Below are positions 1 through 40,811 of a stretch of 40,811 nt of DNA, piece after piece. The DNA lies in the NCBI GenBank assembly GCA_018262815.1, contig JADFDN010000012.1, positions 1-40,811 of the forward strand, given 5' to 3'. Both the position numbers and the translations under genes were made by a program. This stretch comes from Thiobacillus sp. (GTDB taxonomy: Bacteria; Pseudomonadota; Gammaproteobacteria; Burkholderiales; Thiobacillaceae). How positions within the stretch are numbered: position 1 is the stretch's first letter; each line of letters begins with the position of its first letter. A model generated the notes under the pieces. It saw nothing but the letters and a program-made list of their open reading frames with translations. It was not told the origin of the DNA and ran no database searches.

Positions 1-1
1 T

Positions 2-151
2 ACGACACGCGGCGAAATATCCCAGTGCAGCGTCACCCACTTCCACGGCGACAAGCGTGTTGAGGGTATTCAGTGCAGGATTTCGGGTTATGTACCGCCC
101 GCCGCGCCCGGACGCAAGGCCGGACCGACCAAAAGCGCCTCATCCGACTAG
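2..151 (+). CDS. C-terminal fragment of an unidentified protein (5' end outside window)
   Basis: An open frame enters from the left edge and runs 49 codons to a TAG at 149-151. The visible tail contains a HFHGDKRVEGIQC stretch with two Cys and two His residues, followed by a Pro/Ala/Gly/Lys-rich low-complexity end (PPAAPGRKAGPTKS). The basic tail could bind nucleic acid, but I do not recognise the family. The start lies upstream of the window. The reading frame is judged coding because it is open to the edge and the composition looks protein-like; a chance frame of this length remains possible. Confidence 0.4.
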   Translation, partial: TTRGEISQCSVTHFHGDKRVEGIQCRISGYVPPAAPGRKAGPTKSASSD

Positions 152-230
152 TGCAGCCATTGAGACTGTCCAGGAGTCCAGCGGGTGATCCCTTCGGCGA
201 GGGGTGATCCCAGTGGGTTTCAATCAATTC

Positions 231-236
231 AAGGAG
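231..236 (+). promoter_or_regulatory. Ribosome binding site deciding the GTG start at 245
   Basis: AAGGAG ends 8 bases before a GTG at 245-247. The upstream ATG at 185 in the same frame has no comparable site, so the GTG is the preferred start of the following gene. Confidence 0.6.
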
Positions 237-244
237 CAACATCC

Positions 245-793
245 GTGACCAACGCACAACGCCGAGCCGCATGGCTCGCCAGGCAGGCTAAAGAGGATTC
301 TTCAGGTAAGGACAGCAAGCCTGAGCCAACGCCCATACCCACGCCCAGCAGCGCGTTCAGGCCCCATGAGGCTGGCGCGTATTACCTGGCTACCGTGGGC
401 ACTGTCGGCACGTTCAAGATGTTCGCCCGGGACCTCAAGCCGCCCGTCTACACCTACGGCATCACCACCGTTCGTTTTGAATTGAATCCTGAAACCGGCA
501 AATGGATCTGGTTCGATGGCGAGAAACATCATTCCCCGCGCAAGAATCAGGATGGCTGGCGTCTAGGCAGCCGGCGGTTGCACGACACACGCGAAAGCGC
601 AGAGGCCGAGCTTCAGCGCGAGATGGCCAAGAACGGCGATCGGGTAACCAAGGTGCATGACCTGCCCGACGATATGACTGCGCTGAAAAAGATCCGTAGC
701 GCCCACCACCCGGACCGCAACCCCGATGCCGACTGCGATCTCTATCAGGCGGTCGTCGAGAAGCTGGACAGGATGCGCGCGGCGACCCAGTGA
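245..793 (+). CDS. Hypothetical protein with C-terminal J-domain-like HPD motif
   Basis: A 182-residue protein begins at a GTG with a good ribosome binding site. The N-terminal 45 residues are polar, with a Pro/Thr-rich linker ([11 protein letters not shown]). The middle holds aromatic beta-type sequence ([21 protein letters not shown]). The last ~40 residues resemble helix II, HPD loop and helix III of a J-domain: [18 protein letters not shown], with His155-Pro156-Asp157, then a charged helix to the end. J-domains stimulate Hsp70 ATPase through HPD. Here the domain is C-terminal and short and lacks an obvious helix I, so it may be a partial or diverged J-domain. The function of the rest is unknown. 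It lies upstream of the VF530 gene with a 31-base gap. Confidence 0.55.
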
Positions 794-824
794 ACCGTAC
801 CGCAGCCTGACCGGGGCCAAAACC

Positions 825-1079
825 ATGCAAGCGACTCAGCCCAACAATCCGCTCCACGGCGTCACGCTTGAGCAGTTATTGAACGAACTGGTTGCCTTCC
901 ATGGCTGGGATGCATTGGGCCGGAAAATCGAGATCCGCTGCTTCACCCATGACCCGAGCATCGCGTCGAGCCTAAAATTTCTTCGCCGGACCCCGTGGGC
1001 ACGGGAGCGTGTGGAGTCGCTGTATATCGAAATGGTTCGAGGCATGGGCACCAAGCAGCGGAAATCCGTAGGTTCCTGA
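825..1079 (+). CDS. VF530-family DNA-binding protein (DUF2132)
   Basis: The 84-residue product matches the VF530/DUF2132 family pattern almost throughout: [26 protein letters not shown], then [31 protein letters not shown]. Family members are small, about 70-85 residues. The Vibrio fischeri protein VF530 was assigned as a DNA-binding fold by structure; the cellular role is unknown. The ATG at 825 is chosen because the family signature begins a few residues after it. No strong ribosome binding site is visible, so translation may be coupled to the preceding gene. The last residues ([10 protein letters not shown]) run past the usual family end and overlap a tRNA-arm-like sequence. Confidence 0.85.
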
Positions 1080-1113
1080 TTCGAGCCCAGGTCAGAGAGC
1101 CAAACTTGAAGCG

Positions 1114-1138
1114 CCTCGCAGCGATGCGAGGATTCTTT
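1114..1138 (+). terminator. Probable intrinsic terminator after the VF530 gene
   Basis: A perfect 6-bp stem (CCTCGC / GCGAGG) closes a 6-base loop and is followed by the T-rich ATTCTTTC. It sits 35 bases after the VF530 stop and about 100 bases before hflX, so it would separate the two units. The stem is short and the T-tract is interrupted. Confidence 0.45.
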
Positions 1139-1240
1139 CATTCAGATACTGGGACATGGGTGTGCCCCCACCCGCCCTCATCCTGTCGTCGTCCGGGTAC
1201 TATCCGGCTTCGCCCACCACCCCCTAGAAGCAGACATCGA

Positions 1241-2641
1241 ATGCAAAGCGAAGCCAAAGAAGCCCCCCAGTACGCCATCGTGGCGTCGGTTCAGTTGCCG
1301 GGGGTGAACGATGTCGAGTTCGAAGCGTCGCTGACCGAGCTGCGCGAGCTGGCCAAGACGCTGGGGTTCACGGTCACCCGCACGTTCATGCAAAAGCGTG
1401 CCGGCTTCGACTCGACGGCGTATCTGGGCGAGGGCAAGCGGCAGGAGATCCGCCGCTTCGTCAACAGCAAGCCGGACGACGAAACCGCGCCCGATGCCGA
1501 GCCGCAGAATCCGCTGCATCGCCTCTCCAACTTCGTCGAGGGGCTGGACGACGAGGTCTCGACCCATCCGATCGACGTCCTCTTCGTCGACCACGAGATC
1601 TCGCCGTCGCAGGCGCGCAATCTCGAAAACGAGGTCGGCTGCCAGGTGATGGACCGCACCATGGTCATCCTCGAAATCTTCCACCGCAACGCGCGCTCCC
1701 CCGCTGCGCGCGCGCAGGTGGAGATCGCGCGCCTGGGCTACATGGCGCCGCGCCTGCGCGAGGCGGCGAAGCTGGCGGGGCCGCAGGGCCGGCAGCGCAG
1801 CGGCGTGGGCGGGCGCGGCGCCGGCGAGTCGCACACCGAACTGGACAAGCGCAAGATCCGCGACCGCATCGCCGAACTGCAGAAGGAAATCACCGCGATG
1901 GACGCCGACCGCAAGACGCAGCGCGCGCGGCGGCAAGGGCACCAGGGGCTCGCCAGCGTGGCGCTGGTCGGCTACACCAACGCCGGCAAGTCCACCCTGA
2001 TGCGCGCCCTCACCGGCAGCGAGGTGCTGGTCGCCAACAAGCTGTTCGCGACGCTCGACACCACGGTGCGCACCCTGTATCCCGAGAGCATTCCGCGCGT
2101 GCTGGTCAGCGACACCGTCGGCTTCATCAAGAACCTGCCGCACGGGCTGGTCGCGTCGTTCAAGTCCACACTCGAAGAGGCGCTCGACGCCTCGCTGCTG
2201 CTCCACGTCATCGACGCCAGCGATCCCGGCTTCGAGCGGCAGATCGAAGCCACCGAGGACGTACTGAACGAAATCGGTGCGCAGGAGGTGCCGCGCCTGC
2301 GCATCTTCAACAAGATCGACCACGTCGGCGACGCCGCGGCGCAGGCCGAACACGAGGCCGCGCTGCGCGCCACGTACCCCGGTTGCATCGTGATGAGCGC
2401 GCGCCGCCCTGACGACGTCGCGAAACTGCACCAGGCAATCGTCGCGTTTTTCCAGAAGGATCTGGTCGAGGCCGAGCTGTTTCTTCCGTGGTCGGCCCAG
2501 CAGCTGCGCGGGGATCTCTTCGCGCGCTGCGAGGTACTGGAGGAACGCGCCGACGAAGACGGGGCGTTCTTCCGCGTCCGTGGCGCGCAGAGCGCCCTGG
2601 ACAGCCTGCGCGAGCAGCTCGACCTGGCACGTGAAGCCTGA
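1241..2641 (+). CDS. hflX: GTPase HflX (ribosome-associated)
   Basis: The 466-residue product is a typical HflX. The N-terminal domain (about 15-165) carries the family stretch FMQKRAGFDSTAYLGEGK. A glycine-rich linker follows (GPQGRQRSGVGGRGAGES), then a helical segment rich in Lys/Arg/Glu. The G domain has G1 GYTNAGKST at 244-252, G3 within DTVGF, and G4 NKID. HflX is a GTP-dependent factor that binds the 50S subunit and splits stalled or hibernating ribosomes, notably in heat stress. The ATG at 1241 is chosen because homology begins right after it; the frame is open upstream but shows no family sequence. In many proteobacteria hflX follows hfq and precedes hflKC; here neither is adjacent, so the gene stands alone. 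Confidence 0.93.
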   Translation: MQSEAKEAPQYAIVASVQLPGVNDVEFEASLTELRELAKTLGFTVTRTFMQKRAGFDSTAYLGEGKRQEIRRFVNSKPDDETAPDAEPQNPLHRLSNFVEGLDDEVSTHPIDVLFVDHEISPSQARNLENEVGCQVMDRTMVILEIFHRNARSPAARAQVEIARLGYMAPRLREAAKLAGPQGRQRSGVGGRGAGESHTELDKRKIRDRIAELQKEITAMDADRKTQRARRQGHQGLASVALVGYTNAGKSTLMRALTGSEVLVANKLFATLDTTVRTLYPESIPRVLVSDTVGFIKNLPHGLVASFKSTLEEALDASLLLHVIDASDPGFERQIEATEDVLNEIGAQEVPRLRIFNKIDHVGDAAAQAEHEAALRATYPGCIVMSARRPDDVAKLHQAIVAFFQKDLVEAELFLPWSAQQLRGDLFARCEVLEERADEDGAFFRVRGAQSALDSLREQLDLAREA

Positions 2642-2651
2642 TCACGCGTCG

Positions 2652-2680
2652 TGCCGGGTCGGCCCGGCAGGCGCATTTTT
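2652..2680 (+). terminator. Probable intrinsic terminator of hflX
   Basis: A perfect 7-bp stem TGCCGGG/CCCGGCA with a TCGG loop begins 10 bases after the hflX stop, and a run of five T lies 6 bases beyond the stem. The stem is GC-rich and well placed; the gap before the T-run is longer than ideal. Confidence 0.5.
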
Positions 2681-2787
2681 CGCACAACGCGCATGCGCGT
2701 CTGCCGACCCGCCACTGATCGCTGGAGGGACGGCGCAAGGGTGGCTACAATGGGTGTCGCGGCCTCTGCCCCGTTCCTCGATGTGAC

Positions 2788-5367
2788 ATGACCACCCAGA
2801 AAATCGCTCGTAATGATCCGTGTCCATGCGGCAGTGGAAAAAAGTACAAACAGTGTTGCCTGTCCTCGGCTGAGCGTCTCGCAAGCCCTGCTTCGGACGC
2901 CATGAAGATTGCCCAGGCCATGCAGACTGCGCACGCGCACCATCAGGCCGGGCGCCTGGCCGAGGCTGAAGCGATCTGCAAAGAGATACTGGCGGTCTCG
3001 CCCCAGCATCCGGATGCCTTGTATCTGATGGGGATGATCGCGTATCAGATCGGCATGCACGATGTGGCCGCGATCTTTTTTGGCAGCGTCATCGAAGTTG
3101 CGCCCCACCTCGCCGATGCCCACAACAACCTGGGGGTCGTGCTGATGGCGCAGGGCCTGGTGGCGGATGCGGCCGCCAGCTACCAGACCGCCATTTCGCT
3201 GCAGTCCGGGCATCCCAATGCGCACTACAACCTGGGCAATGCGCTCAAGGATCTGGGCCGGCTGGACGACGCGGTTGCCAGCTACAAAAAAGCCGTCCTG
3301 ATCACCCCGGACAATGCCGAGCTTCACAACAACCTGGGCGACGTGCTGCAGACGCAAGGCAAACTGACGGAGGCGATCGCCAGCTATCGCAAGGCCCTCA
3401 GAATCAACCCGAATCTGGCCGAAGTGCGCTACAACCTGGCGGATGCGCTCCTGCGGGAAAGCAGGCTGCCCGAGGCGGTCGTCCAGTACCGGGAAGCTGT
3501 CCGCCTCAAGCCGGACCATGCCGAGGCCTACAACAATCTGGCGATTGCGCTGATGAAGCAGGGCGAACAGGACGAGGCGATTGCCTGCTACCGGAAGGCC
3601 ATTGCGATCAAGCCGGACCTGGCCGAGGCGCACTGCAACCTGGGCGATCTGCTCAAGGAGCAGGACAGGCTGGAAGAAGCCGTGGCCAGCTACCGGGAAG
3701 CCATCCGGCTCAAGCCGCGTTACGTCGAGGCCTGCAACAACCTGGCCAATGCACTCAACAAGATGGGCAGGCAGGACGAGGCGATTGCCTGCTATCAGCA
3801 GGCGGTTGCGATCCGGCCGTACGCCGCCGAGCTGCACTGCAATCTGGGGAATACGCTCTATGAACAGGGCCTGCTAACCGAAGCGATCGCGTCCTGCAGG
3901 GAGGCCCTCAGGCTGAGGCCGGACTATGCCGAGGCATGCGACGGCCTGGGGAATGCGCTCAGGGCGCTCGGCCAGCTCGATGAAGCGGTCGCATTCGGGC
4001 GGCAGGCTGTGCTGCTGAAGCCGGAGGATGCCGGCGCCTGCAGCAATCTGGGAAACTCGCTGCGCGATCAGGGCAAGCTGGATGAGGCGGTCGCCTGCTT
4101 CCGGCAGGCCCTCTCGATCCAGCCCGATTCGCCCACCACGTACAGCAACCTGCTGTACACCCTGCAGTACATGAGCACGGTCACGCCGGCGGAGGCGTTC
4201 AGCGAGCACCAGCGCTATGCGGAACGGTTTGAAACCCCCTTCAAGGCGAACCGGATGCCGCACCCGAACAGCCGCGATCCCGAACGACGCCTGCGGATCG
4301 GTTATGTGTCCGGGGACTTCCGCAACCATGCGGTGGCCTTCTTCATCGAACCGATTCTGGCGAGTCACGACAAATCGCAAGTGGAGATTCATTGCTATTA
4401 CAACCATACCCAGCACGATGGCCATACCGAGCGGATTGCTGCCCATGCCGACCACTGGCTGTCCTGCTCGAGGATGAGCGACGAGGCGCTCGCCGATCGC
4501 ATTCGTGCCGACGGCATCGACATCCTCGTCGATCTGTCGGGACACACCGGCTACAACCGCCTGCCTGTTTTCGCCCGGAAACCCGCGCCGGTTCAAGTGA
4601 CGTGGATTGGTTACCCAGGCTCCACCGGACTGACTGCGATGGATTACCGGATTACGAATGAAAGCGTGGATCCCCCCGGACTGACCGAGCGTTACCACAG
4701 CGAGTTGCTGATACGCTTGCCGGACACCAGCGTCGCGTACCGACCCGAGCCGGGTTGTCCGCCCGTCAACCCATTGCCGGCGCTGTCCAGCGGCGAGTTC
4801 ATATTGGCCTCGCTGAACAACCTGATCAAGATCAACCCGTCCGTTGTCACGCTGTGGGCACGCATCCTGGGCGCATTACCGCACGCCAAATTGCTTCTTG
4901 GCAACGTAACGGATAGCGGCGTTCGGCAACGGGTGATCGAACAGTTCGGCCAGGCGGGCGTGGCGACCGATCGCCTGATATTGCAGCCGCGCATGTCCTT
5001 GCACGATTATCTGGCGCTGCACCATCAGATCGATCTGGCGCTCGACCCGTTTCCCTACAATGGCGGCACCACCACGATGCACGCACTGTGGATGGGCGTG
5101 CCGGTCCTCACCCTGGTCGGTGAGCACATGGTGTCGCGCTGCGCGGTTCCATTGCTGTCGCGTGTCGGCCTCGACGAATTCATCACGCACAGCGAGGACG
5201 AATACTTCCAACGTGCCGTGCAGATGGCGCAGGATTTACCTGGCCTGAATCGGATCAGACAATCGATACGTGACAGGATGAGCGCGTCAAGCTGCGAACC
5301 ACGAACCGTCACTCACCATCTAGAAGCGGCGTATCGGGAAATATGGCGGAAATGGTGCGCTGCTTGA
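2788..5367 (+). CDS. SEC-C/TPR/GT41 protein, O-GlcNAc-transferase (SPINDLY/OGT)-like
   Basis: This 859-residue protein has three parts. Residues 9-24 form a SEC-C zinc motif (NDPCPCGSGKKYKQCC; ligands Cys12, Cys14, Cys23, Cys24). Residues ~40-460 hold about twelve tetratricopeptide repeats (repeated LGNALKDLGRLDDAVASYKKAV-type 34-mers, shown here in part). Residues ~500-855 are a GT41 catalytic region: RLRIGYVSGDFRNH (His514, matching the OGT active-site His), LSGHTGYNRLPVFARKPAPVQVTW, SLNNLIKINPS (Lys681, matching the UDP-binding Lys of OGT) and DPFPYNGGTTTMHALWMGVP. GT41 enzymes transfer a sugar from a nucleotide donor to protein Ser/Thr in the cytosol, with the TPR superhelix choosing the substrate. 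FlmG of Caulobacter has the same TPR plus GT layout and modifies flagellin. The target here is unknown; flagellin is a candidate because flagellin genes lie ~25 kb away. It converges with the glycan operon, 26 bases apart. Confidence 0.85.
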   Translation: MTTQKIARNDPCPCGSGKKYKQCCLSSAERLASPASDAMKIAQAMQTAHAHHQAGRLAEAEAICKEILAVSPQHPDALYLMGMIAYQIGMHDVAAIFFGSVIEVAPHLADAHNNLGVVLMAQGLVADAAASYQTAISLQSGHPNAHYNLGNALKDLGRLDDAVASYKKAVLITPDNAELHNNLGDVLQTQGKLTEAIASYRKALRINPNLAEVRYNLADALLRESRLPEAVVQYREAVRLKPDHAEAYNNLAIALMKQGEQDEAIACYRKAIAIKPDLAEAHCNLGDLLKEQDRLEEAVASYREAIRLKPRYVEACNNLANALNKMGRQDEAIACYQQAVAIRPYAAELHCNLGNTLYEQGLLTEAIASCREALRLRPDYAEACDGLGNALRALGQLDEAVAFGRQAVLLKPEDAGACSNLGNSLRDQGKLDEAVACFRQALSIQPDSPTTYSNLLYTLQYMSTVTPAEAFSEHQRYAERFETPFKANRMPHPNSRDPERRLRIGYVSGDFRNHAVAFFIEPILASHDKSQVEIHCYYNHTQHDGHTERIAAHADHWLSCSRMSDEALADRIRADGIDILVDLSGHTGYNRLPVFARKPAPVQVTWIGYPGSTGLTAMDYRITNESVDPPGLTERYHSELLIRLPDTSVAYRPEPGCPPVNPLPALSSGEFILASLNNLIKINPSVVTLWARILGALPHAKLLLGNVTDSGVRQRVIEQFGQAGVATDRLILQPRMSLHDYLALHHQIDLALDPFPYNGGTTTMHALWMGVPVLTLVGEHMVSRCAVPLLSRVGLDEFITHSEDEYFQRAVQMAQDLPGLNRIRQSIRDRMSASSCEPRTVTHHLEAAYREIWRKWCAA

Positions 5368-5393
5368 TTTGAAACGGTGTGCCTGCAATCCGC

Positions 5394-6482
5394 CTATTTC
5401 CTTCGGGGAATGAAGTACATGACCGTTTCATCCGTGCCTTCGGTGTAATGCCTCAAGTGCAGGTCGTAGTCGTCACGAATGGACAGGACTTGTTTGGGGA
5501 TTTTCCAGAAATCGCCCGCCTTGTGGTAGACGGCAATGGCCATTTTGGGATGGTGATTCAGAATCTGCTTGCGGGCTCCTTCAATGGCTGAAGATTCCGC
5601 GCCCTCGATATCCATTTTAAGGAAAGTGATTTTTTCTTTGACCAGATTATCCAGGGCTTCGACGTAAATCGAAACGTCACCGGTATCCGAAATGCTGCTT
5701 GCAGAGCCGTCATGGCTATTGAATTTCAGCTCCGCCGATTGATCCGATAGCCCTTTCTGTATGAAATGGACATTCGAGTAGCCAGACAGATTACGTCTTG
5801 CCAGAGCCAAATTACTTTCAGACGGCTCGAATAAATACACAGCCCTGTAATTCGGACACCGTTTGATAAATTCCAGACTCGTTTGCCCGTCGTATCCGCC
5901 CACATCAGCAAAAACTTCTTCATCCAGCTTCAAGAAATCCGGGAAATACTGCTCATTGGGGATGTAAGCGAATGCTGCCATCAGAGCCAGATTGGCCGTC
6001 ATCCTGTATTCAACAAGAGCGTTAAATATTTCCTTTGATTGAGTGTCGCGCAGCAAATTGAAGACCCATTCAAAGCCATCCCGATTGGTTTCAAATTCTT
6101 TCGCAAAGCTGTCAAATATCCTCAGTCTCAAATCTGGGTTGTTCGCGTGGAGATAGAAGCCTGGGTAATCAAGAATATTCTCAAACCCCTTGGCCCTTAA
6201 CGCGTTGATCGCCGTCACGGTCCGGACTGTTGAGCAGACCAGAACCATGCTGTCTTTTGATATCTGATCCGACTTGAAAACGGGCTTACCTGCGAACGAT
6301 TCGATACCAGCGTAATCGTCTACGAATCCGTGAATGTCGACCAGTTTGCAGACATCCGACGCGTAGCCATCCCGGGATGTCCCCATGATGTATTTTTCCA
6401 CGGGGCAGTCCGGATTCATAAAGTCACGGACGAAGGCTTCATGCCTTTTATTAGGCACGAATTCCAACTCATTTGAACGCAT
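5394..6482 (-). CDS. FkbM-family SAM-dependent methyltransferase
   Basis: A 362-residue protein. Residues ~25-110 form an N-terminal Rossmann-like domain (EKYIMGTSRDGY, then GFVDDY and a GKPVF strand) of the kind often fused to FkbM enzymes in glycan clusters. Residues ~185-330 carry the FkbM methyltransferase: EVFADVGGYDGQTS (SAM-binding loop at ~193), LFEPSESN and KMDIEGAE at 289-296. FkbM enzymes O-methylate hydroxyls of polyketides or sugars. The ATG at 6482 is preferred because GAGG lies 6 bases ahead; an ATG four codons upstream is also in frame. It is the last gene of the minus-strand glycan operon, 17 bases after the ACP gene. Its composition is AT-richer than all neighbours (27 G/C in the 60 bases 5821-5880), suggesting separate acquisition. 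The substrate is unknown; a sugar hydroxyl is most likely. Confidence 0.82.
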   Translation of the reverse strand: MRSNELEFVPNKRHEAFVRDFMNPDCPVEKYIMGTSRDGYASDVCKLVDIHGFVDDYAGIESFAGKPVFKSDQISKDSMVLVCSTVRTVTAINALRAKGFENILDYPGFYLHANNPDLRLRIFDSFAKEFETNRDGFEWVFNLLRDTQSKEIFNALVEYRMTANLALMAAFAYIPNEQYFPDFLKLDEEVFADVGGYDGQTSLEFIKRCPNYRAVYLFEPSESNLALARRNLSGYSNVHFIQKGLSDQSAELKFNSHDGSASSISDTGDVSIYVEALDNLVKEKITFLKMDIEGAESSAIEGARKQILNHHPKMAIAVYHKAGDFWKIPKQVLSIRDDYDLHLRHYTEGTDETVMYFIPRRK

Positions 6483-6499
6483 TGTTTGCCTCATTTGAT

Positions 6500-6766
6500 T
6501 CAGGTTTGCCCTAGCTTCTCTTCGATCAGCGCCACCAGTCCGCCGACGGTCTTGATCCTGTCGCCGAGCATTTCCGCTTCCGACAGCTGGATGTGGAATC
6601 GCTCTTCGATGCGGAAGATGAATTTGATGAAGGCGAGCGAATCGATATGGCCATTTTCGAGATACCGGTAGGCAGCCATCGCCGAATGGTCCGGAACCGC
6701 GCCTTTTTCCTCGAGCAGCTGCACGATGAAATCGTAAGCAGCATGGTTTTTTCCGGTGGGATTCAT
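6500..6766 (-). CDS. Stand-alone acyl carrier protein
   Basis: The 88-residue acidic helical protein has the phosphopantetheine attachment motif HIDSLAFIKF with Ser43 as the predicted modified residue. Its length matches ACPs (75-95 residues). It differs from housekeeping AcpP, whose motif is DSLDTVE, so it is a dedicated carrier. Its start overlaps the stop of the oxidoreductase gene by ATGA, implying translational coupling. Next to an AMP-forming acyl ligase and a NeuD-type acyltransferase, it most likely carries an acyl or aminoacyl group loaded by the ligase for transfer to an amino sugar. Pseudomonas flagellin-glycosylation islands also contain dedicated ACPs. The carried group cannot be read from sequence. 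Confidence 0.85.
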   Translation of the reverse strand: MNPTGKNHAAYDFIVQLLEEKGAVPDHSAMAAYRYLENGHIDSLAFIKFIFRIEERFHIQLSEAEMLGDRIKTVGGLVALIEEKLGQT

Positions 6767-7890
6767 ACCGTTTCCCACTTTCGGGTCCGAGCCGAACGCG
6801 AAACGGCCTCCAGGAAGCGCAAGCCCTCTTCCGACTCCTGGGCGCCATATACGAAATCGTTGCGCGGCGTGATTCCGGATCGATGCTGGCGCAGCTGATC
6901 GGCGATATCGGTATACAGATTGGCAAAGGCCTCGATGAACCCGGAGGGGTGGCCGGATTTGAAGCGGTTGTAGCGCAACTGCCGGGCGAGTCCGGCATCG
7001 TCGGCGCCGCGGTCGATGAGCGACCGGCGTCCGTCGGCATGATTGAGCAGCAGATCCTCGGGCTGCATCTGGAACCATTCGGCGCTCGCCAGGCTGCCGT
7101 AGACGCGGATGCGCAGGCCATTGCGGTTGCCGAGCGCGGTTTTTCCGAACCAGGACTGCACCCGCAGATCGTCCTCGTAATGCGCGAGGCAATAGACGTT
7201 GTCGACGATATCGCCGAACTGGCCATAGGTGGCCTGGTCGCCGATGACCTCCAGCGGCGTCTTGCCGCCGGTCAGGAAGTGAACCAGATGATGGGCGTGG
7301 ACGCCCAGATCGAGCGACACCGTGGGGACGGCATGATCCTTGAGGCGCCAGGCCTGCGGCGCAGCCGCCTGCCGCAGGAAGCCTTCCTGGGGAATTTCGA
7401 CGTGAATCTGCTGGAGATGCCCGAGCCGGCCGTCGGCAATCATGCGGCGCAGTTCGCGCACCATCGGGTAGCCGGAATAGTTGTAGGTCACCGCCAGAAA
7501 GCCCCGGTTGCGCGCCACGGCCTCGCCGATGCCGCGGCATTCGTCGCTGGACACCGCCAGCGCCTTTTCGCAAATGACCGGATAGCCGGCATCGAGCGCC
7601 GCGACGACCATCTCCCGGTGATCCGGCGTGGGCGTCAGCACGACGATGGCATCGAGCTCTCGCGTCTCGCTTTCCAGCAGCGCCCCCCAGCTGGCATGCG
7701 TGCGCTCGGGCGGAATGCCGTAGGTCTGCGCCGTTTCCTCATTGATCTCGGGGCGCCGGCTGAAGCACCCGCAATCGACGCGAAAATGGCCATCCAGCCG
7801 GCTGGAATTGTAGTGCGTGTACCCCACGGCCGAGTTCACGGCGCCGCCGATGAAGCCGAGTCGCAGGGGGGGCTGTTGGGCATGAGCCAT
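6763..7890 (-). CDS. Gfo/Idh/MocA-family oxidoreductase
   Basis: A 375-residue protein with an N-terminal NAD(P)-binding fold (LRLGFIGGAVNSAVG, residues 9-23) and a C-terminal alpha/beta domain. ICEKALAV holds the family's EKP lysine region, with Ala in place of Pro. DLGVHAHHLVHFLTGG supplies the conserved Asp and His residues of the substrate pocket. Family members oxidise or reduce sugar hydroxyls or ketones, often on nucleotide sugars. It begins 3 bases after the ligase stop and overlaps the ACP start by 4 bases, so it is firmly inside the operon. A role in making the sugar, or in reducing the acyl group, are both possible; sequence alone does not decide. The glycine pattern GFIGGAVNSAVG is looser than the usual GxGxxG. 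Confidence 0.82.
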   Translation of the reverse strand: MAHAQQPPLRLGFIGGAVNSAVGYTHYNSSRLDGHFRVDCGCFSRRPEINEETAQTYGIPPERTHASWGALLESETRELDAIVVLTPTPDHREMVVAALDAGYPVICEKALAVSSDECRGIGEAVARNRGFLAVTYNYSGYPMVRELRRMIADGRLGHLQQIHVEIPQEGFLRQAAAPQAWRLKDHAVPTVSLDLGVHAHHLVHFLTGGKTPLEVIGDQATYGQFGDIVDNVYCLAHYEDDLRVQSWFGKTALGNRNGLRIRVYGSLASAEWFQMQPEDLLLNHADGRRSLIDRGADDAGLARQLRYNRFKSGHPSGFIEAFANLYTDIADQLRQHRSGITPRNDFVYGAQESEEGLRFLEAVSRSARTRKWETV

Positions 7891-7893
7891 GGA

Positions 7894-9438
7894 TTATCCT
7901 TGTTGCAGTCCGCTGGAATAGGCCTGCCGAAGTGCGGGTTTGTCGAGTTTACCCAGTGCGTTCCGGGGAAGCGCCGGGACGACGAAGAAACGCCGGGGCT
8001 GCTGGAAGTCCCCCAGGCGCTGCATGCACAGCCGCTGCAGCTCGCGCGGTTCGGGCGGCGCGTCGGGCGCATGAAACGCAACGACCACGCCGACCACTTC
8101 ACCCAGCTGTTCGTCCTGCACCGGGATGGCAGCGCATTCCCGGACTGCGGGATGGGCGGCGACCACGTCCTCGATGTCCTTGGGGTAGATGTTGATTCCG
8201 CCGCAGATGATGATGTCCTTGATGCGTCCGAGGAAGTAGAGGAAGCCTTCGTCGTCCATCCGGCCGAGGTCGCCGGTACGGAAATAGTCCCCCCACATGG
8301 CGGCTGCCGTGGCAGCCGGCTGGGCGTAGTAGCCGCTGAACAGCATGGGCGTGCGGCAAACGATTTCGCCTGCCGTATCCGGCGGCACGGGGTGCCCGTT
8401 TTCGCCGAGGATCCGCACCTCCGTTCCGGGGATGGCGGTGCCGACCGAACCGAGCCTGTGCGAGGCATCCCCGGGCGACAGGTTGGTGGCAATGGCGATT
8501 TCCGACGCGCCGTAGCACTCGTGGAATTCGCCTGGCAGGCGGGCCAGCAGCCCGGCTTTCGTTTCATCGTCCAGCAGCGCGGAAGAAGACACCAGGCAGC
8601 GTAGCGAGGGCAGCGTATCCTGGCTGGACATCAGGACGTCCAGTATCTGCTTGAGCTGCGACGAGACGGCGATGGAGAAGCTCACGCCGTGCCGGCGGAC
8701 CGCAGCGATCCAGGTCGCTGGGGTGAAATGCTCCATGACGATGCTGGTCCCGCCCGAGGTCAACGGCATCAGAACGAGCCGCTGCGCCAGGGAATGGTAA
8801 AGCGGCGTGGCCGCGAGGGTCACGTCGTCGGCGGTGACGCCATACAGCTCGGCGGCGGCGGCGGCGCGCAGCAGCTTGGTGCGCTGGCTGAGGAGAATGG
8901 GTTTGGGCGTGCCGGTGGAGCCGGATGTCAGCACCATGAGATAAGGCAGTTCGCCATGCAGCTGGGGCGCAGCGCGGGGCTGGGCGCGGCCCCTATCGAT
9001 CAGCGTCTGCAGGGATGTCCAGCCTTCGCGGTCCCCGCCGGCCACCACGCGAAGGCTGCCCGGAGGCAGCGGCAGCCCGGAAAGATGGGCCGTGGCGCCG
9101 GACCATGCGATCAGGTGCCGGACATCGGCGGTTCCGAAGGTGGAGGCCAGCGCCTCCGGGCTCAGCCCCATGCTCTGAGGCACGATGACCACGCCAAGGC
9201 GCGCGCCGGCGAGCAGCGTCAGAACAAACTCGGCGCAATTGGGCAACAGCACGCCGATGTGGTCTCCGGCCTGCACGCCCGCCAGCGAGAGGCCATCTGC
9301 CAGCGCATCCACGTCGCGCAGGAGATCGCGATAGGTGCAGCTGGCCTCCCCCACCACGAGCGCCAGCTTGTCCGGGTTCCGTTCAGCGGCGCGCCGGAAG
9401 TGCCCGTAGAGGGGAGCGGGTTGCAATGAGATCGGCAT
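7894..9438 (-). CDS. AMP-forming acyl/aryl ligase (class I adenylate-forming enzyme)
   Basis: The 514-residue product has all core motifs of the ANL superfamily: LTSGSTGTPKP at 170-180 (phosphate loop), YGASE at 309-313 (adenine/substrate), FRTGD at 386-390, RIKDIIICGGINIYPKDIE at ~405-423 (hinge and thioester motif), and the catalytic lysine Lys497 in NALGKLDK. These enzymes activate a carboxylic acid with ATP and load it on CoA or a carrier protein. An ACP gene lies two genes downstream, making acyl-ACP loading plausible. The ATG at 9438 is chosen over a TTG at 9465, which would overlap the upstream gene. It lies 7 bases after the acyltransferase stop. The acid substrate is unknown. Confidence 0.87.
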   Translation of the reverse strand: MPISLQPAPLYGHFRRAAERNPDKLALVVGEASCTYRDLLRDVDALADGLSLAGVQAGDHIGVLLPNCAEFVLTLLAGARLGVVIVPQSMGLSPEALASTFGTADVRHLIAWSGATAHLSGLPLPPGSLRVVAGGDREGWTSLQTLIDRGRAQPRAAPQLHGELPYLMVLTSGSTGTPKPILLSQRTKLLRAAAAAELYGVTADDVTLAATPLYHSLAQRLVLMPLTSGGTSIVMEHFTPATWIAAVRRHGVSFSIAVSSQLKQILDVLMSSQDTLPSLRCLVSSSALLDDETKAGLLARLPGEFHECYGASEIAIATNLSPGDASHRLGSVGTAIPGTEVRILGENGHPVPPDTAGEIVCRTPMLFSGYYAQPAATAAAMWGDYFRTGDLGRMDDEGFLYFLGRIKDIIICGGINIYPKDIEDVVAAHPAVRECAAIPVQDEQLGEVVGVVVAFHAPDAPPEPRELQRLCMQRLGDFQQPRRFFVVPALPRNALGKLDKPALRQAYSSGLQQG

Positions 9439-9445
9439 GCGCAGG

Positions 9446-10126
9446 CTAACGGGCGGACCGGGCAATAAATTGAAGAAAGGCCTGGCTCGACAGCGGGAAG
9501 CGTTCGCCGCTTGCCGAAACGTAGACCTCTTCGGCGAGCGTGTCCCGGGTCACCAGTGTGTTTGCACCCACAAAACACTGTCTTTCGATCCGGATGTTGT
9601 CGCCGATGGTCGCGTTGATGCCGAGGAACGAAGCGTCCCCGATCATGCTTTCGCCTCCGATGGCCACGCCTGAATTGATCCAGCACGCATCGCCGATGCG
9701 GCAGCCGTGGCCGATCGACGCATTGCTGGCGATGAAGACGCTGTTGCCGATCTGCGTATAGGGGTGAATGGCGACATGGTCGAGGACGATGGTGTTCTCG
9801 CCCACGGATACGCCCGGGTGGCGGACGACGGACGAGTGGACGTAGCTGGCGAAGGCGTAGCCCTTGGCCAGTCCTTCACTATGCTTGCGGGCGCGCAAGC
9901 CATTCATTTCCCGATAGCCGACCGCGGTGATCAGACAGTGGTCCGCCGGGGGATATCGGGTCTCCAGCTCCTCGAAGGGGATGACGGGGAGCCCCTCGAT
10001 GACGGGGTCGGCCAGGACGGCGCGGTCGACGGTAAACGCCACGACCTCATGTTCCAGCCGCGCAAAATGCAGAAACATGCGCGCCATCTGGCCGTTGCCG
10101 TAGATGATCAGTTTTTTATTTGTCAT
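9446..10126 (-). CDS. NeuD/PglD-family sugar acyltransferase (left-handed beta-helix)
   Basis: The 226-residue protein begins with a small nucleotide-sugar-binding Rossmann domain (KLIIYGNGQMARM, residues 5-17) and continues from about residue 95 with hexapeptide repeats (VGENTIVLDHVAIHPYTQIG, IGDACWINSGVAIGG) forming a left-handed beta helix. His140 in ASIGHGC sits where the PglD catalytic base is expected. PglD and VioB-type enzymes N-acylate 4-amino-4,6-dideoxy sugars; NeuD O-acetylates sialic acid. The preceding gene is an aminotransferase able to make such an amino sugar, so N-acylation of its product is the natural reading. The presence of a ligase and an ACP suggests the donor may be something other than acetyl-CoA. 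Confidence 0.85.
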   Translation of the reverse strand: MTNKKLIIYGNGQMARMFLHFARLEHEVVAFTVDRAVLADPVIEGLPVIPFEELETRYPPADHCLITAVGYREMNGLRARKHSEGLAKGYAFASYVHSSVVRHPGVSVGENTIVLDHVAIHPYTQIGNSVFIASNASIGHGCRIGDACWINSGVAIGGESMIGDASFLGINATIGDNIRIERQCFVGANTLVTRDTLAEEVYVSASGERFPLSSQAFLQFIARSAR

Positions 10127-10198
10127 CGCCGTCGTCCGACAGGTGTGCGAACACGCACGCCCTGCCTGTTTTCTGCATGATTCTGTGTGCCGGCTGCA

Positions 10199-11314
10199 TT
10201 ATTGCACCGCAATCAGCTGGGCGATGGTTTCGATTTGCGCATCGTCCAGGGCCGGATAAATCGGCAGGCACAGTATTTTTTGTGCTGCCGCGACCGCGAC
10301 CGGAAGGTTGTCCTGGTGCGCCGACGGCAGCCCCCGATACATCGAGAAGTCCGAAATCAGCGGATAAAAATAGCGGCGCAGGTGGATGCCCTTGTCCTTG
10401 AGTTTCTGGTGAAGCCCGTCACGGCTGATCGGATAATCCGAATCGACCAGAATCGGGAAATAGGCGAAATTGGGAACGTTTTCCCGGTGAGCCTGCATGC
10501 ATCGAATTCCGGCCACGCCCTCCAGACGTTGACGGTAGGCCGCGTCGATTTCCTTGCGACGGCCAAGTGCCATGTCGATATGTTTCAGCTGAAGCAAACC
10601 GAATGCGGCGTTGATCTCGCTCATCTTGCCATTGATGCCGGGCGCAACGACCGCCAATTCATCCACGAAACCGAAATTTTTCAAATGATCGATACGGGTT
10701 TTGGTTTTTGCATCGGGACAGACGATGGCACCGCCTTCGAAGGTATTGAACACCTTGGTGGCATGGAAGCTCAGCACCGACAAATCTCCATGCCTGAAGA
10801 TGCTGCCGCCCGCGTCGCGCACCCCGAAGGCATGCGCGCCGTCATAAATGACCTTGAGGTTGTAATTGTCGGCGATGGTCTGGATGGCTTCGACATCGCA
10901 GGGACGGCCATAGCAATGCACGGGCATGATGGCTGTGGTGTGCGGCGTGATTGCGGCTTCGATCTTGGCCGGGTCGAGATTGAGCGTATCGGGGTCGATG
11001 TCGACGAATACGGGTTTGATGCCGTTCCATAGCAGAGAGTGCGAGGTGGCCACGAAGGAATACGGTGTGGTGATGACCTCGCCGGTGATTCGCAGTGATT
11101 GCAATGCCGTGATCAGCGCGATCGTGCCATTGGTGAACAAGGCGATGTGATCGACTCCCAGGTATTCGCACAGCGCCTGTTCCAGCTGCTGATGGAAGGG
11201 GCCATTGTTGGTGAGCTGCTTGCTCTCCCAAATCTTCTCCAGATAGGGGATGAACTCGTCCAGCGGCGGCAGGTAGGGTTGCGTGACGTAGATGTGTTTT
11301 GGATCAGTGCTCAT
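10199..11314 (-). CDS. DegT/DnrJ/EryC1 aminotransferase, VioA-like (dTDP-4-amino-4,6-dideoxyglucose synthesis)
   Basis: A 371-residue PLP enzyme of the DegT family. Lys187 in SFHATKVFNTFEGGA is the predicted Schiff-base lysine, Asp158 in IYDGAHAFGV contacts the PLP ring nitrogen, and FTNGTIAL at 60-67 is the phosphate-binding loop. The combination YDGAHAFG plus SFHATKVFNTFEGG is closest to VioA-type enzymes, which turn dTDP-4-keto-6-deoxyglucose into dTDP-viosamine using glutamate. Assignment to VioA rather than another DegT subgroup is moderate. It is the first long gene of the minus-strand glycan operon, followed 72 bases later by the acyltransferase. The genes for dTDP-4-keto-6-deoxyglucose (rmlA, rmlB) are not in this window. 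Confidence 0.85.
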   Translation of the reverse strand: MSTDPKHIYVTQPYLPPLDEFIPYLEKIWESKQLTNNGPFHQQLEQALCEYLGVDHIALFTNGTIALITALQSLRITGEVITTPYSFVATSHSLLWNGIKPVFVDIDPDTLNLDPAKIEAAITPHTTAIMPVHCYGRPCDVEAIQTIADNYNLKVIYDGAHAFGVRDAGGSIFRHGDLSVLSFHATKVFNTFEGGAIVCPDAKTKTRIDHLKNFGFVDELAVVAPGINGKMSEINAAFGLLQLKHIDMALGRRKEIDAAYRQRLEGVAGIRCMQAHRENVPNFAYFPILVDSDYPISRDGLHQKLKDKGIHLRRYFYPLISDFSMYRGLPSAHQDNLPVAVAAAQKILCLPIYPALDDAQIETIAQLIAVQ

Positions 11315-11450
11315 CGATTAACCCTGACAACTCAATCGTGCGCTGCAGGAGAACAGTGTGCCCAGGGATCTGCTGTCGACTCCTGTTAGGGACATCACGC
11401 CAGTGAGCGCCATTGTTGCGGCCTGCCTCGTGTTCGCGCACCTCGATCAT
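11304..11450 (-). CDS. Possible 48-residue leader or small protein overlapping the aminotransferase start
   Basis: An ATG at 11450 follows AGAGGA with a 7-base gap. The frame encodes 48 residues (MIEVREHEAGRNNG... ending LSGLIDEH) and its TGA overlaps the first 11 bases of the aminotransferase gene. The overlap suggests coupled translation. I do not recognise the peptide. It may be a real small protein, a remnant of a lost gene, or a chance frame. Confidence 0.28.
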   Translation of the reverse strand: MIEVREHEAGRNNGAHWRDVPNRSRQQIPGHTVLLQRTIELSGLIDEH

Positions 11451-11585
11451 CAGCGGGTCCTCTTGGCATGGGTGTGTCCAACAACGGCTGCGGGCGCATT
11501 TTCTTGATGCAGGTTTGCCAGCCCGGGCCCAGTCTATCAGGCCCATTCGCAGCCCAGGCTGGGGGCATCGAATGCTGCGCCGCGT

Positions 11586-11978
11586 CTACGCCCAGTACTT
11601 CGCCTTGTCCGGCAGCACCCAGCGCACTCCGCCGCGAGCGTCCTCCTTGTCGCCGCGATAGCGCGGGATCAGGTGGATGTGCAGGTGCGGCACGCTCTGG
11701 CCGCCGGCCTGGCCGTGGTTGATGCCGATGTTGTAGCCGTCGGGCTGGTGGTGGCGGTCGAGGACATCCTTGGCCTGCGCCAGCATGTTGAACATCGCCA
11801 GATGCTCCGCCTCGGTGGCTTCGAACAGGGTGGCGAAGTGGCGGCGCGGAATGATGACGGTGTGGCCCAGCGAGACGGGGAAGCCGTCGCGGTAGGCCAC
11901 AGCCAGTTCATGTTCGGCGACGATGCGGTGGGGATCGAGGTGGCAGAAAGGACAGGGTTTGCTTGCGGGTTCGGTCAT
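11586..11978 (-). CDS. HIT-family hydrolase
   Basis: The 130-residue protein has the histidine triad HLHIH at 98-102 within VPHLHIHLIPRY. The family strand LGHTVIIPRRHFATLFE is at 38-53, and CPFCHLDP, a Cys-rich N-terminal motif, is at 9-16. HIT proteins hydrolyse nucleotidyl phosphates such as diadenosine polyphosphates or AMP conjugates. The ATG at 11978 is chosen because homology begins there; the frame stays open upstream without family sequence. It is a single gene, divergent from feoB, with 233 bases between the starts. No operon partner is visible; the substrate is not deducible. Confidence 0.88.
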   Translation of the reverse strand: MTEPASKPCPFCHLDPHRIVAEHELAVAYRDGFPVSLGHTVIIPRRHFATLFEATEAEHLAMFNMLAQAKDVLDRHHQPDGYNIGINHGQAGGQSVPHLHIHLIPRYRGDKEDARGGVRWVLPDKAKYWA

Positions 11979-12148
11979 GCCTTGAATGTGCTCGTGTCGT
12001 TCGTGAATCGTTGCGGTCCGCTCCCGCGGTCGCGAGCGGAGATCGTTGCGTGGCTTCCTTTTCGATCCGAGTGTAACCGATGCGGCGACGGCCGGCGCGC
12101 GCCATGCCTGAGTCCGGGCGGTGGATCCGGGAAGTGATGTGACAAGGA

Positions 12149-12177
12149 TTGACAGCCACGGCATAAAGCCCTACAAA
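12149..12177 (+). promoter_or_regulatory. Sigma-70 promoter of feoB
   Basis: TTGACA at 12149-12154 and TACAAA at 12172-12177 are separated by exactly 17 bases. The site is 35 bases upstream of the feoB ATG and its -10 element runs into a Fur box. Confidence 0.7.
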
Positions 12178-12196
12178 TGAGAAACATTCTCATATC
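12175..12196 (+). promoter_or_regulatory. Fur box over the feoB promoter
   Basis: The sequence holds a perfect 7-3-7 palindrome, ATGAGAA-ACA-TTCTCAT (12177-12193), flanked by AA and ATC. This matches the AATGAGAA..TTCTCATT form of the Fur operator. It overlaps the -10 element and start region, where bound Fur-Fe2+ would block transcription, so feoB should be switched on by iron limitation. Confidence 0.75.
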
Positions 12197-12211
12197 AGGC
12201 ATTGCTAATAA

Positions 12212-14269
12212 ATGACCTCGCCCGCGTCTGCGTTTCCCCTCCACGGCCCCAGCCTGCGCGGCGCGCGGCGCCCACGAGTGGCGATCGTCGGCCGCGCAGG
12301 CAGCGGCAAGCGCAGCATGTTCCGCGCGGCCGCCAGCACCTCGACGCGCCACGAGCGCCTGGCTGGCGTCGGGCCCGCGTACGAGGAATGCCTGGTCGAG
12401 GTGGGAATCGACCAGATTTCCCTGGTCGCATTGCCCGCTGTCGACGGCCTGCACGATCTGGACGCGGACGCGTGCGTGACGCTGAAGTATCTGCTGTGGG
12501 GCGACCGCTGGCCGGCCATCGCCGGGCATGAGGCGAATCAGCCGTCGGGCACGTTTGCCGCCCCCGACGTGCTGCTGATGGTGATCGATGCCACGGCGCT
12601 GGAGCGCGATCTCGAACTCGCGCTGGAGCTGATGCAGCTGGGCCGACCGATGGTATTCGCGCTCAACCGCATGGACGAGGCACGGGCCCGGCGGCGCTTC
12701 ATCAATGTGCGCGCTCTCTCCTCCCGGCTGGGGGCGCCGGTGGTGCCGACCGTGGCGCACATGGGCATCGGCCTGGCCGATCTGTTCACCACCGCCGTGC
12801 GCACCGCGCGCGAGACCCGACATGCCACCGCGCACCCGCCGGCGCAGCCGCCCAGCGCGCACATCGAGGCGCAATTGCGCGCCATTGCCGACATCGCCCG
12901 GCAGCCGGAGGTGGCGGCAGCGTTCGCAGTGCCCGAGTCCCTGCTGACGCAGCAGCTCGCCGAGAACGACGGCTACTTCGCGCAGGAATTGCAGGCGCAC
13001 TTCCCCACCCACTACGCCGCCCTGATCAAAGCGCGCGCCGCCGCCGATGCAGCCCTGCCGCGCCCGCTGGCGGAGGAAGTCCATGCCGACCGCCATCACC
13101 GTGCCGCCCTGATGGTGGAGGCGGCGACCCGCCCCGGACAGGAGGGCGAACAGCCGCGCTGGCAGCGCTGGGCGGACGATCTCTTCCTGCATCCGCGCTG
13201 GGGCTTCGCCGGCACGCTGGCGATCTTTGCGCTGGTGCTGTTCTTCGTGTTCGAGGTGAGCGCGTTTCTCGACGCGCTGACCGTCGCGCGCCTGATCGAA
13301 TGGGCCGAGCCGTGGCAACCGACCGACCTCGCGGGGGTGGTCGCGCGCGCGGTGCTGGACGGCTTCATCGGCCTGGCCGGCATCGTCATCCCCTACATGA
13401 TCCCGCTGGTGCTGCTGCTGGTGTGGCTGGAGGAGTCGGGGATCATGCACCGCGTGGCCTTCGTGGTCGACCGCGGCTTCCACCGGCTGGGGCTGCACGG
13501 CGGCGTCGCCCTGCCCTTCCTGATGGGGCTGGGCTGCAACGTACCGGCGCTGGCCGCCACCGCTGCGGTCACCCACGGCCGCGACCGCACCGTGGCGTCG
13601 CTGCTGATCACCTTCCTGCCGTGCTCGGCGCGCTCGGCCATCATCCTGGCGGTCGGCGGCAAGTATCTCGGCGGCTTCGGCGTGTTCGCGCTTTTCATGC
13701 TCGCACCGGTCGTCGTCAGCCTGGTCGGCAAGCTCCTGAAGCGCCGCTATCCCGAGACCACGCCCGGCATGATCCAGGAGATCCCCGCCTACGCCGTGCC
13801 CACCCTGCATGCCCTGCTTGCCAACACCTGGGCGCGCAGCCGCGACATCGTCACCATCGTGCTGCCGCTCCTGGTGGCGGGCAGCGTGGTGCTGGCGCTG
13901 ATGGGCCATGTCGGCATGGATGCCTGGATCAATTTCGCGCTGACGCCGGTGACGGGCTGGTGGCTGGGGCTGCCGGTGGTGCTGGGGGTGCCGATCCTGT
14001 TCGGCGTGCTGCGCAAGGAACTGTCGCTGCTGATGGTGTTCCATGCGCTCGGCACCCAGGAACTGGCCGGCGTGCTCGACACCACGCAGATCGCCACCTT
14101 CCTGGTCTTCCTGACCTTCTACGTGCCCTGCGTGTCCACCTTCGCCATGATGCTGAAACTGCTCGGCCGGCGCGACGCGCTCTATTCGGTCGTGCTGTCC
14201 ATCGGCGTCGCGCTCGCCGTGGCGGCGGCGGTGCGCTGGCCGCTGGAACTGGCGGCGTGGGCGCTTTAA
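12212..14269 (+). CDS. feoB: FeoB-like ferrous iron transporter with degenerate G domain
   Basis: A 685-residue inner-membrane protein. The N-terminal region (~20-190) aligns with the FeoB G domain but its motifs are damaged. G1 reads GRAGSGKRS (residues 27-35), with Arg34 where the Mg-binding Ser/Thr should follow Lys33. The DxxG motif is replaced by ALPAVDGL, and G4 is NRMD. Residues ~330-685 hold the transport core: PFLMGLGCNVPALAAT (the Cys-containing gate), a second gate with FLPCSARSA, FGVLRKELSLLM, and FLTFYVPCVSTFAMM. FeoB imports Fe2+. A strong promoter with a Fur box precedes it, supporting an iron role. No feoA or feoC is next to it. The length is a little below the usual 700-770. 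Loss of GTP hydrolysis would be unusual; the family assignment rests on the membrane half. Confidence 0.83.
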   Translation: MTSPASAFPLHGPSLRGARRPRVAIVGRAGSGKRSMFRAAASTSTRHERLAGVGPAYEECLVEVGIDQISLVALPAVDGLHDLDADACVTLKYLLWGDRWPAIAGHEANQPSGTFAAPDVLLMVIDATALERDLELALELMQLGRPMVFALNRMDEARARRRFINVRALSSRLGAPVVPTVAHMGIGLADLFTTAVRTARETRHATAHPPAQPPSAHIEAQLRAIADIARQPEVAAAFAVPESLLTQQLAENDGYFAQELQAHFPTHYAALIKARAAADAALPRPLAEEVHADRHHRAALMVEAATRPGQEGEQPRWQRWADDLFLHPRWGFAGTLAIFALVLFFVFEVSAFLDALTVARLIEWAEPWQPTDLAGVVARAVLDGFIGLAGIVIPYMIPLVLLLVWLEESGIMHRVAFVVDRGFHRLGLHGGVALPFLMGLGCNVPALAATAAVTHGRDRTVASLLITFLPCSARSAIILAVGGKYLGGFGVFALFMLAPVVVSLVGKLLKRRYPETTPGMIQEIPAYAVPTLHALLANTWARSRDIVTIVLPLLVAGSVVLALMGHVGMDAWINFALTPVTGWWLGLPVVLGVPILFGVLRKELSLLMVFHALGTQELAGVLDTTQIATFLVFLTFYVPCVSTFAMMLKLLGRRDALYSVVLSIGVALAVAAAVRWPLELAAWAL

Positions 14270-14278
14270 CGGTGAGGC

Positions 14279-15781
<1,503 letters not shown>

Positions 15782-16042
15782 GGAGTCTCCTTCCGGACGG
15801 CGCCGCAGCGCGAACGCCGCAAAGCGAAAATCTCAGTTTAGCGCCTGTACGCGGACCGTTCGTCTTTCTGCCCTCCCCTGCCCCGGCAGCCAGGCCGGCC
15901 ACGGCAACCTGCCGGCGACCAGGAACAGCGCGAGCGGAAGACGTGAATATCGCGGCGATGGAGCGCGAAACTGGACACCGCGTGCGGATCGCATAGCATG
16001 CAGAAGAGATCCGCCAGGCCAACCCGCCCGACCGACGACGAC

Positions 16043-16297
16043 ATGATCCCCATCCACGAACTGCTCAACCGGATACGCTGGGACGCCGCATTCGCGCAGG
16101 GCCGCTTCGTGCTCGACTATTACGACCGGGTGGACGGCCGCCTGGTGCGGGTGCCGATCAGCCGGGTGCAGCAGGTGCCGGGGGATCATTTCGCCTTCCA
16201 GGTCACCGACGACGACGGCGCCACGCACGACGTGCCCTTCCACCGGGTCAGGGACGTATACAAGGACGGCGAGCTGATCTGGCACCGCAGATATTAA
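16043..16297 (+). CDS. DUF504 family protein
   Basis: The 84-residue protein matches the DUF504 (MJ0043-type) family: MIPIHELLNRIRWD, then LDYYDRVDGRLVRVPISRV, VPFHRVRDVYKDGELIWHR. The family is small (75-90 residues), found in archaea and bacteria, and its function is unknown. The ATG at 16043 is preferred because family members begin with MIPI; an in-frame ATG 15 codons upstream (15998) would add an unconserved basic tail. About 90 bases separate it from the HD-GYP gene, and the two may be cotranscribed. Confidence 0.8.
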   Translation: MIPIHELLNRIRWDAAFAQGRFVLDYYDRVDGRLVRVPISRVQQVPGDHFAFQVTDDDGATHDVPFHRVRDVYKDGELIWHRRY

Positions 16298-16386
16298 GCG
16301 GCCACGGCTGCACGGGCGTGCAGCCGTGTCGGGCGGTCACGGCCTGCCGTACAATCCGGCCATAGCGTGCAGGATGGAATACCGCC

Positions 16387-17529
16387 ATGTCATCAGCCTT
16401 CTTGTTCGATCACGAGGACAGACTCGGTCCGCTCGGGCGCAATGTCCGCCTGGTGGACAAGGTACGAACGATCCACGCTGCACTGCGCGAGCGCTTTCCC
16501 TTCATTCAGCGCATTGCGGCGGCCGTCTTCGACCCGGAAGCCGACACGCTCGAGACCTTCCTCTACACCGGCGAGGAGGACAATCCGCTCACGCATTATT
16601 CGGCCAAGCTGGACGACGCGCCGTCGCTGCGGGAAATCCTCGAGAAGGGGCGGCCGCGCGTCGTCAACGACCTGGCCATTTTTTCCCGCGGCCAGCACGA
16701 GCACACCCGGCGCGTCGGCGCAGAGGGCTACCGGGCCAGCTACACCCTGCCGATGTATCACCAGGGCCGGCTGTTCGGCTTTCTGTTCTTCAATTCCTAC
16801 GATGCAGACTGTTTCAGCGAGGAAACGCTGCGCCAGATCGATCCCTTCGGGCATCTGATCGCGCTGACCATCATCAACGATCTCACCTCCCTGCAGACGC
16901 TGCTTGCCACCGTGAAGACGGCGCGGGACATGGCTCACGCGCGCGACGACGAGACCGGCTCCCACCTCGACCGCATGTCGCGTTTCGCGCGCGTCATCGC
17001 GCTGAGCGTGGCGGACCGATACGCGCTGACCGACGAAACGATCGAGAAGATCTTCATTTTTTCCCCGCTGCATGACATCGGCAAGATCGCGATTCCCGAT
17101 CGCGTACTGCTGAAGCCCGGCAAGCTCGATCCCGACGAGGAGGCGCTGATGCAGACCCATCCGATCCGCGGGCGCGACATGATCGACCAGATGCTCGCGC
17201 ACTTCCAGGTGGGCCAGATCCAGGGCAGCGACATCCTGCGCAACATCGCCCTGTTCCACCACGAAGCCATCGACGGGACGGGCTATCCGCACGGGCGCTC
17301 AGGCATGGACATCCCGATCGAGGCCCGCATCGTCGCGGTGGCCGACATCTTCGACGCCCTCACCAGCCGGCGTCCCTACAAACCGGCCTGGAGCAATGAC
17401 GAGGCCTTTGCCATGCTGCGCCAGCTCGCGGGCAGGAAGCTCGATGAACATTGCGTGAATGCGCTGATCGACAACCGCGCGGACATCGAAGCCATCCAGC
17501 AGCAGTTCCAGGAAAACATCATGGGCTGA
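16387..17529 (+). CDS. GAF-type sensor with HD-GYP c-di-GMP phosphodiesterase domain
   Basis: A 380-residue soluble protein. Residues ~20-165 look like a GAF domain (ERFPFIQRIAAAVFD, then MYHQGRLFGFLFFNSY). Residues ~175-375 form an HD-GYP domain with complete motifs: ETGSHLDRM at 189-197, HDIGK at 229-233, HHEAIDGTGYP at 291-301 and DIFDALTSRRPYK at 320-332. All metal ligands and the GYP signature are present, so it should be an active phosphodiesterase that degrades c-di-GMP to GMP, with activity tuned by the GAF domain. The ligand is unknown. Degrading c-di-GMP generally favours swimming, which fits the flagellar cluster in the same window. Confidence 0.9.
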   Translation: MSSAFLFDHEDRLGPLGRNVRLVDKVRTIHAALRERFPFIQRIAAAVFDPEADTLETFLYTGEEDNPLTHYSAKLDDAPSLREILEKGRPRVVNDLAIFSRGQHEHTRRVGAEGYRASYTLPMYHQGRLFGFLFFNSYDADCFSEETLRQIDPFGHLIALTIINDLTSLQTLLATVKTARDMAHARDDETGSHLDRMSRFARVIALSVADRYALTDETIEKIFIFSPLHDIGKIAIPDRVLLKPGKLDPDEEALMQTHPIRGRDMIDQMLAHFQVGQIQGSDILRNIALFHHEAIDGTGYPHGRSGMDIPIEARIVAVADIFDALTSRRPYKPAWSNDEAFAMLRQLAGRKLDEHCVNALIDNRADIEAIQQQFQENIMG

Positions 17530-17588
17530 ATCCGGCTTGCCGCCGCACCGCCGCAGCTTTGCCATGTTCAAACAAGAAAGGGGCGCAC

Positions 17589-18227
17589 GTGTTCCACAAC
17601 CGCAACGAAGCCGCCGACCGCCTGGCCATCGCGCTGGGGGCCTACAAGGGACGCAATCCGCTGATACTCGCGATTCCGCGCGGAGCGGTGCCGATGGGTC
17701 AGCGGCTGGCCAGGGCGCTGGACGGCGAGCTCGACGTGGTGCTGGTGCGCAAACTGCGCGCGCCGTTCAATCCGGAGTTCGCGCTCGGCTCGATCGACGA
17801 ATCGGGCTGGAGCTACATCGCCGACTACGCCGAATCGGCCGGCGGCACGCCGAGCTATCTCGCCCAGGAAAAGCAGGCCCAGCTCGACACCATCAGAAAA
17901 CGTCGGGCGCAGTACACGCCGCTGAGGCCGCCGATCGACCCGGCCGAGCGCATCGTCATCGTGGTCGACGACGGGCTGGCGACCGGGGCGACGATGATTT
18001 CCGCGCTGCATGCGCTGCGCGCGCAGAAGCCGGCGCGCCTGATCTGCGCGGTGCCGGTGGCGCCGGCGGACACGCTGGAAAAAATCCGCGGGTATGCAGA
18101 CGAGGTGGTGTGCCTGTCGACGCCGCAATTCTTCCAGGCGGTGGGGCAGTTCTATGCGGACTTTCCGCAGGTCGACGACGACGAGGTGATCGAGATTCTG
18201 CGAAAGACCGGGCAGGCCCGGGACTGA
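17589..18227 (+). CDS. Phosphoribosyltransferase family protein
   Basis: The 212-residue protein has the PRPP-binding signature IVIVVDDGLATGAT (about 122-135) and the N-terminal family stretch NPLILAIPRGAVPMG. The start is a GTG at 17589, with AGGGG 5 bases upstream. Proteins of this subgroup are often linked or fused to dienelactone-hydrolase-like proteins; one such hydrolase lies at 22585-23235. The exact base substrate is unknown, and the group is not one of the classical salvage enzymes. It converges with the efflux adaptor gene, 3 bases apart. Confidence 0.8.
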   Translation: MFHNRNEAADRLAIALGAYKGRNPLILAIPRGAVPMGQRLARALDGELDVVLVRKLRAPFNPEFALGSIDESGWSYIADYAESAGGTPSYLAQEKQAQLDTIRKRRAQYTPLRPPIDPAERIVIVVDDGLATGATMISALHALRAQKPARLICAVPVAPADTLEKIRGYADEVVCLSTPQFFQAVGQFYADFPQVDDDEVIEILRKTGQARD

Positions 18228-18230
18228 ATC

Positions 18231-19424
18231 TCAGCGCAGCTTGACCCGCGCGCCGTCCTTGATCGTCTCGTCCGGATGCGCCACCACCGCATCGCCTGCC
18301 TTGAGGCCCGACAGCACCTGCGTCGCCAGCCCGGCGCGCTGGCCGATCTCGACCGGCACCCGGCGCGCGCGGCGGCCGTCGATCACGAAAACCGCCCAGC
18401 CTTCGCCCTGCCGGAACAGCGCGCTGGTCGGCAATTGCAGCACATCCCTGCCCTCCCACAGCACGAATCGCGCCTCGACGCGGTAGCCGTCGCCGAGCCG
18501 CGCCCACGCTTCGCGCGGCGAGCTGAAATCGACGATGACGCGCACCCGCTGTTCCTCGACGCCGAGCGCGGATATCTTGGTGAAGCCGCTCGGCTCGACC
18601 ACGCGCACCGTGCCCGTGACCGGCCGATCACCGCCCCAGCGGTCGAGGATGACTTTCGAGCCGGGCGCAATCTTCACCGCGTGGGTCGACAGCACCTCGA
18701 CCTCGACTTCGAGGCTGGCGGGGTCGCCGATTTCGAGCAGCGGCTGGCCGGCTGCCACCGCGCCCTCGCTTTCGTGCTGCAGTTTCAGCACGTGCGCGGC
18801 GACCGGCGCGTAGACCTGCACGACTTCGGCCGCGCCGCCGGCCTGCAGGCGGGCGGTGCTGGCCAGCGCCGCCCGCGCCGTCTCGAGGTCGAAGCGCGCC
18901 ACCCGCACCGCATGCTGCGCGGCGGCATCGACGGCGCGGGCGCGCGTTTCCGCCGTGCGCGCGGTATCGAGCGCCTGTGCCGACACGAAATTGGATTGCC
19001 GCAGCGACTCGGCGCGCGCACGCTCCTGCTGCGCCAGTTGCGCGGCGGCTGAAGCGGCACGGGCGTTGGCCTGCGCAGCGGCGAGCGCAGCCTGGGCGGC
19101 ACTGGCCTGCCCCTGCGCCTGCGCGCGGGTGCGCGGATCGAGCGCCACCGAACGCGCCGGCTCGATGACCGCGATCACCTGCCGCGCGGCGACGGCGTCG
19201 CCCGCCTTGAGATCGATGCGACGCACGTAACCCGCCACCGGCGCCGACACCGCGTAGCGTTCGGTGACGCGGGTCTTGCCCTCCTCCTCCACCGTCACCG
19301 CGAGCGGCCCGCGCGTCACCTCGGCGACGTCGACCGGCACGGCACGCGGCATGAAGCCGAGTGCGAGGCCGCCCGCCACGACGGCGAGGATCGCCAGCAT
19401 TCCGATTTTTGCGCGCAGTTTCAT
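18231..19424 (-). CDS. HlyD/MacA-type periplasmic adaptor of an ABC efflux pump
   Basis: A 397-residue membrane fusion protein. Residues ~6-25 are an N-terminal membrane anchor (IGMLAILAVVAGGLALGFM). A lipoyl half-motif follows (VSAPVAGYVRRIDLKAGDAV), then a long Ala/Gln/Arg-rich coiled coil (~95-190). The second lipoyl half comes next (VYAPVAAHVLKLQHESEGAV) and beta-barrel domains to the end (WEGRDVLQLPTSALFRQGEG). Such adaptors link an inner-membrane transporter to an outer-membrane channel. It is the last gene of the operon, 15 bases after the permease. No TolC-like gene is adjacent. The substrate is unknown. Confidence 0.87.
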   Translation of the reverse strand: MKLRAKIGMLAILAVVAGGLALGFMPRAVPVDVAEVTRGPLAVTVEEEGKTRVTERYAVSAPVAGYVRRIDLKAGDAVAARQVIAVIEPARSVALDPRTRAQAQGQASAAQAALAAAQANARAASAAAQLAQQERARAESLRQSNFVSAQALDTARTAETRARAVDAAAQHAVRVARFDLETARAALASTARLQAGGAAEVVQVYAPVAAHVLKLQHESEGAVAAGQPLLEIGDPASLEVEVEVLSTHAVKIAPGSKVILDRWGGDRPVTGTVRVVEPSGFTKISALGVEEQRVRVIVDFSSPREAWARLGDGYRVEARFVLWEGRDVLQLPTSALFRQGEGWAVFVIDGRRARRVPVEIGQRAGLATQVLSGLKAGDAVVAHPDETIKDGARVKLR

Positions 19425-19439
19425 GCGGAGTTGCCCGTC

Positions 19440-21809
19440 CTATTCGCGAGTCTTGAGAACCGCCACCAGGTCCAGCCGTCCCAGTCGCCGCCACAGCAGC
19501 AGGCCTGACAGGAGCGCGGAGACGATGACGACGGACGCGCCCATGGCGTAGTTTTCCGGGGTGAGGATCAGCGGCAGCCGGTACAGCTCGCTCTGGAACG
19601 CCACCACCAGAATACCGACCAGGCCGATGCCCACCACGAAGCCGACCGGAATCGCCGCCAGCGTCAGCAGCGCCAGCTCTCCCAGCAGGATATAGGCGAT
19701 CTCGCCGCGGGTGAAGCCCAGCACGCGCAGGCTGGCGAGTTCGCGACCGCGCTCGGACAGGCTGATGCGCGCGCTGTTGTAGACCACGCCGAAGCCGATG
19801 GCGCCGGCAAGCAGCGTCGCCACCAGGTTGTAGAACAGGATGAATTCGCCGATGGTGGCGTAGAAGCTCTGCATCGCCGCCTTGTTGGCGATCATGCCGA
19901 GCACGCGCGGACGCTCGTGCAATCGGGCGTAGAGTTCGGTTTCCGTGCCCGGCTGCACTGCCAGATAGGCGCCCGACACCGTGCTGCCTTCGCGCATCAG
20001 GGCGTTCAGCGAATCCTGCTGCATGTAGGCCGATACCCCGAGGAATTGCCGGGTGATACCGAGCACCGGCACCTGCCGCACCGGGCGGCTGCCTTCGAGT
20101 ACTTCCACCGTCAGCATGTCGCCCGGTTTCACGTGCAGGATCTCGTTCGCCAGATGATCGGTGAGCACCACGCCGCCCGGCGGCACCGCCACCGGCTGCA
20201 GGTTGCGGTCGAGCGAGCGATGCAGTTCGCCCTCGGGCTGGATGCCGAAGATCGCGCCGCGATGACGGTATGGCCCGAAGCGCAGGATCGCCGGCACGTC
20301 GCGGAAGCCCTCGACGTGATCGACGCCCGGCAGCGCGGCCAGTTCGTGCAGCGCGCGGCCGGAGGTCGGCTCGATGAAGGCGAGCGCCAGATCCTCGCGC
20401 GCGGCCTGGCGGAACTGCACGTCGACCATGAAATCGATCGCGCCCCGCTGGTAGTTGCCCACCATCATCAGCCCGCAGGCGCAGGCGATGCCGAGCACGG
20501 TCAGGAGCGACTTCAGCGGGCGCCGCTCGATGTGGCGCAGGATCATCCGCGTCGGCGCGGCGAACCAGCGCTGCAGGCCGATGCGTTCGACCAGGGTGGC
20601 GCGGTAGGCCTCCGGCATGTCCGGGCGCATGCCTTCGGCCGGCTGCAGCCGCACCGCGCGCGCGACCGACTGCAACGTGCCGCTGATCGCCGCGAGCGCG
20701 CCGACGGCGAACGCAATCACCACGACCCCGGGGTCCAGCTGGTAGTCGAGATAGGGAAAGCGGAAGGTCGTTTCGGTATAGACGTGCGCCAGCCCCTGGC
20801 CGAACCATGCACCGAGCGCCACCCCCGCGGCCACGCCGAGCGCCGCCATCAGCAGCACCAGCTTGACGTAATGCATGCCGATCGTCAGATAACGGTAGCC
20901 GAAGGCCTTGAGAACGGCGATCTGCTCGCGCTGCAGCGCGATCAGCCGGCTCAGCACGACGTTGAGCAGAAAGGCGGCGACGCCGAGAAAGATGGCCGGG
21001 AAAACCGTGGCCATGGTCTTCAGCTGCTTCAGCTCCTCGGACAGGAAGCGGTTGGAGAACTGGTCCTTGCGGCCGTAGGCGCCGGTGCCGCCGTAGGTCG
21101 CCAGCACCGCGTCGACGCGGTCGATCACGTCCTGTTCGCGGGCGTCGCGCGCCAGCGTGAAGCTGACGTGGTTGAAGGCGCCGTCCATGTCGTAGGCGGC
21201 GGCAAGCGCGCTGCGTCCCATCCACAGCACGCCGTAGCGCTTGAAATCGGGAAACATCGAACCGGGCGCGATCTGGTAGACGTATTCCGGCGACACCGCG
21301 ACGCCGACCACCGTGAGCCGGTTGCGCTTGCCGTTGATGATGGCGACGAGCGTATCGCCCGGCTGGAAGCCGTGGGCGTCGGCGAAGGTGTCGGACAGCA
21401 CCACCTCGTCGGCGCTCCACGACTGCACCGTGCGGCCGCGCTTGAGATGCAGCCGGTTGAGTTGCGCCTCGCCGACGTCCGGCAGCGACAGCAGCTGGCC
21501 GGTGATGGGGTCGGAAAAGCCTTCCACCTCCAGCTTCACCCCGGCCTTCACCCGCGTCTCCAGCCGCTCCACGCCGGGGATCGCGGCGAGCCGCTCGGCC
21601 ACCGGTTCGGGCGCGCGCTTGAGGCCGGCGAACACCTCGGCGAAGCGGTATTCGGCGTAGAAGCGGTCGCGCGTGGTGGTCAGCGAATCGTAGGTGGAGA
21701 GCGACATCACCATGGTGGCGACGCCGCCCATGATCACCGCGGCGATCGCCAGCACCTGGCCGCGCAGATGCCAGAGGTCGCGGAACAGCTTGCGGTCGAG
21801 GGCGCGCAT
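19440..21809 (-). CDS. ABC transporter permease with two FtsX-type domains
   Basis: The 789-residue protein has an N-terminal membrane helix ([22 protein letters not shown], residues ~15-37, shortened here), a large periplasmic domain, and an FtsX three-helix block at ~280-390. A second helix plus periplasmic domain begins at about 440 ([21 protein letters not shown]) and a second FtsX block lies at ~660-780 ending [16 protein letters not shown]. This duplicated layout is typical of large permeases that pair with a separate MacB/LolD-like ATPase and an HlyD-type adaptor, both of which flank it. Proposed role: mechanotransmission-type export of an unknown lipid, peptide or toxic compound from the periplasm. 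Confidence 0.87.
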
Positions 21810-21819
21810 ACCGGGATGC

Positions 21820-22554
21820 CTACCAGCTGAGCTCGCGCGCCGCCTTCTTCACGGCGTTGCTGTGGATTTCGGCGATCTGGCCGTCCGACAGGCGGATCAC
21901 GCGGTCGGCCATGTCGGCGATGCCGGCGTTGTGGGTGATCAGCACGGTCAGCGTGCCGAGCTCGCGGTTCACCTTCTCCAGCACTTCGAGCACCACCACG
22001 CCGGTGGCCGAGTCGAGCGCGCCGGTCGGTTCGTCGCACAGCAGCACCGCCGGGTTCTTGGCCACGGCCCGCGCGATCGCCACGCGCTGCTGCTCGCCGC
22101 CCGACAGCTGCGCCGGGAAGTGGTCAAGCCGGTTGCCCAGCCCCACCAGGGCCAGCGCATCTTCCGGCCGCATCGGCGATTCGGAAATCTCGGTCACCGC
22201 GGCGACGTTCTCGCGCGCGGTGAGGCTGGGGATCAGGTTGTAGAACTGGAACACGAAGCCGACATGCTCGCGGCGGAAACGGGTGAGCTCGGCCTCGCTG
22301 GCGCCGGTCAGCGCGTGGTCGAGATAGCGCACCTCGCCGCCGCTGGGGGCATCGAGCCCGCCGAGGATGTTCAGCAGGGTGGACTTGCCGCTGCCCGACG
22401 GACCGAGCAGCACCACCAGCTCGCCGCGATAGAGGGTGAGGTCGATGCCGCGCAGCGCCCGCACCTCGACCTCGCCCATGCGGTAGACCTTGGTTAGGCC
22501 GCGGGCGACGAAGACGGCGGGGTTGGCGTTATCCGGTGGCATGCGTCCGATCAT
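21820..22554 (-). CDS. ABC transporter ATP-binding protein (LolD/MacB type)
   Basis: The 244-residue ATPase has Walker [10 protein letters not shown] at 51-59, a Q-loop in [18 protein letters not shown], signature [14 protein letters not shown], Walker [13 protein letters not shown] and the switch ITHN. The [12 protein letters not shown] and DEPTGALD phrases are typical of the LolD/MacB/FtsE class that drives FtsX-type permeases. It sits 10 bases before the permease gene, so the two form one transporter. An internal ATG four codons in (22542) is an alternative start. A short hairpin (22560-22576) lies in the 30-base gap after the hydrolase gene and may tune expression. Confidence 0.9.
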
Positions 22555-22584
22555 GCCATGCCGCCTTGCGGGCGGCCAGCCCGC

Positions 22585-23235
22585 TCAGGTCCGGGATGCA
22601 GGCAGATGTCGCACGAACCAGTCCGCCGCCTGGCGCGCCACCTCCTCCAGCGTGCCGGGTTCCTCGAACAGATGGGTGGCGCCGGGAACGATCACCATTT
22701 CCTTCTCGCAGCGCAACTGGTCGTAGGCCAGCTGGTTGAGATCGATCACGCCGTCGTCGTAGCCCCCCACCAGCAGCAGCGTCGGCGCGCGGACGTTCAG
22801 CAGCGCCTGTTCGCTGGCAAGATCGGGACGACCGCCGCGCGAGACGACGGCGCGGGCCTTGTCGCCCAGGGCCGCGGCGGCATCGAGCGCGGCGGCGGCG
22901 CCGGTGCTGGCGCCGAAGAAGCCGAGCGGCAGGTTCCGCGCAGCCTCCTGCGCGGCGACCCAGCGGGTGGCTTCCAGCAGGCGCCCGGTCAGCAGACCGA
23001 TGTCGAAGCGGCGCGAATAATCGCGATCCTCTTCCGGCGTCAGCAGGTCCATCAGCAGCGTGCCCACACCTGCCGCGCGCAGCACGCCGGCAACATAGTT
23101 GTTGCGCGGCGAATGGCGCGACGAGCCGCTGCCATGGGCGAACAGCACCAGCCCGACGGCGGCGGCGGGGATTTCCAGCATGCCTTCGACGGTGACGCCG
23201 CCGGCGGGGATATGAACCAGGGTGGCGGCGCTCAT
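22585..23235 (-). CDS. Alpha/beta hydrolase, dienelactone-hydrolase-like
   Basis: The 216-residue protein has an alpha/beta hydrolase core. LFAHGSGSSRHSPRN supplies the oxyanion region, Ser110 in GASTG is the nucleophile, the Asp is in VGGYDDGV (160/161), and His188 is in GATHLF. The class matches the small dienelactone-hydrolase-like proteins often found with phosphoribosyltransferases. Its ATG overlaps the stop of the radical SAM gene (ATGA), so it is translated with the AmmeMemoRadiSam genes. The substrate is unknown. Confidence 0.85.
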   Translation of the reverse strand: MSAATLVHIPAGGVTVEGMLEIPAAAVGLVLFAHGSGSSRHSPRNNYVAGVLRAAGVGTLLMDLLTPEEDRDYSRRFDIGLLTGRLLEATRWVAAQEAARNLPLGFFGASTGAAAALDAAAALGDKARAVVSRGGRPDLASEQALLNVRAPTLLLVGGYDDGVIDLNQLAYDQLRCEKEMVIVPGATHLFEEPGTLEEVARQAADWFVRHLPASRT

Positions 23236-24326
23236 GCCCGGCCCTCCCGGTGCATGGCGATCGGGATGCGGCGGTTGCCGAAGGGATGGCTGAACGCGCC
23301 GAAACGGCCGGCGATGGCGCTGCCGCAGTGCGGGCAATGGCCGTCGGGCGTGAGGCCGTAGTGGTCGATGCGATACCAGTCGCGCACGATCACCGCCTCG
23401 TGGCAGCTCGGGCAGAACGTGGTGCCGCCGGTGGTGTCGTGCACGTTGCCGGTATAGACGTAGTGCAGCCCGGCCTTCAGCGCGATCTCCCGGGCGCGGG
23501 TGAGCGTGGCCGGCGGCGTGGGCGGCACATCCCTCATCTTCCAGTCGGGATGGAAGGCGGAAAAATGCAGCGGCACGTCGGGGCCGAGCTCGCGCAGGAT
23601 CCACTGGCTCAGCGCCGCGAGCTCGGCATCGGAATCGTTGTGGCCGGGGATCAGCAGCGTGGTGATCTCGAACCAGACGTCGGTCTCGCGCTTCAGATAG
23701 ATCAGGGTATCGAGCACCGGCTGCAGGTGCGCGCCGGTCAGCTTGACGTAGAAATCGTCGGTGAAGGCCTTGAGGTCGACGTTGGCTGCGTCCATTTTCG
23801 AATAGAACTCGCGGCGCGGTGCCTCGGTGATGTAGCCCGCGGTGACCGCCACGGTCTTGAGGCCGCGCGCGTGGCAGGCATCGGCCACGTCCATCGCGTA
23901 TTCGGCGAAGATCACCGGATCGTTGTAGGTGAAGGCCACGCTCTTGCAACCGCTTTGCTCCGCCGCCTTGGCGATTTCATCCGGCATCGCGCGGTCGACC
24001 ATGGTGTCGGTCTCGCGCGACTTCGAGATGTCCCAGTTCTGGCAGAACTTGCAGGCGAGGTTGCAGCCGGCGGTGCCGAACGAGAACACCGAGCTGCCGG
24101 GATAGAAATGGTTGAGCGGCTTCTTCTCGATCGGGTCGACGCAGAATCCGGACGAGCGGCCGTAGGTGGTGAGCACCATCTTGCCGCCCTCCATCTTGCG
24201 CACGAAACAGAGGCCGCGCTGGCCCTCGTGCAGCTTGCAGTAGCGCGGGCACAGGTCGCACTGGATGCGGCCGTCCGGCAGCACCTGCCACCAGCGCGCC
24301 GGGTAATGCGATTCGGGAATGCTCAT
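23232..24326 (-). CDS. amrS: AmmeMemoRadiSam system radical SAM enzyme
   Basis: A 364-residue radical SAM protein. The cluster motif is CNLACKFC (Cys88, Cys92, Cys95). An N-terminal Cys-rich segment (CDLCPRYC, 23-30) and the phrase DPIEKKPLNHFYPGSSVFSFGTAGCN mark the AmrS family. A C-terminal zinc-ribbon-like part follows (CPSCHEAV and CPHCGSA). The system is defined by co-occurrence of AMMECR1, Memo and this enzyme; its reaction is not established to my knowledge. GAGGGGA precedes the ATG. The companion fusion gene lies 87 bases upstream on the same strand. Confidence 0.92.
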   Translation of the reverse strand: MSIPESHYPARWWQVLPDGRIQCDLCPRYCKLHEGQRGLCFVRKMEGGKMVLTTYGRSSGFCVDPIEKKPLNHFYPGSSVFSFGTAGCNLACKFCQNWDISKSRETDTMVDRAMPDEIAKAAEQSGCKSVAFTYNDPVIFAEYAMDVADACHARGLKTVAVTAGYITEAPRREFYSKMDAANVDLKAFTDDFYVKLTGAHLQPVLDTLIYLKRETDVWFEITTLLIPGHNDSDAELAALSQWILRELGPDVPLHFSAFHPDWKMRDVPPTPPATLTRAREIALKAGLHYVYTGNVHDTTGGTTFCPSCHEAVIVRDWYRIDHYGLTPDGHCPHCGSAIAGRFGAFSHPFGNRRIPIAMHREGRA

Positions 24327-24413
24327 GCTGTCCCCTCTTTCAGAATGCGGTGGAAGGCAAGGTGTAGCGCATCGGTGACGGACGAATTCGCGGTCGTTCG
24401 CACGTGCCGAGGC

Positions 24414-25781
24414 TCACTGCCCATGCGACCCGCCCTCTTTCCACTTGCTGACGGTGTAGCGCGACAGGCGCACCTGCTCGGCCCAGAAATCCGCCGAAAG
24501 CCCGGCCTTGCGCTTCAGATGGGCGAGGAATTCGGCCGGCTCGGGCAGCTGTTCCCATACCTGCGGCAGGAAGGTGCTGCGGTAATGGCCGTACTCGAAC
24601 ACCACCCCGTCGATGTGCGGCCGCAACGCGGCCAGCGCCGCAGCTTCGTCATTCACGACGATCGGCTCGGCCGGCGTCAGGACCGACACCTCGACCCGGA
24701 TGCCTTCGAACTCGTCCCGGGTCAACGGCATGAAGCGGGGATCGCGGAACGCCGCCGCCACCGCGTTCTCGCGCACATCGATTTCCAGCGAACGGTGCGC
24801 TTCCAAGGTGCCGATGCAGCCGCGCAGTTCGCCCTCGCGGGTCAGCGTGACGAAGCTCGCACCCGGCTCCTGCAGCCAGGCGGCCTGGACCGGTTTCGCC
24901 GCCGCCCGGCCCAGCCGGGAGGCGATTTCGCTGCGCGCCAGCTTCAGCAGGGTCGAGCCCTTTTCCGCATCCGGCCGGTCGGGGCCGGCATCGGCCTGAA
25001 AAGCGATGGCGGCGTAGCCGACCACCCGGTCGGGGTCGCCGGCGGTATCGCTGGAATTGCGCACGTCCAGCGCCACCGGGCTCAGGCCGTGCTTCCTGGC
25101 CGCGAGCAGCAGGCCGTTGACTGGCGTGGCACCGCAGGCCTGCTCGTGGTTGAGGTGCGAATCCAGTGCCAGGATGGCGTCGACGGTGCCCGCGTCGACC
25201 CTGCGGGCGAGTGCGTCGGGCAGGAAATGCGACAGGTCGGAACTGATCACGATCAGCGTCTCGTCGCCGCCCCACACGGTTTCCAGCACCTCGGCCACCT
25301 CGGCCGCGGTGGCTTCGCCCACCGCCAGCGGCAGCAGCTGGAAATCGCCCAGTACCTGCTGCAGGAAAGGCAGTTGCACCTCGAGCGAATGCTCCATCTG
25401 GTGCGCGGCCGCACTGCGGACCACCTGCGGCAGGCCGGCAATCGCCCGCATGCCGGCCTGATCCAGCGCCACGTCGCCGAGCGGGGTGGCAAAGCGCTCC
25501 GCCTCGGGCAGCGCCAGGCCCCGCACATGGACGCGGTGGGTGGGTCCGAGCAGCACCACCCGCCGGACGCGGCCGCGCAACGCCTCCAGCCGGGCATAGG
25601 CGCTGGCGGCAACCGCGCCGGAATAGATGTACCCGGCGTGCGGCACGATCAGCGCCTTGGGCGCGGGCGATGCGGCGTCAGGCTGGACGTTGGCGAGCAG
25701 GTCGGCAACGGTGCGCTTGAGCCGGGCCGGATCGTCCGGGTAGAACAGGCCGGCAACGGCAGCGGGTCGGATGGCAGGCAT
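24414..25781 (-). CDS. amrB-amrA fusion: Memo-AMMECR1 fusion protein (AmmeMemoRadiSam proteins B and A)
   Basis: The 455-residue protein joins two families. Residues 1-265 are Memo, a dioxygenase-fold protein with conserved metal-site residues His48 (VPHAGYIYSG), His82 (GPTHR) and Cys216 (HEQACGAT). MEHSLEVQLPFLQ and ISSDLSHF are further Memo signatures. Residues ~275-455 are AMMECR1, with the hallmark LRGCIGT at 319-325 and RDPRFMPLTRDEF. Separate genes are common; a fusion implies the two act together. Human MEMO1 has been reported to bind iron or copper and to affect redox state; AMMECR1 is of unknown function. GAGGGA lies 8 bases ahead of the ATG. It is the first gene of a six-gene minus-strand operon. 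Confidence 0.93.
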   Translation of the reverse strand: MPAIRPAAVAGLFYPDDPARLKRTVADLLANVQPDAASPAPKALIVPHAGYIYSGAVAASAYARLEALRGRVRRVVLLGPTHRVHVRGLALPEAERFATPLGDVALDQAGMRAIAGLPQVVRSAAAHQMEHSLEVQLPFLQQVLGDFQLLPLAVGEATAAEVAEVLETVWGGDETLIVISSDLSHFLPDALARRVDAGTVDAILALDSHLNHEQACGATPVNGLLLAARKHGLSPVALDVRNSSDTAGDPDRVVGYAAIAFQADAGPDRPDAEKGSTLLKLARSEIASRLGRAAAKPVQAAWLQEPGASFVTLTREGELRGCIGTLEAHRSLEIDVRENAVAAAFRDPRFMPLTRDEFEGIRVEVSVLTPAEPIVVNDEAAALAALRPHIDGVVFEYGHYRSTFLPQVWEQLPEPAEFLAHLKRKAGLSADFWAEQVRLSRYTVSKWKEGGSHGQ

Positions 25782-25921
25782 GGGTCAGTCCCTCATTGTT
25801 CAGCTTAGTAGATGTGGGGGAATTGCCCCGCTTTCAAGACGGGTCGGCGGGACGACGGGTTTGCCCCGATAATGCCGGGCTCAAGCTGAGCGGGATTGTG
25901 GCCGTTTCAGGACTGATCACC

Positions 25922-25928
25922 AGGAGGA
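25922..25928 (+). promoter_or_regulatory. Ribosome binding site fixing the sensor kinase start
   Basis: AGGAGGA precedes the ATG at 25931 by two bases (core AGGAGG about 3 away). The frame is open for 45 codons upstream, but nothing there resembles the family and no other start has such a site. Confidence 0.6.
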
Positions 25929-25930
25929 AC

Positions 25931-27403
25931 ATGGCTTCATTCAATGCTGCCGACGAAGGCGCACTGCTGTTGTCGATTTTGCAGGAATCCACCACCGAAG
26001 TGCTGGTGTTCGACGCGGACACCCTGCATATCGTCCAGGCCAACCCCGCCGCCACGCACAATCTGCAGCACCGCCTCAAGGCCTTGCAGAAACTGACGCC
26101 GCTCGACCTGATGGCCCCCCAGGACGCCCGCTCGTTCAGCACCCTGCTGGCCCTGCTGAAAAACGGCAAGAAACGCCGCACCGCGCTCAACGTGTACTTC
26201 CAGCGCCGCGACGGCACCCGCTATCCGGTCGAGGCCCGGCTGCGCTATTCGGGCGATTACGACAAGCCGGTCTTCATCTGCATTGCCAACGACGTCAGCC
26301 AGCGCGAAGCCACGCGGCAGGCGCTGGCGCACTCGGAATCGGACCTGCGCGCGATCGTGGCGCACATTCCCGGCATGGCCTTCCAGATCATGCGCCGGCA
26401 CGATGCGCCCCCCGTCCTGCGCTACGCCAGCGAGCAATCCGAGCAGCTGCTCGACATCAAGGCGTCCGCCCTGTGCGCCAGACCGGAACGCTTCTTCAAG
26501 CTGATCCTGGAAGAGGACAAGGCCGACTATCTGGCCAGGCTGGCCGACGCCGACGGCGGCCACCTGAGCTTCAACTGGGAAGGCCGCATCTGGATGAAAG
26601 CCTGGGCGGACGTGAAATGGGTGTCGATCCGCGTCAGCCAGCGCAAGGTGGCCGGCAACCTGATCTGGGACGGCATCATGCTCAACGTCACCCAGAGCAA
26701 GCAGGCGGAAGCCGAAATCCGCCGCTCGCGGGAACAGGTGAGCGCGCTGGCCTCGCATGTGGAAAGGGTCAAGGAGCAGGAACGCGTCCACCTGGCCCGC
26801 GAGGTGCACGACGATCTTGGCGGCAACCTCACCGCCATCAAGATCGTGCTGTCCTGGCTGAAGGCCAACCTGCCGCCCGATGCCACTCGGCTGATCCAGC
26901 GCACCGACTACCTCGACCAGGTGGTCGACCAGACATTCGAGGCCGCCCACCGCATTGCATCCAACCTGCGCCCGGCCGCGCTCGACCTGGGCATCGTCCC
27001 GGCCATCAAATGGCAGCTGAAGCGCTTTGCCCTGAACACAGATATCGCCTACCGCTTCAGCGCCACCGACGAGTCCATTCCGCTCGACCCCGACGCCGCG
27101 ATCGCCGTGTTCCGCATCGTGCAGGAAGCACTGACCAATGTCGCCAAGCACGCCGGTGCCTCGCGGGTCAAACTCAGGCTGGAGCTGGAGGCCGACGGCC
27201 TGCAGCTCACGCTGACCGACAATGGGCGCGGCATCCAGCCCGGGCACAACGACAAAAGCTCGTCCGGCTTCGGTCTGCTCGGCATGAGCGAACGTGCGGC
27301 CGCACTGGGCGGCGAGCTGACGGTCCAGCCCGCCAAACGCCAGGGCACCCGGGTCAGGTTGCGCATCCCCCTGTCCGCCGCCGCGCCCGCGACGGCGAAA
27401 TGA
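25931..27403 (+). CDS. PAS sensor histidine kinase, NarX/UhpB type (HisKA_3)
   Basis: A 490-residue kinase with no clear membrane segment, so probably cytosolic. Two PAS-like regions lie at ~15-125 (ILQESTTEVLVFDADTLHIVQANPAA) and ~140-260. The HisKA_3 dimerisation helix carries HLAREVHDDLGGNL with His293 as the phosphorylated residue. The ATPase domain follows: QEALTNVAKHA (Asn403), TDNGRGI (430-434) and GFGLLGMSERA (446 on). It would phosphorylate the response regulator encoded 37 bases downstream. The signal is not deducible. It is divergent from the AmmeMemoRadiSam operon. Confidence 0.9.
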   Translation: MASFNAADEGALLLSILQESTTEVLVFDADTLHIVQANPAATHNLQHRLKALQKLTPLDLMAPQDARSFSTLLALLKNGKKRRTALNVYFQRRDGTRYPVEARLRYSGDYDKPVFICIANDVSQREATRQALAHSESDLRAIVAHIPGMAFQIMRRHDAPPVLRYASEQSEQLLDIKASALCARPERFFKLILEEDKADYLARLADADGGHLSFNWEGRIWMKAWADVKWVSIRVSQRKVAGNLIWDGIMLNVTQSKQAEAEIRRSREQVSALASHVERVKEQERVHLAREVHDDLGGNLTAIKIVLSWLKANLPPDATRLIQRTDYLDQVVDQTFEAAHRIASNLRPAALDLGIVPAIKWQLKRFALNTDIAYRFSATDESIPLDPDAAIAVFRIVQEALTNVAKHAGASRVKLRLELEADGLQLTLTDNGRGIQPGHNDKSSSGFGLLGMSERAAALGGELTVQPAKRQGTRVRLRIPLSAAAPATAK

Positions 27404-27440
27404 CGGCATAATCAGTCAATACCAAAAGCAGAGAATTTTC

Positions 27441-28088
27441 GTGGCTGCAGCAAAACCGTACCGCATCCTCATCGTCGACGACCACGCCATCGTGCGCGAA
27501 GGGCTCAAGCAGATCCTGGCGGAAGTCGACGACATCGAAGTCGCCGGCGAAGCCGACTGTTCCAGCCGCGCCCTGCAGATGGCCCGCAGCGAGCCGTGGG
27601 ACCTGGTGCTGATGGACATCACCATGCCCGACCGCAGCGGCCTGGAAACGCTGGAACTGATGAAAAAGGAGTATCCCGGCATCAAGGTGCTGATGTTGTC
27701 GATGCACCGCGAAACCCAGTATGCGGTGCGGGCGCTGAAAAGCGGCGCGGCCGGCTATCTCAACAAGCAGAGCGCGCCGGACCAGCTCGTCGCTGCCATC
27801 CGCCTGGTCGCCTCAGGCAAGAAATACATCAGCGCCGAAGTGGCCCAGGAGCTCGCCAGCCAGGTCAGCGGCGAACGCGATGGCCTGCCGCACGAGGGCC
27901 TGTCCAACCGCGAATACCAGACCCTGTGCATGATCGCCTCCGGCCTGCCCGTCTCCGCCATCGCCGACCAGCTGGCGCTGTCGGTCAAGACCATCAGCAT
28001 GTACCGCGCCCGCCTGCTGAAGAAGATGCAGCTGAAGAACAACGCCGAACTGACGCATTACGCCATCCGGCACGGCCTACTCGACTGA
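27441..28088 (+). CDS. NarL/FixJ-family response regulator
   Basis: The 215-residue protein has a receiver with acidic pocket Asp13/Asp14, phospho-acceptor Asp59 in VLMDITMPD and Lys109 in YLNKQ. A LuxR-type helix-turn-helix is at ~150-212 (LSNREYQTLCMIASGLPVSAIADQLALSVKTISMYRARLLKKM, shown in part by its ends). The start is a GTG. It is the partner of the upstream kinase and a DNA-binding regulator. Its targets are unknown; the next gene is a diguanylate cyclase 166 bases away, then the flagellins. Confidence 0.9.
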   Translation: MAAAKPYRILIVDDHAIVREGLKQILAEVDDIEVAGEADCSSRALQMARSEPWDLVLMDITMPDRSGLETLELMKKEYPGIKVLMLSMHRETQYAVRALKSGAAGYLNKQSAPDQLVAAIRLVASGKKYISAEVAQELASQVSGERDGLPHEGLSNREYQTLCMIASGLPVSAIADQLALSVKTISMYRARLLKKMQLKNNAELTHYAIRHGLLD

Positions 28089-28090
28089 GG

Positions 28091-28135
28091 TTCGAGCGCA
28101 AGGTTCGGGACGCAAGAAAAACCTTGCCGCTCGAA
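28091..28135. repeat. Long imperfect inverted repeat between the response regulator and cyclase genes
   Basis: The left arm TTCGAGCGCAAGGTT (28091-28105) pairs with AACCTTG-C-CGCTCGAA (28120-28135), 15 bp with one bulged C, around a 14-base loop. There is no T-run after it, so it is not a standard terminator. Its TTCRAG..GCAAG vocabulary resembles the element at 37166-37250. Confidence 0.7.
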
Positions 28136-28254
28136 TCCCGCATCTCACTTTGGAATTGACAGGGTTTCCCCGCCCTAATCCGCCCTTCACCCGCCCCCTG
28201 AGCGCCCTACCATGCGAGGCATAGAGAAGGCCCCGACCGGGCCAAGGCGCGCAC

Positions 28255-29883
28255 ATGGCTGAACCCACCGTCAACATCAATCTGGACAATCCGACCGAGG
28301 TCGCGCGGGAAACCCTGCGCCGCCTGGCCATGCGCCGGATCGCGCCGACCCCGGACAATTACCAGACGCTGTACGAGGAAATCGTCGGCAAGCCGGCCGC
28401 CGCAGGCGCCGTCGCCTCCGCAGCCAGCGTGCTCGCCGAGCTGGCCACCGACCTGCAGACGCACTACCCCGCGCTGTCGAACCAGGCGGCCAATCTCCAC
28501 AAGGCCATCGGCAAGAGCGACTGGCGGCAATGCAGCTTCCTGCTGTCCGAAATCGCCGTGCAGCTCAAGCAGCAGCCAGGCGATGGCAAGGACCGCCCGC
28601 GGGCGGACAAGGACAGGCCGGCGCGGTCGATCGACCTCGGCGCCGCGGCGCCCGAGGATAATCTGGCGCTGTTGCGCGAACTGTTGTCCAAAACCCTGGA
28701 ATTCGGCATGGCGTCGCAACTGTCGCACGCCCCGCGCCTGGCGGAAAAAACCCAGCAGATCGCCGTCGCCGTGCGCGGCGCCCACAGCGACCTCGCCCTG
28801 CGCGACGTCGCAGCCAGCCTCAAATCGCTGTGGGTCAGCATCGAGATGCAGTCTTCCGATGCCCAGCAGCAACAGGAAATGCTCAAGCGCATCCTGCTGC
28901 TGCTGGTGGAAAACATCGGCGAGCTGCTCGACGACGACACCTGGCTGCGCGGCCAGCTCGACATGGTGCAGCAAGTCGTCGCCGGCCCGCTTAAAATCCA
29001 GTCGCTGCAGGAAGCGGAGAAGCGTCTCAAGGAAGTCATCTACAAGCAGGGCATGGTCAAGCACGGCCTGCGCGAGGCTACCGCCACGCTGAAGGCCACG
29101 ATGACCACCTTCGTCAGCCGCATGAGCGACGCCGTGGCGGCCAACGACGAATACCAGGGCAAGATCGCCTCCCATATCGAGCGCATCAGTAGCACCGAAG
29201 ACGTGCTGGAGCTGAACCGCATACTCGAGAGCCTGCTGGAGGAAACCCGCACCGCACAGGCGGACAGCCGGCGCGCGCACGATCAGCTGGTCGAGGAACG
29301 CGATACCGCGCTGCAGGCCGAAAGCCGCATCAAGCAGCTGGAAACCGAACTGGCCCAGATGAGCGCCCTGGTGCGCGAGGATCCGATGACCCGCAGCCTC
29401 AACCGGCGCGGCCTGGACGACGAGTTCACGCGCGAGGCTGCGCGCGCCGACCGTTACGACACCCCCTTCAGCATCGCCGTGCTCGACGTCGACAACTTCA
29501 AGGCGCTGAACGACAAGCGCGGCCACCAGACCGGCGACGAGGCGCTGATCCATCTGGTCAAGGTGGCGAAGGAAGAATTGCGCATCACCGACCACATCGC
29601 ACGCATGGGCGGCGAGGAATTCCTCATCATCCTGCCCAACACGCCGCTCGACGAGGCGGCCAGGATCATCACCCGTCTGCAGCGCAGCCTCACCAAGAAA
29701 TACTTTCTCGACAACAACGAGCGCGTGCTGATCACCTTCAGCGCAGGCGTAGCCGAGCGTGCCGCCGGCGAACCGCAGGAATCCACCATCGAGCGCGCCG
29801 ACAGCGCAATGTACGAAGCCAAGCACAGCGGCAAGAACCGCGTGTGCCTGGCCCCGCAGGCCTCGGCACCAGCCGCGGAATGA
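28255..29883 (+). CDS. Diguanylate cyclase (GGEEF) with long N-terminal helical region
   Basis: A 542-residue cytosolic protein. The N-terminus contains IAPTPDNYQTLYEEI, a phrase typical of a cyclase subgroup. Residues ~60-370 are helical, with coiled-coil character near the end (LVEERDTALQAESRIKQLETEL). The GGDEF domain has DPMTRSLNRRGLDDEF, DVDNFKALNDKRGHQTGDEAL and the active-site loop GGEEF at 452-456. Arg443-x-x-Asp446, five residues before GGEEF, is an inhibitory I-site, so product feedback is expected. It makes c-di-GMP from GTP. It lies just upstream of the flagellin genes; with the YcgR-type and HD-GYP proteins it gives a full c-di-GMP circuit in this window. Confidence 0.92.
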   Translation: MAEPTVNINLDNPTEVARETLRRLAMRRIAPTPDNYQTLYEEIVGKPAAAGAVASAASVLAELATDLQTHYPALSNQAANLHKAIGKSDWRQCSFLLSEIAVQLKQQPGDGKDRPRADKDRPARSIDLGAAAPEDNLALLRELLSKTLEFGMASQLSHAPRLAEKTQQIAVAVRGAHSDLALRDVAASLKSLWVSIEMQSSDAQQQQEMLKRILLLLVENIGELLDDDTWLRGQLDMVQQVVAGPLKIQSLQEAEKRLKEVIYKQGMVKHGLREATATLKATMTTFVSRMSDAVAANDEYQGKIASHIERISSTEDVLELNRILESLLEETRTAQADSRRAHDQLVEERDTALQAESRIKQLETELAQMSALVREDPMTRSLNRRGLDDEFTREAARADRYDTPFSIAVLDVDNFKALNDKRGHQTGDEALIHLVKVAKEELRITDHIARMGGEEFLIILPNTPLDEAARIITRLQRSLTKKYFLDNNERVLITFSAGVAERAAGEPQESTIERADSAMYEAKHSGKNRVCLAPQASAPAAE

Positions 29884-29912
29884 CGATCATGCAGATTTTT
29901 GAGTTGTCAGCC

Positions 29913-29939
29913 TTAACTTTCTCCAAGCCCCGACGATTC
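29913..29939 (+). promoter_or_regulatory. Possible FliA (sigma-28) promoter of the flagellin genes
   Basis: TTAACTTT-N11-GACGATTC resembles the sigma-28 consensus TAAAGTTT-N11-GCCGATAA (6 of 8 in the -35 part, 5 of 8 in the -10 part including CGAT) with the standard spacing. It is 95 bases ahead of the first flagellin ATG. Confidence 0.42.
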
Positions 29940-30033
29940 CTCTCACAACGGCGGTTCATGTAGCCCCAGCGGCCAGACCAACGTTGACGGCACCAGAGAG
30001 CCGGAACCCTCGACCCACCAAGGAGAAAACATC

Positions 30034-30687
30034 ATGGCACAAGTAATCAACACCAACGTAGGCGCCCTGTTTGCCGGCGCCGCACTGAACAAGTCGGCCG
30101 TCGCCCTGCAGACCGCCCAGGAGCGCCTTTCCTCCGGCCTGCGCATCAACAGCGCCAAGGACGACATCACCGGCCTCGGCATCGCCACGGCCTACGACAC
30201 CCAGATCCGCGCCGCGAACGTGAACATCCGCAACGCCAACGACGCCATCTCGACCGCACAGACCAACGACGGCTACCTCGGGCAGATCACCGAGAACCTG
30301 CAGCGCATCGCCGAAGTGCTGGTCGGAACCCCCGCCGGCACCGCTGAGACGACTGCACTGATCGCCGAGAACACCCGCATCAATGCCCTGATCTCAACGG
30401 GCGCTCCCACCTTGACCGGCACCATTGCCAGCGTCGCATCGGATCTGGCCGCAGTCGGCACCGCCCGCGCAGCCTTCGGTGCCACCATGGCCACCAAGGC
30501 TTCCGAAGTGGCCACCCTGCAGATCAGCGCGGTGAACCTGTCGGCCGCCTACAGCCGGATCATGGATACCGACTACGCCGCAGAAACCACGGCGCTGGCC
30601 CGCAACAACATTCTGCAACAGGCGGGTACGGCCATGCTGGCGCAAGCCAACCAGACCCCGCAAAACGTGCTGACGCTGCTGCGTTAA
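30034..30687 (+). CDS. fliC1: Short flagellin 1
   Basis: A 217-residue flagellin. Residues 1-97 match the flagellin N-terminal D0/D1a region (MAQVINTN, ERLSSGLRINSAKDD, ITENLQRI). Residues 149-217 match the C-terminal D1/D0 region (NLSAAYSRIMDTDYAAETTALARNNILQQAGTAMLAQAN). Only about 50 residues join them, where ordinary flagellins have a full second D1 helix, a beta hairpin and usually D2/D3. The joining segment is Thr/Ser/Ala-rich (GTPAGTAETT, STGAPTLTGT) and could carry O-glycans. The ends needed for export and polymerisation are intact. AAGGAG lies ahead of the ATG. It is exported by the flagellar type III system and should form filament together with the second copy, 24 bases downstream. 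Confidence 0.93.
   Translation: MAQVINTNVGALFAGAALNKSAVALQTAQERLSSGLRINSAKDDITGLGIATAYDTQIRAANVNIRNANDAISTAQTNDGYLGQITENLQRIAEVLVGTPAGTAETTALIAENTRINALISTGAPTLTGTIASVASDLAAVGTARAAFGATMATKASEVATLQISAVNLSAAYSRIMDTDYAAETTALARNNILQQAGTAMLAQANQTPQNVLTLLR
30477..30683 (+). repeat. 207-base direct repeat, copy 1 (3' part of fliC1)
   Basis: By eye, this stretch is base-for-base identical to 31161-31367 in the second flagellin gene. Identity ends at the last base of the final Arg codon (CGT versus CGC). It points to recent duplication or gene conversion. Confidence 0.85.
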
Positions 30688-30711
30688 TCGCCCGCCCGAT
30701 AGGAGAAGATC

Positions 30712-31371
30712 ATGGCACAAGTCATCAACACCAACGTAGGCGCCCTGTTTGCCGGCGCTGCACTGAACAAGTCGGCCGTCGCCCTGCAGACCGCCCAGGA
30801 ACGCTTGTCTTCCGGCCTGCGCATCAACAGCGCCAAGGACGACATCACCGGCCTCGGCATCGCCACCGGCTACGACACCCAGATCCGCGCCGCGAACGTG
30901 AACATCCGCAACGCCAACGACGCCATCTCGACCGCACAGACCAAGGATGGCTACCTCGGACAGATCACCGAGAACCTCCAGCGCATTGGCGAGATTCTGG
31001 TCGGAACGCCCGCAGGCAATGCGGAAACCGCAGCGCTGATCCTGGAAAACAACCGTATCAGGACGCTTGAAGGAGGCGCGGCCCTTACTGCCTCCGGTAA
31101 TGGCACCGCTGCGCAGGTTGCCGCTGATCTCGTGACGATAGGAGCTGCACGCGCCGCGTACGGTGCCACCATGGCCACCAAGGCTTCCGAAGTGGCCACC
31201 CTGCAGATCAGCGCGGTGAACCTGTCGGCCGCCTACAGCCGGATCATGGATACCGACTACGCCGCAGAAACCACGGCGCTGGCCCGCAACAACATTCTGC
31301 AACAGGCGGGTACGGCCATGCTGGCGCAAGCCAACCAGACCCCGCAAAACGTGCTGACGCTGCTGCGCTGA
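30712..31371 (+). CDS. fliC2: Short flagellin 2
   Basis: A 219-residue paralogue of the preceding flagellin. Residues 1-100 differ at only a handful of positions (for example Ala53 to Gly, Asn78 to Lys) and the last 69 are identical. The ~50-residue centre is clearly different (NAETAALILENNRIRTLEGGAALTASGNG, shown in part), so variation is concentrated in the surface-exposed joint. TAGGAGAA precedes the ATG. No terminator lies between the two genes, so they are probably cotranscribed. It carries the same loss of the outer D1, D2 and D3 parts. The two copies may form mixed filaments or act in different conditions. Confidence 0.93.
   Translation: MAQVINTNVGALFAGAALNKSAVALQTAQERLSSGLRINSAKDDITGLGIATGYDTQIRAANVNIRNANDAISTAQTKDGYLGQITENLQRIGEILVGTPAGNAETAALILENNRIRTLEGGAALTASGNGTAAQVAADLVTIGAARAAYGATMATKASEVATLQISAVNLSAAYSRIMDTDYAAETTALARNNILQQAGTAMLAQANQTPQNVLTLLR
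31161..31367 (+). repeat. 207-base direct repeat, copy 2 (3' part of fliC2)
   Basis: Identical by eye to 30477-30683; the pair lies in the same orientation 684 bases apart, so recombination could delete one flagellin and leave a chimera. Confidence 0.85.
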
Positions 31372-31392
31372 TCAGCCCGTTAACATGACCTT

Positions 31393-31417
31393 CCCCAGCC
31401 GGCGTAGCCGGTTGGGG
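31393..31417. other. Strong hairpin between fliC2 and flaG
   Basis: An 11-bp stem (CCCCAGCCGGC / GCCGGTTGGGG, one G-T pair) with a GTA loop starts 21 bases after the fliC2 stop. No T-run follows (ACTTAGTAC), so it is more likely a processing or mRNA-stabilising structure, or a weak attenuator that lets flagellin be made in excess over FlaG-FliD. Confidence 0.6.
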
Positions 31418-31440
31418 ACTTAGTACAAAGGATTGTCGCC

Positions 31441-31785
31441 ATGATTATCCAGAGCTCACCCCCGATCAATCAAGCCGTTCAGCCTGATGTGCGCACCTAT
31501 GGCGCCGCGCCCGCCAGGCCGGTCCCCGTCACGCCGGACCCGAGTGCGCCCCAACCTACCGTCGAAGAGTTGAAGCACGCCGTGGCGGCCATCAACCAGG
31601 CGATGCAACAGTCGAACCGCAATCTCGAATTCAGCGTGGACTCCGATACCCACAGAACCGTGGTCAGGATGGTGGACACCAGCACCGGCGAATTGATTCG
31701 CCAATTTCCGTCGGAAACGACCCTGGCCATTTCACGCGGAATCGATCAATTCCAGCAAGGCCTACTTCTCAAACAGAAGGCATAA
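31441..31785 (+). CDS. flaG: FlaG family protein
   Basis: The 114-residue protein has a Pro-rich N-terminal half (PARPVPVTPDPSAPQP) and a conserved FlaG domain from ~40: EELKHAVAAINQAMQQSNRNLEFSVD, then VVRMVDTSTGELIRQFPSE. FlaG proteins lie between flagellin and fliD genes and influence filament length or assembly; the mechanism is unsettled. AAGGAT precedes the ATG. It is 15 bases ahead of fliD. Confidence 0.88.
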   Translation: MIIQSSPPINQAVQPDVRTYGAAPARPVPVTPDPSAPQPTVEELKHAVAAINQAMQQSNRNLEFSVDSDTHRTVVRMVDTSTGELIRQFPSETTLAISRGIDQFQQGLLLKQKA

Positions 31786-31800
31786 GCCGGGAGGCTGACA

Positions 31801-33222
31801 ATGGCAGAAATTACGGCTTCAAGCATGGGCGCACTGGATGTTCCCGCACTCGTCTCGCAATTGATGGCGGTCGAGCGCCGGCCTATCGACCAGCTCGACG
31901 CCAAAATTGCCAGCTACGAAACCAAGATTTCCTCCTACGGCACGATCAGCGGCCTGGTCTCGAGCTTTCAGGCCGCGGCGAGCACCTTGGCCGCCAGTTT
32001 CCAGAAAATCGCCGCCACGCCGTCCGATGCCAGCGTGCTTGCCGCGACCGCCGGCAGCACTGCGGTGCCCGGCACGTACAGCGTGAGCGTGAGCAAGCTG
32101 GCGCAATCGCAAAACCTGGTGGCTGCCGGACAAACCAGCAGCACCGCCGCCATCGGCGACGGCACCGCCACCACGGTCACATTCGACTTCGGCACCATCA
32201 GCGGCGGCACGCTGACCGACGGCGTCTACAGCGGCGCCGCCTTCACGTCCAACGGCAGCGGCAGCGCGAGCATCGTCATCGATGGCACCAACAACACCCT
32301 GGAAGGCATTCGCGACGCGATCAATGCCGCCGACCTCGGCGTCACCGCGACCATCGTCAACGACGGCAGCGGCACGCCCTATCGCCTTGCGCTGAGTTCG
32401 AGCAGTTCGGGCGCCAGCAACAGCCTCAAGATCACCACCAGCGGCGGAGACGGCTCGATCGACAGCCTGCTGGGCTACGACCCGGCCGGCACGCAGAACC
32501 TGACCCAGACCCTGGCCGCCCAGAATGCCCAGCTCACGGTGAACGGCATCGCGATCACCAGCGCGACCAACACCATCAGCGAAGCCATCCAGGGCGTCTC
32601 GCTCACGCTCAAGAACACCACCAGCTCGCCGTCCAGCCTGACGGTGGAGAACGACACGGCGTCGATCAAGACCGCGATGACCGACTTTATCGACGCCTAC
32701 AACGCGCTGGCCAGCCAGATCAAGTCGCGTTCCGCCTTCGGCACCAATACCAAGGAATCAGGTTCCCTGGCAGGCGACGGCACCTTGCGCCTCATGCAGG
32801 ACCAGCTGCGCGGCATTTTCATGACGCCTGCAAGCGGCGGCACGCTGACCTCGCTTGCCCAGGTCGGCGTTTCAACCCAGAAAGATGGCACGCTGAAGCT
32901 GGACAGCAGCAAATTCGACAGCGCCATGGCGGCCGATTTCGGCGATGTGACGAACCTGTTTTCTTCCGCGACGGGCTTCGCCACCCGGCTGGAAGACTGG
33001 GGACAATCCACGCTTGCAGTCGGCGGCCTGATCGAGACGCGCACGAAGAGCCTCAACCAGCACGTCAAGAACTACAACGACGAAATCGACAGGCTGGAAA
33101 ACCGGATGTCGGCCCTGCAGAAAAAGCTGACGGCCGAGTACACCAACCTGAACCTCCTGCTGAACAACATGAACAGCACCAGCGCCTACCTGTCGCAGCA
33201 ACTGGCTTCCAGCAATAAATAA
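31801..33222 (+). CDS. fliD: Flagellar filament cap protein FliD
   Basis: A 473-residue protein with the N-terminal FliD domain (GALDVPALVSQLMAVERRPIDQLDAKIASYETKIS, in part), Ser/Thr/Gly-rich central surface domains (~80-280) and a C-terminal coiled region (IDRLENRMSALQKKLTAEYTNLNLLL). FliD forms the pentameric or hexameric cap that folds exported flagellin onto the growing filament; it may also adhere to surfaces. GGGAGG precedes the ATG. The length is normal for the family even though the flagellins are very short. Confidence 0.93.
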   Translation: MAEITASSMGALDVPALVSQLMAVERRPIDQLDAKIASYETKISSYGTISGLVSSFQAAASTLAASFQKIAATPSDASVLAATAGSTAVPGTYSVSVSKLAQSQNLVAAGQTSSTAAIGDGTATTVTFDFGTISGGTLTDGVYSGAAFTSNGSGSASIVIDGTNNTLEGIRDAINAADLGVTATIVNDGSGTPYRLALSSSSSGASNSLKITTSGGDGSIDSLLGYDPAGTQNLTQTLAAQNAQLTVNGIAITSATNTISEAIQGVSLTLKNTTSSPSSLTVENDTASIKTAMTDFIDAYNALASQIKSRSAFGTNTKESGSLAGDGTLRLMQDQLRGIFMTPASGGTLTSLAQVGVSTQKDGTLKLDSSKFDSAMAADFGDVTNLFSSATGFATRLEDWGQSTLAVGGLIETRTKSLNQHVKNYNDEIDRLENRMSALQKKLTAEYTNLNLLLNNMNSTSAYLSQQLASSNK

Positions 33223-33236
33223 ATCGGGAGATAGAC

Positions 33237-33671
33237 GTGTACTCGAACCCAAGAAACGCTGCCCATCACTACGCCAACGTCGGTCTGGAAACCGGCGTGG
33301 TCGCGGCCAGCCCGCATCAGCTCATCATCATGCTGTACGAAGGCGCCGAGCTGGCCGTGCGGATGGCGATCAGGCATATCAATGACGGCGACCTCGAAAA
33401 GAAATCGGCTGCCATCACCAAGGCCAGCACCATCATCCTGGAAGGGCTGCGCGCCGCGCTCGACCTTCAGCAGGGCGGCGAGATCGCACAACAGCTGGGC
33501 GCGCTGTACGACTACATGAACCAGCGTCTGCTGCTTGCTCACGTCAAAAACGAAACGGCGCCGCTCGAGGAAGTGCTGGGTCTGCTGCAGGAGCTCCACG
33601 GCGCCTGGCAGCAGATCAGCGCCCCTGCCCGCCCCGCCTCGCTGCCCACTCACCATTCCATTGCCGCCTGA
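33237..33671 (+). CDS. fliS: Flagellin export chaperone FliS
   Basis: The 144-residue helical protein has the FliS signature VVAASPHQLIIMLYEGAELAVRMA near residues 22-45 and KASTIILEGLRAALDLQQGGEIAQQLGALYDYMNQRL after it. FliS binds the flagellin C-terminus and keeps it unpolymerised until export. The start is a GTG with GGGAGA ahead. It follows fliD by 14 bases and fliT follows by 13. The flagellin C-terminal D0 helix it would bind is intact in both copies. Confidence 0.92.
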   Translation: MYSNPRNAAHHYANVGLETGVVAASPHQLIIMLYEGAELAVRMAIRHINDGDLEKKSAAITKASTIILEGLRAALDLQQGGEIAQQLGALYDYMNQRLLLAHVKNETAPLEEVLGLLQELHGAWQQISAPARPASLPTHHSIAA

Positions 33672-33684
33672 TCCGGAGTCCACC

Positions 33685-34014
33685 ATGACCAGCCACGAAA
33701 TGCTCACCACCTACGAGTCGCTCTCCGAACTCACCGGCACCATGCTGAACGCTGCCCGCCAGGGCGAGTGGGATGACCTGGCTGCGCTGGAGCAACGCTG
33801 CCAGGTGCATGTCGGCAATCTGATGCGGGCGGCGCCGGTGCGGCTGAACGAAACCGAGCAGCGCACCAAGGTGGCGATCATTCGCACCATCCTGAAGAAC
33901 GATGCCCAGATCCGCGCGCTGACCGAGCCGCGCCTCCACGAGCTGCAGCAGCGCCTGAGCATGACGCGTGCCGGCCAGCGCGGCGTCGAAGCCTACGGCG
34001 CGCAGCGAGCCTGA
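33685..34014 (+). CDS. fliT: Flagellar protein FliT
   Basis: The 109-residue helical protein resembles betaproteobacterial FliT: LTTYESLSELTGTMLNAARQGEWDDLAALEQRC, then LTEPRLHELQQRLS. FliT is the export chaperone for FliD and, in enterics, restrains FlhDC. The start at 33685 is supported by family length and position right after fliS; the frame is open upstream inside fliS. Sequence conservation in this family is low, so the call rests partly on position. Confidence 0.8.
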   Translation: MTSHEMLTTYESLSELTGTMLNAARQGEWDDLAALEQRCQVHVGNLMRAAPVRLNETEQRTKVAIIRTILKNDAQIRALTEPRLHELQQRLSMTRAGQRGVEAYGAQRA

Positions 34015-34025
34015 CGCCTTCCCTC

Positions 34026-35102
34026 ATGTTCCCGGTCCAGTATCTGGCTCGCGTCCTGGATGTCCCGCCGAAGCCGGACACCCCGGGCCGGTCCGTGTCC
34101 GGACTGGTAGGCGTCCAGCCGGTTCTGAACGCCACCGAACGCGACCAGGCCGCACCGCGTGCGGCATTCGATCATCTGGCGATCGGCCAGACGCTGACCG
34201 GCCAGGTGAAAAGCCTGAGCAAGGGCATCTCGCTGGTCGACATCGAAGGGCAAACCGTTGCGATGCGCCTGCCCCATCCGACCGCACCCGGCGATACCCT
34301 GCGTCTGCGCTTTGCCGGGCACATGCCGCAACCGGTCTTTCTGCTGGCCACGAGCGATCCCGCCATCGACGATGCGCCGCAGTTGAGCCAGACCGCCCGC
34401 ATGCTGAGCGACCTGATGCAGCAGCTGCCAGGCCGCAGCGCTCTGCCCACGCTCACCCCGCCGGGTCCCCTGCTCGACCAGCCGACGACGAACCCGGCCA
34501 TGCTCGCCATTGCGCTGCGCACTGCGCTGGTACGCAGCGGGCTGTTCTACGAATCGCATCTCGCCAACTGGGCCGTCGGAGAGGACAGCCTCGACGGCCT
34601 GCTGCAGGAACCGCAAAACCGGCTGGCGGCGGCCGAGTCGTCCCGTGCCGCCCCTGCAGCCGGCCCGCTCGCCCTGCTCGCCCCTGCCGAGGCGACCGGC
34701 CAGAAGCCGCTCAATCCGATGCATGTCCTGCTGTCGCAGCAGTTGCAGGTGCTGGAGTCGCCGCAATTCGTCTGGCGCGGCGAGGTGTGGCCGGGGCAGG
34801 CCCTGGAGTGGCAGTTGCGCCATGAAGCCGGACAGACGGACGAACACCCGACCGCGCCGGGCGCCGACGACGCAGGCACGGGCTGGGAGTCACATCTCAA
34901 ACTGAGCCTGCCGCAACTGGGTACCGTGAACGTGCATATCCGGCTCGATGCGCGGCAGGCCTTCAGCATCCGCATGACGCCCGAAAACGCCGGAACCGCG
35001 CCCCTGCTGCAGCAGAATCAGGGTCGCCTGGCCGAACAGCTGGCGACGGCGGGGTGCACGCTCAGAACGCTCACGGTGGAACGCGATGATGCCGGCGTCT
35101 GA
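34026..35102 (+). CDS. FliK-like flagellar hook-length control domain protein
   Basis: The 358-residue protein has a variable, Pro/Ala-rich body and a C-terminal Flg_hook domain (~285-355): SHLKLSLPQLGTVNVHIRLD, then GRLAEQLATAGCTLRTLTVERDD. An N-terminal small beta part (GQTLTGQVKSLSKGISLVDIEGQTVAMRLP) resembles the N-terminal domain of this FliK-like group. FliK proteins measure the hook and switch export specificity by touching FlhB. The next gene is an FlhB C-terminal-like protein overlapping it by 17 bases, so the pair is a second FliK/FlhB-C set rather than the main fliK. Confidence 0.78.
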   Translation: MFPVQYLARVLDVPPKPDTPGRSVSGLVGVQPVLNATERDQAAPRAAFDHLAIGQTLTGQVKSLSKGISLVDIEGQTVAMRLPHPTAPGDTLRLRFAGHMPQPVFLLATSDPAIDDAPQLSQTARMLSDLMQQLPGRSALPTLTPPGPLLDQPTTNPAMLAIALRTALVRSGLFYESHLANWAVGEDSLDGLLQEPQNRLAAAESSRAAPAAGPLALLAPAEATGQKPLNPMHVLLSQQLQVLESPQFVWRGEVWPGQALEWQLRHEAGQTDEHPTAPGADDAGTGWESHLKLSLPQLGTVNVHIRLDARQAFSIRMTPENAGTAPLLQQNQGRLAEQLATAGCTLRTLTVERDDAGV

Positions 35103-35382
35103 CAAGCAACGCGCCGCCGCCGCGATCGCCTACCGCGAAGGCGATCGCGCGCCGCGCGTGGTCGCCAAGGGGCGCGGCATCCTGGCCGACACCATCATCG
35201 AACGGGCGCGCGCATCCGGCGTCTACGTCCACGAATCGCGCGAGCTGCTCGCGCTGTTGATGCAGATCGACCTCGACAGCCACATCCCGCCCCAGTTATA
35301 TATCGCCGTGGCCGAATTGCTGGCCTGGCTCCATCATCTGGAAGAGGCCGAGAAACGCGCCCTTCCGAACCCTGACGCCTGA
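35086..35382 (+). CDS. FlhB C-terminal-domain-like protein (EscU/YscU/HrcU family fragment-type)
   Basis: A 98-residue protein equal to the cytoplasmic tail of FlhB after the autocleavage site: AIAYREGDRAPRVVAKGRG, then IIERARASGVYVHESRELLALL and IPPQLYIAVAELLAWL. It has neither the membrane helices nor the NPTH cleavage motif. Such small proteins (FhlB/YlqH type) occur in many bacteria beside a FliK-like gene; in some cases they can partly stand in for the FlhB tail. Two ATGs (35086, 35089) are possible starts. It overlaps the FliK-like gene by 17 bases. Confidence 0.82.
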   Translation: MMPASDKQRAAAAIAYREGDRAPRVVAKGRGILADTIIERARASGVYVHESRELLALLMQIDLDSHIPPQLYIAVAELLAWLHHLEEAEKRALPNPDA

Positions 35383-35387
35383 CCCGT

Positions 35388-36158
35388 ATGCCTTCTTCAC
35401 CGCTGCACCAGACCAGCCCTTCCGCTGCCGACCACGACGAGTTTCTGGCCCGTTACACACTGCATTCGCGTGCGGAAATTCTGTTCCAGCTGCGCTCGAT
35501 CCAGAAGCGCAAGCTGCTGGTCAACCTCGACCTGCAGGACAGCCGGCAGATCATCGTCACGTCGGTGCTGGCCGTGAACGAGGCGAATAACACGCTGATT
35601 CTGGACAGCGCACGCGGCGACGCCCTCAACCAGAACCTGATGGGCGGCAAGGGCGCGGAGTTCATCACCCAGCTCGACGGCGTCACCATCTCGTTCGCCA
35701 CCGGCCCGGTCACGCTGTGCGAGTTCGAGAAATATCCGGCGCTGCGCATTGCCGTGCCCAAGTCGATGGTCCGTCTGCAGCGGCGCGAACATTTCAGGGT
35801 GCCCCTGCCGATCGCCAACCCGGTCAAGTGCATCGTTCCGCCGGTATCGGAAGACGACCGCGACCCGATCTCCACGACCGTCGTCGATATCGGTTGCGGC
35901 GGCGTGGCGCTGGCCGATTCCAGCGGCCGCCTGGGCACCGAGACCGGCCGCATCCTGACCGACTGCAAACTGCTGCTGCCGGACGCCGATGCGATCTTCA
36001 CCACGCTGGAAGTACGCAATTCGGCCCAGATACGCCTGCACAACGGGGCCTTCCAGACCCGGCTCGGCTGCAAGTTCATCGACCTTCCCAACGACATGGC
36101 GGCCCGCCTGCAGCGCTTTGTCATGGATATCGAGCGTGCGCGGCGCAACAGCCTGTAG
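35388..36158 (+). CDS. ycgR: YcgR-type flagellar brake protein (YcgR_2-PilZ)
   Basis: The 256-residue protein has an N-terminal YcgR domain (~20-125) and a C-terminal PilZ domain (~128-250). The c-di-GMP loop is QRREHFRVPLP (Arg133, Arg137). The second motif reads VDIGCGGVAL (Asp167, Gly169, Gly172), with Gly in place of the usual Ser of D/NxSxxG. YcgR-type proteins bind c-di-GMP and slow or bias the flagellar motor. The Ser-to-Gly change might alter binding strength. It lies 5 bases after the FlhB-tail gene and 40 before the CheV-type gene, within the flagellar run. Confidence 0.85.
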   Translation: MPSSPLHQTSPSAADHDEFLARYTLHSRAEILFQLRSIQKRKLLVNLDLQDSRQIIVTSVLAVNEANNTLILDSARGDALNQNLMGGKGAEFITQLDGVTISFATGPVTLCEFEKYPALRIAVPKSMVRLQRREHFRVPLPIANPVKCIVPPVSEDDRDPISTTVVDIGCGGVALADSSGRLGTETGRILTDCKLLLPDADAIFTTLEVRNSAQIRLHNGAFQTRLGCKFIDLPNDMAARLQRFVMDIERARRNSL

Positions 36159-36198
36159 GCCGCCGGCACCTCACCCACACGCATTCAAGGAGAACCCC

Positions 36199-37158
36199 AT
36201 GCAAACCATCCAGCAGGAGATTGACGAACGGACCAATCTGACCAGCTCCAACAAGCTGGAACTGTTGCTGTTCCGTCTCGGCGAAGACGCCAACCTCGAC
36301 CGCAACGAACTGTTCGGCATCAACGTCTTCAAGATCCGGGAAATCATCCCCATGCCGGTGATCACGGCGGTGGCCGGCTCGCATCCCAACATGATGGGCG
36401 TGGTCGACCTGCGCGGCCAGATCATCCCCGTCATCGATCTGCCGGCGGTGGCCGGATGCACCCCGAAAACCGGGCTGAACATCCTGCTGATCACCGAATA
36501 CGCGCGCAGCACCCAGGCCTTTGCCGTCGAGTCGGTGGAGGACATCGTGCGCCTCGACTGGCGCCAGGTCCTGTCGGCCGAAGGCAATGCCGCCGGCGGG
36601 ATGGTCACCAGCCTCGCCCGCCTGGACGGCGAGAACAGCGATCGGCTGGCCCAGGTGCTGGACGTGGAAACCATCCTGCGCAAGGTCATGCCGCCCGCCG
36701 AGGAGGAAATCGATTCCGCCCGCATCGGCCCGACCGTCGACATCAAGCCCGGCACCGTGATCCTGGCCGCGGACGACTCGCTGATCGCGCGCACCATGAT
36801 CGAACAGGGTCTGGAGGCGATGGGGCTGCCCTACCTCATGTGCAAGACCGGCAAGGAAGCCTGGGACCAGCTGCAGTCGATCTCCGACAAGGCGCAGGCC
36901 GAAGGCCATACCGTGCACGACCGCATCGCGCTGGTGCTGACCGACCTGGAAATGCCCGAAATGGACGGCTTCACGCTGACCCGCAACATCAAGCAGGATC
37001 CGCGCTTCAGCTCCATTCCCGTGGTGATCCACTCGTCGCTGACCGGTTCGACCAACGAGGCGCACGTCAAGAAGGTGGGGGCGGATGCCTATGTGGCGAA
37101 GTTCGTCGCCGAGGATCTGGCCAACGCGCTGCGTCACGCACTGGCGACCGTGCATTGA
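36199..37158 (+). CDS. cheV: CheV-type chemotaxis protein (CheW plus receiver)
   Basis: A 319-residue fusion. Residues ~15-165 form a CheW domain (LLLFRLGED, FGINVFKIREII, MMGVVDLRGQIIPVIDL). Residues ~185-318 are a receiver with acidic pocket Asp192/Asp193, phospho-acceptor Asp249 in VLTDLEMPEMDGF and Lys301 in YVAKF. CheV couples receptors to CheA and is thought to adjust signalling when phosphorylated. AAGGAG precedes the ATG. It is the last plus-strand gene before the divergent fliE, and ends 132 bases from the fliE stop. Confidence 0.93.
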   Translation: MQTIQQEIDERTNLTSSNKLELLLFRLGEDANLDRNELFGINVFKIREIIPMPVITAVAGSHPNMMGVVDLRGQIIPVIDLPAVAGCTPKTGLNILLITEYARSTQAFAVESVEDIVRLDWRQVLSAEGNAAGGMVTSLARLDGENSDRLAQVLDVETILRKVMPPAEEEIDSARIGPTVDIKPGTVILAADDSLIARTMIEQGLEAMGLPYLMCKTGKEAWDQLQSISDKAQAEGHTVHDRIALVLTDLEMPEMDGFTLTRNIKQDPRFSSIPVVIHSSLTGSTNEAHVKKVGADAYVAKFVAEDLANALRHALATVH

Positions 37159-37165
37159 GGAACAA

Positions 37166-37250
37166 GATTCAAGATGCAAGATGCAAGTCACAAGGCATGC
37201 GCAGCGAAGCACGCAGACGCATGCTTCGCTCGAATCTTGCAACTTGAATC
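37166..37250. repeat. Nested inverted repeat between cheV and fliE
   Basis: Outer arms of 17 bases (37166-37182, GATTCAAGATGCAAGAT; and 37234-37250) pair at 16 of 17 positions. Inner arms AGCGAAGC (37203-37210) and GCTTCGCT (37223-37230) pair perfectly. GATGCAAG is also directly repeated in the left arm. This looks like a dispersed intergenic palindromic element, not a terminator. Confidence 0.7.
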
Positions 37251-37262
37251 CTGCAACTTGAA

Positions 37263-37291
37263 GCCCCCGCTGCGCGGGGGCGCTCTGTTTT
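37263..37291. terminator. Intrinsic terminator between cheV and fliE
   Basis: A perfect 8-bp GC stem (GCCCCCGC / GCGGGGGC) with a TGC loop is followed on the plus strand by GCTCTGTTTT. It ends the cheV-side transcript and, since the stem is symmetric, may also act on fliE messages. Confidence 0.7.
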
Positions 37292-37631
37292 AGATGCCCA
37301 TCGACATAATTTCCTGATACGCCGCCACCAGCTTGTTGCGCACCTGGATGGTCTGCTGCAGGGCAATGCTGGATTTCTGCAATGAAATCATGGCATCGGA
37401 CAGGCTCACGGTAGTGTCGCCCATTTCGAAACGCTGGGCGAGCTGCTGCGACTGCAGCTGGGCCTGGTTGACCTGGTCGATCGAGGATTTCAGGGCCGAC
37501 GAGAAATCGACAGCGCCTGCCGCCTTGGTTTGCAAGGGATTTTCGGTTGCCGGCGTCGCGCGTGCCTGCGCCGCCTTCAGCTGCGCCACCATCGCCTCGA
37601 TCCGGCTCGTATCGATCGCACCTATGCTCAT
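37290..37631 (-). CDS. fliE: Flagellar hook-basal body protein FliE
   Basis: The 113-residue protein has the FliE pattern: FSSALKSSIDQVNQAQLQSQQLAQRFEMGD, then SLSDAMISLQKSSIALQQTIQVRNKLVAAYQEIMSM at the end. FliE joins the MS ring to the proximal rod. GGAGG precedes the ATG at 37631. It is transcribed away from fliF, with 233 bases between the two starts, instead of heading a fliEFGHIJ operon as in many bacteria. Confidence 0.93.
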   Translation of the reverse strand: MSIGAIDTSRIEAMVAQLKAAQARATPATENPLQTKAAGAVDFSSALKSSIDQVNQAQLQSQQLAQRFEMGDTTVSLSDAMISLQKSSIALQQTIQVRNKLVAAYQEIMSMGI

Positions 37632-37654
37632 CGCGTCCTCCTTCGCTCGTCTGG

Positions 37655-37673
37655 CCGCCTGAGAGGCGGTTTT
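37655..37673 (+). terminator. Hairpin with T-run in the fliE leader, plus-strand orientation
   Basis: CCGCCT-GAG-AGGCGG is followed by TTTT. On the plus strand it could stop readthrough into fliF; on the minus strand the stem lies in the fliE leader about 24 bases ahead of the ATG. The stem is only 6 bp. Confidence 0.35.
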
Positions 37674-37766
37674 CCACGTGCTCACCTTATCAGTCCGGCG
37701 GCAAGCCATAAGCACGATAAGCGCGGGAAAGCGGCTTCTTTTCCCCCGATTGAAAACCTGGCCACT

Positions 37767-37774
37767 GCCGATAA
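37767..37774 (+). promoter_or_regulatory. Possible FliA-type -10 element upstream of fliF
   Basis: GCCGATAA is an exact match to the sigma-28 -10 consensus, 90 bases before the fliF ATG. The expected TAAAGTTT 11 bases upstream is not present (GATTGAAA instead), so the assignment is weak. TTGAAA at 37750 could serve a sigma-70 promoter. Confidence 0.33.
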
Positions 37775-37864
37775 TTCGATCACATAGCGATATTCCCATG
37801 GGGCAGCCCGCATGAATGCAAGAAGCGCGGTACTCCATGGCATCAACACGATGGGGGCAAGATT

Positions 37865-39493
37865 ATGGCGGTAGAAGGTGAGATGGTGGTTCCGGCCAAC
37901 GTCATGGATTTCACGCGAACGGCGGGCGGGCGGAAAATCATGCTGATGCTGGGCGTGGCCGCAGCCGTTGCCGTCATGGGCGCGGTCTGGATGTGGGGCC
38001 AGCAGCCCGACTATCGCGTGCTGTTCTCGAATTTCAGCGACCGCGACGGCGGCTCCATCGTCGCCGAGCTGGAAAAAATGAACATCCCCTACAAATACGC
38101 CGAGGGCGGCGGTGCCGTGCTGGTGCCCGCCGAACACGTTCACGACGCCCGCCTGAAGCTCGCTTCGCAAGGCCTGCCCAAGGGCGGCAATGTCGGCTTC
38201 GAGCTGATGGAAAACCAGAAGCTCGGCTCGTCCCAGTTCCTCGAACGGATCAACTTCCAGCGCGCCATGGAAGGCGAGCTGGCGCGTTCGATCGAGTCGG
38301 TCTCGGCCGTGGCGGCCGCGCGCGTGCACCTCGCCATGCCCAAGGATTCGGTCTTCGTGTCCGAACAGAAAGCCCCCACCGCCTCGGTGCTGCTCAACCT
38401 GCATCCCGGCCGCGTGCTCGATGCGCAGCAGGTCAGCGCCATCGTGCACCTGGTCGCCAGCAGCGTGCCGGAACTGCCGATCAAGAACGTGACCGTGGTC
38501 GACCAGAACGGCAACCTGCTGTCCGAAACCGGCAAGCCGGCCAGCACCAACGGCATGGATCCGAGCCAGATCAAATACGTGCAGGAACTGCAGCAGAGCG
38601 TGGTCAAGCGGATCGAATCGATCATCACCCCGATCGTCGGCCCCAACAACGTCCGCGCCGAAGCGACCGCCGACGTCGACTTTTCGCGCAGCGAGCAGGC
38701 GGTCGAATCCTACAAGCCGAACCAGACGCCGGAAGCGATGGTCATCCGCAGCCAGCAGACCAGCGAGTCGCTGAACGGCGGCGCCGCTGCAGGCGGCGTA
38801 CCGGGCGCGCTGACCAACCAGCCGCCGGCTCCTGCCACGGCGCCGCTCACCGCGCCGGCCCAGAGCGCTGCGGCGCCGGCCGCGGCGGTCCCGGCCTCCA
38901 CCACGCGCAAGGATGCGACCGTCAACTACGAAGTCGACAAGACCATCCAGTATGTCCAGAAGGGAAGCGGCGGCCTCAAGCGGCTGTCGGTCGCGGTCGT
39001 CGTCAATTACAAGCAGGTCACCGACAAGGACGGCAAGCTGACGATGCAGCCTTTGACCGAAGCCGAAAAAACCCAGATCACCAATCTGGTCAAGGAAGCC
39101 ATGGGATTCAATGCGGAACGCGGCGACTCGATCAATGTGGTGAACACGCCCTTCGCCCGCGCCGAGCCGGAAGTGCTTCCCGAGCCGCCCATCTGGAAGA
39201 ACCCCGAGTATGCCGAGTACTTCTCGATTGCCAGGACCGCCGGCAAGTACCTGCTGATGGCGCTGGCGCTGGCCATCCTGTATCTGCGCGTGCTCAAGCC
39301 CCTGCTCAAGAAGCTCTCCGAAGCGGCCAAGGCCTCGCCGCCGATCTCGAACCCACAGCTGCAGCACGCCATGGCATCCCTTCCCGGCCAGCGCAGCTAT
39401 GAGGAAAACCTGACGCGCGCGCAACAACTGGCCAGCCAGGACCCGCGCGTGGTCGCCAACATCGTGAAAACCTGGGTGGCCAACAATGAGTGA
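37865..39493 (+). CDS. fliF: Flagellar MS-ring protein FliF
   Basis: The 542-residue protein has an N-terminal membrane helix (~23-45), ring-building domains (PDYRVLFSNFSDRDGGSIVAELEKMNIPY, in part; LMENQKLGSSQFLERINFQRAMEGELARSIESV, in part), a Pro/Ala-rich periplasmic insertion (~315-350) and a second membrane helix (~455-477). The C-terminal tail that binds FliG ends near VANIVKTWV. FliF forms the ring around the export gate. It overlaps fliG by 8 bases. Confidence 0.95.
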   Translation: MAVEGEMVVPANVMDFTRTAGGRKIMLMLGVAAAVAVMGAVWMWGQQPDYRVLFSNFSDRDGGSIVAELEKMNIPYKYAEGGGAVLVPAEHVHDARLKLASQGLPKGGNVGFELMENQKLGSSQFLERINFQRAMEGELARSIESVSAVAAARVHLAMPKDSVFVSEQKAPTASVLLNLHPGRVLDAQQVSAIVHLVASSVPELPIKNVTVVDQNGNLLSETGKPASTNGMDPSQIKYVQELQQSVVKRIESIITPIVGPNNVRAEATADVDFSRSEQAVESYKPNQTPEAMVIRSQQTSESLNGGAAAGGVPGALTNQPPAPATAPLTAPAQSAAAPAAAVPASTTRKDATVNYEVDKTIQYVQKGSGGLKRLSVAVVVNYKQVTDKDGKLTMQPLTEAEKTQITNLVKEAMGFNAERGDSINVVNTPFARAEPEVLPEPPIWKNPEYAEYFSIARTAGKYLLMALALAILYLRVLKPLLKKLSEAAKASPPISNPQLQHAMASLPGQRSYEENLTRAQQLASQDPRVVANIVKTWVANNE

Positions 39494-40487
39494 CAACAAC
39501 GGCGTCACCAAGGGCGCGATCCTGATGCTGGCACTCGGCGAGCAGGGCGCGTCGGAAGTGATGAAATACCTGGGCCCGCGCGAGGTGCAGAAACTCGGCG
39601 AAGCCATGACCACCATGCGATCCATCCCGCAGGAAGCGGTCGAAAACGTGCTGCATGACTTCAATACGGTGGCAGACCAGAATTCCTCGCTGGGGCTGGA
39701 CTCCAACGACTACATCCGCACGGTCCTCAAGAATGCGCTGGGCGAGGACAAGGCCTCGTCGCTGCTGAACCGTATCCTCGGCGGCGGCGGCGATGCCAGC
39801 GGCATCGAAAGCCTGAAATGGATGGACGCCGAATCGGTGGCCGACCTGATCCACAACGAACATCCGCAGACCATCTCGACCATCCTGGTGCACCTGGAAC
39901 GCGATCAGGCCTGCGAAATTCTCAACTGCTTCACCGAGCGGCTGCGCAACGACGTGCTGCTGCGCATCGCCACGCTATCCGGCGTGCAGCCGGCGGCGCT
40001 GCGCGAGTTGAACGACGTGCTGACCAAGCTGCTGTCGGGCAGCGACGTGCTGAAGAAGCAGCCGATGGGCGGCACCCGCGCAGCGGCGGACATCCTCAAC
40101 TTCATGAGCGGCGAGAACGAATCGTCCGCCATGGAATACCTGAAGAACTACGACCTCGAGATGGCACAGAAGATCATGGACGAAATGTTCGTGTTCGAGA
40201 ACATCATGGACATCGAGGACCGCGGCATCCAGCTGCTGCTGCGCGAGGTGCAGTCCGATTCGCTGATCATCGCGCTCAAGGGCGCGTCGGAGGACATGCG
40301 CGAGAAAATCTTCAAGAACATGTCGCAGCGCGCCGCCGAGATGATGCGTGAGGACCTGGAATCCAAGGGTCCAGTGCGCTTGTCCGAAGTCGAGGCGCAG
40401 CAGAAGGAAATCCTGATGATCGTCCGCCGCCTGGCCGACGAGGGCCAGATCTCGCTGGGCGCGAAGGGAGAGGAGCAGTATGTCTAA
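39486..40487 (+). CDS. fliG: Flagellar motor switch protein FliG
   Basis: The 333-residue protein has the FliG N-domain that grips FliF (KGAILMLALGEQGASEVMKYLGPREVQ), the middle-domain EHPQ motif in LIHNEHPQTISTILVHLE, and the C-terminal torque domain with charged residues (LLREVQSDSLIIALKGASEDMREKIFKNMSQRAAEMMREDLE, in part). FliG transmits stator force to the rotor and switches direction with FliM. It overlaps fliF and fliH by 8 bases each, showing tight operon structure. Confidence 0.96.
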   Translation: MSDNNGVTKGAILMLALGEQGASEVMKYLGPREVQKLGEAMTTMRSIPQEAVENVLHDFNTVADQNSSLGLDSNDYIRTVLKNALGEDKASSLLNRILGGGGDASGIESLKWMDAESVADLIHNEHPQTISTILVHLERDQACEILNCFTERLRNDVLLRIATLSGVQPAALRELNDVLTKLLSGSDVLKKQPMGGTRAAADILNFMSGENESSAMEYLKNYDLEMAQKIMDEMFVFENIMDIEDRGIQLLLREVQSDSLIIALKGASEDMREKIFKNMSQRAAEMMREDLESKGPVRLSEVEAQQKEILMIVRRLADEGQISLGAKGEEQYV

Positions 40488-40811
40488 CGTCATGTCCAGC
40501 GTGGACCCGTCGGCCTTCCAGCCCTGGGAGATGACCAGCTTCGACAGCCATCCGCATGCGGCGAAAAATTCCGGCCTCGGTGCCGTCGTTCTGCCGACGA
40601 TCGAGCAGATCAGTGCGATCCAGGAGCAGGCCAGGCAGGAAGGCTATGACGCCGGCCATGCCGAGGGACGTGCCGCCGGACTCGCCGAGGGGCGCGAGGA
40701 AGCTGCCCGCGAAGCCGCCCGCCTGAGCAGCCTGGCCGATGCGTTCTCGACGGAGGTGGCCAGGGCCGATGAGACGATCTCGCAGCAGGCCCTCGATCTG
40801 TCGGTCGACCT
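40480..40811 (+). CDS. fliH: Flagellar assembly protein FliH (N-terminal part; 3' end outside window)
   Basis: The ATG at 40480 overlaps the fliG end; GGAGAGGAG precedes it. About 110 residues are visible: an unconserved start with Trp (FQPWEM), then the FliH GxxxG repeat region GYDAGHAEGRAAGLAEGREEA and a long helix. FliH binds the ATPase FliI and holds it at the export gate. The protein is cut by the window edge. Confidence 0.9.
   Translation, partial: MSNVMSSVDPSAFQPWEMTSFDSHPHAAKNSGLGAVVLPTIEQISAIQEQARQEGYDAGHAEGRAAGLAEGREEAAREAARLSSLADAFSTEVARADETISQQALDLSVD

Follow-up and report, generated by a model that had tools for sequence, protein, structure and literature searches.

A compact Thiobacillus gene island that probably makes an unusual acylated sugar and attaches it to flagellin

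The OGT/SPINDLY family includes eukaryotic enzymes of regulatory O-glycosylation, and both OGT and SPINDLY (SPY) act on many proteins. In Burkholderia cenocepacia, a single N-acylated 4-amino-4,6-dideoxyglucose was reportedly found by Hanuszkiewicz in 2014 on several flagellin sites. A 2016 survey of enterobacterial flagellin islands, cited here from part of its text, lists GT41, DegT, NeuD, ACP, CaiC-type acyl ligase and FkbM among their genes; the islands lie at the flagellin locus, and amination, methylation and acyl decoration were proposed (PMC4875605). The flagellin glycan of Pseudomonas syringae contains 3-hydroxybutanamido-O-methyl viosamine, and vioA, vioB, vioR, vioM and acp are present in its island, according to the portion of the report used here (PMC3927599).

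We have analyzed a 40,811-nucleotide stretch of DNA from the sulfur bacterium Thiobacillus sp. (contig JADFDN010000012.1), referred to as the window. All seven gene families of its island were confirmed by Pfam or TIGR profile matches, and all seven genes stand as the original prediction had placed them. Six form a tight minus-strand operon in the order DegT aminotransferase-NeuD-AMP ligase-Gfo/Idh-ACP-FkbM (11314-5394), with intergenic gaps from DegT to FkbM of 72, 7, 3, -4 and 5 bp when the ligase start is taken at 9438. The SEC-C/TPR/GT41 gene (2788-5367, plus strand) is convergent with this operon, with 26 bp between it and FkbM. The span first given, 2788-11450, is correct at its start; its end should be 11314, the start of DegT. 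Two short flagellins, expected about 19 kb off, were found 18.7 kb from DegT, and the island of the window is not adjacent to fliC. The features are as follows.

2788..5367, plus strand: SEC-C / TPR / GT41 (SPINDLY-like) protein glycosyltransferase, 859 aa (Pfam, structure-sequence comparison)
5394..6494, minus strand: FkbM-family methyltransferase (PF05050, TIGR01444)
6500..6766, minus strand: acyl carrier protein, 88 aa (PF00550, DSL attachment site)
6763..7890, minus strand: Gfo/Idh/MocA oxidoreductase (PF01408, PF22725, PF02894)
7894..9465 (likely start 9438), minus strand: AMP-forming acyl-CoA/acyl-ACP ligase (PF00501, PF13193)
9446..10126, minus strand: NeuD/PglD/PerB-type hexapeptide acyltransferase (TIGR03570, PerB 4ea7)
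10199..11314, minus strand: DegT/DnrJ sugar 4-aminotransferase, DesI-like (PF01041, 2po3)
30034..30687, plus strand: short flagellin 1, 217 aa, proposed acceptor (PF00669/PF00700)
30712..31371, plus strand: short flagellin 2, 219 aa, proposed acceptor (PF00669/PF00700)

The reading we favor, and consider reasonably probable, is that of a flagellin glycosylation island, in which an acylated amino sugar would be made by the operon and attached to flagellin by the GT41 protein. Synthesis would begin with RmlA and RmlB, which would form dTDP-4-keto-6-deoxyglucose; rmlBACD lies elsewhere in this genome (TIGR01181, 503 bits against a cut-off of 365), beside flhDC, with manC, flhDC, motB and flhB downstream (Pfam). 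The DegT/DnrJ aminotransferase (PF01041, E 1e-100) had been called VioA-like. By sequence it is DesI-like, with 240 bits to 2PO3 and 161 bits to the next best solved sequence; the same product is expected as for VioA, and amination at C4 would yield dTDP-4-amino-4,6-dideoxyglucose. Transfer of an acyl group to the 4-amine would be catalyzed by NeuD, which scores 149 bits with TIGR03570, slightly below the curated cut-off of 160.8, and 65 bits with PerB 4ea7, the H-x-C-R-x-G segment being aligned. The FkbM protein (PF05050 E 3e-15, TIGR01444 E 2e-21, 2py6 E 4e-23), whose gene has a GC content of 47.7% compared to 64.8% for the window, may O-methylate either the sugar or the acyl group. Like the original prediction, we infer that the sugar bears N-acyl and O-methyl groups.

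The acyl group would come from a small carboxylic acid activated by the AMP ligase (PF00501, E 6e-72, plus PF13193) and loaded onto the dedicated ACP (PF00550, 25.7 bits, cut-off 20.8), which has a Ser within ..HIDSLAF.., the DSL attachment site. From the codon score, the ligase is more likely to start at 9438 than at 9465, and the same 514-aa start is predicted in several relatives. The Gfo/Idh oxidoreductase may help to make or adjust the acid used by the ligase. It matches PF22725, PF01408 and PF02894, all over cut-off, its nearest solved structure is 3v5n (171 bits), and K109, D194 and H198 are among the invariant columns in an alignment of seven homologues. Distances of NeuD, ligase, Gfo/Idh and ACP are correlated pairwise (rho 0.60-0.83, 12-27 taxa; 0/500 permutations in all six cases). 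Since DegT distances are correlated with those of Gfo/Idh and ligase as well (rho 0.65 and 0.55, respectively), shared descent accounts for part of this correlation. What is new here is a NeuD-ligase-Gfo/Idh-ACP cassette that is inherited together, plus an exchangeable tail. In related species, Thiobacillus thioparus DSM 505 among them, the tail is swapped for FkbM alone or for class III aminotransferase-FkbM-Fe-ADH-methyltransferase. The cassette is present in other Proteobacteria as well, where flagellar genes are not always adjacent; a flagellar gene lies in the fetched stretch of five of the 11 full cassette loci and is absent from that of the other six. We suggest, tentatively, that these four genes form a portable and undescribed "acyl cassette," in which the acid made by Gfo/Idh, an unusual one that may derive from a sugar, would be charged onto ACP by the ligase and then transferred to form an amide. 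Related Gfo/Idh-ligase sets may then serve two sugar backbones, in the 4-amino-4,6-dideoxyglucose islands with GT41 and in pseudaminic-type flagellar clusters of Pseudoalteromonas, and in Thiobacillus a SPINDLY-type GT41 would place the resulting dTDP-sugar on flagellin.

The GT41 protein has SEC-C at residues 8-25, many TPRs and a Glyco_transf_41 domain (Pfam, E 9e-59). Its catalytic domain scores 300 bits with Arabidopsis SPY (7y4i), 298 with Thermobaculum OGT (5djs) and 187 with human OGT. SPY residues H495, N661, K665, Y744 and T748 are kept as H514, N677, K681, Y757 and T761, and the equivalent of S496 is Ala. This is a protein of the SPINDLY/OGT type, since it combines a TPR array with a GT41 domain that retains the His, Lys and Thr known to matter in SPINDLY. 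No further GT41 was found in the genome, which is 82% complete. The TPR domain would capture cytoplasmic flagellin, and the catalytic domain would transfer the finished single sugar to flagellin Ser/Thr before export; Ser plus Thr make up 13/58 of residues 93-150 in flagellin 1 and 7/58 in flagellin 2. To our knowledge, dTDP-sugars are the donor class of no GT41. The enzyme might modify flagellin with another donor, e.g., GDP-fucose or UDP-GlcNAc, the operon product being added on top or used elsewhere. The donor is unreadable from sequence, and the closest characterized enzyme takes GDP-fucose, in the part of its report used here (PMC9715652). Against this stands Tyr757 at the donor-size position (SPY Y744), which makes UDP-GlcNAc an unlikely donor; the position of the GDP-stacking His also varies across 14 aligned sequences, in a poorly aligned column, and the island of the window has no second transferase. 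Use of another donor appears to us very improbable.

In the original prediction no other glycosyltransferase, flippase or polymerase accompanied the island. This is true of the window, where a Pfam scan of 38 ORFs found none of these families (ORFs 22558-23358, plus strand, and 25940-27409, minus strand, are probably on the wrong strand, and the right-edge gene, from 40480, was left out). It is not true of every relative, because family 2 glycosyltransferase genes lie near the cassette in three more distant ones (L114, L132, L140). Such neighbors would be expected if the operon fed an O-antigen or exopolysaccharide with sugar nucleotide and GT41 were an unrelated neighbor, as would the DegT orthologues of two genomes (G300, G319), which have no Flagellin_N match, no linked GT41 and other glycosyltransferases nearby, and a Gfo/Idh-FkbM pair inside a cluster in G031 (L019) that, judged by eye, looks like one for polysaccharide synthesis. 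Against this explanation, which we consider improbable, stand the absence of such families from the window's island and scanned ORFs and the placement of the GT41 gene: in 12 genomes it is separated from DegT by 78-111 bp, and the convergent arrangement with the operon is seen in L065 and L132 too.

The island is not a chance assembly, since the same genes recur together in other Thiobacillus (74-96% identity; GT41 65-92%) and in other Proteobacteria (about 30-77%); the same seven parts were found in an Oxalobacteraceae MAG, Janthinobacterium lividum and Novimethylophilus. The proposed link to flagellin is borne out by gene order. In Thiobacillus G339 (L065), alone among other Thiobacillus genomes in having the window's FkbM type, the complete island lies between a kinase-regulator pair and GGDEF-fliC-flaG-fliD, directly upstream of the latter, and sister islands with DegT and GT41 in common flank fliC (L071/L112, L074, L085/L115, L086/L116). 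The co-occurrence search suggested at the outset agrees. GT41-linked DegT is present in 20/117 family genomes, each with a match to Flagellin_N, a model that matches FlgL-like proteins too. Within the genus it occurs in 19/31 genomes with short flagellins, 1/13 with long and 0/12 without flagellin; DegT is missing from 11/31 of the short-flagellin genomes. The AMP ligase was found in eight family genomes, all Flagellin_N-positive, and of 19 searched genomes that have loci with Gfo/Idh plus ligase, 18 have such a match, the exception being L162. Gfo/Idh homologues lacking the ligase are present in seven flagellin-negative genomes out of 25 searched (six Fibrobacter, one Moraxellaceae). The island occurs in flagellated organisms, as expected for flagellin glycosylation.

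Of 80 GT41 loci in the family, nine have a flagellin match no more than 20 kb away, compared to 1.1 expected (eight without G292, whose match is weak), a rough estimate that ignores relatedness. The other 71 have no flagellin match at that distance, many of them being on short contigs. Overall, sugar genes and a protein glycosyltransferase are linked to flagellin genes, except in the six full cassette loci mentioned above and in G303 (one contig, 3.0 Mb), where the DegT-GT41 pair is >1 Mb from the flagellin matches. The 71 other loci, the arrangement in G303, the SPY/OGT type of the enzyme and the wide range of eukaryotic OGT/SPY targets suit a GT41 whose substrates are not flagellin but further proteins of the cytoplasm or surface, the linkage to fliC arising only because both occupy the same hot spot. 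We think this unlikely, given that GT41-linked DegT was found only in Flagellin_N-positive genomes and that islands adjoin fliC in several genomes and in more than one arrangement.

Taken together, these data suggest that a small set of Thiobacillus genes is probably responsible for building an unusual sugar with an acyl decoration and for adding it to a flagellar protein. The set is a compact candidate system in which a single transferase, a member of the family used by eukaryotes in regulatory O-glycosylation, would O-glycosylate flagellin with an acylated amino sugar. The natural swapped-tail variants should permit gene-to-glycan assignment from flagellin masses compared between strains. 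Systems of this general kind are known; the version with a SPINDLY-related transferase and an extra oxidoreductase looks undescribed. The seven-part combination had not been recognized as a described one. Six of the part types, SPINDLY-domain GT41, DegT, NeuD, ACP, acyl ligase and FkbM, are shared with the enterobacterial islands, where the available portion of the survey lists them across island types and not as the set of one island (PMC4875605); the words "Gfo" and "oxidoreductase" are absent from its main text, and Gfo/Idh is present here. Most enterobacterial GT41s are described in that portion as having a methyltransferase domain, whereas here none is among the 25 best Pfam families.

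In the part of the P. syringae report used here, the glycan terminus is an O-methylated 4-acylamino-4,6-dideoxyglucose, like the sugar proposed for Thiobacillus, and vioA-M-T-S-B-R-acp likewise includes a C4 aminotransferase, an acyltransferase (VioB), ACP, a methyltransferase and a transferase (PMC3927599). The island has putative equivalents, by predicted function, of VioA, VioB, the ACP and the methyltransferase. P. syringae has 3-oxoacyl-ACP synthase III (VioS) and a reductase (VioR) where the island has AMP ligase and Gfo/Idh, VioM where it has FkbM, and VioT, which adds the sugar to rhamnose, where the protein itself is probably the substrate of a single GT41; VioS, VioR and VioT have no counterpart among the seven island genes (Pfam/TIGR).

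Caulobacter, which has no Maf orthologue, possesses FlmG, a cytoplasmic TPR-glycosyltransferase that binds flagellin through its TPR domain (PMC7591256). TPRs are also present in the window's GT41, a likeness of domain architecture. FlmG uses pseudaminic acid, whereas no NeuB/PseB-type family was found among the island genes (Pfam/TIGR). With Arabidopsis SPINDLY (7y4i) and Thermobaculum OGT (5djs) the window's GT41 has in common TPR plus GT41, catalytic residues and the donor-size Tyr. Unlike them, it sits with its own sugar pathway, near flagellins, and its donor is expected to be dTDP-linked, in contrast to the GDP-fucose of SPINDLY.

The window occupies contig C33, positions 1-40811, of an assembly of 2.5 Mb in 168 contigs (82% complete). 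Pfam and NCBIfam bore out each of the gene families that the original prediction had assigned to the island. The intergenic gaps of its operon, from DegT to FkbM, are 72, 7, 3, -4 and 5 bp.

Features of the window
11314 down to 5394, minus strand: operon of DegT, NeuD, AMP ligase, Gfo/Idh, ACP and FkbM
2788-5367, convergent on the operon with 26 bp between: GT41 gene
Rest of the window, part 1: HflX-type GTPase, HIT, FeoB (recognized by eye), aldehyde dehydrogenase, GAF-HD protein
Part 2: HlyD/FtsX/ABC set, radical SAM protein, Memo-AMMECR1
Part 3: histidine kinase, response regulator, GGDEF, two short flagellins, FlaG, FliD, FliS, FliT
Part 4: FliK, YcgR, CheV (CheW-receiver), FliE, FliF, FliG

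The exporter set at 18231-22554 consists of an HlyD-like protein, an FtsX-like permease and an ABC ATPase, and lies near the radical SAM and Memo-AMMECR1 genes. A scan for sigma-70 promoters found 0 with 2.9 expected, and a terminator scan found 4 with 7.0 expected; neither result is informative.

The island is probably a flagellin glycosylation island, all of whose chemical steps are predicted. DegT would aminate dTDP-4-keto-6-deoxyglucose, the AMP ligase would load a carboxylic acid onto ACP, NeuD would join the acyl group to the amino sugar in amide linkage, and FkbM would O-methylate; GT41 would then glycosylate Ser/Thr residues of cytoplasmic flagellin with this sugar. The best solved match to DegT is DesI (2PO3, 240 bits), well above perosamine synthase (161 bits); the product of DesI is dTDP-4-amino-4,6-dideoxyglucose. 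For NeuD the nearest match is the perosamine N-acyltransferase PerB, whose stretch around the catalytic histidine can be aligned with it. The AMP ligase matches acyl-CoA ligases, with no clear specificity, and the entries nearest to Gfo/Idh bear the name oxidoreductase only (3v5n, 171 bits). Its Lys, Asp and His, the usual catalytic residues, are invariant across seven homologues.

RmlB is present in the same genome (503 bits against a cut-off of 365), and an rmlBACD-manC run lies directly upstream of flhDC (contig C92, locus L192, 9230-20000); dTDP-4-keto-6-deoxyglucose should therefore be available. Downstream of flhDC on this contig are motB and flhB, identified by Pfam, and motA- and flhA-like reading frames recognized by eye. 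The placement of rml genes beside flagellar genes might be ancient and have no connection with the island.

The catalytic domain of the GT41 protein scores 300 bits to Arabidopsis SPINDLY (SPY), 298 to Thermobaculum OGT and 187 to human OGT. It keeps the equivalents of SPY H495, N661, K665, Y744 and T748, with S496 replaced by Ala. The His, Tyr and Thr are conserved in all 13 other GT41 proteins compared and the Lys in 12, an Arg taking its place in locus L140. A structural study of SPY describes K665 as essential and a Tyr at position 744 as incompatible with UDP-GlcNAc (PMC9715652). No further GT41 was found in the genome, the assembly of which is 82% complete. The SEC-C domain was dropped as a defining feature, since just four of 13 homologues examined, besides the window's own, carry it; all four belong to the Thiobacillus islands closest to that of the window. 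An MptE-like Pfam model, used as a proxy for Maf, had no match in the genome, which says little, as among 14 control genomes it matched archaea only.

The island of the window lies between HflX and HIT-FeoB, and its distance from the flagellin genes, put at about 19 kb in the original prediction, measures 18.7 kb. A complete island in another Thiobacillus (G339, locus L065) is found between a kinase-regulator pair and GGDEF-fliC-flaG-fliD. Its proteins are 77% (GT41), 75% (FkbM), 74% (ACP), 85% (Gfo/Idh), 79% (ligase), 84% (NeuD) and 86% (DegT) identical to those of the window. Kinase, regulator, GGDEF and fliC are contiguous in the window (25931-31371), whereas in the corresponding stretch of L065 (688-14673) the island splits the regulator from GGDEF; these are therefore two alternative island sites in one neighbourhood. 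An island with a variant tail, the tail being the position held by FkbM, runs into GGDEF and the beginning of fliC in L071 (genome G347; public contig L112). In L085 and L086 the order GT41-DegT-ATP-grasp-FkbM-Gfo/Idh stands ahead of GGDEF-fliC, and in L074 DegT-GT41 and other genes adjoin fliC-flaG-fliD. In L087 fliC is 15 kb from DegT-GT41, and the same stretch encodes a ligase of lower similarity (27%), an ACP-sized gene and a NeuD (40%). The DegT-GT41 pair of genome G303 is >1 Mb away from its flagellin matches.

The two short flagellins of the window (30034-31371; 217 and 219 aa) are in tandem and closely similar, differing mainly in residues 93-150. Ser and Thr number 13 in this region of the first and 7 in that of the second, which shows only that candidate sites exist.

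Within the family (117 genomes, the window's included), DegT was found in 28 genomes, Gfo/Idh in 11 and the AMP ligase in 8, the window's own among them. Twenty of the 28 have a GT41 gene ≤16 kb from DegT, and in 12 the spacing is 78-111 bp. All 20 have a Flagellin_N match, by a model that also matches FlgL-like proteins, against a family background of 91/117. Seven of the 28 (G300, G319, G359, G258, G295, G268 and G281) are without a linked GT41, though in G258 and G281 the contig carrying DegT is short or breaks off close by; in an eighth, G316, DegT and GT41 are on different contigs. DegT alone was rejected as a flagellar marker, as G300 and G319 have it with neither a Flagellin_N match nor a linked GT41; group 1 or family 2 glycosyltransferases lie near it in both. 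The 80 GT41 loci of the family, and the nine near a flagellin, were tallied by hand from tables, with G347 added from L071; G292, among the near loci, has a weak flagellin match and no fliC match in its locus.

For the genus, 56 genomes were sorted by hand into those with short (31), long (13) or no flagellin (12), with weaker full-length matches attributed to FlgL. G338, whose only match is of this weaker kind, was placed among the 12, and G299, with both types, among the long; G340, G341, G313, G327 and G347 have fragments, counted as short. DegT with a linked GT41 occurs in 19/31 short-flagellin, 1/13 long-flagellin and 0/12 flagellin-less genomes, relatedness being ignored in these counts as in all Fisher and Poisson values. 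When the genomes with fragments are removed, DegT is present in 17/26 short- against 1/13 long-flagellin genomes (p 0.0007, likewise without regard to relatedness). That single long-flagellin genome is G299, whose island adjoins a short flagellin with a predicted length of 267 aa. Eleven of the 31 short-flagellin genomes are without DegT, which counts against a strictly flagellar role, as do the distant pair of G303 and the DegT genes of the flagellin-less G300 and G319.

A search of the order with Gfo/Idh at 1e-30 gave matches in 15/250 genomes, the window's own included. FkbM was found in only two of the 14 further loci, L019-L032 (L019 and L020, about 42% identity), and NeuD, ligase, ACP and fliC had no match in any of the 14. 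Gfo/Idh was rejected as an order-wide marker, the remaining 12 loci being more distant genes; weak homologues are therefore uninformative. The AMP ligase, searched in the class at 1e-90, was found in the window's own genome only (1/369).

A scan of GTDB contigs with a Gfo/Idh alignment confirmed at least 543 relatives, of which the best 80 loci were analysed. Among these the ligase is present in 27, and NeuD, ligase, Gfo/Idh and ACP together in 11. The exact combination of seven parts was not one that the original prediction recognized as described; all seven recur in Janthinobacterium lividum (L121), where a flagellin lies 6.9 kb beyond FkbM, in an Oxalobacteraceae MAG (L132), in the same convergent order as in the window, and in Novimethylophilus (L119), where GT41 was confirmed. 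In L121 the stretch 15716-19270, immediately ahead of the flagellin gene, encodes another large GT41 (1070 aa) and then a DegT fragment. Eight of the 11 loci carry a GT41 label, that of L137 (24%) having no Pfam match. A Gallionellaceae contig (L127) carries DegT-NeuD-ligase-Gfo/Idh-ACP-FkbM 2.2 kb ahead of two fliC genes, the run being interrupted after ACP by a methyltransferase-like gene; as the contig stops at DegT, a GT41 beyond it might escape notice.

Among the best 80 of 543, a flagellar gene was seen in the fetched stretch at 14/27 ligase-bearing loci against 7/53 without ligase (p 0.0004), nine of the 14 being from Pseudoalteromonas or Colwellia, and at 5 of the 11 loci with all four genes. 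The operon product might instead be destined for a polysaccharide, as the glycosyltransferases of family 2 or group 1 that neighbour the genes in some relatives would suggest; a family 2 enzyme is nearby in L114, L132 and L140. These neighbours lowered our confidence in the flagellin reading slightly, leaving it the probable one, and raised that in a polysaccharide slightly, leaving it unlikely. In two of the three loci the family 2 enzyme is fused to a radical SAM domain (L114, 11520-13919; L140, 15585-17879).

Seven Fibrobacter loci (L120, L122, L123, L125, L126, L130 and L180) have Gfo/Idh homologues of 52-53% identity. The flagellin search covered the genomes of 44 of the 46 loci selected from the best 80, all except L117 and L150; in the six Fibrobacter genomes searched, L180's being excluded, there was no flagellin match. 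The oxidoreductase therefore probably has non-flagellar uses too. Gfo/Idh and AMP ligase are found in flagellar regions of Pseudoalteromonas (L143-L145, L151, L153, L155, L159 and L182). In L143 they accompany a Polysacc_synt_2 (PseB-type) gene, NeuB, ACP and FkbM, which by gene content is a nonulosonic-acid cluster, not a dideoxyglucose island.

NeuD, ligase, Gfo/Idh and ACP show correlated pairwise distances (rho 0.60-0.83); in none of the six pairs did any of 500 permutations reach the observed value. DegT-ACP (0.16; 77/500 permutations) and ligase-FkbM (0.13; 47/500) are uncorrelated, and intermediate values were obtained for DegT with Gfo/Idh (0.65), ligase (0.55), FkbM (0.48) and NeuD (0.46) and for FkbM with NeuD (0.42), ACP (0.32) and Gfo/Idh (0.26); the phylogeny of the species contributes to every value given here. 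We read the four genes as a putative acyl cassette, inherited together. We would place Gfo/Idh with the acyl chemistry because these distances correlate and because the Gfo/Idh-ligase pair recurs on two sugar backbones.

One contig of genome G316 carries HflX-GT41 and another DegT-HIT-FeoB; where its genes were compared with the window's, identity is 92-98%, apart from ACP (85%). The tail of G316, cut short where the contig stops, has a class III aminotransferase, a different FkbM and an Fe-ADH in place of the window's FkbM; these three share 80-89% identity with their T. thioparus L066 counterparts. An additional methyltransferase (PF13578) follows the tail in L066-L068, L071 and L103. Judged by these comparisons, the tail is exchanged between islands. 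The low GC of the window's FkbM gene (5394-6494; 47.7% against 64.8% for the window) and the different tail of so close a relative suggest that exchange at this position was recent.

Earlier papers describe related systems. Flagellin glycans of P. syringae contain 4-(3-hydroxybutanamido)-4,6-dideoxy-2-O-methylglucose and require vioA, vioB, vioT, vioR and vioM (PMC3927599; PMC3958885). Caulobacter FlmG is a TPR-glycosyltransferase with flagellins as substrate and pseudaminic acid as the sugar (PMC7591256), and the flagellin-modification operon of Shewanella oneidensis includes an ATP-grasp and a methyltransferase gene (PMC3765264). For enterobacterial flagellin islands a SPINDLY-domain GT41, DegT, NeuD, ACP, CaiC ligase and FkbM are listed (PMC4875605). 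The main text of that paper contains neither the word Gfo nor the word oxidoreductase, whereas the Thiobacillus island has a Gfo/Idh gene. Beyond these accounts, a search mostly of papers outside subscription showed no description of such a gene set. The kind of system is thus already known, and the Thiobacillus set is a variant of it.
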